Shown: piece after piece, positions 1-64,000 of the stretch | Position numbering within the stretch: position 1 is the first letter of the stretch | Layout: each line of letters opens with the position of its first letter | From: Ruania albidiflava DSM 18029 | Lineage (GTDB): Bacteria > Actinomycetota > Actinomycetes > Actinomycetales > Beutenbergiaceae | Assembly (NCBI RefSeq): GCF_000421225.1 | Contig: NZ_ATWL01000001.1 | Span: forward strand, 62,001 to 126,000 | DNA length: 64,000 nucleotides | Reading direction: 5' to 3' | Made by a program: the position numbers and the translations under genes | Notes under the pieces: generated by a model | The model's database searches: none | What the model saw: the letters and a program-made list of their open reading frames with translations, nothing else | What the model was told of the DNA's origin: nothing

Positions 1-391
1 GGCCACCCCGGACGGGATCGGGGAGCACTCCATCGCCGAGATCAAGACCTCGGTGGCGGACCTGGACAGTGCCGCTCGCACCTATGCCGACCAGCTGCAG
101 TGGCAGCTGCACGTCACTGGCTGCGAGCGAGTGCTGTTCGTGGTGGAGCACCGGCACACGCTGCGCCGCGACTTCCGCTGGATCGTCCGGGACGAGGCAC
201 GGATCGCGCTGCTGGCCGAGCATGCGGACGCATTCCTCGCCGAGCTAGACGCTGCCCGAGCCGCCTGGGTGGCGCGGGCCGAGCAGGAGGAGGTCGTCGC
301 GCACGGGTGGGACGAGCGCGCCCCGGAGACAGCACCTACCCCGGAAGACTGGGCCACCGTCACCCCGGCGCGCGTGGCGACCGGCACCTAG
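1..391 (+). CDS. YqaJ-like recombinase/exonuclease, C-terminal part
   Basis: The reading frame is open from base 2, so the gene begins before the window and only about the last 130 residues are here. The segment GEHSIAEIKTS carries the ExK end of the PD-(D/E)XK nuclease core, and YADQLQWQLHVTG is the Q-rich stretch typical of the YqaJ / lambda exonuclease fold. These enzymes digest linear double-stranded DNA from the 5' end. The tail after about residue 85 is acidic and Ala-rich. A GTG at 53 could start translation but would cut off the catalytic EIK, so it is not the true start. YqaJ proteins are often phage-borne, but no other phage gene is visible. Family call fairly sure; role unknown. 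Confidence 0.7.
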   Translation, partial: ATPDGIGEHSIAEIKTSVADLDSAARTYADQLQWQLHVTGCERVLFVVEHRHTLRRDFRWIVRDEARIALLAEHADAFLAELDAARAAWVARAEQEEVVAHGWDERAPETAPTPEDWATVTPARVATGT

Positions 392-472
392 TCCGGCCCT
401 GGCACCGTACGACCGGCCGCCCTCTCCGCGGCCGCAGGAGTCATCGCGCCCCCAGCACCCGGGTCCGGGAGC

Positions 473-478
473 TAGCAT
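473..478 (+). promoter_or_regulatory. -10 element of the PRPP synthetase gene
   Basis: TAGCAT fits the actinobacterial TANNNT -10 hexamer. Transcription would start near 485, giving a leader of about 28 bases that contains the GGGAGG ribosome binding site at 503-508. No good -35 is visible. Confidence 0.4.
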
Positions 479-512
479 GTGCCCAGCAGTCGCCGACGCG
501 AAGGGAGGCCGG

Positions 513-1568
513 ATGCGTCACGCCGGCCGGTGGGATGACACGAACGACATCGTGGTCTTCAGCGGCAGTGCCCACCCGGCGCTGGCGCGGAGCATCTGCG
601 CGGAGCTAGGGCTGACGGTCGCCCCCTCCCGCACGTCCCGGTTCTCCAACGACTGCCTGCAGTCCCAGCTGCTGAGCAACTGCCGGCAGCGGGACGTGTA
701 CATCGTGCAGCCGCTGGTGCCACCCACCCAGGACCACCTGATGGAGCTGCTGCTGATGGTGAATGCCGCCCGCGGCGCGTCGGCCGCGCAGGTGACCGCA
801 GTGATCCCGCACTTCGCCTACGCACGCTCGGACAAGAAGGACGCCTCCCGCATCTCCCTCGGTGGACGCCTGGTGGCGGACCTGCTGCAGACCGCTGGGG
901 TGGACCGGGTGCTGACGATGACGCTGCACGCCCCGCAGGTGCACGGGTTCTTCTCCGTGCCGGTGGACCACCTGACCGCGCTCGGGGTGCTCGCCGAGCA
1001 CTACCGGGAGCAGGACCTCACGGACTCGATCGTGGTCTCCCCGGACCTGGGCAATGCGAAGGAAGCGACCCAGTTCTCCCGGCTCCTCGGGCTACCGGTG
1101 GCGGCCGGGTCGAAGCAGCGGATGGCCGACGACCGGGTGGTGATCGACGCGATCGTCGGTGACGTGGCCGGCAAGCGGGCGATCATCCTCGACGACGAGA
1201 TCGCCACCGGCGGCTCGATCGTCACCCTGCTCGAGCGACTGGCGGCGGACGGCGCCACCGGGGCGAGCGTGGCGTGCACGCACGGCCTGTTCACCGGGTC
1301 GGCGCAGGAACGGCTCAGCGGGCACCCGATGATCACCGAGGTGGTCACCACCGACACGGTGCCGGCCCCGCCGGACTGGCACGAGCTGACCGCGCGGTCG
1401 GTGTCCCAGCTGTTCGCCGAGGCGATCCGGCGGGTGCACGAGGGGGAGTCGGTCTCCAGCCTGTTCGACGGTGTGGACCCCACGCACGCACCCCCGCAGC
1501 CCAGCCTGTTCGAACCGGACCACCGCGCGATGCCGCGCCGCGACTACGCCAGCGCCCCCGCCCGCTGA
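513..1568 (+). CDS. Ribose-phosphate pyrophosphokinase (PRPP synthetase), divergent
   Basis: Makes PRPP from ribose 5-phosphate and ATP for nucleotide, His and Trp synthesis. About 351 residues, a little longer than the usual 310-330 because of a C-terminal tail. The N-terminal half has IPHFAYARSDKK and TLHAPQVHGFF, matching the ATP-binding and DLHAxQ regions of Prs. The C-terminal half has VVSPDLGNAKEA and the PRPP loop ILDDEIATGGSI. The two acidic residues are kept, but the usual DTGGT reads ATGGS, and the flexible-loop KRR reads KQR. This makes it a diverged member, perhaps a second Prs beside a canonical one elsewhere. The ATG at 513 is chosen because GGGAGG lies four bases upstream; an in-frame ATG at 477 has no such site. 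Confidence 0.85.
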   Translation: MRHAGRWDDTNDIVVFSGSAHPALARSICAELGLTVAPSRTSRFSNDCLQSQLLSNCRQRDVYIVQPLVPPTQDHLMELLLMVNAARGASAAQVTAVIPHFAYARSDKKDASRISLGGRLVADLLQTAGVDRVLTMTLHAPQVHGFFSVPVDHLTALGVLAEHYREQDLTDSIVVSPDLGNAKEATQFSRLLGLPVAAGSKQRMADDRVVIDAIVGDVAGKRAIILDDEIATGGSIVTLLERLAADGATGASVACTHGLFTGSAQERLSGHPMITEVVTTDTVPAPPDWHELTARSVSQLFAEAIRRVHEGESVSSLFDGVDPTHAPPQPSLFEPDHRAMPRRDYASAPAR

Positions 1569-1578
1569 CCAGGCCTGC

Positions 1579-1938
1579 ATGGGTACCCAGACCGAGCCCG
1601 AGCACCGGGTGCGAGCTGGGCTGATCGGCCTGAGCGGCCTCGGCGTCGGTACGTTGCTGCTGCTCTGGGTCGCGATCGTGCCGATGGATGCGGTGTGCTC
1701 GGCGGTCGGCGGGTCCGGCGAGCTGCCCCCGTGCACTGCTGCGGACCGGATTGCAGCGGGTCTTGGGTGGAGCTTGAGAATCGGCGCGGGCTACGGTCTC
1801 AGCGCGGGTGTGGTGTTGCTGTTTGGGCGCCGTCGTTCGCGCGTCGTGGTTCCGGCGGTACTGGTCGGTTACGGGGTGCTGTGCTTGGTCGCTCTGGGCC
1901 AGGTGATGGCCTCGACCGGGGTCGTGCTGTCGGGGTGA
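1579..1938 (+). CDS. Small predicted membrane protein, unknown function
   Basis: 119 residues, starting 10 bases after the PRPP synthetase stop. Three hydrophobic stretches are visible: about residues 11-35, 66-85 and 89-112. The first and second are joined by a loop with two Cys (AVCSAV and LPPCTA) that could form a disulfide if outside. Part of the gene (about 1750-1930) is lower in GC than its surroundings. Only a poor ribosome binding site precedes the ATG, so it may be translated by coupling to the gene before. It faces fadB tail to tail with 55 bases between. I do not recognise the family; it could also be a chance open frame, although length and hydrophobicity argue for a real gene. 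Confidence 0.5.
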   Translation: MGTQTEPEHRVRAGLIGLSGLGVGTLLLLWVAIVPMDAVCSAVGGSGELPPCTAADRIAAGLGWSLRIGAGYGLSAGVVLLFGRRRSRVVVPAVLVGYGVLCLVALGQVMASTGVVLSG

Positions 1939-1993
1939 GATCGCCGTGTCGTGCCCGCCGGGTGCTGCCGCCCGGCGAGCACGACCAGATCGG

Positions 1994-4033
1994 CTATGCC
2001 AGCGCACCCTCGCGCTGCAGGTACGGGGTGATCCCGCCGAGGTGGAACGGCCAACCGGCGCCGAGGATCATGCCCAGGTCGATGTCCTCCTTCTCCGCCA
2101 CCACCTGCTCGTCCAGCATCATCCGGACCTCGTCGGCCAGTGCCTGCTGCACCCGCGCGAGCAGCGCGGCCTCGTCCTGCCCGCCGACCTCGGAACGGGA
2201 GCCGAAGTACCGGGCGATCTGCGGATCGACGGGGGACCCCGCGCTGGGGCGACCCTCAAAGATGACGAACGGGGCGCCGTCGGCAATCATCTGCTGCAGC
2301 CCGGGGGAGTCGGGGTAGCGGTCCCCGAGCTGTTCACGCAGCGTGTCCAGCACGTGCCCGGCCACGGCCGGGCCGACCAGCTGCAGCAGCTGGAACGGGC
2401 CCATCGGCAGCCCCATCGGCCGCAGCGCGCGGTCGGCCACGGTGACGTCGGTGCCCTCCTCCAGGGAGCCGAGCACCTCACCGAGCAGGCGCACCAGCAG
2501 CCGGTTCACCACGAACCCGGGCGCGTCGGCGACCGCGATGGCCGACTTGCGACAGGCCTTGGCGACGGTGAACGCCGTTGCGTACGTGGCGTCGTCGGTG
2601 CGCTCGGTGCGGATCACCTCCACCAGCGGCATCTGGGCGACCGGGTTGAAGAAGTGCAGGCCGACCACCCGCTCGGGATGAGCCAGGTGCGCGGCCATGT
2701 CGGTGATGGACAGCGCCGAGGTGTTGGTGGCCAGGACGGCGTCCGGGCGGATCACCTGCTCCAGGTCGGCGAAGACCTGCTGCTTGACGCTCAGCTCCTC
2801 GAACACCGCCTCGATCACCAGGTCCGCCTCGGCCAGGTCGGCGAGGTCTGTGGTGCCGGAGACCAGGGAGCGGATCCGGTTGGCCTCGGCCTCGCCGATG
2901 CGGCCCTTGGCCACGAGCGTGTCCAGCTCGGCGCTGACATAGCCGACACCACGCTCGGTGCGCTCGGCGTCCAGGTCGCGCATGATCACCGGCACCTGCA
3001 TCCGGCGCGCGAAGAGCAGGGCCAGCTGGGAGGCCATCAGCCCGGCCCCGGCCACGCCGATGCTGCGCACCGGTCGGGCCAGGTCCGCCTCCGGGGCGCC
3101 GGCCGGGTTCTTGGCTCGACGGCTGGTCAGGTCGAAGGCGTACACACCAGCAGCGAACTGCGGGGAGCAGATCAGCTCGGCCAGCGCCACGTTCTCCGCC
3201 TCGAAGCTCTCCGCCCGCTCGCTGGTGGCAGATACCTCGAGCAGGTCCAGGGCGCGGTAGGCAGCCGGTGCCGCCCCGTGCAGGCGGGCGTCCACCTGCT
3301 GGCGGGCGGCGCCGATCATCGTCTTCGCCTCGTCGACCGGGGTGGGCTCGCGGCGCTCGGGGGTGATGTCGCCGCGGAGCACGCTGACGGTGAACCGCAG
3401 GGACTCGGCGAGGAAGTCCGCCGAGTCGAGCACCGCGTCGGCGATGCCGAGCTCGCCGACCTGGGCAGCCTTGAGCTGGGTGTTGTTGCGCAACGGGTTG
3501 GTGATGATCACCTGCAGCGCGTTCTCCATGCCGATCAGCCGGGGCAGGTGGTAGGTGCCGCCCCAGCCCGGGATCAGCCCGAGGAACACCTCCGGCAGGC
3601 CCACGGCGCGGACCGCGGACGAGACGGTGCGGTAGTCGCAGGCCAGCGCCAGCTCGAGCCCGCCGCCGAGGGCCACGCCACCGATGTAGGCGAACGTGGG
3701 CACCGGCAGGTCGGCGAGGATCGCGTAGGTCTCATGGCCCATCTCGGCGATCTGCCGAGCCGCCTCCGGGGTGGTCAGCTGGGCCGCCTCGTGCAGATCG
3801 GCCCCGGCGGCGAAGTGGAACTGCTTGCCGGTGACGCCCACGGCGACGATCTCACCGGCCTCGGCGCGCGCGCTGAGCCGTTCCAGCGCAGTACGCAGCT
3901 CGGCCATGCCCTCGGGGCCGAAGGTGATCGGCTTGGTGGGACCGGCGCCGTTCTCCAGAGTGATCAGGGCGAGGGTGCCCAGGTCCTCCAGCTGTACGTC
4001 TCGGACTAGGGCGCGGGTGATCCGCTCGGTCAT
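1994..4033 (-). CDS. fadB: 3-hydroxyacyl-CoA dehydrogenase / enoyl-CoA hydratase (FadB type)
   Basis: Bifunctional beta-oxidation enzyme, 679 residues: hydrates trans-2-enoyl-CoA and oxidises 3-hydroxyacyl-CoA with NAD. The N-terminal crotonase domain (about 1-190) has GVALGGGLELALACDYRT for the oxyanion hole and LPEVFLGLIPGWGG with the catalytic Glu. A linker leads to the Rossmann domain (from about 310) with GVAGAGLMASQLALL; the more usual GAGxMGxGI is altered to MAS. The catalytic-His motif is GLHFFNPVAQMPLVEVI, followed by the C-terminal HAD domain with DAPGFVVNRLL. The ATG at 4033 is chosen because it overlaps the fadA stop by four bases (ATGA), giving coupled translation of thiolase then multifunctional enzyme; an upstream in-frame start would run into fadA. 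Confidence 0.93.
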   Translation of the reverse strand: MTERITRALVRDVQLEDLGTLALITLENGAGPTKPITFGPEGMAELRTALERLSARAEAGEIVAVGVTGKQFHFAAGADLHEAAQLTTPEAARQIAEMGHETYAILADLPVPTFAYIGGVALGGGLELALACDYRTVSSAVRAVGLPEVFLGLIPGWGGTYHLPRLIGMENALQVIITNPLRNNTQLKAAQVGELGIADAVLDSADFLAESLRFTVSVLRGDITPERREPTPVDEAKTMIGAARQQVDARLHGAAPAAYRALDLLEVSATSERAESFEAENVALAELICSPQFAAGVYAFDLTSRRAKNPAGAPEADLARPVRSIGVAGAGLMASQLALLFARRMQVPVIMRDLDAERTERGVGYVSAELDTLVAKGRIGEAEANRIRSLVSGTTDLADLAEADLVIEAVFEELSVKQQVFADLEQVIRPDAVLATNTSALSITDMAAHLAHPERVVGLHFFNPVAQMPLVEVIRTERTDDATYATAFTVAKACRKSAIAVADAPGFVVNRLLVRLLGEVLGSLEEGTDVTVADRALRPMGLPMGPFQLLQLVGPAVAGHVLDTLREQLGDRYPDSPGLQQMIADGAPFVIFEGRPSAGSPVDPQIARYFGSRSEVGGQDEAALLARVQQALADEVRMMLDEQVVAEKEDIDLGMILGAGWPFHLGGITPYLQREGALA

Positions 4034-5244
4034 CGCTGGTTCTCCTTCTCCTCGGCGTGGTGCGGGTTGGCCCAGATCACCGAGCCGCCCTGGCCCAGAC
4101 CCACGCACATGGTGGTCAGGCCGTAGCGGACCTCAGGGTGGGCCTGGAACTGGCGGGCGAGCTGGCTCATCAGCCGGATGCCGGAGGCGGCCAGCGGGTG
4201 GCCGACCGCGATCGCACCGCCGTAGGGGTTGATGCGCGGGTCGTCGTCGGGGATGTCGAAGGCGTCCAGGAAGGCGAGCACCTGGACGGCGAAGGCTTCG
4301 TTGATCTCGATCAGGCCGAGGTCCTCGATGCTCAGTCCCGCCAGGTCGAGCGCCTTGCGGGTGGCCGGCACCGGGCCCAGGCCCATCAGCGCCGGGTCCA
4401 CCCCGGCGTAGGCGTAGGAGACCAGCCGGGCCCGGGGGGCCAGACCGAGCTCGGCGGCCAGGTCGGCGGAGGTGAGCAGGGCGGCGGTAGCGCCGTCGGT
4501 GAGCGGGGAAGAGGTGGCGGCGGTGACCCGCCCACCGGGGCGGAACGGAGTGGGCAGGTCGGCCATACCCGCGACAGTGGTGCCGGGGCGGGGTGGTTCG
4601 TCGGCGGTGGCCAGGCCCCAGCCGCGCTCCGGATCGGGTACGCCGACCGGGACCAGGTCGGGGGTGATGTGGCCTGCGGCGAGGGCCTCGGCGTACTTGC
4701 GCTGGGAGGCTTCGGCGTAGGCGTCCGCTCGCTCGCGGGTGAGTGCCGGGTAGGTGTCGTGCAAGTTCTCCGCGGTGGCGCCCATCACCAGGGCGTCGGA
4801 GGCGACGAGCCGTTCGGTGAGGAACCTGGGGTTGGGGTCGGCGTCCTTGCCCAGCGGGTGGTGTCCCATGTGCTCCACCCCGCCGGCGAGCACGGCGTCC
4901 GCCGCCCCTACGGCCACCTGGGCGGCCACCGAGGTGACGGCGGACATCGCCCCGGCGCACATCCGGTCGATGGCGTAGCCGGGCACCTCGCCGGGCAGGC
5001 CGGCGAGCAGCCCGACGGTCCGGCCCAGGGTGAGTCCCTGGTCGCCGACCTGGCTGGTGGCAGCGATGGCGACCTCGTCGATCTTCTCCGGCGGAAGCTC
5101 GGGGTGGCGGCGGAGCAGGTCCCGCACCACCGCGGTGGCGATGTCATCAGCGCGGGTGTGCGCGTACAGGCCGTCGGGCTTGGCGCGGCCGAAGGGGGAG
5201 CGAAGTGCGTCAACGAGCACGACGTCACGGCCGAGGAGTGGCAT
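4030..5244 (-). CDS. fadA: Acetyl-CoA C-acyltransferase (3-ketoacyl-CoA thiolase)
   Basis: 404 residues, the usual thiolase length. It cleaves 3-ketoacyl-CoA with CoA in the last step of beta-oxidation. The acylated cysteine is C96 in [11 protein letters not shown], the general-base His is H349 in GHPLAASG, and the second Cys is C380 in CVGLGQGGS. It is the first gene of the two-gene operon; its stop overlaps the fadB start. The ATG at 5244 is preceded by GGGAGG about five bases upstream. The leader further up carries a GTAC-rich inverted repeat that may be the operator for fatty-acid control. Confidence 0.94.
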
Positions 5245-5276
5245 CAGGACCTCCCGGTCACCTCAGTGAGACTGCG

Positions 5277-5308
5277 AGTACTAGGTACTTTCGGTACCAC
5301 TGTAGTAC
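5277..5308 (-). promoter_or_regulatory. GTAC-rich inverted repeat upstream of fadA (putative operator)
   Basis: Four GTAC tetramers lie within 32 bases (from 5278, 5285, 5294 and 5305). The outer AGTACT and GTAGTAC and the inner GGTAC and GGTACC form an imperfect dyad centred near 5291. It sits 33-64 bases before the fadA ATG, where a repressor would act. No regulator gene is adjacent, so its partner is unknown. Confidence 0.4.
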
Positions 5309-5340
5309 GTGCACCGCCAGGGTGCTGACCGGTGCGCGGA

Positions 5341-5427
5341 CCGGGTGAAGCGATACCTGCGGCGCCGCGGCGATACCGCGGAGCACGTCCGCACGGGCGA
5401 AGTATCGCCCGAATCGTTTCAACCCGG
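5341..5427. repeat. Palindromic intergenic repeat, family A copy 1 (end of rnd)
   Basis: The core at 5369-5421 has arms GGCGATAC (5369-5376) and GTATCGCC (5402-5409) around a 25-base loop, then CGAATCGTTTCA. Outer arms CCGGGTGAAGCGAT (5341-5354) and the complement of 5412-5427 pair with one bulge and one mismatch. A near copy with identical arm and loop lengths is at 50308-50360, sharing the 19-base start GGCGATACCGCGGAGCACG. It lies between the 3' end of rnd and the fadA promoter, so it may end rnd transcription. Confidence 0.75.
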
Positions 5428-5461
5428 GGTGGGAGCCGCGGGGTGGTGGGGTGGGGGCGGG

Positions 5462-6697
5462 TCAGGGGGCGGCGTCGAGGAGCTGGTGGCTGAGCGCGTC
5501 GGCCACCTGCTCGATCTGCCAGTCCCGTGCGCCGAGCTCGTGCAGGCTCTCTGCCACAGCCTCGGCGGAGATCCGGCGCGGCGGCGACCAGGCCAGGCGG
5601 CGCTGGTACTCCGGGGTGAGCAGGTTCTCCTGCGGCAGGTGCAGCTCCTCGGCGATGGTACGTACCGTGCTGCGCACCACCACCAGGCGCTCCGCACCCT
5701 CGGGGTTGCGGTCCCGCCACGCCTTCGGCGGGGGAAGGCTGTCCGAGACCGGTGCCCGCCGGGAGGGGTAGCTGGAGGGATCCAGGGCCGTGGCCCGCCG
5801 CAGCGCCTCGAACCAGGTGCGCAGCCGCCGGGCCGCGTTCTTCGTGCGGAACCCGGGCAACCTGCCCAGCTCGGCCATCGTGTCCGGGCGGGCGACGGCA
5901 GCGGCGACGATGGCAGCGTCGGTGAGCACCCGGCCGGGGGCGATGTCTGCGGCACGGGCCTGGGCGTCCCGGGTGTTCCAGAGCTCGCGCACGATCGCCA
6001 GGCCGAGTCCGTCGCGAACCTGGTGGCTGCCCGAGGTCCGCCGCCACGGGTCTCGGCGCGGCGGGGGCGGCGGGGCGGTGCGGACGGCCTCGAACTCCTG
6101 CTCGGCCCATTCCAGCTTGCCGGCCTCGGCGAGCTCGGCAGCAAGCTTGGTGCGCAGCTCGACCAGCACCTCCACGTCCAGGGCGGCGTAGCGCAGCCAG
6201 TCCTCCGGCAGCGGCCGGGTGGACCAGTCGGCGGCCGAGTGCTCCTTGGCCAGCTCCAGGCCGAGCTCCTCGGCGACCATCGTGCCGAGCCCGACCCGCT
6301 GGTAGCCGAGCAGCCGGGCGCCGAGCTCGGTGTCGAACAGCGCACCCGGGCGCATCCCGACCTCGGCCAGGCAGGGCAGGTCCTGGTTGGCGGCGTGCAG
6401 CACCCACTCCGCGGTACCGATCACCTCGGACAAGGCGCTCAGGTCGGGCAGGGCCTGCGGATCGATCAGGGCGGTGCCGGCGCCTTCCCGGCGCAGCTGC
6501 ACCAGGTAGGCGCTCTGCCCGTACCGGTAGCCGGAGGCGCGCTCAGCGTCCACCGCCACCGGTCCGGTGCCGGCGGCGAACGAGGAGACGGTCTCGGCCA
6601 GCGCCTGCGGGGTGTCCACCACCCCGGTGAGCCCATCGGCGGGCTCGGTCAGTGGCGTCAGTTCCTGGTCGGTCTCCGGTGTGCGTGCTGAGCTCAT
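5462..6697 (-). CDS. rnd: Ribonuclease D-type 3'-5' exonuclease with HRDC domain
   Basis: 411 residues. The N-terminal DEDDy exonuclease domain shows VDAERASG (D50 and E52, motif I), LHAANQDLPCL (motif II Asp), DTELGARLLGY, and YAALDVEVL (the Tyr and Asp of motif III). This fits exonucleolytic trimming of structured RNA such as tRNA precursors. From about residue 215 an HRDC-like helical region follows (ALVSYRELWNTRDAQA-type start, then GFRTKNAARR), and a second such segment is near the C-terminus. Its start overlaps the stop of the DUF3000 gene by four bases (ATGA), a pairing common in actinobacteria. The family repeat at 5341-5427 follows its 3' end. Confidence 0.9.
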   Translation of the reverse strand: MSSARTPETDQELTPLTEPADGLTGVVDTPQALAETVSSFAAGTGPVAVDAERASGYRYGQSAYLVQLRREGAGTALIDPQALPDLSALSEVIGTAEWVLHAANQDLPCLAEVGMRPGALFDTELGARLLGYQRVGLGTMVAEELGLELAKEHSAADWSTRPLPEDWLRYAALDVEVLVELRTKLAAELAEAGKLEWAEQEFEAVRTAPPPPPRRDPWRRTSGSHQVRDGLGLAIVRELWNTRDAQARAADIAPGRVLTDAAIVAAAVARPDTMAELGRLPGFRTKNAARRLRTWFEALRRATALDPSSYPSRRAPVSDSLPPPKAWRDRNPEGAERLVVVRSTVRTIAEELHLPQENLLTPEYQRRLAWSPPRRISAEAVAESLHELGARDWQIEQVADALSHQLLDAAP

Positions 6698-7272
6698 CGT
6701 TTCGGCTTCAACGGGCTGACGTTGTCCGGGATCGGCGGCAGCCCGGCCGCCTGACAGGTCATCAGCGCCCAGGACCGCAGGTGCGGTGCCAGGTCGGTGG
6801 AGTTGGGCGTCCAGGAGGCACGGATCTCGATCTCCACCTCACCGGAACGCAGCTCCAGCCCGCCGAAGGTCTCCGACAGCACCCGGGTGACCGTTCCCGA
6901 CAGCGAGTGGTACCCGGCGTCCTGGGCCTCCAGGGCGTCGGTGAGCCAGGACCAGCCGACCTCGCCGAGCATCGGGTCGGCGGCGAACTCGTCCTCCAGG
7001 GTGGCCCGGGCCATCACGATCACCCGGAACTCCCCGTTCCACGCTTCCTGGCCCTCCGGGTCGTAGAGCACCACGAACCGTCCCGAGCCGAGCATCTCTT
7101 CCGGGTCGTCGCTCGGGTTCACCTCACCGGTCAGGGCCAGGGCGTAGGGCGCGATGCGAGTGGGTGGCGGGATCTCCTCCAGGCGCAGCTCAGGGCGCAT
7201 CCGGTGCCCGCGCAGGCTCAGCAAGGCGGCCTCGAAGTCCGGAGGCGCGACCGGGGTGCGCTGCACGTTCAC
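6694..7272 (-). CDS. DUF3000 domain protein
   Basis: 192 residues, full family length. It is an actinobacterial protein of unknown function that is nearly always found beside an RNase D gene, as here. Recognisable stretches are FEAALLSLRGHRMRPELRLEEIPPP near the N-terminus (given in part) and GRFVVLYDPEGQEAWNG and GWSWLTDALE in the middle. There is no signal peptide or membrane segment. The GTG at 7272 has no ribosome binding site. Instead TAGCCT ends exactly six bases upstream, so the mRNA probably starts at the start codon (leaderless) and carries rnd as the second gene. Confidence 0.85.
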   Translation of the reverse strand: MNVQRTPVAPPDFEAALLSLRGHRMRPELRLEEIPPPTRIAPYALALTGEVNPSDDPEEMLGSGRFVVLYDPEGQEAWNGEFRVIVMARATLEDEFAADPMLGEVGWSWLTDALEAQDAGYHSLSGTVTRVLSETFGGLELRSGEVEIEIRASWTPNSTDLAPHLRSWALMTCQAAGLPPIPDNVSPLKPKR

Positions 7273-7278
7273 GTGTAC

Positions 7279-7284
7279 AGGCTA
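7279..7284 (-). promoter_or_regulatory. Leaderless -10 (TAGCCT) of the DUF3000-rnd operon
   Basis: TAGCCT read on the minus strand is followed by six bases and then the GTG start at 7272. Six to seven bases from a TANNNT hexamer is the position of transcription start, so the transcript would begin with the start codon. Confidence 0.55.
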
Positions 7285-7374
7285 AGCCGCCCACCTGACC
7301 GGGACCGGCAGGGCGCGCCGAGGGGAGCCGGTAGACTCACCGCGGCCCGCGCACGCTAGGAGGATCCCGACCGG

Positions 7375-8613
7375 ATGAGCTCGACCAGGCTGCGGCCGGT
7401 GCTGCTCGGCACCGACCTGGGCATCTACGCGATGGCCCGCTCCTTCCACGAGACCTTCGGGGTGACCTCGGTGGTGGTCAGCGAGCTGCCCCGCGGCCCG
7501 GTGAACGACTCGGCCATCCTGCAGAACGTGTTCACCGGCGCCGACTCCAGCGAGGAGGACACGCTCAGCGCACTGAAGAACGTGGCCGCGCAGGAGCCGG
7601 GGAGCACCCACGTGCTGCTGGTGAACTCCGACCACCAGCTCGCCTTCGTGCTGGCGCACCGGGAGCAGCTGGAGCAGCACTACGTGGTCCCCTACGCCGA
7701 TGCGGCGGCGGTCGCCCGGTTGGCGGACAAGACCGCGATGTACCGGGTGCTCGCCGAGCTCGGCATCCCGGCGCCGGCCACTGTGCCGGTCGAACCGGGT
7801 GCCGGTGAGCAGGCCTGGCGGCAGGCTGCCGAGGGCCTGACCTACCCGATCGTGATGAAGCCGTTCGCCGGTGCAGAGTTCGAGGAGCTGGACTTCGCCG
7901 GGCACCGCAAGGTCTACCGCCTGGACGATGCCGAGGAGCTGGTCACCGAGCTGCACCGGATCGCCGCCACCGGGTACACCGGCACGATGCTGCTGCAGCA
8001 GCTCGTCCTCGGCGACGACACCTACAACCGGGTGGTGAACGTCTACCGGGACCGCCGGGGCCAGCTGACCATGGCGGCCTCCGGGCAGGTGCTGCTGGCC
8101 ATGCACCAGCCGACCTTCATCGGAAACTCAGCGATCATCATGGTCGACTACGACGAGCAGCTGATCGAACCGGTGCGCGCGGTGCTGGAAGCGGTGGATT
8201 ACCGCGGGTTCGCCAGTGTGGACTTCAAGGTGGACTCCCGCACCGGTGTGGCCTACCTGCTGGACATCAACCCCCGGCCGGGCCGCTCGCACTATTACGC
8301 CGGCGTCGGTGGGGCGTCCGCGGCACGGAGCGTGGTGGCGGACTTCGTCACCGACACCGCGCTGCCCACCCAACGGGCCACCCGACCGGGGGTGTACGCC
8401 TACATCCCCACATTCGTGCTCGGCCGCTACGTGCGCGACCGCGCACTGCTGCACCGGGTGCGAGCGGTGCTGCGCCGCCGCCGGGCGGTGCACCCGCTGG
8501 CCTATGCCGCCGATCGCAACCTCAAACGGTGGTGGTACCGGGTCTTGGCGCAGGTGAACCAGCTGCGCGGGCTGTGGCGCTACTACCGGCGGCCCACCGA
8601 CTCCGGCTTCTGA
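7375..8613 (+). CDS. ATP-grasp carboxylate-amine ligase, possibly of cell-wall crossbridge type
   Basis: 412 residues. It has a preATP-grasp N-terminal domain (about 1-115), then the ATP-grasp fold. YPIVMKPFAGAEFEEL holds the ATP-binding Lys, GFASVDFKVDSRTG precedes the metal-binding LLDINPRPGRSHYYAG with its Asp-x-Asn. The last 60 residues are Arg-rich. The family includes D-aspartate ligases that add the bridge residue to peptidoglycan precursors, and many Micrococcales have such dicarboxylate bridges; applying that here is inference. The start has a strong AGGAGG at 7361-7366. A TAGACT at 7332-7337 is a likely -10. It converges with the Usp-like gene across the hairpin at 8628-8673. Confidence 0.75.
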   Translation: MSSTRLRPVLLGTDLGIYAMARSFHETFGVTSVVVSELPRGPVNDSAILQNVFTGADSSEEDTLSALKNVAAQEPGSTHVLLVNSDHQLAFVLAHREQLEQHYVVPYADAAAVARLADKTAMYRVLAELGIPAPATVPVEPGAGEQAWRQAAEGLTYPIVMKPFAGAEFEELDFAGHRKVYRLDDAEELVTELHRIAATGYTGTMLLQQLVLGDDTYNRVVNVYRDRRGQLTMAASGQVLLAMHQPTFIGNSAIIMVDYDEQLIEPVRAVLEAVDYRGFASVDFKVDSRTGVAYLLDINPRPGRSHYYAGVGGASAARSVVADFVTDTALPTQRATRPGVYAYIPTFVLGRYVRDRALLHRVRAVLRRRRAVHPLAYAADRNLKRWWYRVLAQVNQLRGLWRYYRRPTDSGF

Positions 8614-8627
8614 CCACCCCACGTCCG

Positions 8628-8673
8628 GTCCTCATGCTGGGCGTGCGCCCTAGCGCACCCTCAGCATGACGAC
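8628..8673. terminator. Hairpin, palindromic repeat family B copy 1
   Basis: Arms at 8628-8648 and 8653-8673 (21 bases each, three mismatches) surround the loop CCTA. The arm contains TCATGCTGGGCGTGCGC, which recurs exactly in the hairpin at 57048-57097. It lies between two convergent genes, so it can serve as a two-way terminator; there is no T-run. Confidence 0.75.
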
Positions 8674-8691
8674 CCGGTGGGGGTGCTGGCG

Positions 8692-9165
8692 CTAGCCCAG
8701 CCGGTTGGTGCCGGCGTACAGGTGCAGCACCGGTAGGCCGAGCTCCTCGCGGGCCTTGGAGGCCCAGTCGGCGTGGAAGGTGTCCTCCACAGCGTGCGGC
8801 CGGGTGACCACCACGAGCTCGTCGGCACGCAGGTTGTTCACCGCCTGGGTGAGGGCCGGCAGCGGGTCGTCGGCGATCACGTGCCCGTCCGCCACCGCCC
8901 CGGCCTCGGTGAGCCGTTGCAGGGAGAGCTGCAGTGCCTCGCCGGCCTCCTGCTTGGCCTCGTCGGCACCGGGCCGGTGGGTGAGGGACTCCCATGCTTC
9001 CCGCAGCTCGAACAGGGACAGGTGGTTGATGAAGTCCGAGACCAGGTTCCTCGAGGTGTCCGCCGGCACCAGCACGTGAAAGGTGGCGTCGGGATGCAAC
9101 CCCAGGATGTTGCTGATGTCGTCAGCACGCAGGGCTTCCTCGGTGAGGACGATGATCGTGGCCAT
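8692..9165 (-). CDS. Universal-stress-protein-like protein
   Basis: 157 residues. The fold pattern suggests an alpha/beta nucleotide-binding-like protein of the Usp group: MATIIVLTEEAL, ATFHVLVPAD, ADELVVVTRPH and LGLPVLHLYAG look like the parallel strands, and there is a helical, acidic middle. The glycine-rich ATP motif (GxxGx9GS/T) of ATP-binding Usps is missing, so ATP binding is doubtful. The ATG at 9165 lies exactly six bases after TATGCT (9172-9177), another leaderless-type start. It converges with the ATP-grasp gene. The assignment is by pattern only. Confidence 0.55.
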   Translation of the reverse strand: MATIIVLTEEALRADDISNILGLHPDATFHVLVPADTSRNLVSDFINHLSLFELREAWESLTHRPGADEAKQEAGEALQLSLQRLTEAGAVADGHVIADDPLPALTQAVNNLRADELVVVTRPHAVEDTFHADWASKAREELGLPVLHLYAGTNRLG

Positions 9166-9171
9166 CCCCTG

Positions 9172-9177
9172 AGCATA
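9172..9177 (-). promoter_or_regulatory. Leaderless -10 (TATGCT) of the Usp-like gene
   Basis: TATGCT on the minus strand, then six bases (CAGGGG), then ATG at 9165. The spacing predicts that transcription starts at the A of the ATG. Confidence 0.55.
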
Positions 9178-9242
9178 GAGGTCGACGGCGGAGCCTGGGG
9201 TGGTCGGTCCGGCTCGCCCGGGCCGGTGGTGCGGCCCTAGGT

Positions 9243-9668
9243 TCAGCTGGTCGGCACCTGGGCGCCGTGGCCGGCTGCGCGGAGCGCGTCCCGGACCGTC
9301 TCGGCGGCCTGGTCCAGCTCCTCGGCCGGTGCGGGGCTGGTGGCGCCGAGGTCGAAGTCGGCGGCCGAACGGCTGGGCCAGACGTGCACGTGCGCGTGCG
9401 GCACCTCGTACCCCTGGATCAGCAACCCGATGCGGGCCGGGTCGTACGCCTGCTGCTGGGCCTTGCCGATCGTCTGCGCGACGGCGAACAGGTGCCCGGC
9501 CAGGTCGGCGGGCAGGTCCACCCAGTGGCTGATCTCCTCCCGCGGGACCACCAGCACGTGCCCGGGCTGCAGGGGTTCGATGGTCAGGAAGGCGGCGCAC
9601 CGGTCGTCGGACCAGACGAACCGGCCCGGGATCTCCCCGGCGATGATGCGGCTGAAGACGGTGGTCAT
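9243..9668 (-). CDS. HIT family nucleotide hydrolase
   Basis: 141 residues from the ATG at 9668, which has GAGGAGG upstream; an in-frame start at 9716 adds 16 residues without a site. It begins FSRIIAGEIPGRFVW, the classic Hint/PKCI start, and ends the catalytic region with HAHVHVWP (H91, H93, H95), the histidine triad. Such proteins split nucleoside phosphoramidates or dinucleotides. This is the smaller of two HIT proteins in the window (the other is at 41906-42451). It shares no operon with the iron genes downstream. Confidence 0.88.
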   Translation of the reverse strand: MTTVFSRIIAGEIPGRFVWSDDRCAAFLTIEPLQPGHVLVVPREEISHWVDLPADLAGHLFAVAQTIGKAQQQAYDPARIGLLIQGYEVPHAHVHVWPSRSAADFDLGATSPAPAEELDQAAETVRDALRAAGHGAQVPTS

Positions 9669-9749
9669 GGTCCTCCTCGGTTCCGAACTGGCTGCTTCCA
9701 CGCTAGCGGGTCGCACGCTGCCCAGCCCACGCCCACGCTGCCCCAGTCC

Positions 9750-9805
9750 CGAACGCCCGACTTCGCGACCTGGATCGTTTCAGCCGCCGCGAACCCCAGC
9801 GTTCG
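9750..9805. repeat. Palindromic intergenic repeat with CTGGATCGTTTCA core (end of iron operon)
   Basis: Imperfect 18-base arms at 9750-9767 and 9788-9805 (CGAACGC and TTCGCG ends pair) enclose a 20-base loop holding CCTGGATCGTTTCA. The same 14 bases occur in the family A copy at 50347-50360. It lies just after the 3' end of the iron ABC operon (minus strand), so it may terminate it. Confidence 0.65.
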
Positions 9806-9818
9806 CGAATGGGGTGGG

Positions 9819-10574
9819 TCAGTAGTAGACCGCCAGCGGACCGTTCGGGCCGTCGATCACCTGCACCGGCGTGTCGAACACCTCGGTGAGCACCGGTGCG
9901 GTCATCACCTGTGCGCACGGGCCGAACTCGACCACAGCGCCGTCCTTGACCGCGCAGATGTAGTCGGCGTAGTGGCTGGCGAAGTTCACGTCGTGCAGCA
10001 CGATGACGATCGTGCGGCCGAGCTCGGCCGCTGCGCGGTGCAGGTGCTTCATCATCTGCACGCTGTGACGCATGTCCAGGTTGTTCAGCGGTTCGTCCAG
10101 GAGCACGAACTCGGTGTCCTGGCAGAGCACCATCGCTACGTATGCGCGCTGCCGCTGCCCGCCGGAGAGCTCGTCCAGGTACCGGCCCTCCAGGTCGGCG
10201 AGCTCGAAGAAGTCGATCGCCTGGCTGATCATCTCCTCGTCCACAGCGGTCAGCCGACCCTTGGAGTGCGGGAACCGGCCGAAGGCCACCAGCTGGCGCA
10301 CGGTCAGCCGGGTGATGAAGTGGTTCTCCTGGCGGAGCACCGAGACCACCTTGGCGAGGTCCTTGGAGCGGGTCCGGGCCACGTCGTACCCGGCGATCTC
10401 GATCGTGCCGGCGTCCAGACCGAGCAACCGTCCGATCAGGGTGAGCAACGTGGACTTCCCGGCACCGTTGGGTCCGATCAGCGCGGTGATCCCACCGGCG
10501 GGGATCGCCAGGTCGACCGGGCCGATGCGTACCTCGCTGGTGTAGTCCTTGCGTACGCCGTCGAGAGTGATCAC
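9819..10574 (-). CDS. Ferric-siderophore ABC transporter ATPase
   Basis: 251 residues, the cytoplasmic ATPase of the iron uptake system encoded upstream. Walker A is GPNGAGKST (residues 34-42), the signature is LSGGQRQRAYVAM, Walker B is TEFVLLDEPLNNLD, and the switch His lies in VLHDVNFA. The pattern matches the FepC/FecE group. It is the last gene of the operon; its ATG overlaps the stop of the permease by four bases. An inverted repeat lies behind the 3' end. Confidence 0.92.
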   Translation of the reverse strand: MITLDGVRKDYTSEVRIGPVDLAIPAGGITALIGPNGAGKSTLLTLIGRLLGLDAGTIEIAGYDVARTRSKDLAKVVSVLRQENHFITRLTVRQLVAFGRFPHSKGRLTAVDEEMISQAIDFFELADLEGRYLDELSGGQRQRAYVAMVLCQDTEFVLLDEPLNNLDMRHSVQMMKHLHRAAAELGRTIVIVLHDVNFASHYADYICAVKDGAVVEFGPCAQVMTAPVLTEVFDTPVQVIDGPNGPLAVYY

Positions 10575-11623
10575 AGGCGCCCCTTTCGGAGGATGACGAC
10601 CAGGAAGGTCACACCGCCCACCAGCTCGATGATGATGGAGACCACGCCCTGGGCGTAGAACAGGTTCTTCATCACGAAGTAGGCCCCGGACAGCACCACG
10701 AAGCCGGTGAGCACCGCGACCGGGAGCACGTGCCGGTGGTCGTGCGTGTCGGCGAACTGGTAGGCGAGGGTGGCGACCAGGAAACCGAGGAACGTCATCG
10801 GTCCGACCAGGGCGGTGGAGGTGGCCATCAGCACCGCCACCAGCACCAGCACCACGACGAGCTCACGGCGGTGGTTCAGGCCGAGCCCGGTGGTCACGTC
10901 CCGGCCCAGGGCCATCACGTTCAGCCGGCGGGCCCGGCGCCAGAGCAGCAGCCCGGCGCCGGCGGCGAGCGGTACGGCGATCGGCAGGTAGTCGGCATCG
11001 GCACTGGAGATCGAGCCGAACAGGCGTGCGGTGAGGAGGTCGAACTCGCTCGGGGTGAGCAGGCGCTGCAGGAACGTGGACACCGATCCCAGACCGGCAC
11101 CGATGATGATGCCGATGAGCAGCAGCACGTGCAGGTTCCCGTGCTTGCCGGAGAGCAGCCAACCGTAGAGCGCCACCGCCAGGCCCACCATGAGCACGAT
11201 CTGACCGATGAACTGTGGCACGCCGGTGAGCATGGTCAGCCCGGTGGCGCCGAGCAGGTAGATCGCCCCGGTCTGCACCGCCACGTACAGGGACTCGAAC
11301 CCGAGGATCGAGGGGGTGACGATCCGGTTCGTGGTGACAGTCTGGAAGGCGACCGTGGCCATCGCCTGGCAGAACGCCACGATGAGCATGACCAGCACGT
11401 TCTTGCTGCGCAGCGCCACGATCCGCCAGAACCCTGCGGTGCCCACCGGCATCGGGTTGTCCCAGACGACCAGGGCGATGCCGAACGCGGCTGCCAAGAG
11501 CGCCAACCCGATCAGCACCAGCCAGTAGCGTCGCGCCCGGCGGGTGCCGGGGAGCGCTGCGGAGGTGCGCACCGTCCTGGGTGGGGTCGGGGTCGCGCGC
11601 ACGGCGGTGGTCAGCTCAGCCAT
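10571..11623 (-). CDS. Iron-siderophore ABC permease (FecCD/BtuC type)
   Basis: 350 residues and about nine to ten hydrophobic helices after a 30-residue cytoplasmic N-terminus rich in Thr and Pro. Family marks are NRIVTPSILGFESLY near the N-terminal third and VGPMTFLGFLVATLAYQF (in the helix that contacts the ATPase) near the C-terminus. It forms a heterodimeric channel with the permease upstream, whose stop it overlaps by eight bases. It is downstream of the IdeR-type box at 13679-13697 and is probably induced by iron lack. Confidence 0.9.
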   Translation of the reverse strand: MAELTTAVRATPTPPRTVRTSAALPGTRRARRYWLVLIGLALLAAAFGIALVVWDNPMPVGTAGFWRIVALRSKNVLVMLIVAFCQAMATVAFQTVTTNRIVTPSILGFESLYVAVQTGAIYLLGATGLTMLTGVPQFIGQIVLMVGLAVALYGWLLSGKHGNLHVLLLIGIIIGAGLGSVSTFLQRLLTPSEFDLLTARLFGSISSADADYLPIAVPLAAGAGLLLWRRARRLNVMALGRDVTTGLGLNHRRELVVVLVLVAVLMATSTALVGPMTFLGFLVATLAYQFADTHDHRHVLPVAVLTGFVVLSGAYFVMKNLFYAQGVVSIIIELVGGVTFLVVILRKGRL

Positions 11624-12599
11624 GGCGCCGCTGCCTGAGGATCAGGATGATGAACACCGCCGCACCGACCACACCGAGGATGAGGGAGACCGGTACCTCG
11701 AAGGGCATGATGATGGTGCGCCCGATCAGGTCGCACACGGTGACGATGGCGATCCCGAGCAGGCACACCCAGGGCAGGTTGGACCGCAGGTCGTCACCGC
11801 GGACCATGGACACGATGTTCGGCACGATCAGCCCGAGGAACGGCAGGTTGCCGACCACCACGGTGACCACCCCGGTCGCCAGGGCGATCAGCACTGTGCC
11901 CAGCAGCACCACACGTTGGTAGCTGACGCCGACCGTGGTGGCGATCTCCTCGCCGAGGCCCGCGACGGTGAACCGGTCCGCCACCAGGAACACCACCACG
12001 CCGACTGCGGCCACGATCCACAGCGGCTCGTACTGCCCGCGCAGCACTGTGGTGAAGCTCCCGGCGAACCAGATGCCGAGGTTCTGCAGCATGTCGGTCT
12101 GCAGCGCGACGAAGGTGGAGACCGAGCCGACCACGGCGCCGAGCATGATGCCGACGATCGGCACGATCAGCGAGGACCGCAGCGACACCTGCCGGAGGAA
12201 CGCGAAGAACAGCATGGTGCCCAGGAAGGCGGCGATCACAGCGCCGCTCATCCGCGTCAGGATGCTGGCCGAGGGAAACAGGATCATCGTCACCAGCAGC
12301 CCCAGTCCCGCCCACTCGGTGGTGCCGGTGGTCGTGGGCTCCACGAACCGGTTCTGGGTGAGCAGCTGCATCACCAGCCCGCACATCGACATCGCCGCAC
12401 CGGCCAGCACCAGGGCGATGGTCCGCGGGATGCGGGTGATGGCGAACATCTGGCTGCCGTCCTCGGCTCCGAAGACGTCGTAGACGCCGATGAGCAGCGA
12501 GCCGACCAGCAGCGCCAGCACGGCCAAGGTCCCCAGCAGCAGCTTCCAGTCGAAGAGCGTGCGGGATCCCGGCCGTGCTGGCGTCACTGCAGTCGTCAT
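11616..12599 (-). CDS. Iron-siderophore ABC permease (FecCD/BtuC type)
   Basis: 327 residues with about nine transmembrane helices. NRFVEPTTTGTTEWAGLG and VGNLPFLGLIVPNIVSMVRG are the typical FecCD substrate-path and ATPase-contact segments. It is the second gene of the operon, five bases after the stop of the binding protein, and overlaps the next permease by eight bases. The two permeases are distinct genes, as in Fep and Fec systems, not one homodimer. Confidence 0.9.
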   Translation of the reverse strand: MTTAVTPARPGSRTLFDWKLLLGTLAVLALLVGSLLIGVYDVFGAEDGSQMFAITRIPRTIALVLAGAAMSMCGLVMQLLTQNRFVEPTTTGTTEWAGLGLLVTMILFPSASILTRMSGAVIAAFLGTMLFFAFLRQVSLRSSLIVPIVGIMLGAVVGSVSTFVALQTDMLQNLGIWFAGSFTTVLRGQYEPLWIVAAVGVVVFLVADRFTVAGLGEEIATTVGVSYQRVVLLGTVLIALATGVVTVVVGNLPFLGLIVPNIVSMVRGDDLRSNLPWVCLLGIAIVTVCDLIGRTIIMPFEVPVSLILGVVGAAVFIILILRQRRHG

Positions 12600-12604
12600 C
12601 AGGG

Positions 12605-13609
12605 TCAGCTCGCGGCCTCGAAGGCGTCGGCCAAGGTGTTGAAGAACTCCGTGTAGGTCTGGATGCCCTCGTTGGTGTAGGTGTCCGCGGGCATGTACAC
12701 GATCTGGTCGGACTGCACTGCGGTGACGTTCGTCAGCGCTGCCGAGCCCTCCAGGACCTCGGCTGCCGGGGTGTACTCCGGGTCGTCCGCCATGACGGCC
12801 GCATCCCGGTCCATCACCAGGATCCAGTCCGGGTCGGAGTCGGCGATCGCCTCCACGGAGATCTCGTCTCCCTGGTGGTCGGTGCTGGCGTCCTCCACCT
12901 CCAGGGCAGGGGTGAGGTCCAGGATGTCGAACACCGGACCGAGGGTACGCCCCTCACCCGGAGCGGAGTAGCCGATCTGGCCACCGGAGGTGATCACCGC
13001 CATCACCGTGCTCTGGCCGTCATAGGCAGCACTCGCCCGTTCGATCGCGGCCTCGAAGTCTTCGACCAGGGTCTGCGCCTCGTCCTGCTTGTCGAACACC
13101 TCACCGAGCACGGTCACCTGCCGGGCGAGCTCGGTGTCGAACGGCTCGCCCTCGCGCGGGTCCAGCTCCAGGATGGTGGCCTCCGGCACCAGCTCGACGA
13201 AGTCGTCGTGGTACTGGGAGAACCGCTGGCCGTTGACGATCAGGTCGGGCTCGGCCGCGACGACCGCTTCCAGGTCCGGTTCCCGGTGGCTGCCCAGGTC
13301 CACGATCGAGTCGTCCTCGGTGTACGGGATCGTGCTGGGCATCAAGGACACGGCTCCGGCGGAGAGCTCCACGCCCCAGTCCGAGAGTGTCTCGAACGTG
13401 CGGTTGTCGGTGGCGACGACGGAGGTCGGTGGCGAGGGCACGGTCTGGGTGCCGTTGTTGTCCTCGACCTCGATGGTGGCACCCTGCTCGGTGCTCGCCG
13501 ACTGCCCGCCACAGGCGGCCACGGCGAGCACAGCACCGGCAGCGGTGGCCGCGAGCAGGGCGCGGGTAGTGCGAGCGGCACGAGGGCCACGGAGGGGGTT
13601 CGATGGCAT
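12605..13609 (-). CDS. Siderophore-binding lipoprotein
   Basis: 334 residues. An Arg-rich start and hydrophobic stretch lead to the lipobox LAVAACGG, with lipidation at about C33, so the protein is anchored outside the membrane. The mature part is the periplasmic-binding fold of iron-siderophore receptors: VVATDNRTFETLSDWGVEL, then EPDLIVNGQRFSQYHDD, and a long linking helix. It delivers the ferric complex to the two permeases. AAGGA precedes the ATG at 13609. The iron box lies about 70 bases upstream. The siderophore itself cannot be told, and no synthesis genes are in the window. Confidence 0.9.
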   Translation of the reverse strand: MPSNPLRGPRAARTTRALLAATAAGAVLAVAACGGQSASTEQGATIEVEDNNGTQTVPSPPTSVVATDNRTFETLSDWGVELSAGAVSLMPSTIPYTEDDSIVDLGSHREPDLEAVVAAEPDLIVNGQRFSQYHDDFVELVPEATILELDPREGEPFDTELARQVTVLGEVFDKQDEAQTLVEDFEAAIERASAAYDGQSTVMAVITSGGQIGYSAPGEGRTLGPVFDILDLTPALEVEDASTDHQGDEISVEAIADSDPDWILVMDRDAAVMADDPEYTPAAEVLEGSAALTNVTAVQSDQIVYMPADTYTNEGIQTYTEFFNTLADAFEAAS

Positions 13610-13678
13610 GGTGATCCTTCACTGAGCATGCGGACGGGTCCAGGGGCTGCCCTGGACGGAACATCTCCACCCTAGAGG

Positions 13679-13697
13679 TGAGCGTAGGCTTACCTTA
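13679..13697. promoter_or_regulatory. IdeR/DtxR-type iron box
   Basis: TGAGCGTAGGCTTACCTTA matches 14 of 19 positions of the DtxR/IdeR consensus TTAGGTTAGGCTAACCTAA, with the central TAGGCT and ACCT intact. It lies between the siderophore-binding gene (minus) and pabC (plus), 70 bases from the first and 62 from the second. Iron-loaded repressor would block the uptake operon. Confidence 0.75.
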
Positions 13698-13746
13698 CTG
13701 GTTCTCAGATGAATTTGATCACATCACCATGTCATAAACCGGGGCC

Positions 13747-13752
13747 TATCCT
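13747..13752 (+). promoter_or_regulatory. Leaderless -10 (TATCCT) of pabC
   Basis: TATCCT is followed by six bases (GCTGTT) and the GTG start at 13759. There is no purine-rich ribosome site, so a leaderless mRNA is expected. Confidence 0.6.
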
Positions 13753-13758
13753 GCTGTT

Positions 13759-14658
13759 GTGTCTCACACCACGAACACCTCTGCACCGCCTGTGCTGCTG
13801 CTGGTCGATGCGCCGACAGTCGCCGAACCGGCACGTGCCCCGGGATTCCGTGCCGCGGACCCGCACGCGCCGCAGGTCCAGGTCACCGACCTGGGCGTCA
13901 GCCGAGGTGATGGTGTGTTCGAGACGATCGGCGTGGTCGCTGGGCGACCGCTGCAGCTCGAGCCGCACCTGACGCGGCTGACACACTCCGCAGCAGTGCT
14001 CGACCTGCCCGCACCTCGCGCCGACGTCTGGCGTGCTGCAGTGCTCGCGGCGATCGGGGCAGCCGGTGGCGGCGACCTGTCGGTGAAGACTGTGCTCACC
14101 CGTGGGGTGGAGGGCACCGACCGGTGCACCGGGTGGGTGCTGGCCACCGCCGCACCGGACATGACCCGCGCGCGGCAGCATGGGCTGCGTGTGGTCACCC
14201 TGGACCGGGGGTACTCCTCGGACGTGGCGGTCACCTCCCCGTGGCTGCTGCAAGGAGCCAAGTACACCTCCTATGCGGTGAACATGGCTGCCCTGCGCGA
14301 GGCGCGCTCTCGCGGCGCCGACGACGTGATCTTCACCAGCACCGACGGCTACGTGCTCGAGGGCCCCACCGCCAGCGTGGTGCTGCGTGCAGCCGAGACG
14401 CTCATCACCCCCGCCACCGACCAGGGCATCCTGGCCGGCACCACCCAGTCGGAGGTGTTCACCTTCGCCGCCTCGCGAGGGATGCGCACCGAGGCCCGCC
14501 CGGTCCCGGTGGCCGAGCTGGAACATGCCGAGCAGGTCTGGCTGTGCTCGAGCGTTCGGTTGTGCGCCCCGGTGCGCAGCCTGGACGGACGAGAGCTCAC
14601 CGTGGACCGAGAGCTGACCGAGGCGCTGCTGGCGCACCTTGCCGGACGTGGAGAGTGA
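13759..14658 (+). CDS. pabC: Aminodeoxychorismate lyase-like class IV PLP enzyme
   Basis: 299 residues, PLP fold-type IV. The PLP-binding Lys is K168 in LLQGAKYTSYAVN, and the cofactor-phosphate region is GYVLEGPTASVV followed by GILAGTTQSEVF. GDGVFETIGVVAG near the N-terminus is typical of the family. Branched-chain aminotransferases and D-amino-acid aminotransferases share the fold. The 4-amino-4-deoxychorismate lyase role (pABA for folate) is favoured because it lacks the extra N-terminal segment of IlvE and because a pabB gene lies at 26026-27144. The start is GTG with a leaderless-type promoter. The fructosamine kinase follows with a GTGA overlap. Confidence 0.72.
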   Translation: MSHTTNTSAPPVLLLVDAPTVAEPARAPGFRAADPHAPQVQVTDLGVSRGDGVFETIGVVAGRPLQLEPHLTRLTHSAAVLDLPAPRADVWRAAVLAAIGAAGGGDLSVKTVLTRGVEGTDRCTGWVLATAAPDMTRARQHGLRVVTLDRGYSSDVAVTSPWLLQGAKYTSYAVNMAALREARSRGADDVIFTSTDGYVLEGPTASVVLRAAETLITPATDQGILAGTTQSEVFTFAASRGMRTEARPVPVAELEHAEQVWLCSSVRLCAPVRSLDGRELTVDRELTEALLAHLAGRGE

Positions 14659-15443
14659 GGCCGGTGGCCCAGACCTACACCAAGTCCGACGCCCAGGCCC
14701 CGACGGGCTTCTTCGCCACCGAGGCTGCTGGACTGCGGTGGCTGGCCGCCGCCGGCGGCGCACCGGTGGTCGGGGTGCACACGGTCTCAGACACCGAGCT
14801 GGTGCTGGACCGGCTGCACCCGGTACGCCCCACCCCGGGCGCAGCGCGGAACTTCGGGCGCGGCCTGGCCCGCACCCATGCGGCCGGGGCGGACTCCTTC
14901 GGGGCGCTGCCGCCGGGCGCGGCCGGCTACTGGTTCGGCCCGCTGTCCGACCCGCTGCCGTTACCGGAGGCGACCGCTGCTGCCTTCGGGGAGTTCTACG
15001 CCCAGGCGCGGGTGTGGCCGTTGACCGAGCGGTGCCGCCAGTCCGGGGCGATCGGCCAGCCACTCGCCACCGGGCTGCAGGAAGTGTGCCGTCAGCTGCG
15101 CGACGGGCGTTGGGACGAGGCTGCTGGGGCACCGGTGCGACCGGCACGGCTGCACGGAGACCTGTGGTCCGGCAACCTGATGTGGACCACCGACGGTGTG
15201 GTGCTCATCGACCCGGCGGCCTGCGGCGGGCACCCGGAGGCGGACCTGGCGATGCTGGAGCTCTTCGGCGCGCCGCACCTGGAGGAGATCCTGGCTGGGT
15301 ACGGCGAGGTGGCCGAGCTGGCGCCGGACTGGCGGGCCCGGATCGGGCTGCACCAGCTGTTCCCGCTGCTCGTGCACGCCTTGCTGTTCGGCGGCAGCTA
15401 CGCCTCTGCCACCGGTGCTGCCGTGGACCAGCTGCTGGGCTGA
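14655..15443 (+). CDS. Fructosamine/ketosamine-3-kinase family protein
   Basis: About 262 residues. The family start is TYTKSDAQAPTGFFATEAAG, and the kinase centre is LHGDLWSGNLMW (catalytic Asp and Asn) followed by VLIDPAACGGHPEADLAML with the metal-binding Asp. Members phosphorylate glycated amines so that the sugar falls off and the protein or amino acid is repaired. The GTG at 14655 overlaps the pabC stop; a GTG at 14664 preceded by GAGG is an equal candidate. The 3' end overlaps treZ on the other strand by 46 bases, so the last 15 codons of each gene are read on both strands. Confidence 0.88.
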   Translation: MRPVAQTYTKSDAQAPTGFFATEAAGLRWLAAAGGAPVVGVHTVSDTELVLDRLHPVRPTPGAARNFGRGLARTHAAGADSFGALPPGAAGYWFGPLSDPLPLPEATAAAFGEFYAQARVWPLTERCRQSGAIGQPLATGLQEVCRQLRDGRWDEAAGAPVRPARLHGDLWSGNLMWTTDGVVLIDPAACGGHPEADLAMLELFGAPHLEEILAGYGEVAELAPDWRARIGLHQLFPLLVHALLFGGSYASATGAAVDQLLG

Positions 15444-17197
15444 CGCAGGATCGTCACGCCGACCGGCGGCAGCGTGAGGCCGTCGTCACCAGTGGCGAGG
15501 GGGTCGGCCCAGCTGAGCAGCGGGGTCATGCTCGCGGCCCCCGCCAGGGGCACCCGCACCGGCTGGTCCCCGGGAGCGTGGCTGACCAGCACGTGCACGC
15601 TGCCGCGGGTGAGCACCAGCCAGCTCCCGTCGACGGCGCAGCTCACCGTGGTGCGCCCGCGGTCACCACTGCGCAGGTCGTCCTGGTCGGCGCGCAGCCT
15701 GATCAGCCGCTGGTAGAAGTCCCGGACCTTCGCGTGCCGGCCGCTGCTCGCCTCGGACCAGTCCAGCACGCTGGCGGCCATGGTCGCCGGGTCTTGCGGG
15801 TCGGGCACAGTGATGTCGGTGCGTCCGTAGACCTCCTGCCAACCGTGCTCGGCGAACTCCCGCTGCCGCCCGGCACGCACCGCCTCGGCCAGCTCCGGGT
15901 CGGCATGGTCGGTGAAGTACTGCCACGGCGTGCTCGCCGCCCATTCCTGGCCCATGAACAGCATCGGCGTGTACGGGGCGCACAGCAGCAACGCGGCAGC
16001 CACCGCCAGCTGGGCGTCGGAGAGCCGTGCCGCCGGCCGGTCGCCCAGGCCACGGTTGCCGACCTGGTCGTGGGTGCTGGTGGAGACGACGAAGTGCAGC
16101 CCGTCGGTCGCCGCCGGCACCGGGCGGCCCCAGTCGCGGCCGCGGAAGGTGGAGTAGGTGCCGTCGTGCACGAACACGTCCGTGAGCGCCTTGGCCAGGG
16201 TCTGGGCAGAGCCGAAGTCCACGTAGTAGCCGTGCCGCTCCCCGGTGAGGTAGGCGTGGATCGCGTGGTGCACGTCGTCGTCCCACTGCGCGGTCATGCC
16301 CATACCACCCGCAGCGGTGGGGGTGACCATCGCCGCGTCGTTCAGGTCGGACTCGGCGATCAGGCTCAGCGGTCGGCCCAGCTCGGCGGACAGGTCCTGC
16401 ACGGCGTCGGCCAGCTCGGCGAGCAGGTGGGTGGGCGAGTCGTCGATGAGCGCGTGCACCGCATCCAACCGCAGCGCGTCCAGGTGGAAGTCGGCCAACC
16501 AGCGCAACGCGTTGTCGATGATGAAAGCACGCACCTCGGCGCTGCCGGGGCCGTCCAGGTTCACCGCCTGACCCCACGGCGTCTGGTGCGCATCGGTGAA
16601 GTACGGGCCGAACTTCGCCAAGTAGTTCCCGGAGGGTCCGAGGTGGTTGTAGACCACGTCCAGGCTCACCGCCAGGCCCAGACCGTGCGCGCTGTCCACG
16701 AACGCCTGCAGCGCCTGCGGGCCGCCGTAGGCCTGGTGCACCGCATACAGGTCCACCCCGTCGTAGCCCCAGCCGCGGCTGCCCTCGAACGCGGCCACCG
16801 GCATCAGCTGCACCATGTCCACACCGAGCTCGGCCAGGTCCGGCAACCGGCTGGCAGCCGCCGCCAGGGTTCCCTCCGGTGTGAAGGTGCCCACGTGCAG
16901 CTCGTAGATGACCGCTCCGCGAGCATCCCTGCCGGCCCAGTCGTGGTCGGTGAAGGGGAACCGGGTGGTGTCGAAGTGCCGGGAGGCGGCGTGCACCCCG
17001 GCGGGCTGCCACGGGCTGCGCGGGTCCGGGAACGGGCCCTGCCCGTCCACCAGGAACGCGTAGTCCTGGCCGTGCGCCAACGGCCGGCCCAGGTCCCACC
17101 ACTGGCCGTCCCGGGCGAGATCCTCCCGGCCCCCGGACAGCTCCACCTGCACCCGCGCGGCTCCTGGTGCCCACACCCGCAGCGAACCGCCGGTCAT
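15398..17197 (-). CDS. treZ: Malto-oligosyltrehalose trehalohydrolase
   Basis: 599 residues, GH13. It releases trehalose from the end of maltooligosyl-trehalose made by TreY. There is an N-terminal beta domain (about 1-95), then the barrel with DVVYNHLGPSGNYL, the nucleophile region LRLDAVHAL, the acid in LIAESDLND and the third acid in STHDQVGNR. It is the last gene of the treX-treY-treZ operon, and its ATG overlaps the treY stop by four bases. Its stop lies inside the convergent fructosamine kinase gene. Confidence 0.95.
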   Translation of the reverse strand: MTGGSLRVWAPGAARVQVELSGGREDLARDGQWWDLGRPLAHGQDYAFLVDGQGPFPDPRSPWQPAGVHAASRHFDTTRFPFTDHDWAGRDARGAVIYELHVGTFTPEGTLAAAASRLPDLAELGVDMVQLMPVAAFEGSRGWGYDGVDLYAVHQAYGGPQALQAFVDSAHGLGLAVSLDVVYNHLGPSGNYLAKFGPYFTDAHQTPWGQAVNLDGPGSAEVRAFIIDNALRWLADFHLDALRLDAVHALIDDSPTHLLAELADAVQDLSAELGRPLSLIAESDLNDAAMVTPTAAGGMGMTAQWDDDVHHAIHAYLTGERHGYYVDFGSAQTLAKALTDVFVHDGTYSTFRGRDWGRPVPAATDGLHFVVSTSTHDQVGNRGLGDRPAARLSDAQLAVAAALLLCAPYTPMLFMGQEWAASTPWQYFTDHADPELAEAVRAGRQREFAEHGWQEVYGRTDITVPDPQDPATMAASVLDWSEASSGRHAKVRDFYQRLIRLRADQDDLRSGDRGRTTVSCAVDGSWLVLTRGSVHVLVSHAPGDQPVRVPLAGAASMTPLLSWADPLATGDDGLTLPPVGVTILRQPSSWSTAAPVAEA

Positions 17198-19671
17198 GGC
17201 GGGCTCACCCGCTCCAGCACGGCCACCGGGCCGCTGCGCAGCAGCTCGGCCAGCGGTACCTCACCGGCGGTGTGCTCGGCACCGGCGATCACATCTCGCC
17301 ACCGTCCCTCCGGCAGCACCAGGCTGTGCTCACCCCAGCCGCCCACGCTGCGCAGCTGCTGCAGCCGCCGGGTCACCACGGTGACCACCTGAGGCGCCTC
17401 GGCCACGGTGCGGGCGAACGCCACCGCGTGCCCGGTGGAGGTGCGCAGCACCCGGTAACCGGCCTCTGCCCCGACGAACGCCTCCGACCGGCGCCGCCGC
17501 AGCCGTAGCAGCGCCGCGGTCATCCGCAGCTTCTCGCTGGCCAGGTCCCAGGGGCCGGCACCGGCGTCCAGGCGTTCCAGCGCGGCAGCGATCGGCCCGT
17601 GGTCCACCGGTCGGCGGTTGTCCGGGTCGACCAGGGCCACCGTGGTGACCTCGGTGCCCTGGTAGGTGTCGGCCACCCCGGGCACAGTCAGCTGCAGCGC
17701 CCGGGCACCCAGGGTCGCTGCCCGCACGGTCTCGGCGGTGCGCTCCACCCAACCGGTCATCACCTCGGCCACCTCCGGTGAGCCGAGCACGTGCCGAGCG
17801 TAGGAGACCAGGGCGGCTTCGCCGTCGTCATCTGGAGCGACCCAGCTGGTCCACTCCTTGGCCTCCCGGGCGGCCTTGACCAGGTAGTCGGCCAGCCGGT
17901 CGGCGGCCAGCGGTCCTTCGGCGGTCCAGGTGCCAGCCAGGGTCTGCCAGAGCAGGTTCTCACTGCGCCCGGGCAGGTCCGGTGGTCGGGCCTCGGCAGT
18001 GCACCCCCGCAGCCGGGCCACCAGCTCGACCCACTCGTGCGCGTGCTCGGAGAGCACCCCGATGCGGGCACGCACGTCCTCACCGCGTTTCGCGTCGTGG
18101 GTGCTCAGCGCCGTCAGTGTGTGCGGGTACAGCTGCTGGGCCCGGGCGCACCAGGCGTGCAGCTCGTCCGGCTCGATCGCGAACGTCTCCGGTGAGCCGC
18201 CGACCTCGCACAGGCTGGTCAGGTGGGTCCACCGGTAGAACGCGGTGTCCTCCACCCCCTTGGCCATCACCGCCCCGCAGACCTGCTGGAACCGGACGAT
18301 GGCCTCCGCCCGGCGCTGTTCGCCGCGGCGGCCGGCGCTGCCGGCCTCCTGGCCGAGCACCAGGGCGGTGACCACCGCCAGGGTGTCGTGCCGTTCCTCT
18401 TCCAGCACGGTAGCGGCCTGGGCGGCCCAGTCCTGCACCAGGTGGGCAGTACCCGCATCGAGGGGTCCACCAGGGCGCACGTAGGCGCGGTACCGGTCGC
18501 AGGCCACCACCAGCTCGCGCACGCAGTCGGTGATGGCACCCAGGGTGTGGTCCCGCAGCCGGATGTCGTCGGCGCAGATCTCCGCGACCAGCGCGGCCAG
18601 CCGGTGCACCTCGGCGTGCAGCGACCCGGTGGCGATCTCCCGCTTGGCCTCGGTGACCAGCGCCGGCAGCGTGCCCAGTGCATCCGGGGTGAGGGTGGCC
18701 ATCAGACCGCCCAACGGCAGTGCCCCGGCCTGCTCGGTGAGCACCTGGCCGATCCGCCAGGCGGCGTCGTAACCGGTGGTGCCGGCCACCGGCCAGCCGG
18801 CGGGCAGGTCCTCGTGCGGCTCGAGGATCTTCTCCGCGACCGTCCACAGCCCGCCGGAGGCCTCGTGCAGGCGGCGGAAGTACTCACCCGGGTCGGCCAG
18901 ACCGTCCGGGTGGTCGATGCGCAGCCCGTCAATCAGTCCCTCGTCCACCAGCTCCAGGATGAGGGCGTGCGTGGCCTGGAAGACCTCCTCGCGCTCTACT
19001 CGCAGCCCGACCAGGGAACCGACGTCGAAGAACCGCCGGTAGTTCAGCTCCTCGCTGGCCACCCGCCAGTAGGCCAGCCGGTAGTGCTGGCGTTCCAGCA
19101 GCTCCTCCAGCGGCAGGTCCGCTGTGCCGTCCCGGATCGGGAACCGGTGCTCGTAGTAGCACAGCACGGGCTGGTCGGGGGTCAGGAACGCCTCCGGCTC
19201 CTCCACCCGCTCCACCCGCAGGGCGCCGGAGGCCAGGGCGGTGCCGATCCGTTCCCCGAGCACCGGCATGAGCACCTGGTCGGACTCCGAGAGGTCCACG
19301 TCGAACCAGTCGGCGTAGTCCGACTCCCGGCCCCGGGCGAGCACGTCCCAGAGCAGGCGGTTGTGGCTGGCCGGGGTGGGCACGGCCATGTGGTTGGGGA
19401 CCACGTCCACGATCACCCCGAGACCGCGTTCGTGCGCCCGGGTGGCGAGCGCTTCGAACCCGGACCGGCCGCCGAGCACCGGGGAGATGGTGGTGTGGTC
19501 GACCACGTCGTAGCCGTGCGTGGAGCCTGGTGCGGCGGTGAGGATGGGGGAGAGGTACAGATCGGTGATGCCGAGGTTGACCAGGTGGTCCAGCAGGTTC
19601 GCGGCACCAGAGAACGTCAGGTCGGGGCCCAGCTGGAGCCGGTAGGTCGAGACCGGGACGCGAGCGCTCAC
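17194..19671 (-). CDS. treY: Maltooligosyl trehalose synthase
   Basis: 825 residues, GH13. It turns the reducing-end alpha-1,4 link of maltodextrins into the alpha,alpha-1,1 link. It starts VSARVPVSTYRLQLGPDLTF, the usual TreY N-terminus, then has VVPNHMAVPT, LRIDHPDGLADP with the nucleophile, AEKIL with the acid, and MAKGVEDTAFYRW and TLSTHDAKRGEDVRAR-like stretches (ALSTHDAKRGEDVRAR) near the middle. The GTG at 19671 is chosen because it makes a GTGA overlap with the treX stop and gives the family N-terminus. Confidence 0.95.
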   Translation of the reverse strand: MSARVPVSTYRLQLGPDLTFSGAANLLDHLVNLGITDLYLSPILTAAPGSTHGYDVVDHTTISPVLGGRSGFEALATRAHERGLGVIVDVVPNHMAVPTPASHNRLLWDVLARGRESDYADWFDVDLSESDQVLMPVLGERIGTALASGALRVERVEEPEAFLTPDQPVLCYYEHRFPIRDGTADLPLEELLERQHYRLAYWRVASEELNYRRFFDVGSLVGLRVEREEVFQATHALILELVDEGLIDGLRIDHPDGLADPGEYFRRLHEASGGLWTVAEKILEPHEDLPAGWPVAGTTGYDAAWRIGQVLTEQAGALPLGGLMATLTPDALGTLPALVTEAKREIATGSLHAEVHRLAALVAEICADDIRLRDHTLGAITDCVRELVVACDRYRAYVRPGGPLDAGTAHLVQDWAAQAATVLEEERHDTLAVVTALVLGQEAGSAGRRGEQRRAEAIVRFQQVCGAVMAKGVEDTAFYRWTHLTSLCEVGGSPETFAIEPDELHAWCARAQQLYPHTLTALSTHDAKRGEDVRARIGVLSEHAHEWVELVARLRGCTAEARPPDLPGRSENLLWQTLAGTWTAEGPLAADRLADYLVKAAREAKEWTSWVAPDDDGEAALVSYARHVLGSPEVAEVMTGWVERTAETVRAATLGARALQLTVPGVADTYQGTEVTTVALVDPDNRRPVDHGPIAAALERLDAGAGPWDLASEKLRMTAALLRLRRRRSEAFVGAEAGYRVLRTSTGHAVAFARTVAEAPQVVTVVTRRLQQLRSVGGWGEHSLVLPEGRWRDVIAGAEHTAGEVPLAELLRSGPVAVLERVSPP

Positions 19672-21797
19672 GTAGTTGGTTCCTCCTCTGCCTGCCGGGC
19701 GAGGATGACGATGCACCGCCCGGTCACGGTCACCGTGGCTGCTGCGGCGATCTCGTCCGGCAGGTCCAGCTCGGTGTCGGTGCTCAGCACCGGGGTCCAG
19801 GCGGCACCGTAGTCCGCGGGCAGGGTGAACTCCAGGTCCTGCGCGCTGGCGCTGATGAGCACCAGCAACGAGTCGTCCACGATCCGACCACCGGTCATGT
19901 CCGGCTCCTCGATCGCCTCCCCGTTCAGGAACACGGTCAGCGAGCGGGCGTAGGAGGTGGTCCACGCCTCGGTGTCCATCGGCACCCCGCTGGGTTCGAA
20001 CCAGGCGATGTCCGGCAGCTCCGGCAAGCCGTTAGCGGCGGAGGTGGAGCCGTTGAAGAACCGGCGTCGGCGGAGCACCGGGTGGTCGGCGCGGAAGGCG
20101 ATCAGCTGGCGGGTGAAGGCCAGCAGCGGTTCGTCGATGTCCTCCCAGTCGATCCAGGACAGCTCGTTGTCCTGGGCGTAGACGTTGTTGTTGCCCTGCT
20201 GGGTGCGGCCCACCTCGTCCCCGTGGGAGAGCATCGGCACACCCTGGGAGATCATCAGCGTGGTGAGGAAGTTGCGCTGCTGGCGCCTGCGCAGCCTCAG
20301 CACGTCCTCGTCGTCGGTCGGGCCCTCCACCCCGCAGTTCCAGGACCGGTTGTGGCTCTCCCCGTCCTGGCCGTCCTCACCGTTGGCCTCGTTGTGCTTC
20401 TCGTTGTAGGAGACCAGGTCAGCGAGCGTGAACCCGTCGTGGGCGGTGACGAAGTTGATCGAGGCGACCGGGGTGCGTCCGGTGCGCTCGTACAGGTCGG
20501 AGGAACCGGTCAGCCGGCTGGCGAACTCTCCCAGGGTGGACGGCTCACCCCGCCAGAAGTCCCGGACGGTGTCCCGGTACTTGCCGTTCCACTCGGTCCA
20601 CAGCGGCGGGAACCCACCCACCTGGTAGCCGCCGCTGCCCAGGTCCCACGGTTCGGCGATCAGCTTGGTCTGGGAGATCACCGGATCCTGCTGGATGATG
20701 TCGAAGAACGAGGAGAGCTTGTCCACCTCGTGGAACTGCCGGGCCAGGGTGGCGGCCAGGTCGAACCGGAACCCGTCCACGTGCATCTCGGTGATCCAGT
20801 ACCGCAGCGAGTCCATGATCAGCTGCAGCACGTGCGGGGAGCGCATCAGCAGCGAGTTGCCGGTGCCGGTGGTGTCGAAGTAGTGCGCCTTGTCGTCGTC
20901 GACGAGCCGGTAGTAGGCGGCGTTGTCCAGACCGCGGAAGGACAGCGTCGGGCCCTGGTGGTTGCCCTCGGCGGTGTGGTTGTACACCACGTCGAGGATC
21001 ACCTCGATGTTCGCCGCGTGCAGTGCCTTGACCAGGCTCTTGAACTCCAGCACCTGCTCACCGCGGGAACCCGAGGCGGAGTACCCGTTGTGCGGGGCGA
21101 AGAAGCCGATGGTGTTGTAGCCCCAGTAGTTGCTCAACCCACGGTCGACCAGCGGCGGGTCCTGCACGAACTGGTGCACCGGCATCAGCTCCAGGGCGGT
21201 GACACCGAGGTCCTGCAGGTGCTCGATGATCGCCGGGTGCGCAAGCGCCGCGTAGGTGCCCCGGATGTCCTCCGGGACGGCCGGGTGGCGCATGGTCAGC
21301 CCACGCACGTGCGCCTCGTAGATCACGCTCTCGTGGTACTCGTGGTCCGGTGGCCGGTCGTGCTCCCAGTCGAAGAACGGGTTGGTGACCACCGAGGTCA
21401 TCGTGTGCGTGGCGGAGTCGGCCTCGTTCAGCTGACCAGACTCGTCGCCGAAGTAGTAGGAGAACAGCGCCTCGTCGCCGTCGATCTGACCGTCGATCGC
21501 CTTGGCGTACGGGTCGAGGAGCAGCTTGGCGGGGTTGCACCGGTGCCCGGCGGCCGGATCGTGCGGTCCGTGCACCCGGTAGCCGTACCGCTGTCCGGGG
21601 TTGACGCCGGGCAGGTAGGCGTGCCAGACGTCCGCATCCATCTCGGTGAGCTCGATCCGCTCCTCGGAGCCGTCGTCGTCGAGGAGGCACAGCTCCACCT
21701 GCTCCGCCACCGAGGAGTAGATGGCGAAGTTGGTGCCGCTGCCGTTGAACGTCGCCCCGAGCGGGTAGGGCTGGCCGGGCCAGATGCGCATCCTCAC
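19668..21797 (-). CDS. treX: Glycogen debranching enzyme (TreX/GlgX)
   Basis: About 708 residues, GH13 with an N-terminal CBM48 (PYPLGATFNGSGTNFAIYSS). It hydrolyses alpha-1,6 branches of glycogen and frees linear chains for TreY. Catalytic regions: DVVYNHTAEGN, FRFDLAATLAR (nucleophile), LIAEPWDLGSGGYQ (acid), NFVTAHDGFTLADLV. It is the first gene of the operon. The start may be GTG at 21797 or ATG at 21791; GAGG lies directly before the ATG, too close for a ribosome site. A GATAAT hexamer at 21806-21811 ends eight bases before the GTG, so a nearly leaderless message from GTG is possible. Confidence 0.93.
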   Translation of the reverse strand: MRMRIWPGQPYPLGATFNGSGTNFAIYSSVAEQVELCLLDDDGSEERIELTEMDADVWHAYLPGVNPGQRYGYRVHGPHDPAAGHRCNPAKLLLDPYAKAIDGQIDGDEALFSYYFGDESGQLNEADSATHTMTSVVTNPFFDWEHDRPPDHEYHESVIYEAHVRGLTMRHPAVPEDIRGTYAALAHPAIIEHLQDLGVTALELMPVHQFVQDPPLVDRGLSNYWGYNTIGFFAPHNGYSASGSRGEQVLEFKSLVKALHAANIEVILDVVYNHTAEGNHQGPTLSFRGLDNAAYYRLVDDDKAHYFDTTGTGNSLLMRSPHVLQLIMDSLRYWITEMHVDGFRFDLAATLARQFHEVDKLSSFFDIIQQDPVISQTKLIAEPWDLGSGGYQVGGFPPLWTEWNGKYRDTVRDFWRGEPSTLGEFASRLTGSSDLYERTGRTPVASINFVTAHDGFTLADLVSYNEKHNEANGEDGQDGESHNRSWNCGVEGPTDDEDVLRLRRRQQRNFLTTLMISQGVPMLSHGDEVGRTQQGNNNVYAQDNELSWIDWEDIDEPLLAFTRQLIAFRADHPVLRRRRFFNGSTSAANGLPELPDIAWFEPSGVPMDTEAWTTSYARSLTVFLNGEAIEEPDMTGGRIVDDSLLVLISASAQDLEFTLPADYGAAWTPVLSTDTELDLPDEIAAAATVTVTGRCIVILARQAEEEPTT

Positions 21798-21907
21798 AGC
21801 GTGCCATTATCCCTGCTCGTTCGCGTGTTCATGGCGATGCGAGCGGGAAACGTTTGCCGGCGACGGCGGGGCGTGCGGTGATCCTGTCTGTGCCGTGGCG
21901 TACCTGG

Positions 21908-23426
21908 TCAGCTGATCAGCACGGAGACCACGTGGTAGCCGGAGGCGCCGTTCGGCAGCGGGGGAGCGGTGTGCTCGGTCTGCACCCCGGTGGCGTCCCA
22001 GGCGCGGCAGCGCACCGCGTGCCGGCCGGGATGAGCGCCGTCCCAGGTGAAGGACCACTGCCGCCAGGTGTCCACCCCCGGTGTGGCGGCCAGGTCGGCA
22101 TCCTGCCAGGGGCCCTCGTCCACCTGCACCTGCACCCGGTCCACCCCGCGGTGCCGCCCAGGCGGTACCACCGATCGGTACGGAACCGGCGGGCAGCTCG
22201 GAACCGGATCGGGGTACGTCGATCCGGCACGCAGTCTTGATCGGGCCGCGAGGGTCCCAGCCTCGGTCGGTCCAGTAGGCGGTAGCGTCGGCGAACCTGG
22301 TCACCTCCAGCTCGGTGACCCACTTGGTGGCCGAGACGTAGCCGTACAGCCCGGGCACCACCATCCGCACCGGGAACCCATGCTCCACCGGCAGCGGCTC
22401 GCCGTTCATCGCGACTGCGAGCAGTGCATCCCGGTCGTCGGTGAGCACCGGGAGCGGAGTGGAGGCGGTGAAGCCGTCGACGCTGCGGGACAGGACCATG
22501 TCTGCGCTGGGGTCCACCCCGGCGCGGGCGAGCACGTCTCGGACCGGTAGCCCGATCCAGGTGGCGTTGCCGGCCAGGTCGCCACCCACAGTGTTGGACA
22601 CGCAGGTCACGGTGATGGTCGCCGCCACCAGTGCGGCGTCGAGCAGCTCGTCGAAGGTGAGCCTCACCTCCTGGTCCACCAGCCCGTGCACGCGCAGCTG
22701 CCAGTCCTGCGGGTCCACCTGCGGTACCACGAACGCGGTGTCCACCCGGTAGAAGTCCTCGTTCGGGGTCACGAACGGGGGCATCCCCGCCAGCTCTACC
22801 TGCGTCCCGGGCGGGATCGGCGGCGCATCGTCCACCGGTTCGGACACCTGCACCTGTTCGCGGACCGCATCGGTGACGCTGCGGGAGCGGGTGAGCAGGC
22901 TGCCCACAGCGGCTACCAGGGCGGAGACGGCGATGGTCGCGCCGACACCGGTGAGGAACCGGCGGCGGTCACCGGGGGCCGCCGCGCCGCCGGCCCGCTG
23001 GAGCAGCAGGTGCAGAGCGAGCAGTCCGGCCACCCCAGCCAGCGCGCTGGGGACGAGAGCGACGAGGTCGGCGTCCGGGCGGGTCAGCGCGCACACCGCG
23101 CAGACCGCGGTGAGCAGGCACACCGCCGCAGTGGCCCAGGGGAGGTGCCGGATGCCGAGCAGCCCGATGGCCACCGCGAGCACCGCGCACACCGTGACCA
23201 TCACCACAGCCAGGGCGACCTTGTCCGCGGTGCCGAAGGTCGCGATCGCCCAGTCCTTCAGCCCGGCCGGAGCCAGGTCCACCACCGTGGCGCCGAGGGC
23301 GGCGTGCGGTGCGGCCGGTGGGTCCAGCAGCGCGGCACTGGCCCAGCCGAGCAGGAAGAACACCGTGGCTGCGAGCAGACCGGCGAAGGTTGCCCGGCCA
23401 CAGTGGGCACGTCCGGGTGCGGCCAT
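21908..23426 (-). pseudogene. Sulfite-oxidase-like molybdopterin protein, frameshifted
   Basis: From the ATG at 23426 there is an N-terminal membrane part with about five helices (residues 10-160), an Arg-rich stretch, then a sulfite-oxidase-fold domain. It has ITVTCVSNTVGGDLAGNATW with the Mo-binding Cys and HGFPVRMVVPGLYGYVSATK. After GGTAWA near 22160 the frame becomes nonsense. The expected dimer domain (HRGVDRVQVQVDEGPWQDA, then FTWDGAHPGRHAVRCRAWD) continues in another frame to a stop at 21908. One extra base or two missing bases at TGGGCGGCACC explains it. So it is a recent pseudogene, a sequencing or assembly error, or a programmed shift. TACCGT ends six bases before the ATG (leaderless type). 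Confidence 0.85.
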
Positions 23427-23432
23427 GGCCCC

Positions 23433-23438
23433 ACGGTA
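23433..23438 (-). promoter_or_regulatory. Leaderless -10 (TACCGT) of the molybdopterin protein
   Basis: TACCGT on the minus strand, six bases, then ATG at 23426. It has the same geometry as the other leaderless-type starts of the window. Confidence 0.45.
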
Positions 23439-23457
23439 CGCCGCGCGGTGACGGCCG

Positions 23458-25605
23458 TCAGCCGAGGGCGGAGACCATCAGGTGCACCAGCGCATCCACC
23501 TGCACGGTCTCGCTGGAGACGATCTCCTCGTCGCTGCCGTCCAGTGCGCGGGCGGCCAGGGACTGCTTGGAGTCGATCAGCTCGGCGATCTTCGTGTCGA
23601 TGGTGTGCGCGGCCAAGATGCGCCAGGCGGTGACCGACTCCTCCTGCCCGATCCGGTGCACCCGGTCGATCGCCTGCTCCTGCTCGGCGGCGGTCCAGGA
23701 CAGCTCGCCGAGGACCACGTTGGAGGCGGCGTGCAGATTCAGCCCGACGCCGGCGGCCAGCAGGGAGCAGACCGCGACAGAGACCTCGGGGTCCTTCTGG
23801 AACGCGTCGATCGCGGCCTGTCGCGCCTTGCTGGACTGGTCCCCGCGGATGGAGACGGTCTGCAGCCCAGCCTCGGTGAGCACCTGCTCAGCGGTGTCCA
23901 TCACATCGATGTGCTTGGCGAAGAACACCACCTTGCCCACCGAGTGCACCAGCTGGGCGGCGTAGTCCGCCGCGAGCGACGCCTTCGCCTGACCGATCCG
24001 GCGGACCATGGTGAACACGTTGTCGCCGTCGGCGGTGGGGGAGGTGGAGTCCAGCTCGGTGCGGGCGATGCGGCGCATCAGCTCCAGGTCCGGTCCGTCG
24101 GTGGGATCGGCGTGCGACTCGCCAGCCTCGAGCATCCGGTGGTAACGCTGCAGCAACCGGCGCGCCAGGTCCTGCTCTGCAGCGCGGATGGACCGGCCGA
24201 TCTCGTTGTCCAGCTCCACCGGAAGGTCGGCGACCCGTTTGGCCGGGAGGTCCTTGGCCACGTCGGCCTTGGTGCGGCGCACGATCCCAAGGTCGATCAC
24301 CGCCGAGCGCGCCAGCGGGTAGAACTCCCGGTCGGCGGGGGTCAGCCCGGTGGCCTCGAGCTTCGCTGTCAGCTCCCGGCTGGGGCGTTCACCGTCGGTC
24401 CAGCCGAGGAACTGCCAGATAGCGTTGAAGTCCTCCACGTCGTTGATCAGCGGAGTACCGGTCAGGGCCATCAGCAGCGGGTCGCTACCCGGGATGCGTT
24501 CGCGCAGCTGCCGGGAGAGGTTGAGCACGTGCTGGGAACGCTGCGAGCTGAGGTTCTTGATGAAGTGTGCCTCGTCCACCACCATCGAGCGGAAGCCGAG
24601 GTTGCCCAACCAGGTCAGGTGCCGGTCCAGGACGGCGTAGTTGACGACGAACACGTCGGCGAAGGCATCCATGTCGTTGCCGTCCCCGTTGATCACGGTC
24701 ACGCTGCGCTGCGGTGTCCACCGCTGCACCTCGCGTTCCCAGTTGATCTTCACCACGTTCGGGACCACGGCCAGCATCGGGTAGGCCCCCGCAGCCGAGG
24801 CAGCCAGCACCGACTGTGCGGTCTTGCCCAGCCCCGGTTCGTCGGCGAGCAGGAAGGTTCGGTGCCCACGACGGACCGCCTCGAGCAGACGTGCCTGGTG
24901 CGGCATCAGCTCCAGTCCCGGTGGGGAGTACCAGTCCTTCCGGGGCGGCTGGGGCAGCTCCATGGACGCCGCACCACCCCCGGCGCCCTGCTCGAACGCG
25001 CGGTACAGCGGGCCCATCAGGTCCCAACCGGAGAGGTAGCCGGGCGGCTCCTCCACTCGCGGGGGGGACAGGTCCGGCTCGAGGAACGGGTTCGCCCGGG
25101 TGCGGGCCCGTACCTGCCGCGGCACCACCTGACGCGCAGCGAGCTCGTCCGGCACCAACGTCACCCGGCGCTGCACCGGAGCCTTGATCCGCAGCTCCTC
25201 CTCGGAGAGCTCGGCACCGGACTCCAGCAGCCAGTCGTTACGCATCCGCTGGGCCGCCGGACCTGGTTCGGTGTCCGGGTCCAGCAGGGACAGCAGCGAG
25301 GTGTCCTGGGCGGCGGTGCGTGCCAGGATCTGGGCGACGCCGTCCAGCCGCTTGAGGATCTCGGTGCGCGCCGAGCCGGAGATCTCCTCGTCCGACTTGA
25401 TCCGGGCTCGCTCCTCGCGCACGAGCAGGGCGATCACCTGGAACTTCACCCGGTTGGTCGGGCCCACCTTGCCCTTGACCGACTTGGCCTCCACCTCGCG
25501 CACGCGCCGGGCGAGGATGGGCAAGATCGGGGCAGGGTCGTTGCGGCGCGGGAGAGTGCGGGTCCCGTTCCGACCCGAGGTACGGCGGCGGCCGTTCGAC
25601 GGCAT
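23458..25605 (-). CDS. SNF2-family DEAD/DEAH helicase-like ATPase
   Basis: 715 residues. The first 240 are charged and of no recognised domain. The SNF2 motor follows: motif I LLADEPGLGKTAQS (about residue 250), motif II MVVDEAHFIKN (about 343), motif III LMALTGTPLIND, and in the second lobe motif VI AIDRVHRIGQEES (about 648). SNF2 motors move along DNA and remodel protein-DNA complexes. No HNH, SWIM or methyltransferase domain is fused, and no restriction or defence partner is next to it. The ATG at 25605 has AGGAGG just upstream. An in-frame ATG near 25695 would add 30 residues but lacks a site. A TAGACT about 135 bases upstream may be the -10. Confidence 0.88.
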   Translation of the reverse strand: MPSNGRRRTSGRNGTRTLPRRNDPAPILPILARRVREVEAKSVKGKVGPTNRVKFQVIALLVREERARIKSDEEISGSARTEILKRLDGVAQILARTAAQDTSLLSLLDPDTEPGPAAQRMRNDWLLESGAELSEEELRIKAPVQRRVTLVPDELAARQVVPRQVRARTRANPFLEPDLSPPRVEEPPGYLSGWDLMGPLYRAFEQGAGGGAASMELPQPPRKDWYSPPGLELMPHQARLLEAVRRGHRTFLLADEPGLGKTAQSVLAASAAGAYPMLAVVPNVVKINWEREVQRWTPQRSVTVINGDGNDMDAFADVFVVNYAVLDRHLTWLGNLGFRSMVVDEAHFIKNLSSQRSQHVLNLSRQLRERIPGSDPLLMALTGTPLINDVEDFNAIWQFLGWTDGERPSRELTAKLEATGLTPADREFYPLARSAVIDLGIVRRTKADVAKDLPAKRVADLPVELDNEIGRSIRAAEQDLARRLLQRYHRMLEAGESHADPTDGPDLELMRRIARTELDSTSPTADGDNVFTMVRRIGQAKASLAADYAAQLVHSVGKVVFFAKHIDVMDTAEQVLTEAGLQTVSIRGDQSSKARQAAIDAFQKDPEVSVAVCSLLAAGVGLNLHAASNVVLGELSWTAAEQEQAIDRVHRIGQEESVTAWRILAAHTIDTKIAELIDSKQSLAARALDGSDEEIVSSETVQVDALVHLMVSALG

Positions 25606-25849
25606 GATCCTCCTGGATACGACGGGGCGGGTCCGACCCGGCCCCTTCAGGCGTGACGTCCCGGACAGCGCGGCAGACAGGAAAGCCGACATCATGGAGG
25701 AGTGTCGGGCTACCGCGCACGAGACCTGCGCTGGTGCGCAGTCTACGCGAGATACTTCTGGTTCGGGTACGACCACACGCAGGAATCGCCGGTGGTGCGT
25801 ATCACACCACGGAGAACCGCCCTGGCGTGGGTGCACCGCCACACGACGA

Positions 25850-25880
25850 AGGCCGCGGAGGGGGCACCCTGCCGCGGCCT
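25850..25880 (-). terminator. Hairpin behind tRNA-Val(CAC)
   Basis: AGGCCGCGG at 25850-25858 and CCGCGGCCT at 25872-25880 pair perfectly around a 13-base loop, four bases past the tRNA 3' end on the minus strand. There is no T-run, as is usual in this genome. Confidence 0.6.
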
Positions 25881-25884
25881 GCTG

Positions 25885-25956
25885 TGGGCGATACTGGGTT
25901 CGAACCAGTGACCTCCTCGGTGTGAACGAGGCGCTCTACCGCTGAGCCAATCGCCC
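25885..25956 (-). tRNA. tRNA-Val (anticodon CAC)
   Basis: 72 bases. Acceptor arms GGGCGAT and ATCGCCC pair fully, discriminator A. The anticodon arm is CCTCG-TTCACAC-CGAGG, giving CAC. The T arm is CTGGTTCGAACCCAG. CCA is not encoded. A TAGGAT at 25986-25991 on the minus strand is a likely -10. A second valine tRNA with GAC anticodon lies 1.5 kb away on the other strand with nearly the same acceptor, D and T arms. Confidence 0.95.
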
Positions 25957-26001
25957 GCATCACGGGCTTGCCGTGACGGGTACCGATCCTAGCAGCCGTT
26001 T

Positions 26002-26022
26002 CCCGGTGCGATGCACACCGGG
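26002..26022 (-). terminator. Hairpin behind pabB
   Basis: CCCGGTG (26002-26008) and CACCGGG (26016-26022) form a perfect 7-bp stem with a 7-base loop, starting three bases after the pabB stop on the minus strand. A second small stem, TCACGG/CCGTGA, is at 25960-25976. Confidence 0.55.
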
Positions 26023-26025
26023 GCG

Positions 26026-27144
26026 TCAGCTGCTGGCCAGCGCCACCAGCCGGGCCGCTTTCAGCTCGGTCTCGGCCCACTCGGCTTCCGGGTCGGAGCC
26101 GATGGTGATGCCCGCACCGGTGCCGAAGCGCAGCAGCCCACCGGCCCAAGTGAAGGTACGGATCGCCACGGCGACCATCGCCGTCTGCGCATCCGCATCG
26201 ATCCAGCCGACCTGACCGCAGTACACCCCACGCGCAGCCGGCTCCAGCTCGTCGATCAGCTGCAGCGCACTGCTCTTCGGCGCTCCGGAGGTGCTTCCCG
26301 GTGGGTGCAGTGCACGGAGCACCCCGCCCCAACGGACCGGTTCGTCGCTGAGCCGCCCGCGCACCCGGGAGACCAGGTGCACCAGCCCCGGATGCTTCTC
26401 GGTTGCGAGCAGGTCGGTCACGGTCACGGTGCCCGGCGCGCAGATGCGCTGCAGGTCGTTGCGGACCAGATCGGTGATCATCACGTTCTCGGCCCGGTCC
26501 TTGGCGCCGAGGTCAGCGGGAGTCCGGCCCGTACCCTTGATCGGGCCAGACCGGACCATGCCCTGCTCGACGGCGAAGGACAGCTCCGGGGAGGCGCTCA
26601 CCACCCAGCAGCCCGGCCAGGTGGAGGTGGCCGGTGCGCTGCCGTGCCCGTCCGTCGCGCCCAGGGTGGTGGCTGCACCGGGGATGTCCAGGTAGCCGGC
26701 GTAGGGAGCCGGATTGCCGCCGGCCAGCACCTCGGCCAGCGCACCAGCGTCCGGACGGTCCGGCACCGGGGCGGACAGCACCCGGCAGATGTTCGCCTGG
26801 TAGACGTCGCCCTCCCGGATCGCTTCCTGGGTGCGGGCCACCGCGTGCAGGTAGGCGTCCCGGTCCATCGTGCTGGACCACAGACCAGGGCGAGGTCCCT
26901 GCCAGGCCCGGGCCCCGCCGTCGTGCGCACCTTCCTGGCACTGGCTGCGTGCTGCCACCTGCGCGAACCGCCATGCGTGCACCGGGCCAGCGAACTCCCC
27001 GGCGATCGCCCACCAGCCGCCGCCGTCGAGAGCGTCCGGGGTCCGGGTGAGATCGGCGTAGTCGCAGACGCCCTCTGCCCGCACCCCGGCGAACTGCGCG
27101 ACCCCTGGAGCGGTCGGGGCAGAGGTGGCAGCGGAGTGTGACAT
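26026..27144 (-). CDS. pabB: Aminodeoxychorismate synthase component I
   Basis: 372 residues, chorismate-binding family. It adds ammonia to chorismate to give 4-amino-4-deoxychorismate for folate. The deciding mark is SGPIKGTGRT: the Lys in PIKGT is the catalytic residue of PabB, where anthranilate synthase has PIAGT. Other family stretches are REGDVYQANICRVLSAP, LVRNDLQRICAPGTV and LHPPGSTSGAPK, and the C-terminal GTGAGITIGSDPEAEW. It is shorter than E. coli PabB because the N-terminal beta domain is reduced. No glutaminase partner (PabA) is adjacent. The ATG at 27144 lies seven bases after TAGCGT with no ribosome site (leaderless type). Confidence 0.9.
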   Translation of the reverse strand: MSHSAATSAPTAPGVAQFAGVRAEGVCDYADLTRTPDALDGGGWWAIAGEFAGPVHAWRFAQVAARSQCQEGAHDGGARAWQGPRPGLWSSTMDRDAYLHAVARTQEAIREGDVYQANICRVLSAPVPDRPDAGALAEVLAGGNPAPYAGYLDIPGAATTLGATDGHGSAPATSTWPGCWVVSASPELSFAVEQGMVRSGPIKGTGRTPADLGAKDRAENVMITDLVRNDLQRICAPGTVTVTDLLATEKHPGLVHLVSRVRGRLSDEPVRWGGVLRALHPPGSTSGAPKSSALQLIDELEPAARGVYCGQVGWIDADAQTAMVAVAIRTFTWAGGLLRFGTGAGITIGSDPEAEWAETELKAARLVALASS

Positions 27145-27151
27145 GCACGAC

Positions 27152-27157
27152 ACGCTA
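27152..27157 (-). promoter_or_regulatory. Leaderless -10 (TAGCGT) of pabB
   Basis: TAGCGT on the minus strand is followed by GTCGTGC and then the ATG at 27144. It has the same layout as pabC, so the two folate genes share a promoter style. Confidence 0.5.
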
Positions 27158-27197
27158 GCCCGGCCGGATCGATTGGACGTGGTCGCGACGCGTGGGT

Positions 27198-27203
27198 TAG
27201 AGT
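27198..27203 (+). promoter_or_regulatory. -10 of the tRNA-Gly/Cys/Val cluster
   Basis: TAGAGT, with TTGGAC at 27173-27178 as a possible -35 (19-base spacer, long). It is placed 44 bases before the first tRNA. Confidence 0.45.
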
Positions 27204-27246
27204 CTTCGACGCACGCAGGACGCACCACGGTGCGGTCGGCGGGCAT

Positions 27247-27319
27247 GCGGATGTGGCTCAGTTGGTAGAGCATCACCTTGCCAAGGTGAGGGTCGCGGGT
27301 TCGAGTCCCGTCATCCGCT
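27247..27319 (+). tRNA. tRNA-Gly (anticodon GCC)
   Basis: 73 bases. Acceptor GCGGATG pairs with CATCCGC, discriminator T. The anticodon arm is TCACC-TTGCCAA-GGTGA, giving GCC. The T arm is GCGGGTTCGAGTCCCGT. First of three tandem tRNA genes. Confidence 0.96.
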
Positions 27320-27370
27320 CGGAGGCGGCGGCCCCCAGCAGGAGAGACGGCAGGTCTCACGTCGTCACCC

Positions 27371-27441
27371 GGTGGGTTGGCCGAGAGGCGAGGCAGCGGC
27401 CTGCAAAGCCGTACACACGGGTTCGAATCCCGTACCCACCT
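27371..27441 (+). tRNA. tRNA-Cys (anticodon GCA)
   Basis: 71 bases. Acceptor GGTGGGT pairs with ACCCACC, discriminator T. The anticodon arm is GCGGC-CTGCAAA-GCCGT, giving GCA (closing pair G-T). The T arm is ACGGGTTCGAATCCCGT. CCA not encoded. Confidence 0.95.
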
Positions 27442-27446
27442 CGCAC

Positions 27447-27518
27447 GGGCGATTGGCGCAGCGGTAGCGCGCTTCCCTGACACGGAAGAGGTCACTGGTT
27501 CGAACCCAGTATCGCCCA
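27447..27518 (+). tRNA. tRNA-Val (anticodon GAC)
   Basis: 72 bases. Acceptor GGGCGAT pairs with ATCGCCC, discriminator A. The anticodon arm is CTTCC-CTGACAC-GGAAG, giving GAC. CCA follows in the DNA at 27519-27521, unlike the other three tRNAs here. It starts five bases after tRNA-Cys, so they are surely one transcript. Confidence 0.96.
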
Positions 27519-27523
27519 CCACA

Positions 27524-28564
27524 TCAGCGGCCGGAGCTCATCGGCGGGGCAGTGGAGTCCCGCACGATCAGCCGGGTGGACAGCTGCACGTGGTGGGAGT
27601 CGGCACGCTCACCGCGCGACTGCTGCAGCAGCGTACGCAGGGCCACGCGGCCCATGTCGATGATCGGCTGCCGGACCGTGGTCAGCAGCGGGGCGGTGGA
27701 CAGTGCTGCGTAGGTGTCGTCGTACCCGACGACGGACAGGTCCTCGGGTACGTGCAGCTGGCGCCTGCGCGCCGCCTCGAGCACGCCCAGCGCAGCGGCG
27801 TCGCAGCCGGCGAACACCGCGGTCGGCGGCTGAGCCAGGTCCAGCATGCAGGTCGCCATCTCCAGCCCGGCGAGAAAGGTGAAGTCCTGTTCCCGCACCA
27901 GCTCAGGGACCACGGCTACCGATGCTGAGCTCATCGCGCTGAGGAACCCCTGCAGCCGCTCGCGCGATGCCGCCGAGGCCGGCGGCCCACCAGCGAAGCC
28001 GATGCGCCGGTGCCCCAGCTGCAGCAGGTGCCTGGTCGCCTGCACGCCGCCGGCAAAGTTCGTCGACCCGACGGACACCACCTCGTCGTCGAGCGGATCC
28101 AGCGGGTCGATGAGCACCACGCTCAGACCCACCTCACGCATGAGCTCACGCTGCTGTGCGGTCAGCTCGGAGGTCACCACGATCACACCGGCACGCCGAT
28201 GCGCGGCCAGGCGCCGGATCCAGGCAGGGGACAGCGGTCCGGCACCATCGGGGTCGAGGTCCAGCTTGTCCACCAGGACCTCGAGACCCTGCGCGCGGGC
28301 TGCTGTGACCACACCGTCGAGCACCTGCACCGAGTACACGTTGGCCAGGGTGTCGAAGACGACGTTCACCTTCTGCAGCGAGTCGGAACCGCGTGGCCCG
28401 GTGGACGGGACGTAGCCGAGCTCGTCGATCACCCGCTCGACCCGCTCGCGGGTGGTCGCGGACACGTCCGGGCGCTGGTTGAGCACCTTGGATGCGGTCG
28501 CCTTCGACACTCCCGCCACGCGCGCCACCTCAGCCAACGTGGCCCGGGCCGTCCCAACGACCAT
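27524..28564 (-). CDS. LacI-family transcription regulator
   Basis: 346 residues. The N-terminal helix-turn-helix is ATLAEVARVAGVSKATASKV with the hinge NQRPDVSATTRERV behind it, followed by a periplasmic-binding-like effector domain (VVFDTLANVYSVQVLDG to SVVGYDDTYAALSTAPLLTT). It is divergent from the sugar ABC operon, with the palindrome ATCGAAA-TGG-TTTCGAT between them, so it very likely represses that operon and itself until a xylo-oligosaccharide binds. AGGAGG precedes the ATG. The stop codon lies only two bases beyond the CCA of tRNA-Val on the opposite strand, leaving no room for a terminator. Confidence 0.92.
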   Translation of the reverse strand: MVVGTARATLAEVARVAGVSKATASKVLNQRPDVSATTRERVERVIDELGYVPSTGPRGSDSLQKVNVVFDTLANVYSVQVLDGVVTAARAQGLEVLVDKLDLDPDGAGPLSPAWIRRLAAHRRAGVIVVTSELTAQQRELMREVGLSVVLIDPLDPLDDEVVSVGSTNFAGGVQATRHLLQLGHRRIGFAGGPPASAASRERLQGFLSAMSSASVAVVPELVREQDFTFLAGLEMATCMLDLAQPPTAVFAGCDAAALGVLEAARRRQLHVPEDLSVVGYDDTYAALSTAPLLTTVRQPIIDMGRVALRTLLQQSRGERADSHHVQLSTRLIVRDSTAPPMSSGR

Positions 28565-28603
28565 CAGCGCCCTCCTTCATCTCAGGCCGCAAACCAGCAT
28601 AGT

Positions 28604-28620
28604 ATCGAAATGGTTTCGAT
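28604..28620. promoter_or_regulatory. LacI-type operator
   Basis: ATCGAAATGGTTTCGAT: 7-base arms perfectly symmetric around TGG. It lies 40 bases before the lacI-family start and about 40 bases before the -35 of the ABC operon, a position that controls both. A looser half-like CTCGAAACGGG is at about 28729. Confidence 0.75.
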
Positions 28621-28661
28621 CCGCCTTCTCCGCCGGTAATCCGGGATGTATCAGGAAGATC

Positions 28662-28690
28662 TTGACCGCACATCAGCGGTCACCTACGGT
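28662..28690 (+). promoter_or_regulatory. Promoter of the sugar ABC operon
   Basis: TTGACC (28662-28667), a 17-base spacer, TACGGT (28685-28690). This is the best -35/-10 pair in the window. The leader of about 95 bases ends in CAGGAGATCACC before the ATG at 28793. Confidence 0.6.
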
Positions 28691-28792
28691 GGAATCCACG
28701 GCAGGGCCTGAACAGTTTCTGCGAGGGTCTCGAAACGGGCCTGGTGAGACGTACCGACGCGACTCGACCAGGGCAGATCACAGGAGATCACC

Positions 28793-30118
28793 ATGGATCA
28801 GCAGCACACATCCCGTAGGTCCTTCCTCACCTTGGCGATCAGCACACCGGTCGTCATCGGCGCGCTGACCGCATGCGGCTCATCTGGGCCGGGGGAGAAC
28901 GCCGAGGGCGAGGCAAGCATCTGGATCCTCACCGGACAGCCGCAGGAGGGGATCCGCACCGACGCGGTAGACGCGTTCAACGAGGCCAACCCGGACGGGA
29001 CGTTGACGCTCACCGGGTTCCAGAACGATGCGTTCAAGACCAAGATCCGCACGGCCATCGGCGCCGGAGAGGCCCCCACTGTCATCTGGACCTGGGGTGG
29101 GGGAGGTCTCAAGGACTATGTGAACAATGACCAGGTCGATGACCTCACCGGCTGGTTCGAGGACAACCCGGACGTCAAGGACGCCCTGTTCACCAGCTCG
29201 TTCGGCGCTGCGACCGTCGAGGACAAGATCTACGCGATCCCGTGCGAGACGGTCTCGCCGATCGTGATGTTCTACAACCTCCGGCTGTTCGACCAGGTGG
29301 GCGCAGAGCCGCCGGAGACGTGGGACGAGCTGATGGACCTGGTGCCGGTGTTCAACGATGCCGGCGTGGCACCGTTCGCCCTCGCCGGGCAGTCCCGCTG
29401 GACGAACATGATGTGGCTGGAGTTCCTCTACGACCGCATCGGCGGGCCGGACGTGTGGGCCGCGATCTACGCCGGTGAACCGGACGCGTGGTCCGACCCG
29501 GCGGCGATCGAAGCCTCCACCAAGGTGCAGGACCTGGTGAAGGCGAACGGGTTCATCAACGGGTTCGAGTCGATTACCGCCGACTCCAACGCCGACCAGG
29601 CGCTGCTGTACACGGACAAGGCGGCGATGATGCTGCACGGCGCCTGGGTGTACGGCTCGATGAAGGCCGATGGCGACGACTTCGTCACCGGTGGCCACCT
29701 CGGTTATGCGAACTTCCCGGTGGTGGAGGGCGGCAAGGGCGACCCCGCCGCCTCCGTGGGGAACCCCGCCTCCTACTACGCGCTCAACGCCAGTGCCACC
29801 GAGGAGGAGAAGGAGATCGCGAAGAACTTCTTCGCCACCGGTCTGAACACCGACGCCACCGCTGACGCTTGGATCGCCACCGGCGGTGTGCCGGTGATGA
29901 ACGGTGTGGACAGCAAATTCTCCAGCTCTGAGGACGCCGACTGGCTGCAGTTCGTCTACGACGTCGCCTCCCAGGCACCCAACTTCGAACAGTCCTGGGA
30001 CCAGGCGCTGAGCTCGCAGACGGCGGAGACCCTGCTGAACAACATCGAGCAGCTGTTCGGTCTGTCCATCACACCGGAACAGTTCGCCGACAACATGAAC
30101 CAGACGCTGGGACAGTGA
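28793..30118 (+). CDS. Sugar-binding lipoprotein of an ABC importer (family 1)
   Basis: 441 residues. The start has a twin-arginine motif (SRRSFLTLA) and a lipobox LTACGSS with Cys at about 28, so it is a lipoprotein perhaps exported folded by Tat. The mature part is a family 1 solute-binding protein: ANPDGTLTLTGFQNDAFKTK, then GKAAMMLHGAW-type stretch (TDKAAMMLHGAWVYG) near the C-terminal lobe. It captures an oligosaccharide for the two permeases that follow. No ATPase is encoded in the operon, so a shared MsiK-type ATPase elsewhere is expected. The GH120 enzyme downstream points to xylo-oligosaccharides as the ligand (inference). Confidence 0.92.
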   Translation: MDQQHTSRRSFLTLAISTPVVIGALTACGSSGPGENAEGEASIWILTGQPQEGIRTDAVDAFNEANPDGTLTLTGFQNDAFKTKIRTAIGAGEAPTVIWTWGGGGLKDYVNNDQVDDLTGWFEDNPDVKDALFTSSFGAATVEDKIYAIPCETVSPIVMFYNLRLFDQVGAEPPETWDELMDLVPVFNDAGVAPFALAGQSRWTNMMWLEFLYDRIGGPDVWAAIYAGEPDAWSDPAAIEASTKVQDLVKANGFINGFESITADSNADQALLYTDKAAMMLHGAWVYGSMKADGDDFVTGGHLGYANFPVVEGGKGDPAASVGNPASYYALNASATEEEKEIAKNFFATGLNTDATADAWIATGGVPVMNGVDSKFSSSEDADWLQFVYDVASQAPNFEQSWDQALSSQTAETLLNNIEQLFGLSITPEQFADNMNQTLGQ

Positions 30119-31056
30119 GCACCACGACGTCGGCAGCGCCCCCTGCGACCGGAGCCCGTCCGGAGCACCCACCGCGGTCCGGCGGTGCCAGGAGTGGATC
30201 GCTGGCCTGGTTGACCCTGCCTGCGGTGGTGGTCTTCGTCGCGTTCGCGATCATCCCGCTGCTGGGCGTGTTCTACCTCAGCTTCCAGAACTGGAACGGG
30301 ATCGGTGCGATCACCCCGGCGGGGCTGTCCAACTGGACGGCGATGCTCGTCGACCCTGCACTGTACTCGGCGCTGTGGAAGACGTTCGTGGTGATGGGCC
30401 TGTCCTGGGCGGTACAGACACCGCTGAGCATCCTGCTCGGTGTGTTCATCGCCGGGAGCCAGCGCTACCGCGCGGTGTACTCGGTGTTCTTCTTCATCCC
30501 GCTGCTGCTCAGCTCAGCGGCGATCTCGATCGCCTTCAAGGCCTTGCTAGACCCGAACTTCGGGCTCGGGGCGGGCCTCGGGGTCCCCTGGTTGGCACAG
30601 AACTGGCTCGGTGAGCCGGCGCTGGCGATGGGGGTGGTGATCTTCATCGTCAGCTGGCAGTTCATCCCGTTCCACTCGTTGATCTACCAGGGCGGGATCC
30701 GGCAGATACCCGTCTCCCTGTACGAAGCAGCAGAGATCGACGGCGCAGGTCGGGTCCGGCAGTTCTTCAGTCTCACGCTGCCCCAGCTGAAGTACACGAT
30801 CATCACCTCCTCGACCCTGATGATCGTCGGCTCGCTGGTGTTCTTCGACCTGATCTTCGTGCTCACCGCAGGCGGCCCAGCCGATGCGACCCGCGTCCTG
30901 GCCCTGGACATGTACCTGCGCGGGTTCCGCGGCCACATGATGGGTCCGGCGAGCGTCGTCGCCGTCATCCTGGTGCTGCTCGGGCTGGTGCTTGCGTTGG
31001 CCCTGCAACGGATCGGCGGGCGGGATCCCAGCGCCAGCCAGCTGGAAGGGGCCTGA
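30115..31056 (+). CDS. Sugar ABC permease (MalF type)
   Basis: 313 residues, six predicted helices after a Pro-rich 30-residue cytoplasmic head. The EAA loop that docks on the ATPase is EAAEIDGAGRVRQFFSLTLP. The GTG at 30115 overlaps the stop of the binding-protein gene by four bases (GTGA). Works with the MalG-type permease encoded next. Confidence 0.92.
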   Translation: MSTTTSAAPPATGARPEHPPRSGGARSGSLAWLTLPAVVVFVAFAIIPLLGVFYLSFQNWNGIGAITPAGLSNWTAMLVDPALYSALWKTFVVMGLSWAVQTPLSILLGVFIAGSQRYRAVYSVFFFIPLLLSSAAISIAFKALLDPNFGLGAGLGVPWLAQNWLGEPALAMGVVIFIVSWQFIPFHSLIYQGGIRQIPVSLYEAAEIDGAGRVRQFFSLTLPQLKYTIITSSTLMIVGSLVFFDLIFVLTAGGPADATRVLALDMYLRGFRGHMMGPASVVAVILVLLGLVLALALQRIGGRDPSASQLEGA

Positions 31057-31058
31057 CC

Positions 31059-31940
31059 ATGGCGATCCCAACCCAGGCGACCTCCCCCCGCGCATCGTCC
31101 GAGCAGCCTCGGACCTACGCCAAGCGGCGCCCGAACGTCCCGGCCGGCCTGCTCAGCACAGTGTGGCTGCTCATCGTCATGGTGCCGATCTACTGGGTGG
31201 TGATCACCAGCTTCAAGAGCTCCGCAGGGTACTACCGTTCCAACCCGATGGCCCCGCCGGTCGATCCGACGCTGGAGAACTACCGACTGGTGATCGAGTC
31301 CGACTTCGCCCTGTACTTCGTGAACTCCGTGGTGATCAGCGTCGGCGCAGTCGTTCCAGCGGTGCTGATGTCCTTCATGTGTGCGTTCGCGATCGTGCGC
31401 GGCGGCACCGGACGCTACCTGCGCGGGGTCAACGCGATGTTCCTCATGGGCCTGGCCATCCCGCTGCAGGCCACGATCATCCCCGTCTACCTGATCATCA
31501 TCCAGCTGGGGCTCTATGACACGTTGCGCGGCCTGATCCTGCCGTCCATGGCGTTCGCGCTCCCGCTGACCATCCTCATCCTGTCCAACTTCATCCGGGA
31601 CGTCCCCAACGAGCTGTTCGAGTCGATGCGGCTGGACGGAGCGACCGAGTGGGGCACCATGTGGCGCCTCGCCTTCCCGCTGACCAAACCCGCCCTGGTG
31701 ACCGTGACCATCTACCAGGCGCTGGTGGTGTGGAACTCCTTCCTGCTCCCGCTGGTGCTCACCCAGAGCCCGGACAAGCGGGTGCTGCCGTTGGCGCTGT
31801 GGAGCTTCCAGGGACAGTACAGCGTGAACATCCCGGCCGTGCTCGCCTCGGTGATCCTCACGACGCTGCCGATCCTGGTGCTGTACGTCATCGGTCGACG
31901 GCAGCTGCTGTCCGGACTCACCGCGGGTTTCACCAAGTAG
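31059..31940 (+). CDS. Sugar ABC permease (MalG type)
   Basis: 293 residues and six helices. The EAA loop reads ESMRLDGATEWGTMWRLAFP, with ESM in place of EAA, as in several MalG relatives. It begins two bases after the MalF-type stop. The C-terminus ends QLLSGLTAGFTK, the usual tail of these permeases. Confidence 0.92.
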   Translation: MAIPTQATSPRASSEQPRTYAKRRPNVPAGLLSTVWLLIVMVPIYWVVITSFKSSAGYYRSNPMAPPVDPTLENYRLVIESDFALYFVNSVVISVGAVVPAVLMSFMCAFAIVRGGTGRYLRGVNAMFLMGLAIPLQATIIPVYLIIIQLGLYDTLRGLILPSMAFALPLTILILSNFIRDVPNELFESMRLDGATEWGTMWRLAFPLTKPALVTVTIYQALVVWNSFLLPLVLTQSPDKRVLPLALWSFQGQYSVNIPAVLASVILTTLPILVLYVIGRRQLLSGLTAGFTK

Positions 31941-31983
31941 CACGCATACGCATCCCACCCTGGCGAACGAAAGGCGCACCCAG

Positions 31984-33948
31984 ATGGCCGTCCTGCATGT
32001 TTCTCCGACCGGTTCCGACACGGCCGACGGGGCAGAGCGAACACCGCTGCGCACCATCTCCCGCGCGGCTGCGCTGGCCCTCCCGGGTGACACGGTGCAG
32101 GTGCACGGCGGCCAGTACCGGGAGTGGGTCCGGCCGGCCCGGGGCGGGATCAGCGACCAGCGCCGGATCGTCTACACCGCAGCGCCGGGCGAGCACGTGG
32201 TGATCAAGGGGTCAGAACCCGTGCCGGACTGGCAGCGCGAGCCCGACGGGGTGTGGCGAGCCGAGATCCCGAACACGGTGTTCGGTGCCGTCAACCCGTT
32301 CGCCGAAACGGTCCACGGTGACTGGCACGTGCCGCCGACGACCGGGGAGGAGCACCACCTCGGCCAGGTGTACCTGAACGGACGTGCACTACGGGAGGTG
32401 CACGACCGTGCCGCTGTCGCCCGCCCTACCACCCGCACCTCCGCCGTCGACGGCTGGACCGGGACGCAGCAACCAGTGCCGGACCCGGAGTGGAGCCAGG
32501 CGGTCTGGTACGCCGAGGTGGGCAGGGAGGTGACCACGCTGTGGGCCAGCTTCCATGGGGCGGACCCGACGGCCGAGCTCGTCGAGATCACTGTCCGCCG
32601 CTCGGTCTTCTACCCGAGCGAGCACCACATCGACTACATCACGGTCCGGGGCTTTGAGATGGCGCACGCCGCCACCCCCTGGGCACCGCCGACTGCGGAC
32701 CAGCCCGGTCTGGTCGGCCCGAACTGGGCCAAGGGCTGGGTGATCGAGGACAACCTCATCCACGACGCCACCTGCTCGGGCATCTCCCTGGGCAAAGAGG
32801 CCGCGACCGGGCACAACTACGCCACCGAACGCGGCGACAAGCCCGGTTACCAGTACCAGCTGGAGTCGGTGTTCGCTGCTCGGCAGATCGGGTGGGACCG
32901 GGAGCACATCGGCTCGCACGTGGTGCGCCGCAACACGATCTACGACTGCGGTCAGAACGGGATCGTCGGTCACCTCGGCGCCGTCTTCTCCACCATCGAG
33001 GACAACCACATCCACCACATCGCGACCAGGCGGGAGTTCTACGGCTACGAGATCGCCGGCATCAAGCTGCACGCCGCGATCGACGTGCAGATCCGGCGCA
33101 ACCGCATCCACGACTGCACACTGGGCATCTGGCTCGACTGGCAGACCCAGGGTACCCGGGTGAGCCGCAACCTGTGCTACGCCAACACCCGGGACCTGTT
33201 CGTCGAGGTGAGCCACGGGCCCTATGTGGTGGACCACAACGTGCTCGCCTCCCCGGTGGCGCTGGAGATCTTCAGCCAGGGTGGGGCGTTCGTGCACAAC
33301 CTCGTGGCCGGGGCGGTACGGCTGGAGCAGGTGCTGGACCGGGCCACGCCCTACCACCGCCCGCACAGCACCCAGGTGGCCGGGTACGCGGTGGTCTGCG
33401 GCGGTGACGACCGGCTGATCGGCAACCTGTTCCTGGGCGGTGATGCCGACCGTGCGTTTGCCCCGGACAACGCCGGCCACCCGCTGGCCACCTACGGTAC
33501 GCACGGCTACGACGGTTGTCCGCCGACCTTCGCGGACTACCTGGCCACGGTGAACGAGACGGTGGGTGACCACCAGCGGTTCCACGGCCACCACCAGCCC
33601 GCCTACATCCACCACAACGCCTACGCGAACGGGGCGCGGGCGTACCAGCACGAGCAGCACCCGAACCTGACCGGGGACCAGGTGCGCGTGGCAGTGGTCG
33701 ACGAGGGTACGGAGGTGTACCTGGAGATGACGGTGCCAAAGGTGCTGGTCGGCGCCGCCGTGGGTGTGGTGAGCACCGAGCACCTGCCGCGGGTACGGCT
33801 GGCCGACGCCGACTTCGAAACGGTCGACGGTGCCCCGCTGGTGCTGGACACCGACCTGGTCGGCAACGCCAAGCATCCTGGTACCGGGTACCCGGTGGGT
33901 CCGCTTGCGGCGCTGCCGGCGGGCCGGTCCCGGACCCGGGTGTGGTGA
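31984..33948 (+). CDS. GH120 beta-xylosidase (right-handed beta-helix), cytoplasmic
   Basis: 654 residues. The N-terminus GSDTADGAERTPLRTISRAA and the stretch GDTVQVHGGQYREWV, and later FEMAHAATPWAPPTADQPGL, are those of the GH120 family (Thermoanaerobacterium XylC, from memory). In XylC the acid/base and nucleophile are Glu353 and Asp382. Here E356 (EFYGYEIAGIKLH) and D385 (LGIWLDWQTQG) stand at the same 29-residue distance. The beta-helix repeats can be seen as NTIYDCGQNGIVGH, NHIHHIATRREF and NRIHDCTLGIW. There is no signal peptide, so it acts on imported xylo-oligosaccharides. GAAAGG lies before the ATG. It is the fourth gene after the ABC genes, 43 bases behind the permease. Confidence 0.88.
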   Translation: MAVLHVSPTGSDTADGAERTPLRTISRAAALALPGDTVQVHGGQYREWVRPARGGISDQRRIVYTAAPGEHVVIKGSEPVPDWQREPDGVWRAEIPNTVFGAVNPFAETVHGDWHVPPTTGEEHHLGQVYLNGRALREVHDRAAVARPTTRTSAVDGWTGTQQPVPDPEWSQAVWYAEVGREVTTLWASFHGADPTAELVEITVRRSVFYPSEHHIDYITVRGFEMAHAATPWAPPTADQPGLVGPNWAKGWVIEDNLIHDATCSGISLGKEAATGHNYATERGDKPGYQYQLESVFAARQIGWDREHIGSHVVRRNTIYDCGQNGIVGHLGAVFSTIEDNHIHHIATRREFYGYEIAGIKLHAAIDVQIRRNRIHDCTLGIWLDWQTQGTRVSRNLCYANTRDLFVEVSHGPYVVDHNVLASPVALEIFSQGGAFVHNLVAGAVRLEQVLDRATPYHRPHSTQVAGYAVVCGGDDRLIGNLFLGGDADRAFAPDNAGHPLATYGTHGYDGCPPTFADYLATVNETVGDHQRFHGHHQPAYIHHNAYANGARAYQHEQHPNLTGDQVRVAVVDEGTEVYLEMTVPKVLVGAAVGVVSTEHLPRVRLADADFETVDGAPLVLDTDLVGNAKHPGTGYPVGPLAALPAGRSRTRVW

Positions 33949-33974
33949 GCCGACGCGCTCGATCAGCGGTGCTC

Positions 33975-33980
33975 TAGGCT
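33975..33980 (+). promoter_or_regulatory. Leaderless -10 (TAGGCT) of the P-loop kinase gene
   Basis: TAGGCT, six bases (CAGGGC), then GTG at 33987. No ribosome site. It suggests the kinase has its own promoter, apart from the xyloside operon 38 bases upstream. Confidence 0.55.
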
Positions 33981-33986
33981 CAGGGC

Positions 33987-34451
33987 GTGCCCCGCGTCGT
34001 CCTCATGTGCGGTCCGGCCGGTTCCGGGAAGACCACCTACGCCCGCGGTCTGGAGCAGCAGGGACTGGTCCGCCTGTCGATCGACGAGGAAGCCTGGGCT
34101 CGGGGCTACCGGCGCCAGCCGCTCGACGAGGAGGTGGTCGCCCAGATCGAGGGTGGGCTACGAGGGCGTCTCGTCTCGCTGGTGCGTGCTGGCCGGGACG
34201 TGGTCGTGGACCTCTCCTTCTGGTCGCAGCAGAAGCGCGCGGAGTACCGTGCCCTGCTCACCGAGCTGGGTGTGCTGGCCGAGACGGTCTACCTGGCGAC
34301 GCCGCGGGAAGTGGTGCTGGCACGGGTGGCAGCACGCTCGGGGGCAGGTGCCGACGACGTGCAGCTCAGCCCGGCGACCGCCGCCCGCTACTTCGACCAC
34401 TTCGAGGTACCGACCGAGGACGAAGGACCTCTGCTCGTCGTCGAGAGCTGA
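33987..34451 (+). CDS. Small P-loop kinase-like ATPase
   Basis: 154 residues. It opens with VVLMCGPAGSGKTTYARGLE (Walker A, residues 9-16) and has VVVDLSFWSQQKRAEY with the acidic Walker B-like residue and a helper Arg. It ends in ATAARYFDHFEVPTEDEG. This is the AAA_33 type of single-domain kinases that includes antibiotic and polynucleotide-kinase relatives, often named predicted kinase. Substrate unknown. It stands between the xyloside operon and the TetR gene with which it converges (28 bases apart), so it may have nothing to do with sugars. Confidence 0.75.
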   Translation: MPRVVLMCGPAGSGKTTYARGLEQQGLVRLSIDEEAWARGYRRQPLDEEVVAQIEGGLRGRLVSLVRAGRDVVVDLSFWSQQKRAEYRALLTELGVLAETVYLATPREVVLARVAARSGAGADDVQLSPATAARYFDHFEVPTEDEGPLLVVES

Positions 34452-34479
34452 TCGCCGGCCCGTCGCGGGCACCCCGGCA

Positions 34480-35103
34480 TCACTCCTGCGGCGACGGCTC
34501 CGGGGCGGTGGGCGGCTCCGGGGCAGCGAGGGCGGTCAGCGCCCGGGCTGCCGCCGCGAGCGCATCACGGGCCGCACGGTCGTCCCGGTCCACCAACCAG
34601 GTCAGGGTGAGCCCGTCGGTGACGTGCACCAGCAACCGGGCCACCGTGCCGAGCGGTACCTGCCAGCGCGTCCCGGTCTCGGAGGCCGCCAGCTGGAGAG
34701 CGGCCGCAGCGATCTCCCGGTAACGGCGGTACTGGTGCTGCGCCAGCTCCGGTTGGCTCCGGATGGCGTACTGGGTGAGCTCCAGCATCGCCTGCTCCCG
34801 CAGTGGGTCGGCCCGCAGGTGCTCCAGGTACCCGGTGAGTCCCTCGATCAGCAGCTCCTCCAAGGTCTTTCCCGCCAGCTCCTGGGGCAGCACGGCCGCC
34901 TGCTCGCCGTCGGTGACCTCGGTGATGAGCATCTCCAGCAGCTCCTCGCGGGAGGTGAAGGCGTAGTGGAAGCTGGCCAGGGACATGCCTGCCTCGGCCA
35001 CGACCGCACGCGCCGAGGTTGCGGCCAGGCCTCGGGTGGCGATCACCGTGAACGCTGCGGCGACCAGCTGGCGACGGCGTTGTTCCACCGGGATGCGCAC
35101 CAT
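34480..35103 (-). CDS. TetR-family transcription regulator
   Basis: 207 residues from the ATG at 35103, which is preceded by GGTGGAG; an ATG at 35124 has no site. The helix-turn-helix is TSARAVVAEAGMSLASFHYAF with LVAAAFTVIATRG before it. The C-terminal domain is helical and ends in a Pro/Glu tail. It is divergent from the GH1-transporter-sulfatase genes. The exact 20-bp palindrome between them is the likely operator, so it probably represses both sides until a glycoside or its product binds. Confidence 0.9.
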   Translation of the reverse strand: MVRIPVEQRRRQLVAAAFTVIATRGLAATSARAVVAEAGMSLASFHYAFTSREELLEMLITEVTDGEQAAVLPQELAGKTLEELLIEGLTGYLEHLRADPLREQAMLELTQYAIRSQPELAQHQYRRYREIAAAALQLAASETGTRWQVPLGTVARLLVHVTDGLTLTWLVDRDDRAARDALAAAARALTALAAPEPPTAPEPSPQE

Positions 35104-35174
35104 CGTCTCCACCCTCTCGACCATCGACCTGCAGCTGTTTGCCAGGGCCTCGGACCGCGCCTAGGCTAGCGCGA

Positions 35175-35194
35175 ACTGGGACGATCGTCCCAGT
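35175..35194. promoter_or_regulatory. Perfect 20-bp palindrome, TetR operator candidate
   Basis: ACTGGGACGATCGTCCCAGT is fully self-complementary. It is 71 bases before the tetR-type ATG and 44 before the GH1 start, the usual place and size of a TetR operator. Confidence 0.8.
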
Positions 35195-35238
35195 ATGGGC
35201 GACGGCGGACGTCGAGGTCCGCTCAGGAGGCATCTGAC

Positions 35239-36687
35239 GTGGACCACGATTCGACCGACCAGCTCATCCTTCCGGACGGCTTCCTGGTGGGCACCGCGAC
35301 CGCAGCGGCCCAGGTGGAAGGAGGTGTGGCCGCCGGTGGACGCACCCGGAGCGTGTGGGAGGCGTTCAGCGCCGAGCCCGGGCGGATCCTGGACGGCAGC
35401 GACACGTCGGTGACCACCGACCACTATCACCGCTACCGCGAGGACGTAGCGCTGATGAGCGACCTGGGGGTGGACGCCTACCGGTTCTCCCTGTCCTGGA
35501 CGCGTCTGCAGCCGCACGGCAGCGGTGCGTTGGACGCAGCGGGGGTGGACTTCTACGACCGGCTGCTCGACGAGCTGCTCGCCGCCGGGATCGCACCGTT
35601 CGTCACCCTGACGCACTGGGACCTACCGGTGGAGTACACCGGTGGCTGGCTGGACCGGGACACCGCAGCACGGTTCGGTGAGCTGGCAGCGCTGGCGGGT
35701 GACCGGTTCGGCGACCGGGTGCACACGTGGATCACGCTGAACGAGCCGGCCACGGTCACGTTGAACGGCTACGCCCTCGGGCTGCACGCCCCGGGCCAGA
35801 GCCTGCTGTTCGACGCACTACCGACCGTCCACCACCAGCTGCTCGCCCACGGTCTGGGGGTGCAGGCGCTACGTGCGGCTGGTGTACGCGGGCAGATCGG
35901 TATCACCAACGTGCACTCGCCGGTGCTGCCCGCCAGCGGCAGCCCGGACGACCAGCTGATGGCCGTGCTGTTCGACCTGGTGCACAACCGGGTGTTTGCC
36001 GACCCGGTGCTCCTGGGCCACTACCCGCAGGTGCCGGCCGAGCTGGCCGACCTGTTCGGATCGTTGGCGGAGGTCCCGGCAGCAGACCTGGCCACGATCG
36101 CCCAACCGTTGGACTGCTACGGACTGAACTACTACATGCCATCCCGCGTGGCCGCTGGTGCCGGGGACGGCAGCAGCCCGGACGGCAGCAGTGCTGCGAT
36201 GGCGGCGGCCCCGTTCCGGCTCCTGGACCTGGACGGCTACCAGCGCACCGGTTTCGGCTGGCCGGTGGCACCGGAGTTCCTCAGCGTCACCCTCACCGAG
36301 ATGGCGCACCGTTACGGCGCGCAGCTGCCGCCGGTGTACATCACCGAGGGTGGGGCGAGCTTCCCGGACGTCCCCGGTCCGGACGGCACGGTCGCCGACG
36401 ACCAGCGCATCGACTACCTGCACCGGCACATCGCGGCGGCACTCGCTGCGACCTGCCCGGGCGGTCCGGCCGAGGAGCTGGACCTGCGCGGCTACTTCGT
36501 CTGGTCGCTGCTGGACAACTGGGAGTGGGCCGCCGGCTTCAGCCAGCGGTTCGGGCTGGTGCACGTGGACTTCGACACGCTGGTACGCACCCCGAAGGCG
36601 TCCTTCCGCTGGTTGCAGGACGTGCTCGCCCGACGCCGGCAGGCTCTGGGACGCCCGCCCGTGGCAGCACACCGCGGGCAGCGATGA
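35239..36687 (+). CDS. GH1 beta-glucosidase / 6-phospho-beta-glucosidase family enzyme
   Basis: 482 residues. GH1 marks: FLVGTATAAAQVEGGV at the N-terminus, YRFSLSWTRLQPHGSG, ITLNEPATV with the acid/base E169, and YITEGGASFPD with the nucleophile E370. The common ITENG reads ITEGG, a variant seen in actinobacteria. It has no signal peptide, so it is intracellular, cleaving a beta-glycoside taken up by the transporter encoded next. The GTG at 35239 has AGGAGG upstream. The transporter start overlaps its stop (ATGA). Specificity for gluco-, galacto- or xyloside cannot be told. Confidence 0.93.
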   Translation: MDHDSTDQLILPDGFLVGTATAAAQVEGGVAAGGRTRSVWEAFSAEPGRILDGSDTSVTTDHYHRYREDVALMSDLGVDAYRFSLSWTRLQPHGSGALDAAGVDFYDRLLDELLAAGIAPFVTLTHWDLPVEYTGGWLDRDTAARFGELAALAGDRFGDRVHTWITLNEPATVTLNGYALGLHAPGQSLLFDALPTVHHQLLAHGLGVQALRAAGVRGQIGITNVHSPVLPASGSPDDQLMAVLFDLVHNRVFADPVLLGHYPQVPAELADLFGSLAEVPAADLATIAQPLDCYGLNYYMPSRVAAGAGDGSSPDGSSAAMAAAPFRLLDLDGYQRTGFGWPVAPEFLSVTLTEMAHRYGAQLPPVYITEGGASFPDVPGPDGTVADDQRIDYLHRHIAAALAATCPGGPAEELDLRGYFVWSLLDNWEWAAGFSQRFGLVHVDFDTLVRTPKASFRWLQDVLARRRQALGRPPVAAHRGQR

Positions 36688-37916
36688 CCAGCCCGACCGC
36701 GGCCCGTCCCGGTGCTGCAGCGCAGCAACCGGTCGGTCCCGGTTGGTTGCTCGGTTTCGCTGCCGCCTGGTTCGGGTTCTGGTTGCTGGTGATGTTGCCC
36801 GGGCAGTTCATGGTGGTCAAGCTCGCCAGCGTGATCGACCCGGTCGACAAGGTCGCGCTCTCCTCAGCTCTGATCGCAGTGATGGCGGTGGTGATCGTGG
36901 TGTCCGTGCCGATCGTCGGCTGGTTGTGCGACCGCAGCCGGCCGCGATTCGGGCGCCGGCGCACCTGGGCGCTGGCCGGTCTGTTGCTGGGTACTGTGCC
37001 GTTCGCGTTCGTGGGCTTTCAGCAGGGCGGTCTCGGTGCCGGTGTGCTGCTCGCCCTGGTGGCACTGGGCGAGGCGATCATGCTGGTCTCGCTCTCGGCG
37101 ATCATCGCCGACCGCGTGCCGCACGGGCAGCGGGGCAGCGCCTCTGCGGCGATGGGTGTGCCACAGGTGATCGCACTGGCCGGGGGCATGGTCCTGGTCA
37201 CCGAGGTGATCACGGACGTGGGGCACAGCTGGCTGGTGATCGCCGTGCTCGCCCTGCTGTGCCCGCTGCCGTTCCTGCTGCGCTACCGCGAGGTGGAGGC
37301 GCCGCCGACCCCATCGCGCCGGTGGGCTGCCGGCGGGCCACGCCGTCGGGTGGACCTGGCCCGGTACCACGACTACACCTGGGCGTTGGTCTCCCGGGTG
37401 CTGATCAATGGCGGCAACCTGGTGGGCACCACCTATCTGCTCTACTTCCTCGCCGACGTGCTTGGTCTGCCCGACCCGGACGGGGCGCTCCTGGTGCTGG
37501 TGCTCGTCTACCTGCTGGCCTGCGGGCTCGCCTCCTGGGCAGGTGGAAGGCTGACCGACCGGGTCGGACGACGGCGACCGTTCGTCGCCGTAGCAGGGGC
37601 ACTGCAGGCGGCCGCCGCCCTGACGTTGGCCCTGGTGCCGACCTGGGATGCCGCGATCGTCGCCGCTGTGCTGCTGGGGCTAGGGTTCGGCACGTTTCTG
37701 TCCGTGGACCAGGCGCTGCTCACCGACGTCCTGCCCGACCCGGCCACCCGTGCCCGCGACCTGGGCATCGTCAACTCCGCCCAGCACCTGCCGATGGCGC
37801 CGCTGGTCGGGTGGGCCGTGCTCAGCGTGGCCGGCTACAGCGAGCTGTACGTGGTGGCCGCGGTGATCATGCTCGCCGGAGCCGCCGCGGTGTACCAGAT
37901 CCGGTCCGTAGCCTAG
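36684..37916 (+). CDS. MFS / GPH-type sugar transporter
   Basis: 410 residues and about twelve helices. Between helices 2 and 3 it has GWLCDRSRPRFGRRRTWAL, the D-R-T/S-x-x-RFGRRRPW pattern of the GPH glycoside:cation symporters. The repeat in the second half is GRLTDRVGRRRPFVAVAG. Coupled by ATGA to the GH1 gene, so it probably brings in the glycoside that enzyme cuts. It lacks the long C-terminal domain of the lactose type. Confidence 0.88.
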   Translation: MTSPTAARPGAAAQQPVGPGWLLGFAAAWFGFWLLVMLPGQFMVVKLASVIDPVDKVALSSALIAVMAVVIVVSVPIVGWLCDRSRPRFGRRRTWALAGLLLGTVPFAFVGFQQGGLGAGVLLALVALGEAIMLVSLSAIIADRVPHGQRGSASAAMGVPQVIALAGGMVLVTEVITDVGHSWLVIAVLALLCPLPFLLRYREVEAPPTPSRRWAAGGPRRRVDLARYHDYTWALVSRVLINGGNLVGTTYLLYFLADVLGLPDPDGALLVLVLVYLLACGLASWAGGRLTDRVGRRRPFVAVAGALQAAAALTLALVPTWDAAIVAAVLLGLGFGTFLSVDQALLTDVLPDPATRARDLGIVNSAQHLPMAPLVGWAVLSVAGYSELYVVAAVIMLAGAAAVYQIRSVA

Positions 37917-37962
37917 ATGGAGGTCCGCAGAGCCTCCGAGCTCACCGAGAAGGGATGTTTCG

Positions 37963-39738
37963 TTGCGCGCGATCGTCGTCATGTTCGACACCCTGAACCG
38001 CCGCTTCCTGCCGCCCTATGGGGCCAAGGGGGTGCACGCACCGAACTTCGAGCGGCTCGCCCAGCACTCGGTGCAGTTCGACAACTGCTATGGCGGCTCG
38101 ATGCCGTGCATGCCTGCCCGCCGGGAGATGCACACCGCCCGGTACAACTTCTTGCACCGCTCCTGGGGGCCGTTGGAGCCGTTCGACGACTCGGTGCCGC
38201 AGCTGCTCACCGAGTCGGGCGTGTACACCCATCTGGTCACCGACCACCAGCACTACTGGCTCGACGGTGGTGCCACCTACCACCCGCGGTTCCGCACCTT
38301 CGAGCTGTTCCGCGGTCAGGAAGGGGACGAGTGGAAGGGGCACGTGGCCGACCCGGACCTCAGTGATATCGCCCCGTTCACCGGCAACCACGAGCTCCGC
38401 CGCCAGGACCGGATCAACCGGGGGTACCTGACCACCGAGGCGGAGCACCCGCAGACCCGCACGTTCGATGCCGGCCTGCACTTCATCGACACCAACGCCG
38501 ACCAGGACTCCTGGATGGTGCAGATCGAGACCTTCGACCCGCACGAACCGTTCTTCAGCTATGAGCAGTACCACCAGCTGTACGAGCAGGTGGCCACCGA
38601 CTCCGGGCTGGAGTTCGACTGGCCCGACTACGTGCCGGTCACCCAGAGCGAGGCGGACCTGGCGCACCTGCAGCGTCGCTACCTGGCGCTGCTGTCGATG
38701 TGCGACCACTCCCTGGGCCGGGTGCTGGACGCGATGGACCGGCACCAGATGTGGGACGACACCATGCTGATCGTGTGCACCGACCACGGTCTGCTGCTCG
38801 GCGAGCACGACTGGCTGGGCAAGAACGTCATGCCGCTGTACGACGAGACCATCCACACCCCGTTGTTCGTCTGGGATCCGCGCACCGGCGTGGCCGGGGA
38901 GAGCCGAGACGCGCTGGTGCAGACGATCGACCTCGGACCCACTCTGCTCGAGGCGTTCGGTCTGGAGCCCACACCGGACATGCAGGGCCGCTCGCTGGCG
39001 GAGGTGATCCGGGCCGGGACACCGGTGCGGGACGCGGCACTGTTCGGGCTGCACGGTGGCCACGTGTGCGTGACCGACGGGCGGTACGTGTACATGCGTG
39101 CCTGCGCCGGGGACGACAACCAGCCGCTCTTCGACTACACGCTGATGCCGACCTCGATGCGTGGCCGGTTCACTCCGGAAGTGCTCGCCCGCGCTGAGCT
39201 GGTGGCCCCGTTCGGATTCACCAAGGGGGTCCCGGTGCTGAAGGTCCCGGCGATCGGACCGAACAACCCGGCCGCTTTCGGTTCCTTGCTGTTCGACCTG
39301 GCCACCGACCCGGTCCAGGCCGACCCGCTCACCGATCCGACGTTGGAGCAACAGATGGCCGAGCTGCTCGTGGCGCTGATGCGCGCGAACGAGGCGCCCG
39401 CGGAGCAGTTCGAACGGCTCGGTCTGCCCGCGACCGGACCGGTGCTCGTCGAGCACCTCGCGCTCGCTGCAGGGTCCGCCCCGAAGAGCACGGGACCCGA
39501 TCCCCAGCTCCTGGCCGCGCTCGAGCAGACACCGCTGGGCACCCGGACCGTGCGTGAGCTGCGCGCCGACCGCGAAGCACTGGAGCAGCTGCGCAGCGTT
39601 CTCGGCGACTTGGTGGACGCACCGCTGCCGGCCCAGGCCGAGCAGATGACGCTGGTGCAGATTGCGGGATCCACCACCGGACTGCTCGGGGAGGCGCAGC
39701 TGCGTGCTCTGGCCGAGATCTTCAACAGCGGCCCCTGA
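37963..39738 (+). CDS. C-type sulfatase without signal peptide
   Basis: 591 residues. The alkaline-phosphatase fold starts at once: [17 protein letters not shown] has the metal Asp at position 9, leaving no room for a signal peptide, so it is cytoplasmic. The active-site signature is CMPAR (C49-x-P51-x-R53), where Cys is oxidised to formylglycine by a maturase not found here. Further marks are [18 protein letters not shown] with metal-binding Asp-His, and the C-terminal half has a long helical extension of about 100 residues after the usual end. TTG start with AAGGGA upstream, 46 bases behind the transporter. It would remove sulfate from the imported sugar (inference). Confidence 0.85.
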
Positions 39739-39750
39739 CCCCACCATTCC

Positions 39751-39806
39751 CGACCGCTCGGGTTCGCGGCCGGGAAGGGCTTTCCGGCCGCGAACCCGAG
39801 CGGTCG
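39751..39806. repeat. Perfect palindrome (23-bp arms) behind the sulfatase gene
   Basis: Arms 39751-39773 and 39784-39806 pair without a mismatch around the loop GAAGGGCTTT, and an outer CCCCACC (39739-39745) pairs with GGGGTGG (39813-39819). The arms contain GGTTCGCGGC and GCCGCGAACC, like the hairpins at 9750 and 59470. It lies between the sulfatase stop and the thrS promoter, a likely terminator. Confidence 0.8.
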
Positions 39807-39896
39807 CGACCCGGGGTGGTTTTGAGGTACAGGGTGGCCCCAGTGACTCGCTACGATCGACGAGACCGATACCGACCCACCCCAAGGAGCACGACC

Positions 39897-41903
39897 GTGC
39901 CCGAGATCTCCCTGCTCATCGATGGAACACAGCGTTCGTTCCCGGCGGGCACCACGGGCACCGACGTGTTCGGCCAGGACCGGGCCATCGTGGCAGTGCG
40001 GGTGGACGGTCAGCTGCGCGACCTGGTGGCCGAGCTGCCGAACGGCGGTGAGGTCGAGGGGGTACGCATCGACTCCCCGGACGGGCTGAACATCCTGCGG
40101 CACTCCGCAGCACACGTGCTCGCCCAGGCTGTGCAGCAGGTGAACCCGGACGCAAGGCTCGGCATCGGACCGCCGATCACCGACGGCTTCTACTACGACT
40201 TCGACGTGGCCGAACCGTTCACCCCGGACCAGCTCAAGGCGTTGGAGAAGGCGATGCAGCGGATCGTCAAGGAGGGGCAGACGTTCCGCCGGCGGGTGGT
40301 CAGCGACGAGGAGGCGCGCGCGGAGCTGGCTGCTGAGCCGTACAAGCTCGAGCTGATCGGGCTCAAGGGTTCCGGTGGCGACGCCGCCGAGGCCGCAGAA
40401 GGGGCTTCGGTGGAGGTCGGCGCCGGTGAGCTGACCATCTACGACAACGTGCGCCGCAGCGGTGAGGTGGCGTGGAAGGACCTGTGCCGTGGCCCGCACC
40501 TGCCTTCCACCCGGTTGATCGGCAACGGTTTCTCCCTGATGCGCAGCGCGGCCGCCTACTGGCGCGGCAGCGAGAAGAACCCGCAGCTGCAGCGCATCTA
40601 CGGCACCGCGTGGCCGACCAAGGAGGAGCTGGTCGCCTACAAGGACCGGCTCGCCGAGGCCGAGAGGCGGGACCACCGCAAGCTGGGCGCAGAGCTCGAC
40701 CTGTTCTCCTTCCCGGAGGAGATCGGTTCCGGGCTGCCGGTGTTCCACCCCAAGGGCGCGATGATCCGGATGGAGATGGAGGACTACTCCCGCCGGCGGC
40801 ACGTGCAGGCGGGGTACTCCTTCGTCACCACCCCGCACATCACCAAGTCGAAGCTGTTCGAGACCTCCAAGCACCTGGAGTGGTACGCCGAGGGGATGTA
40901 CCCGCCGATGCACGTGGACGAGGTGCGCGAGGGTGAGGAGATCATCAAGCCCGGCCAGGACTACTACCTGAAGCCGATGAACTGCCCGATGCACAACCTG
41001 GTGTACAGCTCCCGGGGCCGGTCCTACCGGGAGCTGCCGCTGCGGCTGTTCGAGTTCGGTCACGTGTACCGGTACGAGAAGTCCGGGGTGGTGCACGGCC
41101 TGACCAGGGCGCGCGGCTTCACCCAGGACGATGCCCACATCTACTGCAGCCACGAGCAGATGCGTGACGAGCTCGGCTCGCTGCTGACCTTCGTGCTCGA
41201 CCTGCTCAAGGACTACGGGCTGGACGACTTCTACCTCGAGCTCTCCACCCGGGACCCGGAGAAGTCCGTGGGTGATGAGGCCACCTGGGAGGAGGCCACC
41301 CGGACCCTGGCCGAGGTGGCCACCGCCTCCGGACTGGACCTGGTGCCCGACCCCGGCGGGGCAGCGTTCTACGGGCCGAAGATCTCCGTGCAGGCCAAGG
41401 ACGCCATCGGCCGCACCTGGCAGCTGTCCACCATCCAGCTGGACTTCTTCGAACCGGAGCTGTTCGACCTGGAGTACACGGCAGCCGACGGGTCACGGCA
41501 GCGGCCGGTGATGATCCACCGGGCGCTGTTCGGGTCTATCGAACGCTTCTTCGGGGTGCTGCTGGAGCACTACGCCGGTGCGTTCCCCCCGTGGCTGGCG
41601 CCGGTGCAGGTGCAGGCGGTGCCGGTCGCTGAGGTCTTCGAGGACTACCTCGGCGACGTCGTGGCCCGGCTGCGTGCCGCGGGGGTCCGTGCCGAGCTGG
41701 ACACCTCCGACGACCGGTTCAACAAGAAGATCCGCACCGCCACGAAGCAGAAGGTGCCGTTCGTGCTCATCGCCGGCGGCGAGGACGCGGAGGCAGGGGC
41801 CGTCTCCTTCCGGTACCGGGACGGCAGCCAGCGCAACGGCGTCCCGGTCCAGGAGGCGATCAGCTTGATCACCGACGCGATCACCACCCGGGTGCAGGTC
41901 TGA
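39897..41903 (+). CDS. thrS: Threonyl-tRNA synthetase
   Basis: 668 residues with the full domain set. TGS domain (about 1-62), editing domain (about 65-240, with [13 protein letters not shown] and [14 protein letters not shown]), class II core with [25 protein letters not shown] holding the zinc-binding Cys, [13 protein letters not shown], and the anticodon domain (from about 565, [14 protein letters not shown]). The GTG at 39897 has AAGGAG upstream and gives the usual N-terminus. TACGAT at 39852-39857 is a possible -10. First gene of a run to pimA with very small gaps or overlaps. Confidence 0.96.
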
Positions 41904-41905
41904 GC

Positions 41906-42451
41906 ATGGAGGAGGCGGAGCAGCACCCGGCAGTCCCGGACGGGTACGACCGGTTGTGGACCCCGCACCGGATGGCCTACATCGACGGGGAGAACAAGCC
42001 CTCCGACGACAACGCCGGGCCGGGCTGCCCGTTCTGCGCCGCACCAGCGCAGACCGACGAGCAGGCGCTCGTCGTGCACCGGGGTGAGAGCTGCTACGCG
42101 GTGCTCAACCTGTACCCGTACAACCCGGGGCACCTGCTCATCTGCCCCTACCGGCACGTCCCGGACCTGACTACGATGACCGCCGTCGAACGGGCGGAGA
42201 TGACCGAGCTGAGCGCTGCGGCGATGCGCACGCTACAGCAGGTGAAGGCCTGCGACGGGTTCAACCTGGGGATGAACGCTGGTGCGGTAGCCGGTGCCGG
42301 CGTGGCCGGGCACGTGCACCAGCACGTGGTACCGCGTTGGGCCGGGGACTCCAACTTCCTGCCGATCGTGGGCCGTGCGCGTGCGTTGCCGGAGCTGCTC
42401 GGCCAGACTCGTGCGCAGCTGGCCAGCGGGTGGGTCGATGGTCCTCGGTAA
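41906..42451 (+). CDS. HIT-domain protein, AP4A phosphorylase-like
   Basis: 181 residues. It starts two bases after thrS, the same place as Mycobacterium tuberculosis Rv2613c, an AP4A phosphorylase. CPFCAAPAQTDEQAL holds a CxxC, LNLYPYNPGHLLICPYRHV is the HIT core, and HVHQHVVPRWAGDSNF is the triad (H-x-H-x-H). The Gln inside HVHQHV matches the phosphorylase subgroup more than the Hint group, so this one is likely different in role from the HIT protein at 9243-9668. Confidence 0.85.
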   Translation: MEEAEQHPAVPDGYDRLWTPHRMAYIDGENKPSDDNAGPGCPFCAAPAQTDEQALVVHRGESCYAVLNLYPYNPGHLLICPYRHVPDLTTMTAVERAEMTELSAAAMRTLQQVKACDGFNLGMNAGAVAGAGVAGHVHQHVVPRWAGDSNFLPIVGRARALPELLGQTRAQLASGWVDGPR

Positions 42452-43067
42452 CCACGGGCGGGGTTTCACCGCGGCGGTGTTCGGGCCGCTGGCACACCTG
42501 CTGGTGCGCCTGCGGGTGAGCCCGAACGTGGTGACCGTGATCGGCACCGTGGCCACCAGTGCAGCCGCCCTGCTGCTGCTGCCGCCCGGGCACCTGGTGG
42601 CCGGCGTGCTGGTGGTGCTGGTGCTCGCCTTCGCCGACTCGGTCGACGGGTTGATGGCGCGGGAGCTGGGTCGGGAGAGCGCGTTCGGCGCCTACCTGGA
42701 CTCCACCATGGACCGCATCACCGACGCCGCGATCTTCACCGCTCTGGGCCTGTACCTGCTCGGGCAGGACGAGCAGCGCTGGCAGGGACTCGGCCTCGGC
42801 CTGGCGATGGCGTGTGTGTTCGCCGGGATGCTGGTCTCCTATGCCCGCGCCCGGGCGGAGGGTCTGGGGATCAGCGCCAAGGCCGGCATCGCAGAGCGCA
42901 CCGACCGGCTGGTGTTCGCCGGGATCGCCACGCTCGCGGTGGGTCTTGGCGCCTCACCGGTGGTGCTGGTGGTCGCGCTGGCGTTGCTGGTGCTGGCCAA
43001 CCTGGTCACCGTGGTGCAACGCAGCCTGGTGGTCCACCGGGCCTCGACCGAGCAGGAGCGCACATGA
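42438..43067 (+). CDS. pgsA: CDP-alcohol phosphatidyltransferase, phosphatidylinositol phosphate synthase
   Basis: 209 residues, about six helices. It has the complete CDP-alcohol motif DSVDGLMARELGRES followed by GAYLDSTMDR: D-x2-D-G-x2-A-R-x8-G-x3-D-x3-D. In actinobacteria the member at this place couples CDP-diacylglycerol to inositol phosphate. The ATG at 42438 lies 14 bases inside the HIT gene. The next start overlaps its stop (ATGA). Gene order, not sequence, decides the inositol over glycerol use. Confidence 0.9.
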   Translation: MVLGNHGRGFTAAVFGPLAHLLVRLRVSPNVVTVIGTVATSAAALLLLPPGHLVAGVLVVLVLAFADSVDGLMARELGRESAFGAYLDSTMDRITDAAIFTALGLYLLGQDEQRWQGLGLGLAMACVFAGMLVSYARARAEGLGISAKAGIAERTDRLVFAGIATLAVGLGASPVVLVVALALLVLANLVTVVQRSLVVHRASTEQERT

Positions 43068-44035
43068 AGGCGCTGGACCCGGCCCGGGTGTTCCTGCTCG
43101 CGTGGCGGGTGGTGCCCCGGCTGCCGCGGCCGGTGGCGCGTGGGATCTTCGACCTGGTCGCGCTCGCCGCGCACACGTTGCGCATCCCGGCGGTGCGTCA
43201 GCTGGAACGCAACCTGACCCGGTTGACCGAGGGCGCCCAGGGACGCCAGCTGCGCCGTCTCTCCCGGGCCGGGATGCGCTCCTACATGCGCTACTACTGC
43301 GAAGCCTTCCAGCTGCCGGGGATGACCGAGGAAGAGATCGACGCCCGGGTGCGTACCAGCGGCTACGAGAAGTACGCCGAGCTGGTGGCTCGGGGGGAGA
43401 CGGTGGTGCTGGCGTTGGGCCACTCCGGCAACTGGGATCTGGCCGGCGCGTGGGCGAACCGGCACATCGGCACCGTGATCACCGTGGCCGAACGGCTGGA
43501 GCCGCCGGAGCTGTTCGAAGCCTTCGCCGGCTTCCGGGAGTCCCTGGGCATGGTGATCGTGCCGTTCCAGAAGGGCGGCGGGGTGTTCCGGGACCTGCTG
43601 CGAGCCAGCCGCCGCCCGGGGATCGTGCCGCTGCTGGCCGACCGGGACCTGTCCAGCACCGGGGTGGACGTCCGGCTCGGCGAGCACGAGGTGCGGGTGG
43701 CGCCCGGTCCTGCCGCGCTGGCGCTGGCCAGGGGCATCCCGCTCATCCCCGTCCTGATCCACTACGAACGGCTCAGTGGTCAGCGCCGCCGGGCCGCCCG
43801 CAGCCCGTGGGGCATCCATGTCGACTTCCTTTCCGAGGTGGAGGTGCCTGCCGCAGACGATCCGGCCGTGACGAACGCCGACCGGGTGGCGCAGATGACC
43901 CGGCAGTGGTTCACCGAGTACGCTCGAGCGCTCGCTCACGTGCCGCAGGACTGGCACATGCTGCAGAAGGTCTACACGGCCGACCTCGATCCTGGCCGGC
44001 TGGCCCGGGCCCGAGCACAGGCGGAGGAGACATGA
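43064..44035 (+). CDS. PIM acyltransferase (PatA/LpxL-type)
   Basis: 323 residues, lysophospholipid acyltransferase fold of the HtrB/LpxL group. The catalytic H-x4-D is LGHSGNWDLAG, and the substrate-binding stretch is GIVPLLADRDLSSTGVDV. In actinobacteria the gene between pgsA and pimA adds the acyl chain to PIM1 or PIM2. The start overlaps the pgsA stop and its stop overlaps the pimA start (ATGA both times), so the four genes are a tight coupled set. Confidence 0.88.
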   Translation: MKALDPARVFLLAWRVVPRLPRPVARGIFDLVALAAHTLRIPAVRQLERNLTRLTEGAQGRQLRRLSRAGMRSYMRYYCEAFQLPGMTEEEIDARVRTSGYEKYAELVARGETVVLALGHSGNWDLAGAWANRHIGTVITVAERLEPPELFEAFAGFRESLGMVIVPFQKGGGVFRDLLRASRRPGIVPLLADRDLSSTGVDVRLGEHEVRVAPGPAALALARGIPLIPVLIHYERLSGQRRRAARSPWGIHVDFLSEVEVPAADDPAVTNADRVAQMTRQWFTEYARALAHVPQDWHMLQKVYTADLDPGRLARARAQAEET

Positions 44036-45195
44036 GGGTCGGCCTGGTCTGCCCGTACTCGTTCGACGCACCCGGTGGGGTGCAGTTCCACATCCGCGAT
44101 CTTGCCGAGCACCTGATCGGCCACGGGCACCACGTCTCCGTGCTCGCCCCGGCCGACGAGGACACCGAGGTGCCCGACTACCTGGTGTCGGTCGGTGGTG
44201 CCGTTCCGGTGCGGTACAACGGGTCGGTGGCACGGCTCAGCTTCGGCCCGGCGGTCTCCGCACGGACCGCACGGTGGCTGGCCACCGGCGCCTTCGACGT
44301 GGTGCACATCCACGAACCGTTCGCCCCGTCGGTGGGGATGATCGCCCTGCGCCGGTCCGAGGCGCCCGTGGTGGCCACGTTCCACTCCGCGCAGGAGCGC
44401 TCCCGAGCGCTGCAGGTCGCCTACCCGCTGGTACGCCCCGGACTGGAACAGATCAGCGCACGCATCGCCGTCTCCGAGGATGCCCGCCGGACCGTGGTGG
44501 AGCACCTGGGCGGGGACGCGGTGGTGATCCCGAACGGGGTGAACACCCGCTACTTCGCTGATGCGACGCCCAACCCGGCCTGGCAGGGTACGCCCGAACG
44601 GCCCACGTTGGCGTTCCTCGGCCGCCTGGACGAACCCCGCAAGGGACTGCAGGTGCTGATGGCTGCTGTGCCCGCCATCCGGGCCCGGTACCCCGGGCTG
44701 CGGGTGCTGGTGGCCGGTCGTGGTGACCTGGCCGCCGCCACAGCCCAGCTGGGAGAGCATGCGGCGGCGGTGGAGGAGCTCGGTGCGATCAGCGACGCGG
44801 AGAAGGCAGCACTGTTCGCCTCTGTGGACGCCTACATCGCCCCGCAGACCGGCGGAGAGAGCTTCGGCATCGTCCTGGTGGAGGCGATGAGCGCGGGCAC
44901 GTCGGTCATCGCCAGCGACCTGAACGCGTTCCGCCGGGTGCTCGACGACGGGGGATCGGGGTTCTTGTTCAGCACCGGCGACCCGGCGTCGCTGGCGGAC
45001 ACGGTGCTTCGCACGCTCGGCGACCCGGCCGAACGGGGCCGGCGGCGTGCGCATGCCGAGACAGCGGTGCGCCGGTTCGACTGGGACGAGGTGGCCGCCC
45101 GCATCCTGGACGTGTACGCGATGGTCACCGCTCACGGCTCCCAGCCCTCGACCGGGTGGCTCCGGCGGCTGTTCGGCCCGCGGAGCGCGCCGTGA
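44032..45195 (+). CDS. pimA: Phosphatidylinositol alpha-mannosyltransferase
   Basis: 387 residues, GT4. It transfers mannose from GDP-mannose to phosphatidylinositol, the first step of PIM synthesis, on the inner face of the membrane. N-terminal Rossmann lobe MRVGLVCPYSFDAPGGVQ with VVHIHEPFAPSVG. C-terminal lobe LAFLGRLDEPRKGLQVL and the GT4 signature ESFGIVLVEAMSAGTSV. AGGAGA precedes the ATG. The LemA-like gene overlaps its stop (GTGA). Confidence 0.93.
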   Translation: MRVGLVCPYSFDAPGGVQFHIRDLAEHLIGHGHHVSVLAPADEDTEVPDYLVSVGGAVPVRYNGSVARLSFGPAVSARTARWLATGAFDVVHIHEPFAPSVGMIALRRSEAPVVATFHSAQERSRALQVAYPLVRPGLEQISARIAVSEDARRTVVEHLGGDAVVIPNGVNTRYFADATPNPAWQGTPERPTLAFLGRLDEPRKGLQVLMAAVPAIRARYPGLRVLVAGRGDLAAATAQLGEHAAAVEELGAISDAEKAALFASVDAYIAPQTGGESFGIVLVEAMSAGTSVIASDLNAFRRVLDDGGSGFLFSTGDPASLADTVLRTLGDPAERGRRRAHAETAVRRFDWDEVAARILDVYAMVTAHGSQPSTGWLRRLFGPRSAP

Positions 45196-45791
45196 CCCCG
45201 GCCGAGATCGCACTGCTGGTGCTCGCGGCGCTCGTGGTGATCGTGCTCGCCCTGAGCAGCGTGGCGCGGCGGCTGGACCGGCTGCACCGGCGAGAGACCC
45301 GGTCCCGCGCCACCTTGGAGGCCCAGCTGGTGCACCGGGCCGAGGCCGCCACCGCCCTCACCGAGTCCGACCTTCTCGATCCAGCCAGCGCGCTGATCCT
45401 GGCCGAGGCCGGGTGGCGGGCGGCGGTCACCGCCCCGCGTCTGCTGGGTGAGGACGGCGCGGACGCTGCTGAGGAGCGGGGCCTGGCGGAGAGCGAGCTC
45501 ACCCGTGCGCTGCGGGCTGCGCTCGGCCCGGCCGCCGACCAGGAGCAGTGGGCGACCACCCCGGAGAGCTCGCAGCTGCTCGCTCGGCTGGCCACTGCGA
45601 GCTATCGGGTGCAGCTGGCCCGTCGGTTCCACAACGACGCAGTGGTGCAGATCCGACGGATCCGGCGCAACCTCCTGGTGCGGTTCTTCCATCTCGCCGG
45701 GCGGGCACCGTTGCCGCAGACCTTCGAGATGGATGACGAGCTCACCGTGCTCGACCCGTCCTCTGGCACGAGCCCGAGCAGTGCTGGCTGA
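45192..45791 (+). CDS. LemA-like membrane protein
   Basis: 199 residues. One N-terminal helix (about 4-25, VTPAEIALLVLAALVVIVLA) then a helical cytoplasmic or outer domain. YRVQLARRFHNDAVVQIRRI and the following FFHLAGRAPLPQTFEMDDE match the ARRFYNDAVxxxN and FexD end of LemA proteins, though Asn is replaced by Arg. Function unknown. Coupled to pimA by the GTGA overlap, the place of a similar gene in other actinobacterial PIM clusters. Confidence 0.6.
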   Translation: MTPAEIALLVLAALVVIVLALSSVARRLDRLHRRETRSRATLEAQLVHRAEAATALTESDLLDPASALILAEAGWRAAVTAPRLLGEDGADAAEERGLAESELTRALRAALGPAADQEQWATTPESSQLLARLATASYRVQLARRFHNDAVVQIRRIRRNLLVRFFHLAGRAPLPQTFEMDDELTVLDPSSGTSPSSAG

Positions 45792-45793
45792 AC

Positions 45794-45799
45794 TACGCT
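45794..45799 (+). promoter_or_regulatory. Leaderless -10 (TACGCT) of the PrsW-family gene
   Basis: TACGCT overlaps the end of the LemA-like gene region and is followed by seven bases (GACGAGC) and the ATG at 45807; no ribosome site is visible. Confidence 0.5.
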
Positions 45800-45806
45800 G
45801 ACGAGC

Positions 45807-47171
45807 ATGTCCGCGCCCCCACCACAAGGTCCACCCGGCCGCGAGTACCCGCGCGCCGCTCGACCAGCCAGCGGCCGCGGCGCGGGCAGCCCGGCCCCGG
45901 GCGGCTCGCCCGGTGGCCGGCCGGCAGAGGGCTGGCCCGGCGGCCGGTCGCCGACCGGGCAGCACACCGGATATCCGCCTGCCTACCGCCCGCAGCTCGG
46001 CGCTCCGGCGCCGTCGGGGTGGGGCACCGCCGGCTACGCACCACCGGCGAACACCACCGGTCCGATCGAGCAGCTGTGGACCCCCGGCCAGCGCACCAGC
46101 AACCGGCTGGTGTTCAACGTGGTGATCTACGTCGTCGGGGGCATCGCCCTGCTCCTTGCCCTCGGATACATCGCGCTGGGCACGGGCCTGTCCTCGACGT
46201 CGGTGGCCTTCGTGCTCGCCCTGGTGCCGTTGACGATCGTGCTGCTCGGTGTGCGCTGGTTGGACCGGTGGGAACCAGAGCCGAAGACGATCCTGCTCGT
46301 CGCTCTGCTCTGGGGTGCCGGGGTGGCGGTGCTCAGCGCACTGGTGCTCAACTCAGCCTTCCAGCTGTGGATCTTCTCCCGGACCGGGGACCAGCACGGC
46401 ACCATGCAGACCACTGCGATCGTGGTCGCGCCGATCGTGGAGGAGCTGGTCAAGGGCCTGGGCGTGCTGGTGATCTACCTGTTCCGCCGACAACAGTTCG
46501 ACGGGCCGGTGGACGGTGTGGTCTACGCGGCCACCGTCGCAGCCGGGTTCGCGTTCACCGAGAACATCCTGTACTTCTCCCAGAATGCCGACTTCGTGGC
46601 CGAGGTGTTCGTGATGCGCGGCATCTTCTCGCCGTTCGCGCACGCCCTGTTCACCTCCTGCATCGGGATCGCGGTCGGGCTGGCCGCCCGCTCCGCACGA
46701 GGCGGGGTGATCGTGCTGGCATTCCCAGCCGGGCTGGTCGGGGCGATGGGGCTGCACGCGTTGTGGAACGGTTCGGCGCTGATCGGTAACAACTTCCTGC
46801 TCCTGTACGCCCTCATCCAGGTGCCGCTGTTCCTGGCGATGGTGGCACTGCTGATCTGGCTGCGCCGGCAGGAGTCGAAGGTGATCCGCGCCCGGCTGAC
46901 CGAGTACGCCCAGGCTGGCTGGTTCGCCCCGCACGAGGTGGACATGCTCGCCTCGATGCGACTGCGCAGCCAGGCGAAGCTGTGGGCGAGCGGATACGGC
47001 GAGCGCGCCAAGGCGACGATGGTCTCGTTCCAGCGCAATGCCACCATGCTGGCGTTCCGGCGCCAGCAGGTGCTCAGCCGGCGCCTTCGGCAGACCGTCT
47101 CCGAGGAGGAGCTGCTGCACGCAGTGCAGCGGGACCGGCACGCGTTCGCCGGCACGACGCTCGGCCGCTGA
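45807..47171 (+). CDS. PrsW-family intramembrane metalloprotease
   Basis: 454 residues. The first 95 are a Pro/Gly-rich, probably disordered head. Eight to nine helices follow. The protease motifs are in order: APIVEELVKGLGVL (EExxK), GFAFTENILYF, PFAHALFTS and GLHALWNGS, the last two with the metal His. PrsW relatives cut membrane anti-sigma factors or other small membrane proteins; the target here is unknown. A 100-residue cytoplasmic tail rich in Arg follows the last helix. Confidence 0.88.
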   Translation: MSAPPPQGPPGREYPRAARPASGRGAGSPAPGGSPGGRPAEGWPGGRSPTGQHTGYPPAYRPQLGAPAPSGWGTAGYAPPANTTGPIEQLWTPGQRTSNRLVFNVVIYVVGGIALLLALGYIALGTGLSSTSVAFVLALVPLTIVLLGVRWLDRWEPEPKTILLVALLWGAGVAVLSALVLNSAFQLWIFSRTGDQHGTMQTTAIVVAPIVEELVKGLGVLVIYLFRRQQFDGPVDGVVYAATVAAGFAFTENILYFSQNADFVAEVFVMRGIFSPFAHALFTSCIGIAVGLAARSARGGVIVLAFPAGLVGAMGLHALWNGSALIGNNFLLLYALIQVPLFLAMVALLIWLRRQESKVIRARLTEYAQAGWFAPHEVDMLASMRLRSQAKLWASGYGERAKATMVSFQRNATMLAFRRQQVLSRRLRQTVSEEELLHAVQRDRHAFAGTTLGR

Positions 47172-47310
47172 CTCGCCTGCGCAGGGCAGCTGGTGTGGAA
47201 AGCTGCTGGTGCCCTGACCCCAGTCATCCTCCGCACGAGGGGCGGCCGCACGCACCCGCTGGCCCTCGAGACGGGGTCGATCCGTGCCAGCTGACCTCGG
47301 CTCCCGGCGG

Positions 47311-47316
47311 TAGACT
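47311..47316 (+). promoter_or_regulatory. -10 (TAGACT) of the pdxS operon
   Basis: TAGACT ends five bases before an in-frame ATG at 47322 and 41 before the GTG at 47358. The message may be leaderless from 47322 or use GAGG at 47349-47352. No clear -35. Confidence 0.45.
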
Positions 47317-47357
47317 GCAGCATGCCCGTCCCGCCGTCTGAGAGCCGTGAGGTCACT

Positions 47358-48275
47358 GTGTCCGACACCGCCAGCACCGCCACCCCGCCCGCCCCCGAGC
47401 ACGGCACCAGCAGGGTGAAGCGCGGGATGGCGGACATGCTCAAGGGCGGGGTGATCATGGACGTGGTCACCCCGGAGCAGGCGAAGGTCGCCGAGGACGC
47501 CGGTGCGGTGGCCGTGATGGCCCTGGAGCGGGTGCCCGCCGACATCCGCGCGCAGGGCGGGGTGGCCAGGATGAGCGACCCGGACATGATCGCCGGGATC
47601 GTCGAGGCGGTCTCCATCCCGGTGATGGCCAAGGCGCGCATCGGTCACTTCGTCGAGGCGCAGGTGCTGCAGTCGCTCGGCGTGGACTACATCGACGAGT
47701 CCGAGGTGCTCACCCCGGCGGACTACACCCACCACATCGACAAGTGGGCCTTCACCGCGCCGTTCGTCTGCGGGGCCACCAACCTGGGCGAGGCGCTGCG
47801 CCGGATCACCGAGGGCGCGGCGATGATCCGCTCCAAGGGGGAGGCCGGCACCGGGGACGTGTCCAACGCCACCACGCACATGCGCACCATCCGCGCCGAG
47901 ATCGCCCGACTGGCCGCGCTGCCCCAGGACGAGCTGTTCGTGGCCGCCAAGGAGCTGCAGGCACCGCACGACCTGGTCGTCGAGGTCGCCGCCGCCGGCA
48001 AGCTGCCGGTCGTGCTGTTCACCGCCGGCGGGATCGCCACCCCGGCAGACGCGGCGATGATGATGCAGCTCGGCGCCGAGGGTGTGTTCGTCGGCTCTGG
48101 GATCTTCAAGTCCGGTGACCCTGCGGCCCGCGCTGCGGCCATCGTGCGTGCCACGACGTTCTACGACGACCCGGCCGAGATCGCGAAGGCTTCCCGCGGG
48201 CTGGGCGAGGCGATGGTGGGCATCAACGTCGACGACATCCCGGTCCCGCACCGGCTGGCCGAGCGCGGCTGGTGA
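47358..48275 (+). CDS. pdxS: Pyridoxal 5'-phosphate synthase, PdxS subunit
   Basis: 305 residues. Builds PLP from ribose 5-phosphate, glyceraldehyde 3-phosphate and ammonia. Barrel marks: [49 protein letters not shown] with a Schiff-base Lys, [11 protein letters not shown], and [17 protein letters not shown]. The GTG at 47358 has GAGG five bases upstream and gives the usual length; the ATG at 47322 would add 12 residues. It precedes a Nudix gene and pdxT, the glutaminase subunit. Confidence 0.95.
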
Positions 48276-48285
48276 CCCACGCCGC

Positions 48286-48837
48286 GTGAGCAACCTCGGC
48301 CCGGACTGGCAGCGGCTGCCCGACGGCACCGCTTTCCGGAAGGCTGCCCGCGTCGTCGTCTTCGACGCCGCGGGCCGGGTGCTGCTCGTCCGCGGGCACG
48401 ACGCCGACCAGACCGAGCGCAGCTGGTGGTTCACCATCGGTGGAGGTATCGACCCGGGGGAGACCCCACGCGCTGCAGCGGTGCGCGAGCTGGCCGAGGA
48501 GTCCGGGCTGCGGCTGAGCGAGGCCGACCTGGTGGGTCCGGTGCTCACCCGGGAGGCAGAGTTCGACTTCTTCGCGGAGACCGTCCGGCAGGACGAGGTG
48601 TTCTTCCTCGCCCGTACCCGCGGCCAGGTGAGGCTCAGCACCGACGGATGGACCGCCGTCGAGCAAGGGTTCATGGACGAGCTGGACTGGTGGCACGCCG
48701 AAGATCTCGCCCAGCTGGACCTGGAGGTCTTCCCCGCCGAGCTGCCGGATCTGGTCCGCAGCTGGCGGGAGGGGTGGGACGGCCAGGTGCTGCACCTGGG
48801 TTTCCAGGACGACGGCGCTGGTCGGGGTGGTCGGTGA
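48286..48837 (+). CDS. Nudix hydrolase
   Basis: 183 residues. The Nudix box is [20 protein letters not shown] followed by ESGL, complete with REUxEE. The N-terminal strand [19 protein letters not shown] is typical of the family that removes nucleoside diphosphate compounds. It sits inside the PLP operon: ten bases after pdxS, with its stop inside the GTGA start of pdxT. Substrate unknown. The GTG at 48286 has only a poor ribosome site. Confidence 0.88.
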
Positions 48838-49463
48838 CCTCGCCCGTCGTCGGGGTGCTCGCCCTGCAGGGCGACGTGCACGAGCACAGCCAGGCGTTGG
48901 CCGCCTGCGGTGCTCAGGTGGTGCTGGTGCGCCGTCCCGCCGACCTGGCCTCGGTCGACGGGCTGGTGCTCCCCGGTGGGGAGTCGACCACGATGGACAA
49001 GCTGCTGCGCCGGTATCAGCTGCTGGGCCCGCTGCGGGCGCAGGTCGCCCACGGGCTGCCGGTGTACGGCTCGTGCGCGGGGATGATTCTGCTCGCCGAC
49101 CGCATCGAGTGCGGTGTCCAGGGGCAGCAGACCATCGGTGGCCTGGACGTGACGGTGCAGCGCAACGCTTTCGGCCGCCAGGTGGACTCCTTCGAGGAAC
49201 GCCTCGACGCACCGGCCCTCGGAGCCGGTCCGGAGGAACCGGAGCTGCGGGCGGTGTTCATCCGCGCCCCCTGGGTGAGCGAGTGCGGACCGGCCGTGCA
49301 GGTGCTGGCCACGGTGAGCACCGGTCCGGCGGCGGGTAGGATCGTAGCGGTGCGCCAGGGCGCGTTGATGGCAACGGCATTCCACCCGGAGATCAGCGGC
49401 GACCTGAGGATCCACCGCGCATTCCTCGCGACGGTCTCGCGGGGCTGGGCGGCGCAGAAGTGA
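48834..49463 (+). CDS. pdxT: Pyridoxal 5'-phosphate synthase glutaminase subunit
   Basis: 209 residues, class I glutamine amidotransferase that gives ammonia to Pdx[18 protein letters not shown] at the start, [13 protein letters not shown], the nucleophile C81 in YGSCAGMIL, and the His of the triad in [15 protein letters not shown] overlap with the Nudix stop. Part of pdxS-Nudix-pdxT-yebC. Confidence 0.95.
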
Positions 49464-49482
49464 CGAACGAGAGGTAACCACC

Positions 49483-50244
49483 ATGGCGGGGCACTCCAAG
49501 TGGGCGACGACCAAGCACAAGAAGGCGGCGATCGACGCCAAGCGAGGCAAGCTGTTCGCCCGGCTGATCAAGAACATCGAGGTGGCTGCCCGTACCGGTG
49601 GTGGGGACCCGGCTGGCAACCCGACCCTGTATGACGCGATCCAGAAGGCGAAGAAGTCCTCTGTGCCCGGGGACAACATCGACCGTGCGGTCAAGCGCGG
49701 CTCTGGCCTGGAGGCTGGCGGTGCCGACTACCAGACGGTGATGTACGAGGGGTACGCACCCGGCGGTGTGGCCGTGCTGGTGGAGTGCCTCACCGACAAC
49801 CGCAACCGGGCGGCCTCGGACGTGCGGGTGGCGTTCACCCGCAACGGCGGCTCGTTGGCCGACCCGGGCAGCGTGTCCTACCTGTTCACCCGCAAGGGCG
49901 TCATCCTGGTGCCGAAGAGTGACGGGGTGGGCGAGGACGAGGTGCTCACCGCTGTGCTGGAGGCCGGTGCCGAGGAGGTCAACGACCACGGCGAGGTGTT
50001 CGAGGTGATCAGCGAGGCCGGCGACCTGGTGGATGTGCGCACCGCGCTGCAGGCCGCCGACCTGGACTACGACTCCGCTGAGGCACAGTTCGTGCCGGCC
50101 ACACAGATCGAGGTGGACGCCGACGGCGCGCGCAAGGTGCTGCGCCTCATCGACGCGCTCGAGGACAGCGACGACGTGCAGAACGTGTTCGCGAACTTCG
50201 ACGCCTCCGACGAGGTGCTCGCCGAGCTCGAGCAGGACGGCTGA
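49483..50244 (+). CDS. yebC: YebC/PmpR-family protein
   Basis: 253 residues. [20 protein letters not shown] is the exact family start (usual form W-x-x-I, here WATTK). Also [18 protein letters not shown] and the end [19 protein letters not shown]. Family members are transcription regulators, and some help ribosomes through polyproline stalls. GAGAGG precedes the ATG. It comes before ruvCAB, as in many bacteria, but is cut off from them by the repeat at 50308. Confidence 0.94.
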
Positions 50245-50307
50245 TCGCGACTCGATCGCCGCTACGGGGGCGGCCGCCGGTTTGCGCCGCGACACCTAGC
50301 GCGCCGG

Positions 50308-50360
50308 GGCGATACCGCGGAGCACGACCTGGTGCAGGACGTATCGCCTGGATCGTTTCA
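50308..50360. repeat. Palindromic intergenic repeat, family A copy 2 (end of yebC)
   Basis: Arms GGCGATAC (50308-50315) and GTATCGCC (50341-50348) with a 25-base loop, then TGGATCGTTTCA. It has the same layout as the copy at 5369-5421; the first 19 bases are identical. It lies between yebC and ruvC, both on the plus strand, in a gap of 175 bases. Confidence 0.75.
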
Positions 50361-50419
50361 CGTCGAGGGGCGGGGTGTCGGTGGCTGGTCGGCAGTGCGG
50401 CACCTGAGAACCTGAGACG

Positions 50420-51019
50420 GTGAGCTTCCGTATCCTCGGCATCGACCCCGGGCTGACCCGCTGCGGCCTCGGCGTGGTGGAGGCCGGCCGCGGCCGCGCG
50501 CTGCGCCTGGTCGACGTCACCGTGGCCCGCACCGGGGCCGAGGAGGAGCCCGAGCGGCGGCTGATGCGCATCGGCGACGAGATCGAGGCCTGGATCAGCC
50601 GGCTGTCCCCGGACGCGGTCGCCGTGGAGCGAGTGTTCGCCCAGCACAACGTGCGCACGGTCACCGGCACCGCGCAGGTGGCCGGGCTGGCGATGGTGGC
50701 TGCTGCCCGGGCTGGGCTCCCGCTCGCGCTGCACACGCCCAGCGAGGTGAAGGCCGCCGTCACCGGCAACGGTCGCGCCCAGAAGGCTCAGGTGCAGGAG
50801 ATGGTCCGCCGGCTGCTCCACCTGCAGCAGGCACCCAAGCCTGCCGATGCGGCCGATGCCTTGGCCCTGGCGATCACGCACGCCTGGCGGGCGCACGCTG
50901 TGGGCACCGCACACCGCGCCACCGGCGGGCAGCAGACCGCCGCCCAGCGCGCCTGGGCTGCCGCCGAGACCCGGGCCCGGACGGCGCGCCGCCCTCCCCA
51001 CCGCACCGCCAGCCGGTAA
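50420..51019 (+). CDS. ruvC: Holliday junction resolvase RuvC
   Basis: 199 residues, cuts Holliday junctions in the RuvABC complex. Catalytic acids: D9 in LGIDPGLTR, Glu in [11 protein letters not shown], and the pair in [12 protein letters not shown]. The last 30 residues are an Arg-rich tail beyond the usual end. GTG start; no clear ribosome site. First of ruvC-ruvA-ruvB. Confidence 0.95.
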
Positions 51020-51061
51020 CGTGGCCGTAGTACAGATGTTCTCAGGTGGAGGGACGGCACG

Positions 51062-51670
51062 ATGATCGCATCGGTCTCGGGTCAGGTCGAGCACGTGGGG
51101 CTGGACGCCTGCGTCGTGGTCGCCGGCGGGATCGGCTACCGGGTGCACACCACACCGGCCACGCTGGCGGCCGTCCGTACCGGCGCGCAGGCCACGCTGG
51201 CCACCAGCATGGTGGTCCGTGAGGACTCGATGACCCTGTTCGGCTTCGCCGAGGCCGAGGAACGGGACGTGTTCGAGCTGTTGCAGACGGTCAGCGGCGT
51301 CGGTCCACGGCTCGCGCTGGCGATGCTTGCTGTGCACACCCCGGACGACCTGCGCCGCGCCGTCGCCGGAGAGGACGTCAAGGCACTGACGATGGTTCCT
51401 GGGATCGGTCAGAAGGGGGCCCGGCGGATCCTGCTCGAGCTGGGCGACCGGCTCGGCCCAGCCGCCGCTGACACGCCGGCTGCCGCTGCCACCGCGCCTG
51501 TCGACGGCTCCCGCTCCGACGTGGTCACCGCCCTGACCGGCCTGGGCTGGCCGGCGAAGGCAGCCGAGCAGGCGGTGGACGTAGTGCTCGCCGAGGCGGG
51601 GGAGGGCGCCGATACCGCGAGCGTGCTCCGGGCGGCCCTGCAGCAGCTGGGCGGGAACCGGCATGGCTGA
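51062..51670 (+). CDS. ruvA: Holliday junction branch migration protein RuvA
   Basis: 202 residues. Domain I starts [13 protein letters not shown]. Domain II carries two helix-hairpin-helix motifs, [13 protein letters not shown] and [16 protein letters not shown]. Domain III (C-terminal) binds RuvB. An Ala/Pro linker joins them. GGAGGGACGG lies before the ATG. Overlaps ruvB by eight bases. Confidence 0.95.
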
Positions 51671-52691
51671 TCCGGAGGAGCGGATGCTGGCCGCGGAGGC
51701 CGACGAGCTGGACCGCGCGGCCGAAGCGGCGCTGCGACCGCGCCGGCTGGACGAGTTCATCGGCCAGCCGGTGGTGCGTGACCAGCTCTCCCTGGTGCTG
51801 GATGCCGCCGTGGCGCGGTCCCGCCCCCCGGACCACGTGCTGCTCGCGGGCCCACCGGGGCTGGGCAAGACCACGCTGGCGATGATCGTCGCGAGCGAGG
51901 TGAGCGGTGCACTACGGATCACCTCCGGACCGGCGGTGCAGCATGCCGGGGACCTGGCGGCGATCCTGTCCTCGGTGCAGGAGCACGATGTGCTCTTCAT
52001 CGACGAGATCCACCGACTGGCCCGGCCCGCCGAGGAGATGCTGTACCTGGCGATGGAGGACTTCCGGGTGGACGTGGTGGTCGGCAAGGGCCCTGGGGCC
52101 ACGGCGATCCCGCTGACGCTGCCGCCGTTCACCGTGGTCGGGGCCACGACCCGCTCCGGGCTGCTGCCGGCGCCGCTGCGGGACCGGTTCGGGTTCACCG
52201 CACACATGGACTTCTACTCCACCGACGAGCTGGAGCAGGTGCTCACCCGGTCCGCCCGGCTGCTGGACGCGGACCTGCACACCGACGCCGCCGCACAGAT
52301 CGCCGCCCGGTCCCGCGGCACCCCGCGGATCGCCAACCGGCTGCTGCGCCGGGTGCAGGACTGGGCGCAGGTGCGCGGCAGCGGCGTCCTCGACCTCGCC
52401 GCCGCGATGGCCGCGCTCGAGGTGTTCGAGGTGGACCCCCGGGGCCTCGATCGGTTGGACCGGGCCGTGCTGGATGCGCTGTGCCGTCGCTTCTCCGGCG
52501 GCCCGACCGGGTTGACCACCCTGGCGGTGGCGATCGGGGAGGAACCAGAGACGGTGGAGACCGTCGCCGAACCATTCCTGGTGCGGGAGGGTTTCATGGC
52601 CCGCACCCCGCGTGGACGGGTGGCCACCGCCGCGGCGTTCGCACACCTGGACCTGCCCCAACCTGCTGGTCCGGCCACCCTCTGGGACTGA
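51663..52691 (+). CDS. ruvB: Holliday junction branch migration helicase RuvB
   Basis: 342 residues, AAA+ motor that drives branch migration. [16 protein letters not shown], Walker [10 protein letters not shown], Walker [10 protein letters not shown], sensor 1 VVGATTRSG, sensor 2 [13 protein letters not shown], and the C-terminal winged helix. Stop at 52691 is followed by a weak stem (52700-52740) that may end the operon. Confidence 0.96.
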
Positions 52692-52768
52692 CCGGGCAGC
52701 GGACTACCCAGGCAGCCGTACCCTGCGCTGGTAGGGTCCGGGTGGTTCGTCACGCGTAGGATCTCACC

Positions 52769-52789
52769 TAGAATCGGGCGGAACCCGAT
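52769..52789 (+). promoter_or_regulatory. yajC-secDF promoter -10 and leader hairpin
   Basis: TAGAAT (52769-52774) is a good -10; TTCGTC at 52746-52751 is a weak -35 (17-base spacer). ATCGGG-CGGAA-CCCGAT (52773-52789) forms a small stem at the very start of the leader. Confidence 0.45.
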
Positions 52790-52815
52790 CTCAATGCACT
52801 GGAGTGTGCCCACTC

Positions 52816-53265
52816 ATGGACCCCTTTCTCCTGATGATCCTGGTCGTCGGCCTCGGCGGCCTGCTCCTGCTGAACTGGCGCACCCGGAAGAAGCAGCAGG
52901 AGCAGCTCTCCTTCCGCGACCGGCTGCAGATCGGGCAGCGGGTCCAGACGATCGGGCTCGTCATCGGCACGATCACCGCCCTCGACGGCGACCACGTGAC
53001 CATCGAGACCACGCCCGGTACCGAGATCGTGTTCCACAAGCACGCGATGGCTCGGCTGATCGATGATCCGAGTGCACCGGAGACCGACGCGGACTACCCG
53101 GACAGCGCTACCGACGAGGACGCGGAGACGACCACGGAGCACGGTGCGGACACTGAGGTGGCCGAGGACGCCGTCGCACGCAGCCCGGAGGTGCCCGAGG
53201 AGGCGAGCACGAGCGTGTCCCCGGACTCCGGCGACGACGACTCCCCGCGCAGCACCCAGAACTGA
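52816..53265 (+). CDS. yajC: Preprotein translocase subunit YajC
   Basis: 149 residues. One helix (about 3-20, FLLMILVVGLGGLLLLNW), then RTRKKQQEQLSFRDRLQIGQ and VQTIGLVIGTITALDGDHV, the core YajC fold. The last 70 residues are acidic and disordered (Asp, Glu, Thr), longer than in E. coli. It is a membrane partner of SecDF. GGAG lies 11 bases before the ATG; in-frame GTG codons just upstream are less likely starts. Confidence 0.92.
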   Translation: MDPFLLMILVVGLGGLLLLNWRTRKKQQEQLSFRDRLQIGQRVQTIGLVIGTITALDGDHVTIETTPGTEIVFHKHAMARLIDDPSAPETDADYPDSATDEDAETTTEHGADTEVAEDAVARSPEVPEEASTSVSPDSGDDDSPRSTQN

Positions 53266-53307
53266 CGTCCCGGCTCCGGCGCCGGCAGCACACGGAAGAA
53301 GATCCCG

Positions 53308-55386
53308 TTGGCATCTCGAACACGACGAGTGCGTCCGCTGCGCACTCTGACCGCTCTGCTGTTCCTGCTCGTCCTGGTCTATGGCGGCCTGGGCGCGAAC
53401 AGCCTGTGGGGCAAGGGGGCGATGACGCCCGGGCTGGCACTGGACCTGGAGGGCGGCACGCAGCTGATCCTCACCCCGAGCGCGGAGGGTGCCCAGATCA
53501 GCGACACGCAGATCAAGGAAGCCATCCGGATCATGCGCCAGCGGGTGAACGCTTCCGGTGTGTCCGAGGCGGAGATCTCCAGCCAGGGCGGGACGAACAT
53601 CGTGGTGCAGCTGCCCGGCAACCCCAGCCAGGAGACCATCGACCTGGTGCAGTCCGCCGCACAGCTGCGGTTCCGGGCTGTGCTCACCGAGGCCGGTCCC
53701 GGGCAGATCGACCCGGCAGCTCTGCAAGAGCAGCAGGACCAGTCCGACGGCGCAACATCCGGGGACCAGGGCTCCTCCGGTGATCAGGCCTCGTCCGGGC
53801 AGGACGCGACCGGTGGTTCCGGTGACGAGGCGTCCGCTGCCCCGTCCGGCGGCACCGTCGCAGGAGCGCACGCCCGCGCACCGGAGGACGACCCCTCGGC
53901 TGAGGGCACCGACGCCCCGCCGGCCGAGGGGGACGAGGACGGTGAGCAACCCACCGACACGCCGAGCGAGCAGCCGCAGGGCTACACGCAGGAGGAGATC
54001 GAGGAGGCGGCGAAGCAGGCTGCAGACACCGATGGTGACGGCACGCTCTCCGACACCCCGGCCACCGACCCGACCAGCCCGTCGGACACCGCCTGGATCA
54101 CCGAGCAGGTGATGTACGACTTCTACCTGCTCGACTGCACCGACCCGGCGAACCTCTCCGGCGGAGGCGGCGATGACCCGGAGCAGCCGCTGGTGGCCTG
54201 CTCCCAGGAGGGCGATGCCAAGTACATCCTCGGCCCGACAGAGCTCGAGGGCACCGACGTCGCCTCGGCGAACTCGGCACTGGCCACCAACGAGCAAGGC
54301 ACGGTCACCAACCAGTACGTGGTGCAGCTGAACTTCACCTCCGCAGGGGGAGAGAAGTTCAAGGAGGTCACCCAGCGGCTGGCCACCCTGGTCTCCAGCG
54401 GCCAGAACCGGTTCGCGATCGTGCTCGACCAGCTGGTCATCTCCGCCCCTTCGGTGGACAACGTGATCGCCGGTGGGCAGGCGGAGATCTCGGCACCACC
54501 GACGGCCCCGTTCACCCAGGACCAGACGATCGCGCTGGCGAACCAGCTGAACTACGGATCGTTGCCGATCACGTTCGACCTGCGCAGCCAGGAAGAGATC
54601 TCCGCGACCCTGGGCACCGAACAGCTGGAGCGCGGCATCCTGGCCGGTCTCATCGGACTGGGTCTGGTGGTGATCTACTCGGTCGCGCAGTACCGCGGGC
54701 TGGCGATCGTCACACTGCTCTCCCTGGTGGTGGCCGGTGCCCTCACCTACGGGTCGATCACCGCGCTCTCGGAGCTGATCGGCTACCGGCTCTCCCTGGC
54801 CGGTGTGGCCGGTCTGATCATCGCGATCGGTATCACCGCGGACTCCTTCATCGTCTACTTCGAGCGAATGCGTGACGAGGTGCGGGAAGGCAGACGGCTC
54901 GAGGACGCCGTCGAGCTCGGGTGGTCCAGAGCCCGGCGCACTATCCTCGCCTCCGATGCGGTGAACCTGCTGGCCGCTGTCGTGCTGTACACGCTCGCCG
55001 TCGGCGGAGTGCGCGGTTTCGCGTTCACCCTTGGCCTGACCACGGTGATCGACGTGATCGTGGTGATGATGTTCACCCACCCGATGGTGCAGGCCCTGGT
55101 GCGCACGAAGTTCTTCGGTGACGGCCACCGGTTCTCCGGGCTGGACCCGGTGCACCTGGGCTCCACAGTGCCGATCTACCGTGGCCGCGGCCGGGTGCGT
55201 ACCGGAGAGTCGATCGCCGAGCGCCGGCGGGCTGCCGAGCTTGCCGCCGCCCAGGCGGCCGCCGAGCGCGACGAGGGCGGCTCTGCCGACGGGGACGATC
55301 CACCCGGCAGCGCGGACGGGGACGATCCACCCGGCAGCGCGGACGGCTCCGCGCTTTCCTCCACCGGCCGGAAGGGTGACCGCTGA
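53308..55386 (+). CDS. secD: Protein translocase subunit SecD
   Basis: 692 residues; uses the proton gradient to pull exported proteins out of SecYEG. Helix 1 is at about 12-30, then the P1 domain with LALDLEGGTQLILTP and RQRVNASGVSEAEI. Between about 132 and 258 is a long acidic insert rich in Gln, Ser, Asp and Pro. Five more helices follow, with GIYSVAQYRG-type start and LAGVAGLIIAIGITADSFIV, the family TM4 segment holding the proton-path Asp. The C-terminal tail has a repeated SADGDDPPG. The start codon is TTG with a weak GGAAGAAG site. SecF starts on its stop (TGATG). Confidence 0.94.
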   Translation: MASRTRRVRPLRTLTALLFLLVLVYGGLGANSLWGKGAMTPGLALDLEGGTQLILTPSAEGAQISDTQIKEAIRIMRQRVNASGVSEAEISSQGGTNIVVQLPGNPSQETIDLVQSAAQLRFRAVLTEAGPGQIDPAALQEQQDQSDGATSGDQGSSGDQASSGQDATGGSGDEASAAPSGGTVAGAHARAPEDDPSAEGTDAPPAEGDEDGEQPTDTPSEQPQGYTQEEIEEAAKQAADTDGDGTLSDTPATDPTSPSDTAWITEQVMYDFYLLDCTDPANLSGGGGDDPEQPLVACSQEGDAKYILGPTELEGTDVASANSALATNEQGTVTNQYVVQLNFTSAGGEKFKEVTQRLATLVSSGQNRFAIVLDQLVISAPSVDNVIAGGQAEISAPPTAPFTQDQTIALANQLNYGSLPITFDLRSQEEISATLGTEQLERGILAGLIGLGLVVIYSVAQYRGLAIVTLLSLVVAGALTYGSITALSELIGYRLSLAGVAGLIIAIGITADSFIVYFERMRDEVREGRRLEDAVELGWSRARRTILASDAVNLLAAVVLYTLAVGGVRGFAFTLGLTTVIDVIVVMMFTHPMVQALVRTKFFGDGHRFSGLDPVHLGSTVPIYRGRGRVRTGESIAERRRAAELAAAQAAAERDEGGSADGDDPPGSADGDDPPGSADGSALSSTGRKGDR
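55288..55346 (+). repeat. 27-bp tandem repeat in the secD tail
   Basis: Two exact copies (55288-55314 and 55315-55341) of a 27-base unit, plus five bases of a third. They encode DGDDPPGSA twice, in frame, so copy changes would lengthen the tail without breaking the gene. Confidence 0.9.
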
Positions 55387-56486
55387 TGGCCAGCTTCGCC
55401 AAGTTCGGGAACGACCTGTACTCCGGTCGGCGTTCCTACGACATCGTCGGCAAGCGACGGGTCTACTTCATCGCCGGCCTGGTGATCATGGTGCTCTGCG
55501 GGCTGCTGCTCGGCTTCCGCGGGCTGAACCCGGGCATCGACTTCCGCGGCGGGTCGGAGTTCACCGTCTCGAACACCCAGACGTTGGACCAGAGCCTTGC
55601 GCAGACCGCGTTGGACGAGGTGGTCAGCGACCAGGTGGCGCGGGTGAGCAGCGTCGGCTCCTCCACGGTGCGGGTGCAGACCGAGTCGTTGACCGAGGAG
55701 CAGACTGCCCAGCTGAGCGAGCTGCTCGCCGAGGCGTACGGCACCACACCGGAGGACGTCACCTCCTCGTTCGTGGGCCCCACCTGGGGGCAGGACGTCA
55801 CCGGCAAGGCCGTGCAGGGGCTGGTGATCTTCCTGGTGCTGGTCTCCGTGGTGATGACGCTGTACTTCCGGCGCTGGACGATGGCCGCCGGGGCGCTGAT
55901 TGCGCTGCTGCACGACATGGTGATCACCGCTGGGGTGTACGCACTGGTGGGCTTCGAGATCACCCCGGCTACTGTGATCGGGTTCCTCACCATCCTCGGC
56001 TACTCGCTGTATGACACCGTGGTGGTGTTCGACAAGGTCCGGGAGAACACCGACGGGGTCACCGAGCAGACCCGGTTCACCTATGCCGAGGGCGCGAACC
56101 TGGCGGTGAACCAGACGCTGGTGCGCTCGATCAACACCTCGGTGGTGGCCGTGCTGCCGGTGGCCTCGATCCTGTTCGTCGGTGCGTTCCTGCTCGGCGC
56201 CGGCACCTTGCGGGACATCGCCCTGGTGCTGTTCATCGGCATGCTGGTCGGCACGTTCTCCTCGATCTTTATCGCCACCCCGATGCAGGTGGCCCTGTAC
56301 CACCGCAACCCGGTGATCAAGGAGCACAACGAGAAGGTGCTCACGCTCCGGGAGCGGCGCATCTCCGAGGCGGAGGCCGAGGGGCTGCCGGCTGCGTCCG
56401 TGGCCACCGGTGCCGCCGGCCTGCGGGCCGGTTCCCACCGAGGGCAGCAGGCACAGCCGCGGCGTAGGCCAAAGAGCAAGCGATGA
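55386..56486 (+). CDS. secF: Protein translocase subunit SecF
   Basis: 366 residues and six helices; partner of SecD. GLNPGIDFRGGSEFTVS is the family mark behind helix 1, LIALLHDMVITAGVYALVGF and GYSLYDTVVVFDKVRENT hold the conserved Asp and Arg of the channel. A basic Gln/Arg tail ends it. The ATG shares one base with the secD stop; its own stop overlaps the apt start (ATGA). Confidence 0.95.
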   Translation: MASFAKFGNDLYSGRRSYDIVGKRRVYFIAGLVIMVLCGLLLGFRGLNPGIDFRGGSEFTVSNTQTLDQSLAQTALDEVVSDQVARVSSVGSSTVRVQTESLTEEQTAQLSELLAEAYGTTPEDVTSSFVGPTWGQDVTGKAVQGLVIFLVLVSVVMTLYFRRWTMAAGALIALLHDMVITAGVYALVGFEITPATVIGFLTILGYSLYDTVVVFDKVRENTDGVTEQTRFTYAEGANLAVNQTLVRSINTSVVAVLPVASILFVGAFLLGAGTLRDIALVLFIGMLVGTFSSIFIATPMQVALYHRNPVIKEHNEKVLTLRERRISEAEAEGLPAASVATGAAGLRAGSHRGQQAQPRRRPKSKR

Positions 56487-57025
56487 CCCCCGCGACCGTC
56501 TCTGCCCGGCTGCAGGACCTGATCGCCAGCAGGGTACGGGACGTCCCCGGGTTCCCAGAACAAGGGGTGCTGTTCCGGGACATCACCCCGCTCCTTGCCG
56601 ATGCGACTGCCTTCTCCGCGGTGATCTCCAACCTGGCCGACACCTTCGGCGGGGAGGTGGACGCCGTCGCCGGCATCGAGGCCCGCGGGTTCTTGTTCGC
56701 CGCACCGCTGGCTGCGGTGCTCGGCTGTTCCCTGATCGCGGTGCGCAAGGCCGGGAAGCTGCCGCCCCCGGTGGCGCGGGCACAGTATCGCCTGGAGTAC
56801 GGCGAGGCCGTGCTGGAGGTGTCCGAGCACGCTGTGCGTCCGGGGGCCAAGGTGGCGGTGCTGGACGATGTGCTGGCCACGGGTGGGACTGCTGCGGCGG
56901 CGTGCACTCTGCTGGAACAGTGCGGCGCCACAGTGGTGGGCCTGGGCTTCCTCCTAGAGCTGACCGAGCTGCACGGCCGCGAGCAGCTCACCGACCGGGA
57001 CGTGCACACGCTGCTCACCTACTGA
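56483..57025 (+). CDS. apt: Adenine phosphoribosyltransferase
   Basis: 180 residues, salvages adenine with PRPP to [23 protein letters not shown] at the N-terminus, [15 protein letters not shown], and the PRPP loop [17 protein letters not shown]. It follows secF by ATGA overlap and is followed by rel, as in most actinobacteria. The hairpin at 57048 ends the unit. Confidence 0.95.
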
Positions 57026-57047
57026 CCCACCCACCCCACCCGCTCCC

Positions 57048-57097
57048 GGGTCGTCATGCTGGGCGTGCGCTGTGGCGCACTCCGGGCATGACGACCC
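57048..57097. terminator. Hairpin, palindromic repeat family B copy 2
   Basis: Arms 57048-57070 and 57075-57097 (23 bases, three mismatches) with loop TGTG. The left arm shares TCATGCTGGGCGTGCGC exactly with the hairpin at 8628-8673. It starts 23 bases after apt and ends 29 bases before the rel -10, splitting the two units. Confidence 0.75.
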
Positions 57098-57125
57098 CTC
57101 GGTGAAGGGGGCGGTGCGTGCGGCG

Positions 57126-57131
57126 TATCAT
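57126..57131 (+). promoter_or_regulatory. Leaderless -10 (TATCAT) of rel
   Basis: TATCAT, six bases (GGCCGG), then ATG at 57138. Together with the hairpin before it, this makes rel an independent leaderless unit. Confidence 0.6.
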
Positions 57132-57137
57132 GGCCGG

Positions 57138-59465
57138 ATGAGTGAGGATCTGGCCGCCGGCACCGCCCAGGACGCCCGTCCGGGCCATGCGGTGCCGCCT
57201 GCCCGGGTCCGCTCCCGACTGGTCCGCTTCGGCGGGCGCGGCCACTCCACCCCGGCGGCGATCGAACCGCTGATCCGCGTGGTGCGCGCGAACCACCCCC
57301 GGGTGGACACCGCCATCATCGAACGCGCCTACGGTGTCGCCGAACGAGCGCACACAGGGCAGGTGCGCAAGAGCGGCGACCCCTATATCACCCACCCCGT
57401 GGCCGTGGCGACGATCCTCGCCGAGCTGGGGATGACGCCGTCCACGCTGGCTGCAGCCCTGCTGCACGACACTGTGGAGGACACCAGCTACGCGCTGGCC
57501 GACCTGCGCAAGGACTTCGGCGACGAGATCGCGCTGCTGGTGGACGGCGTCACGAAGCTGGACAAGGTCACTTTCGGGGAGGCCGCTCAGGCGGAGACCG
57601 TCCGCAAGATGGTCATCGCGATGGCCCGCGACATCCGGGTGCTGGTGATCAAGCTCGGCGACCGGCTGCACAATGCCCGCACCTGGAAGTACGTCTCCGC
57701 CGCCTCGGCTGCCCGCAAGGCCCGGGAGACGCTGGAGATCTACGCCCCGCTGGCGCACCGGCTGGGGATGAACACGATCAAGTGGGAGCTGGAGGACCTG
57801 TCCTTCGCCACCCTGTACCCGAAGGTCTACAGCGAGATCGTGCACCTGGTGACCGAGCGGGCGCCGGCCCGGGAGGAGTTCCTCGCGCTGGTGCGCGACC
57901 AGGTGGTGGAGGACCTGCGGGCAGCGAAGATCAAGGCCACTGTGACTGGTCGGCCGAAGCACTACTACTCGATCTATCAGAAGATGATCGTGCGCGGCCG
58001 GGACTTCGGGGACATCTACGACCTGGTCGGGGTGCGGGTGCTGGTGGACAGCGTCCGGGACTGCTACGCGGCGCTGGGGGCGCTGCACGCACGGTGGAAT
58101 CCCGTGCCGGGGCGGTTCAAGGACTACATCGCGATGCCGAAGTTCAACATGTACCAGTCGTTGCACACCACGGTGATCGGGCCGACCGGCAAGCCGGTGG
58201 AGATCCAGATCCGCAGCCACGACATGCACCGGCGTGCGGAGTACGGGGTGGCTGCGCACTGGAAGTACAAGGAGTCCGCGCGGCAGGGGGCGAAGACTGC
58301 GACCGCTGAGGCAGACTCGATGCCGTGGCTACGCCAGCTGGTGGACTGGCAGCGGGAGACCGCCGACCCCAGCGAGTTCCTGGACTCGCTGCGGTATGAG
58401 ATGTCCGGTGCGCAGGTGTACGTGTTCACCCCGAAGGGGGATGTGATGGCGCTGGCTGCCGGCGCCACGCCGGTGGACTTCGCCTACGCCGTGCACACCG
58501 AGGTGGGCCACCGCACGGTCGGGGCCCGGGTGAACGGCCGGCTGGTGCCGCTGGACTCCACGTTGGAGAACGGGGACACCGTCGAGGTGTTCACCTCCAA
58601 GGCCGACGGCGCTGGCCCCAGCCACGACTGGCTCTCCTACGTGAAGACGCCGCGTGCTCGGAACAAGATCCGGTCCTGGTTCTCCAAGGAGCGCCGCGAG
58701 GAGGCGGTGGAGTCCGGCAAGACGCTCATCGCCAAGGCACTGCGGAAGCAGAACCTGCCGATGCAGCGGCTGCTGAACCATGACACCCTCGTCGCGCTGG
58801 CGGACGAGATGCGCTATGCGGACGTCTCCGCCTTGTATGCGGCAGTGGGCGAGGGGCACGTGTCCGCGGCGAACGTGGTCAAACGGCTGGTCGCCTCCCT
58901 CGGCGGTGAGGACGCCGCCGAGGAAGACATGGCCGAGGTCACCCGGCCGGGCACCCGCAGCCGCACCGCGCAGCTCGGCGACCCCGGTGTGGTGGTCAAG
59001 GGCATGGACGTCGGGGACCTGTGGACCAAGCTCGCCAAGTGCTGCACCCCGGTACCCGGGGATCCGATCGTCGGGTTCATCACCCGCGGTGCCGGTGTGT
59101 CCGTGCACCGGGAGGACTGTACGAACGTGGCTGGTCTGCGCCGCCAGCCGGAGCGCATGATCGACGTGGAGTGGGCGCCGGGGGCGCAGAGCGTGTTCCT
59201 GGTGCAGATCCAGGTGGAGGCGCTGGACCGCAACGGTCTGCTCTCCGACGTCACCAAGGTTCTCTCGGACAACCACGTGAACATCCTGTCGGCGAACGTG
59301 GCCACCTCCCGGGACCGCACTGCGAAGTCCCGGTTCGTGTTCGAAATGGCCGAACCCTCGCACCTGGGACACGTGCTCCGTGCGGTGCGGAACATCGACG
59401 GCGTCTACGACGTGTTCCGGTTCACCGGCAGCCGCTCACGGGAGCCGTCCTCCAGCGACGCCTAG
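57138..59465 (+). CDS. rel: (p)ppGpp synthetase/hydrolase Rel
   Basis: 775 residues, a bifunctional long RSH enzyme that sets the stringent response. HD hydrolase domain with [11 protein letters not shown] (H110, D111, E114, D115), so hydrolysis is intact. Synthetase domain with [40 protein letters not shown] and [23 protein letters not shown] domain [21 protein letters not shown]-terminal zinc-finger-like region [20 protein letters not shown] with HREDC, and the ACT domain. An in-frame start at 57072 is in the hairpin and is rejected; the ATG at 57138 has a leaderless promoter. Confidence 0.95.
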
Positions 59466-59469
59466 CGGT

Positions 59470-59531
59470 TCGCGAACGCTCGCCTTCGCAGCGTGAATCG
59501 GTTCACGAGCCGCGAAGGCGAGCGTTCGCGA
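59470..59531. terminator. Palindrome with 20-bp perfect arms between rel and the DUF349 gene
   Basis: TCGCGAACGCTCGCCTTCGC (59470-59489) pairs fully with 59512-59531. Inside, CGTGAA-TCGG-TTCACG makes a second stem, and this centre reads GAATCGGTTCA, like the GRATCGTTTCA of family A. It lies between convergent genes, so it can end transcription from both sides. Confidence 0.8.
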
Positions 59532-59550
59532 CCTGTCCGGTCGGTGGTCG

Positions 59551-61233
59551 CTAGCGGGCGTCGTCTGCCGCCCGCTGCACCTGCTCCAGCCAGGCTCGCC
59601 GTGCGTCCAGTGCTTCCTGGGCCCGCTGGATCTTCAGCTCGTCACCGCTCTGCTGGGCGGTGGCCAGGTCCTTCTCCAGGCCCGCGATCGCCTCTTCCAG
59701 CTGTGCGGCGGCTCCTTCGGCCCGGGCGCGCACCCGCGGGTTCTTCCGCCGCCACTCGTGCTGGTCGGCGTCCCGTACTGCTTGCTCGACTGCACGCATC
59801 CGACCCTCGACCCGCTGCAGGTCGCCGCGCGGCACCCGGCCGGCCTCTTCCCACCGGTCCTGGATGTCCCGCAACCTCGCCTTGGTGGCCTTGAGGTCCT
59901 TGACCGGCAGCAGCGCTTCGGCCTCCTCGAGCAGTGCCTCCTTGACCTTGAGGTTCTCCCCATACTCGGCGTCGATCTGCGCGTTCTGCGCGTTGCGTGC
60001 TTCGAAGAAGATGTCCTGGGCGGCGCGGAACCGTGCCCAGAGTGCGTCGTCGTCCTTGCGCGATGCGCGCCCGGCGGCCTTCCACTCGGCCATCAGGTCG
60101 CGGTAGGCGATGGTCGTCGGACCCCACTCGGTGGAGTGCGACAGCGCCTCCGCACGGGCGATCAGACGCTCCTTGACCTCCTTGACCTGCCCGTGCACCC
60201 TGTCCAGCTCGGCGAAGTACTGCCGCCGCTGCCGGTCGAACTTCGAGCGCGCGGCGGCGAACCGCTTCCAGAGCGCGTCCTCGCTGGGCCGGTCCAAGCG
60301 CGGACCTGCCTTCTGCGCCCGCTTCCACTCCTCGAGCAGCTCCCGGAGCTGCGTACCCTGGGCCCGCCACTGCATCCGGGCAGGATCGGTGTCGGCGATG
60401 GCCTCGGCACGTTCGACGATCGCGGTCCGCTCCGCAAGTGCTGTGGCTCGGGCCTGCTCTCGTTCGGCACTGATCTCCCGACGGCGTTCCTTGGCTTGCT
60501 CCTTCAGCTCACCGAGCCGAGTGCGCAGGGCGTCCAGGTCCCCGACCGCAGCCGGTTCCTCGAGCGCTTCGGTCAGGCTGCGCAGCGTGCCGTCGATGTC
60601 CTTGACGGTCAGCTGGGCCAGCCGCGCCCCGAACAGCTCCACCTGGGCCTTCAGGTCCAGGTAGCGGCGGATGTACAGGGACAGCGCCTCCTCCTCGCTG
60701 ACGTCGGGAAACTGTCCGACGATGCGCTCACCGGTGGACTCCCGTACATGGACGGTGCCGTCCTCGGCCACCCGTCCGAACTCCTGCGCAGCGGAGACCT
60801 CGACCGGGTCCATGGCGGGAGCGTCCGGCTCGGTAGCAGGTACGACCGGGGGCGCCGGTGCCGGTGGCGGTGTGGCGCCGGCCGGCGGGGCGGGGCGGGG
60901 CCGGGCCATCATCTTGGGGGTCGGGATCTGTGCGGGGGTGGGGATCTGTGCCGGGGTCGGGACCGCCGGTGGCGTAGATGTGGGTGCTGCGTCACCGTCC
61001 CGCTCTGCGGACGAGACATCCTCGGCTGTGTCGGCCCCGCCGTCCCCGCCTGCCGGTGTGGTCTGCTCGGGTGCTGGTGCTGCGGTCTCGGGAGCCGGCG
61101 CAGCTGTCTCGGCGGCGGCCGTCGTCGCCTCCTCGGCGGGTGCTGCGGAGTCGGGCCGGTTCTGCTCGTTCACGGGGTTCTCACTCGTCTCGGTGGCCGG
61201 GTCCTGGTCAGGGCGGTGCTGCTGATCGGTCAC
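59551..61233 (-). CDS. DUF349 domain protein
   Basis: 560 residues. The first 160 are Pro/Ala/Glu/Thr-rich and disordered, with IPTPAQ repeated. The rest is helical, with DUF349 repeats seen as DALWKRFAAARSKFDRQRRQ and DALWARFRAAQDIFFEARNA, each about 75 residues, and a coiled-coil end. Function poorly known. The GTG at 61233 is chosen because it overlaps the stop of the cyclophilin gene (GTGA), which suggests one operon; a GTG at 61173 is an alternative. Confidence 0.82.
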   Translation of the reverse strand: MTDQQHRPDQDPATETSENPVNEQNRPDSAAPAEEATTAAAETAAPAPETAAPAPEQTTPAGGDGGADTAEDVSSAERDGDAAPTSTPPAVPTPAQIPTPAQIPTPKMMARPRPAPPAGATPPPAPAPPVVPATEPDAPAMDPVEVSAAQEFGRVAEDGTVHVRESTGERIVGQFPDVSEEEALSLYIRRYLDLKAQVELFGARLAQLTVKDIDGTLRSLTEALEEPAAVGDLDALRTRLGELKEQAKERRREISAEREQARATALAERTAIVERAEAIADTDPARMQWRAQGTQLRELLEEWKRAQKAGPRLDRPSEDALWKRFAAARSKFDRQRRQYFAELDRVHGQVKEVKERLIARAEALSHSTEWGPTTIAYRDLMAEWKAAGRASRKDDDALWARFRAAQDIFFEARNAQNAQIDAEYGENLKVKEALLEEAEALLPVKDLKATKARLRDIQDRWEEAGRVPRGDLQRVEGRMRAVEQAVRDADQHEWRRKNPRVRARAEGAAAQLEEAIAGLEKDLATAQQSGDELKIQRAQEALDARRAWLEQVQRAADDAR

Positions 61234-62045
61234 TGGATGTCCACACTCTCGATGATGACGTTCTCGGCTGGTCGGCCGTCGCTGCTCCCGTCGGCGGTGC
61301 CCGCTGCCCCGATCTGCTGGAGCAGGTCGAGGCCGCCGGTGATCTGACCGAACACCGTGTACCCGCCGGCACTGTCGCTGGGCAGGGGCACGTCCTGGAA
61401 CACCAGGAAGAACTGCGAGCCCATGCTCTCGCCGTCGTTCCCCTGCCGGGCCATCGCCAGCGTGCCGGCCGGGTAGACGTCGTCGGCTGGTGCGTTCTCG
61501 ATCGGCCCGAAGGAGTAGCCGGGCCCACCGGTGCCGGTCGCGGTCGGGTCTCCGCACTGCAGCAGGGAGTCGGGCAGCAGACGGTGGCAAGCGGTGCCGT
61601 CGAAGAAGCCGTCACCGGCGAGCATCAAGAACGAGGACACCGCCTGCGGTGCCTCGGCACCGCTCAGGGTGACGTCGATGTCGCCCATGTTGGTGTGGAT
61701 GGTGGCCTGCCAGTCGGTGTCCAGCGCATCCGTCTCCGGGGGTGGAGCCTCGTACGTGCGCGGCTCGGTGGTCGGTAGCGGTGCCAGCGAGCCGTCCTCA
61801 TCGGCCGCGGCCGTCTCCGTCGGGGTCTGCGGCGCGGTGGCGGTCGGCGTCCCGGCCGCTTCGGGCCCGCTTTCGTCACCGCCGGTGAGGATGAGGGTCG
61901 CCGTACCCGCCACCACGACCACGGCTACCACTGTTGCGGCGATGATCCGGTTCCGGCGGGCGATCCGGCGGGCCCGTTCCTGGCGAGCGAGTCGCTTCTG
62001 GTATCGACGGCGTGCATACTCGCGTTCGCGCTTGCTCGGGGACAC
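61230..62045 (-). CDS. Membrane-anchored cyclophilin-type peptidyl-prolyl isomerase
   Basis: 271 residues. A very basic head (KREREYARRRYQKRLARQER) and one helix (about 35-55, IIAATVVAVVVVAGTATLIL), then a Thr/Pro linker and the cyclophilin domain. It has FFDGTACHRLLPDSLLQCGD with the catalytic Arg (HRLLP), TGTGGPGYSFGPIEN and SQFFLVFQDVPLP. The isomerase would lie outside the membrane and help exported proteins fold. GGAGG precedes the GTG at 62045. Confidence 0.9.
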   Translation of the reverse strand: MSPSKREREYARRRYQKRLARQERARRIARRNRIIAATVVAVVVVAGTATLILTGGDESGPEAAGTPTATAPQTPTETAAADEDGSLAPLPTTEPRTYEAPPPETDALDTDWQATIHTNMGDIDVTLSGAEAPQAVSSFLMLAGDGFFDGTACHRLLPDSLLQCGDPTATGTGGPGYSFGPIENAPADDVYPAGTLAMARQGNDGESMGSQFFLVFQDVPLPSDSAGGYTVFGQITGGLDLLQQIGAAGTADGSSDGRPAENVIIESVDIQ

Positions 62046-62263
62046 CCCGCCTCCTTCGTCATCGATCGTGGTCGAGCAGCGCAGCCGCACAGGCTCCACC
62101 GGGCTCCTCAGATCGCAGCACGCACGTGCTGGCCTGGCCAATACTAGGCAAGGCTGCCACACCCCTGGGCGTGCCAGGGCCACCCGCCGGGTCACGGGAT
62201 GATCACAACTGGACCCGTCGACCGTGTCCGGCACCGGGGCGAACCGGTGGGAAGATGGCTGTC

Positions 62264-63607
62264 ATGGCACGAATCGCACCCCTGTCCGGTTTCCCCGAGT
62301 GGCTGCCTGCCGGACGCATCGTAGAGACATCTATCCTGGACCAGGTCCGGCGGGTGTTCGAGCTGCACGGGTTCGCTGAGATCGAGACCCGAGCGGTGGA
62401 ACCGCTGGAGCGGCTGCTCAGCAAGGGGGAGACCTCCCAGGAGGTGTACCTGCTGCGGCGGCTGCAGGCGGAGGGGGAGGAGCAGACCGGTTCCCGCTCG
62501 CTCGGGCTGCACTTCGACCTGACCGTGCCGTTCGCCCGGTACGTGCTGGAGAACGCCGGACACCTGGTCTTCCCGTTCAAGCGGTACCAGATCCAGAAGG
62601 TCTGGCGCGGGGAACGGCCACAGGACGGCCGGTTCCGGGAGTTCACCCAGGCAGACATCGACGTGGTCGGCTCCGGTACGTTGCCGTTCCACTACGAGGT
62701 CGAGGTCCCGTTGGTGATCGCCGAGGTGTTCCAGGCGCTGACTTCGCTCGGGCTCCCCCCGGTGCGGATCCTGGTGAACAACCGCAAGGTCGCCCAGGGC
62801 TTCTACGAGGGGCTGGGCATCGCGGACGTCGAAGGGGTGCTGCGCACCATCGACAAGCTGGACAAGATCGGCGCCGACGGTGTGCTCGAGGTGCTGCAGC
62901 GGGACAACGGTGCCACGGCCCAGCAGGCGCAGGCCTGCCTCGACCTGGCCAGCATCTCCGGGACCGACCACCAGGTGGCGGACCGGGTGCGTGCGCTCGG
63001 TGTCACCTCCGACCTGCTCGAGGAGGGGCTCGCTGAGCTGATGGCGCTGGTGGACGCGGCGAAGAAGCGGCTGCCGGGTGTACTCGTCGCCGACCTGCGG
63101 ATCGCCCGCGGTCTGGACTACTACACGGGGACCGTGTACGAGACGATCCTGGTCGGGCACGAGTCGCTCGGGTCGATCTGCTCCGGTGGACGGTACGACT
63201 CGCTCGCCTCGGACGGGACAACCAGCTACCCAGGTGTGGGACTCTCCATCGGTGTCTCCCGGGTGGTGTCGCGCATCCTGGCGGAGAACCTGGCGCAGGC
63301 CACCCGCCCAGTCCCGACCGCCGTGCTGGTGGCGGTCGCCGACGAGGACCACCGGGACAGGAGCAACGACGTCGCAACGACGCTCCGTTCCCGTGGCATC
63401 CCGACGGACGTGGCGCCCACGGCAGCCAAGTTCGGCAAGCAGATCCGGTTCGCGGACCGCCGCTCGATCCCGTACGTATGGTTCCCGACCGAGAGTGGGC
63501 ACGAGGTCAAGGACATCCGCTCCGGTGAGCAGGTGCCCGCCGAACCTGCCACCTGGTCACCACCGGCCGAGGACCTCTGGCCCCGGGTGGTGCCCACCAG
63601 GGGCTGA
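62264..63607 (+). CDS. hisS: Histidyl-tRNA synthetase
   Basis: 447 residues. Class II core: LSGFPEWLPAGRIVETSILD, RAVEPLERLLSKGETSQEVY, FDLTVPFARYVLENAG, FKRYQIQKVWRGERPQDGR (motif 2), the histidine-specific LRIARGLDYYTGTVYET, motif 3 GVGLSIGVSRVV, and an anticodon-binding end. The ATG at 62264 gives the usual start, with GGGAAG ten bases upstream; an ATG at 62255 adds three residues. The 218 bases before it, shared with the divergent cyclophilin gene, show no clear -35/-10 pair or T-box. Confidence 0.95.
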   Translation: MARIAPLSGFPEWLPAGRIVETSILDQVRRVFELHGFAEIETRAVEPLERLLSKGETSQEVYLLRRLQAEGEEQTGSRSLGLHFDLTVPFARYVLENAGHLVFPFKRYQIQKVWRGERPQDGRFREFTQADIDVVGSGTLPFHYEVEVPLVIAEVFQALTSLGLPPVRILVNNRKVAQGFYEGLGIADVEGVLRTIDKLDKIGADGVLEVLQRDNGATAQQAQACLDLASISGTDHQVADRVRALGVTSDLLEEGLAELMALVDAAKKRLPGVLVADLRIARGLDYYTGTVYETILVGHESLGSICSGGRYDSLASDGTTSYPGVGLSIGVSRVVSRILAENLAQATRPVPTAVLVAVADEDHRDRSNDVATTLRSRGIPTDVAPTAAKFGKQIRFADRRSIPYVWFPTESGHEVKDIRSGEQVPAEPATWSPPAEDLWPRVVPTRG

Positions 63608-63634
63608 CCGCCGCGGGTCGCGGGCACCCGGTCG

Positions 63635-64000
63635 TCAGCGGGAGGCGTGGTCCTTGCGGCGGAACCCGTCCCTCCGGGCACCTGGTCCGCGGCGGGAGTC
63701 CGGTCCGCGCCGCCGGTAGCCGTCCCGGCGGGGCCGCTCGCCACCTGCGCGACCACGTGGACCTTCGTCGGGCCGGATCCGCAGCTGCTGCCCGGCCACC
63801 CGGGCCGCACCGATCCGGCGCAGTGACTCCGCACCCACCTCTGTGGTGATCTGCACCAGGGAGAACCGGGAGAAGATGGAGATCTTGCCGAGGTCGCTGC
63901 CGCGCAACCCACCCTCACCGGTGATCGCCCCGACGATGTCCTGCGGACGCACCCCGTGGGTGTGTCCCACGGCCACACGGTAGACGGTGCCTGGACCGGA
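63635..64000 (-). CDS. DEAD-box RNA helicase (DbpA-type RNA-binding domain), C-terminal part
   Basis: About 121 residues; the gene continues beyond the window. GTVYRVAVGHTHGVRPQDIV, GAITGEGGLRGSDLGKISIF and SRFSLVQITTEVGAESLRRI are the DbpA-type RNA-binding domain of DeaD/CsdA cold-shock helicases. A basic RG-rich tail follows (RRDGYRRRGPDSRRGPGARR), fit for RNA binding. Its stop converges with hisS, 27 bases apart. The helicase core is not in the window. Confidence 0.85.
   Translation of the reverse strand, partial: SGPGTVYRVAVGHTHGVRPQDIVGAITGEGGLRGSDLGKISIFSRFSLVQITTEVGAESLRRIGAARVAGQQLRIRPDEGPRGRAGGERPRRDGYRRRGPDSRRGPGARRDGFRRKDHASR

Follow-up and report, generated by a model that had tools for sequence, protein, structure and literature searches.

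A 72-base element with four half-sites, present in about 50 copies in each of three related Ruania genomes and mostly located just beyond gene ends

A 72-base element is present in about 50 copies in each of three related Ruania genomes, mostly just beyond gene ends. We interpret it, with a rough probability of 0.4, as a DNA-level element at transcription-unit ends, where a putative bound protein would block RNA polymerase, perhaps together with Rho. Two copies lie in the window, i.e., the whole 64,000-nucleotide stretch of Ruania albidiflava DSM 18029 DNA that was analysed. A sequence-only reading had described these as twins 45 kb apart, with an exact 19-base start and equal 8-base arms around a 25-base interval, and this twin is real (0 of 100 shuffles): GGCGATACCGCGGAGCACG is found at 5369–5387 and again at 50308–50326, the arms GGCGATAC and GTATCGCC enclose 25 bases in both copies (5369–5409 and 50308–50348), and both copies share the ending ATCGTTTCA (ends 5421 and 50360). 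The window contains two matches with up to three mismatches, as compared to a mean of 0.03 in dinucleotide shuffles, none of 100 of which reached two; the pattern GGCGATAC-N(15-35)-GTATCGCC was found at 14 places in the R. albidiflava genome, and its backward control at none. The conserved unit is longer than claimed (5350–5421 and 50289–50360) and includes an extra half-site upstream of the claimed start. The features of both copies and their neighbouring genes are as follows.

5350–5421, plus strand: copy 1, entire conserved unit (alignment columns 3–74; model match C1:67350-67433, plus strand)
5350–5357, plus strand: copy 1, outer left half-site GCGATACC (sequence, dyad analysis)
5370–5377, plus strand: copy 1, inner left half-site GCGATACC (sequence, dyad analysis)
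5381–5388, minus strand: copy 1, inner right half-site in a variant form, consensus GAGCACGA, here GAGCACGT (sequence, dyad analysis)
5401–5408, minus strand: copy 1, outer right half-site AGTATCGC (sequence, dyad analysis)
5410–5421, no strand: copy 1, operator-like palindrome, a form of TGAATSGATTCA, here CGAATCGTTTCA (sequence, conservation)
5422–5461, minus strand: C-rich, G-poor leader from the rnd stop codon to copy 1, read on the gene strand (sequence, leader statistics over copies)
5462–6697, minus strand: rnd, with its 3′ end towards copy 1 (codon-usage gene call)
50289–50360, plus strand: copy 2, entire conserved unit (columns 3–74; model match C1:112289-112372, plus strand)
50309–50316, plus strand: copy 2, inner left half-site GCGATACC (sequence)
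50340–50347, minus strand: copy 2, outer right half-site CGTATCGC (sequence, dyad analysis)
50349–50360, no strand: copy 2, operator-like palindrome TGGATCGTTTCA (sequence)
49483–50244, plus strand: yebC, upstream of copy 2, with its 3′ end towards the palindrome-free side (gene call; orthologous gaps in eight genomes)
50420–51019, plus strand: ruvC, downstream of copy 2 (gene call)

The gene names are presumptive; rnd and yebC come from the first reading and ruvC from recognition of the protein, rather than from database results.

Aligned copies present conserved blocks at columns 3–10, 16–17, 23–30, 34–41, 47–48, 53–61, and 63–74. When the inverted symmetry of the column profiles was scored at all centres, a single clear centre emerged (i+j=64, 0.33 bits per pair; next best −0.69), on which an outer pair of half-sites (columns 3–10 and 54–61) and an inner pair (columns 23–30 and 34–41) are nested. 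Three half-sites follow the consensus KCGWTACY and the fourth is the variant TCGTGCTC; the palindrome TGAATSGATTCA adjoins only one flank of this four-half-site dyad. Register and motif are kept in 45 of 47 R. albidiflava copies, 48 of 54 copies in the congener G003, and 45 of 47 readable copies in the congener G007 (Candidatus Ruania gallistercoris); the in-register analyses accordingly omit 10 copies that failed the motif filter (2, 6, and 2, respectively) and one G007 copy with a short flank. Spacing is fixed, while the spacers themselves are merely 42–50% alike between copies within a genome. A helical-turn periodicity of the conserved blocks was looked for and was not significant. The 25-base interval had been taken for a loop of free sequence; it contains the conserved block GAGCACGA.

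A sequence-only model (R1) was built from 31 gap-free aligned R. albidiflava copies. Among 59 genomes (its own, seven congeners, and 51 others), copies at E 1e-6 numbered 47 in R. albidiflava, 54 in G003, and 48 in G007; the profile model search found none in the 51 other genomes and none in the five other Ruania genomes, suggesting that the element does not serve a general need. All 47 R. albidiflava matches had an E of 1.2e-8 or better, and the matches below them, down to E 2e-4, were reverse-strand matches on copies already counted (1.7e-5 and weaker) and one 23-bit match at C20:26697. A broader model (R2, with alignment A2) was built from 84 of the 138 copies, 28 from each genome, and, over 396 genomes of the order, matched only the three carriers apart from two single weak matches; these two, in G035 and G166, fall within called genes and were discarded as chance matches. 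Because relatives were scored on the best 75 (R1) or best 12 (R2) candidates per genome with strict filters, these searches could miss weak relatives. An exact-pattern scan of a genome contig collection returned four loci, all from Candidatus Ruania gallistercoris; the same kind of scan of viral contigs and a blastn search of plasmids and phages with copy 1 returned none, both having low sensitivity for diverged copies. Rfam matched four tRNAs and neither copy in the window at the gathering threshold, and, even at E up to 10, nothing in a 251-base stretch surrounding another copy. A literature search, to which most subscription journals were out of reach, found no description of the element. 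A role as a DNA uptake word was rejected: GCGATACC occurs three times in 64 kb, each time within the two elements, and 13 of 100 shuffles reach three.

The sequence-only reading also predicted further intergenic copies biased to gene 3′ ends, and this bore out; neither a lack of further copies nor a spread of copies inside genes was seen, as none of the 149 copies in the three genomes lies inside a called gene. With genes from a codon-usage caller and overlaps of up to 45 bases with a gene scored as lying beside it, 19 of the 149 model matches overlap a neighbouring called gene, by at most 27 bases. The palindrome side is turned towards a 3′ end in 41/46 R. albidiflava copies (p 4.4e-8), 41/54 G003 copies (p 1.8e-4), and 36/47 G007 copies (p 3.5e-4), as compared to 24/47, 36/54, and 30/48 for the other side; these counts are not independent, since many sites are common to the three genomes. 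The palindrome side stands at a gene start in 5/46, 13/54, and 11/47 copies, respectively, which argues against the unit-end reading. Copy 2 is one of these five R. albidiflava copies: both window copies do follow the 3′ ends of rnd and yebC, as had been noted, but in opposite senses, with the TGAATSGATTCA side towards the rnd end in copy 1 and, in copy 2, towards the ruvC start, the other side facing the yebC end.

Median distances from the stop codon to the palindrome are 44 (R. albidiflava), 41 (G003), and 27 (G007) bases. Leader composition was evaluated for copies with 15–100 bases in this interval (34/41, 27/41, and 21/36, respectively). In R. albidiflava, the leader contains 61.5% C and 17.4% G (34 copies) versus 38.4% and 34.7% at 47 other 3′ ends (p 1.6e-13), where the comparison gaps were drawn from the window and from regions around copies or palindromes and do not form a random sample; a C-rich, G-poor leader was also found in G003 (p 3.1e-6) and G007 (p 7.0e-6). 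C-rich, G-poor RNA of this sort is what Rho loads on. The rnd gap of G003 has a C-rich stretch and no element, suggesting that the leader may occur independently of the element. Several of the genes that end at an element are presumably housekeeping genes, such as gpmA, sucD, and ackA, as recognised from their sequences. Divergent gaps are nearly avoided (1/45 R. albidiflava copies versus 17/78 other gaps from the same sources as the comparison gaps above, p 0.003). In tandem pairs, the far side of the element precedes the next start codon by a median of 105, 115, and 123.5 bases (R. albidiflava, G003, and G007), leaving room for a promoter.

Convergent gaps hold 19/45 R. albidiflava copies versus 19/78 other gaps. 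This excess, together with about 50 multi-half-site copies across the chromosome, would be consistent with a chromosome-organisation site for gyrase or a nucleoid protein (BIME-like in effect, or nucleoid-occlusion-like), placed past gene ends as the least harmful position or where supercoils gather. Such a site would, however, predict neither the one-sided relation to 3′ ends nor the C-rich leader, and the 54 copies on G003 showed no significant chromosome-scale clustering (Rayleigh p 0.25; largest gap p 0.21); we therefore consider this role very unlikely.

The kept arms had been read as selection for a stem, a claim that finds little support; half-site sequence and spacing are clearly kept instead. 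The claimed helix would pair the inner left half-site (columns 22–29) with the outer right one (columns 55–62). Across 31 R. albidiflava copies, RNAalifold found no conserved hairpin of these arms, and neither the long arms, the claimed arms, nor the palindrome showed covariation above shuffles; an RNA hairpin of the claimed arms was rejected as the main constraint. When all column pairs were scanned in 138 copies, with shuffling within each genome, columns 58-61 (inside one half-site) ranked first and 3-61 second. Among proposed pairs, strong couplings were limited to 3-61 (z 16.5), 23-61 (z 7.8), and the palindrome pair 66-71 (z 4.8); since column 61 could pair with only one of columns 3 and 23, its coupling looks like one of half-site type. 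Summed arm pairing in the 138 copies presented a small excess in the true register (z 4.2 for 21 pairs; z 2.1 for the inner 13; slid-register controls from z −1.9 to 0.9), mostly from one base coupled in three half-sites (columns 3, 23, and 61); in R. albidiflava alone the excess was z 1.0. On the gene strand, copies fold better than their dinucleotide shuffles (mean z −2.06 in R. albidiflava, −1.62 in G003, and −1.52 in G007; z below −2 in 21/45, 14/48, and 15/45 copies) and have a slight edge over arm-swapped copies (an equally good fold in 1, 1, and 0 of 30 swaps). Folding and arm-pairing excess thus favour some, possibly minor, role of structure.

These results bear on a further explanation, an mRNA 3′ stem-loop whose arms would fold in the transcript and protect its 3′ end or give hairpin-dependent termination of the U-less, I-shaped kind. 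The inverted-repeat layout beyond stop codons, the folding surplus over shuffles and arm-swapped copies, and the small arm-pairing excess in the true register are all consistent with it, as are the U-less stem-loop ends reported in Streptomyces (PMC8269248). We nevertheless consider it quite unlikely, given the lack of a conserved RNAalifold hairpin and, in R. albidiflava, of covariation beyond shuffles, arm positions that mostly pair no more than composition predicts, a column 61 coupled beyond one helix, and inner half-site consensuses that are not complementary (GCGATACC versus TCGTGCTC on the other strand). T-runs after the dyad (at least four T in eight within 21 bases) also speak against it, being found in 0/41, 3/41, and 2/36 copies (5/118 in total). 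An intrinsic-terminator scan of window positions 1–20000 found four candidates versus 2.4 expected. Since the true arms pair within single copies only a little more than in shuffles, a DNA site read by a protein fits better than an RNA hairpin.

The interpretation as a protein-read mark of unit ends fits best with the kept spacing, the conservation of the half-sites, the association of one side with 3′ ends, and the leader; from the anatomy, copy number, and placement observed here we infer protein binding, a polymerase block, and a part for Rho. A sequence-specific, probably oligomeric putative protein would read the four half-sites as two nested inverted pairs at fixed spacing, and TGAATSGATTCA would be read by the same putative protein or by a second one. 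RNA polymerase leaving the gene would meet the bound protein, stall, and be released, perhaps with the help of Rho; this release would insulate the next transcription unit.

The palindrome TGAATSGATTCA was also found upstream of genes, in an operator-like placement, in the genomes G004 and G005, and it resembles a LacI-family operator; the genes behind it were taken for sugar-use genes. In G005 (L232) and in G004 (L234), a gap between divergent genes contains two such palindromes separated by about 98 bases, in the manner of LacI-type operator pairs; both genomes are free of the element. Within R. albidiflava, the palindrome also belongs to a second repeat, family C (TCGCGAACGCTC...TGAAYCGRTTCA...GAGCGTTCGCGA, with TGAAYCGRTTCA at its centre), which was present in 19 of the 20 loci selected for their palindrome, mostly 28–44 bases past stop codons and often between convergent genes. 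We count the upstream placements and the presence of the palindrome in family C at gene ends in favour of the protein-read unit-end interpretation. In the window, family C is found at 59469–59531 and around 9771 (further loci: L298-L312 and L314-L317); it was absent from 96 G003 and G007 loci, all of them around copies of the element. At up to one mismatch, the genomes contain 66 (R. albidiflava), 50 (G003), and 50 (G007) palindromes, 32, 43, and 42 of which, respectively, belong to the element, so that the surplus, and probably family C, is found mainly in R. albidiflava. A third palindrome, GTCATGCTGGGCGTGCGC and its complement, lies past C-rich gene ends at window positions 8613–8691 and 57053–57093.

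As to the history of the copies, 29 of 47 R. albidiflava sites share both flanking genes with a copy in G003 or G007, and sites without a partner are no proof of absence, as gene order breaks and G007 is fragmented. Shared sites have the same or flipped orientation in 21 and 2 cases (R. albidiflava and G003), 20 and 2 cases (R. albidiflava and G007), and 29 and 2 cases (G003 and G007), one of the last two flips being doubtful because a neighbouring copy fits better; distances to stop codons differ between shared sites by a median of 27, 26.5, and 29 bases. The yebC gap has the element in R. albidiflava and G003 and lacks it in G007 and the five other congeners, while the rnd gap has it in R. 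albidiflava only. In G007, the rnd gap (L113) contains an unrelated strong palindrome within a 134-base stretch predicted at −80 kcal/mol. It appears as if different dyads could occupy one slot at a gene end.

Orthologous copies of G003 and G007 are 0.811 alike versus 0.662 for non-orthologues. For R. albidiflava, orthologues are barely more alike than non-orthologues, at 0.673 versus 0.661 with G003 (shuffle p 0.028) and 0.672 versus 0.654 with G007 (p 0.0035), and its copies resemble each other at 0.714, above their orthologues. In the 13 bases beyond the element this contrast is absent (orthologues 0.530, 0.500, and 0.529), so that in the R. albidiflava lineage the element bodies have changed together at old sites. 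Termination as such does not explain this joint change, which could reflect either copying between sites or following of a changed putative reader.

The main rival is a mobile palindrome, REP- or MITE-like and non-autonomous, that was acquired by the ancestor of the three species, is moved by a putative enzyme, and settles near 3′ ends with a preferred direction, any effect on transcription being incidental. This would account for the restriction of about 50 copies each to three of eight genus members, the differing presence at the orthologous yebC and rnd gaps, the few copies flipped between the same genes, and, as after a new burst, the greater likeness among R. albidiflava copies (0.714) than with G003 orthologues (0.673). 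We regard it as somewhat unlikely, however, as the 29 shared sites nearly always keep their orientation, one length and register are kept despite diverged spacers, the R. albidiflava search revealed no series of truncated copies, and the eight genus genomes contain no RAYT, nor did the scans of viral contigs, plasmids, and phages, of low sensitivity, return anything. Among MITE features, the outer half-sites are inverted and the palindrome is one-sided; flanks are too diverged to judge target duplications. No autonomous partner was recognised among the candidates tried (PF04480, PF01797, and an AbiEi_4/MTES_1575-like gene). The DUF559 endonuclease (PF04480) was rejected as a mover; it is present in five of eight genus genomes (none in R. 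albidiflava or G003, two in G007) and does not follow the element. A gene lies between two inverted copies in all three carriers (L004, C1:379386-380447; L166 in G003; L207 in G007). It gave weak, below-cut-off matches to MTES_1575 and AbiEi_4 and is broken in R. albidiflava; because relatives (about 30% identity) are found in all eight genus genomes, it is only a lead as a mover.

The three options named by the sequence-only reading (a terminator family, a protein-binding site, or a mobile palindrome) remain apt. Like REP and BIME sequences with their TnpA-REP (RAYT) transposases, the element is short, multicopy, extragenic, and palindromic, and often lies past gene ends; it differs in its 72 bases, its four half-sites, and its occurrence as single copies rather than REP/iREP arrays. 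REPs are defined (PMC8266576) by a conserved tetranucleotide, most often GTAG, before a palindrome of 20–50 nt. In the 12 bases at either foot of 138 copies, GTAG was found in none and GGAG in four, and the Y1 transposase RAYT/TnpA-REP (PF01797) was found in none of the eight genus genomes at E 0.01; given these tests of the GTAG foot and the RAYT gene, the element was not filed as a REP. BOX and RUP of pneumococcus are likewise lineage-limited short intergenic repeats, and the Ruania element differs from them in its nested protein-type dyad, its one-sided link to 3′ ends, and the lack of a known mover. With intrinsic terminators, including the U-less I-shaped form, it shares inverted repeats and a place past the stop codon; it keeps half-site sequence rather than pairing and, having no U-tract as a rule, was not filed among them. 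With LacI-family operators it shares the 12-base TGAAnCGnTTCA-type palindrome, which also lies upstream of the G004 and G005 genes, whereas in the element the palindromes are at gene ends, beside four half-sites, in about 50 copies; the likeness is one of sequence and placement. The likeness to roadblock proteins such as lac repressor (PMC4132739) concerns the proposed mechanism only; the Ruania element has about 50 dedicated copies at gene ends and a protein that is putative.

It is conceivable, if rather doubtful, that one Ruania lineage possesses a putative protein-read mark of unit ends, a dyad and palindrome behind a Rho-type leader, that would be rewritten in concert, at unchanged sites, when its reader changes, with family C filling the same slot in one species. 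The element may once have been mobile and now be used, so that both readings may hold. Little is understood of how high-GC actinobacteria with few U-tract terminators end transcription, and a repeat of fixed geometry at gene ends provides a concrete object for studying it; its joint change at conserved sites represents a clean case in which coevolution of reader and sites can be set against copies overwriting one another.
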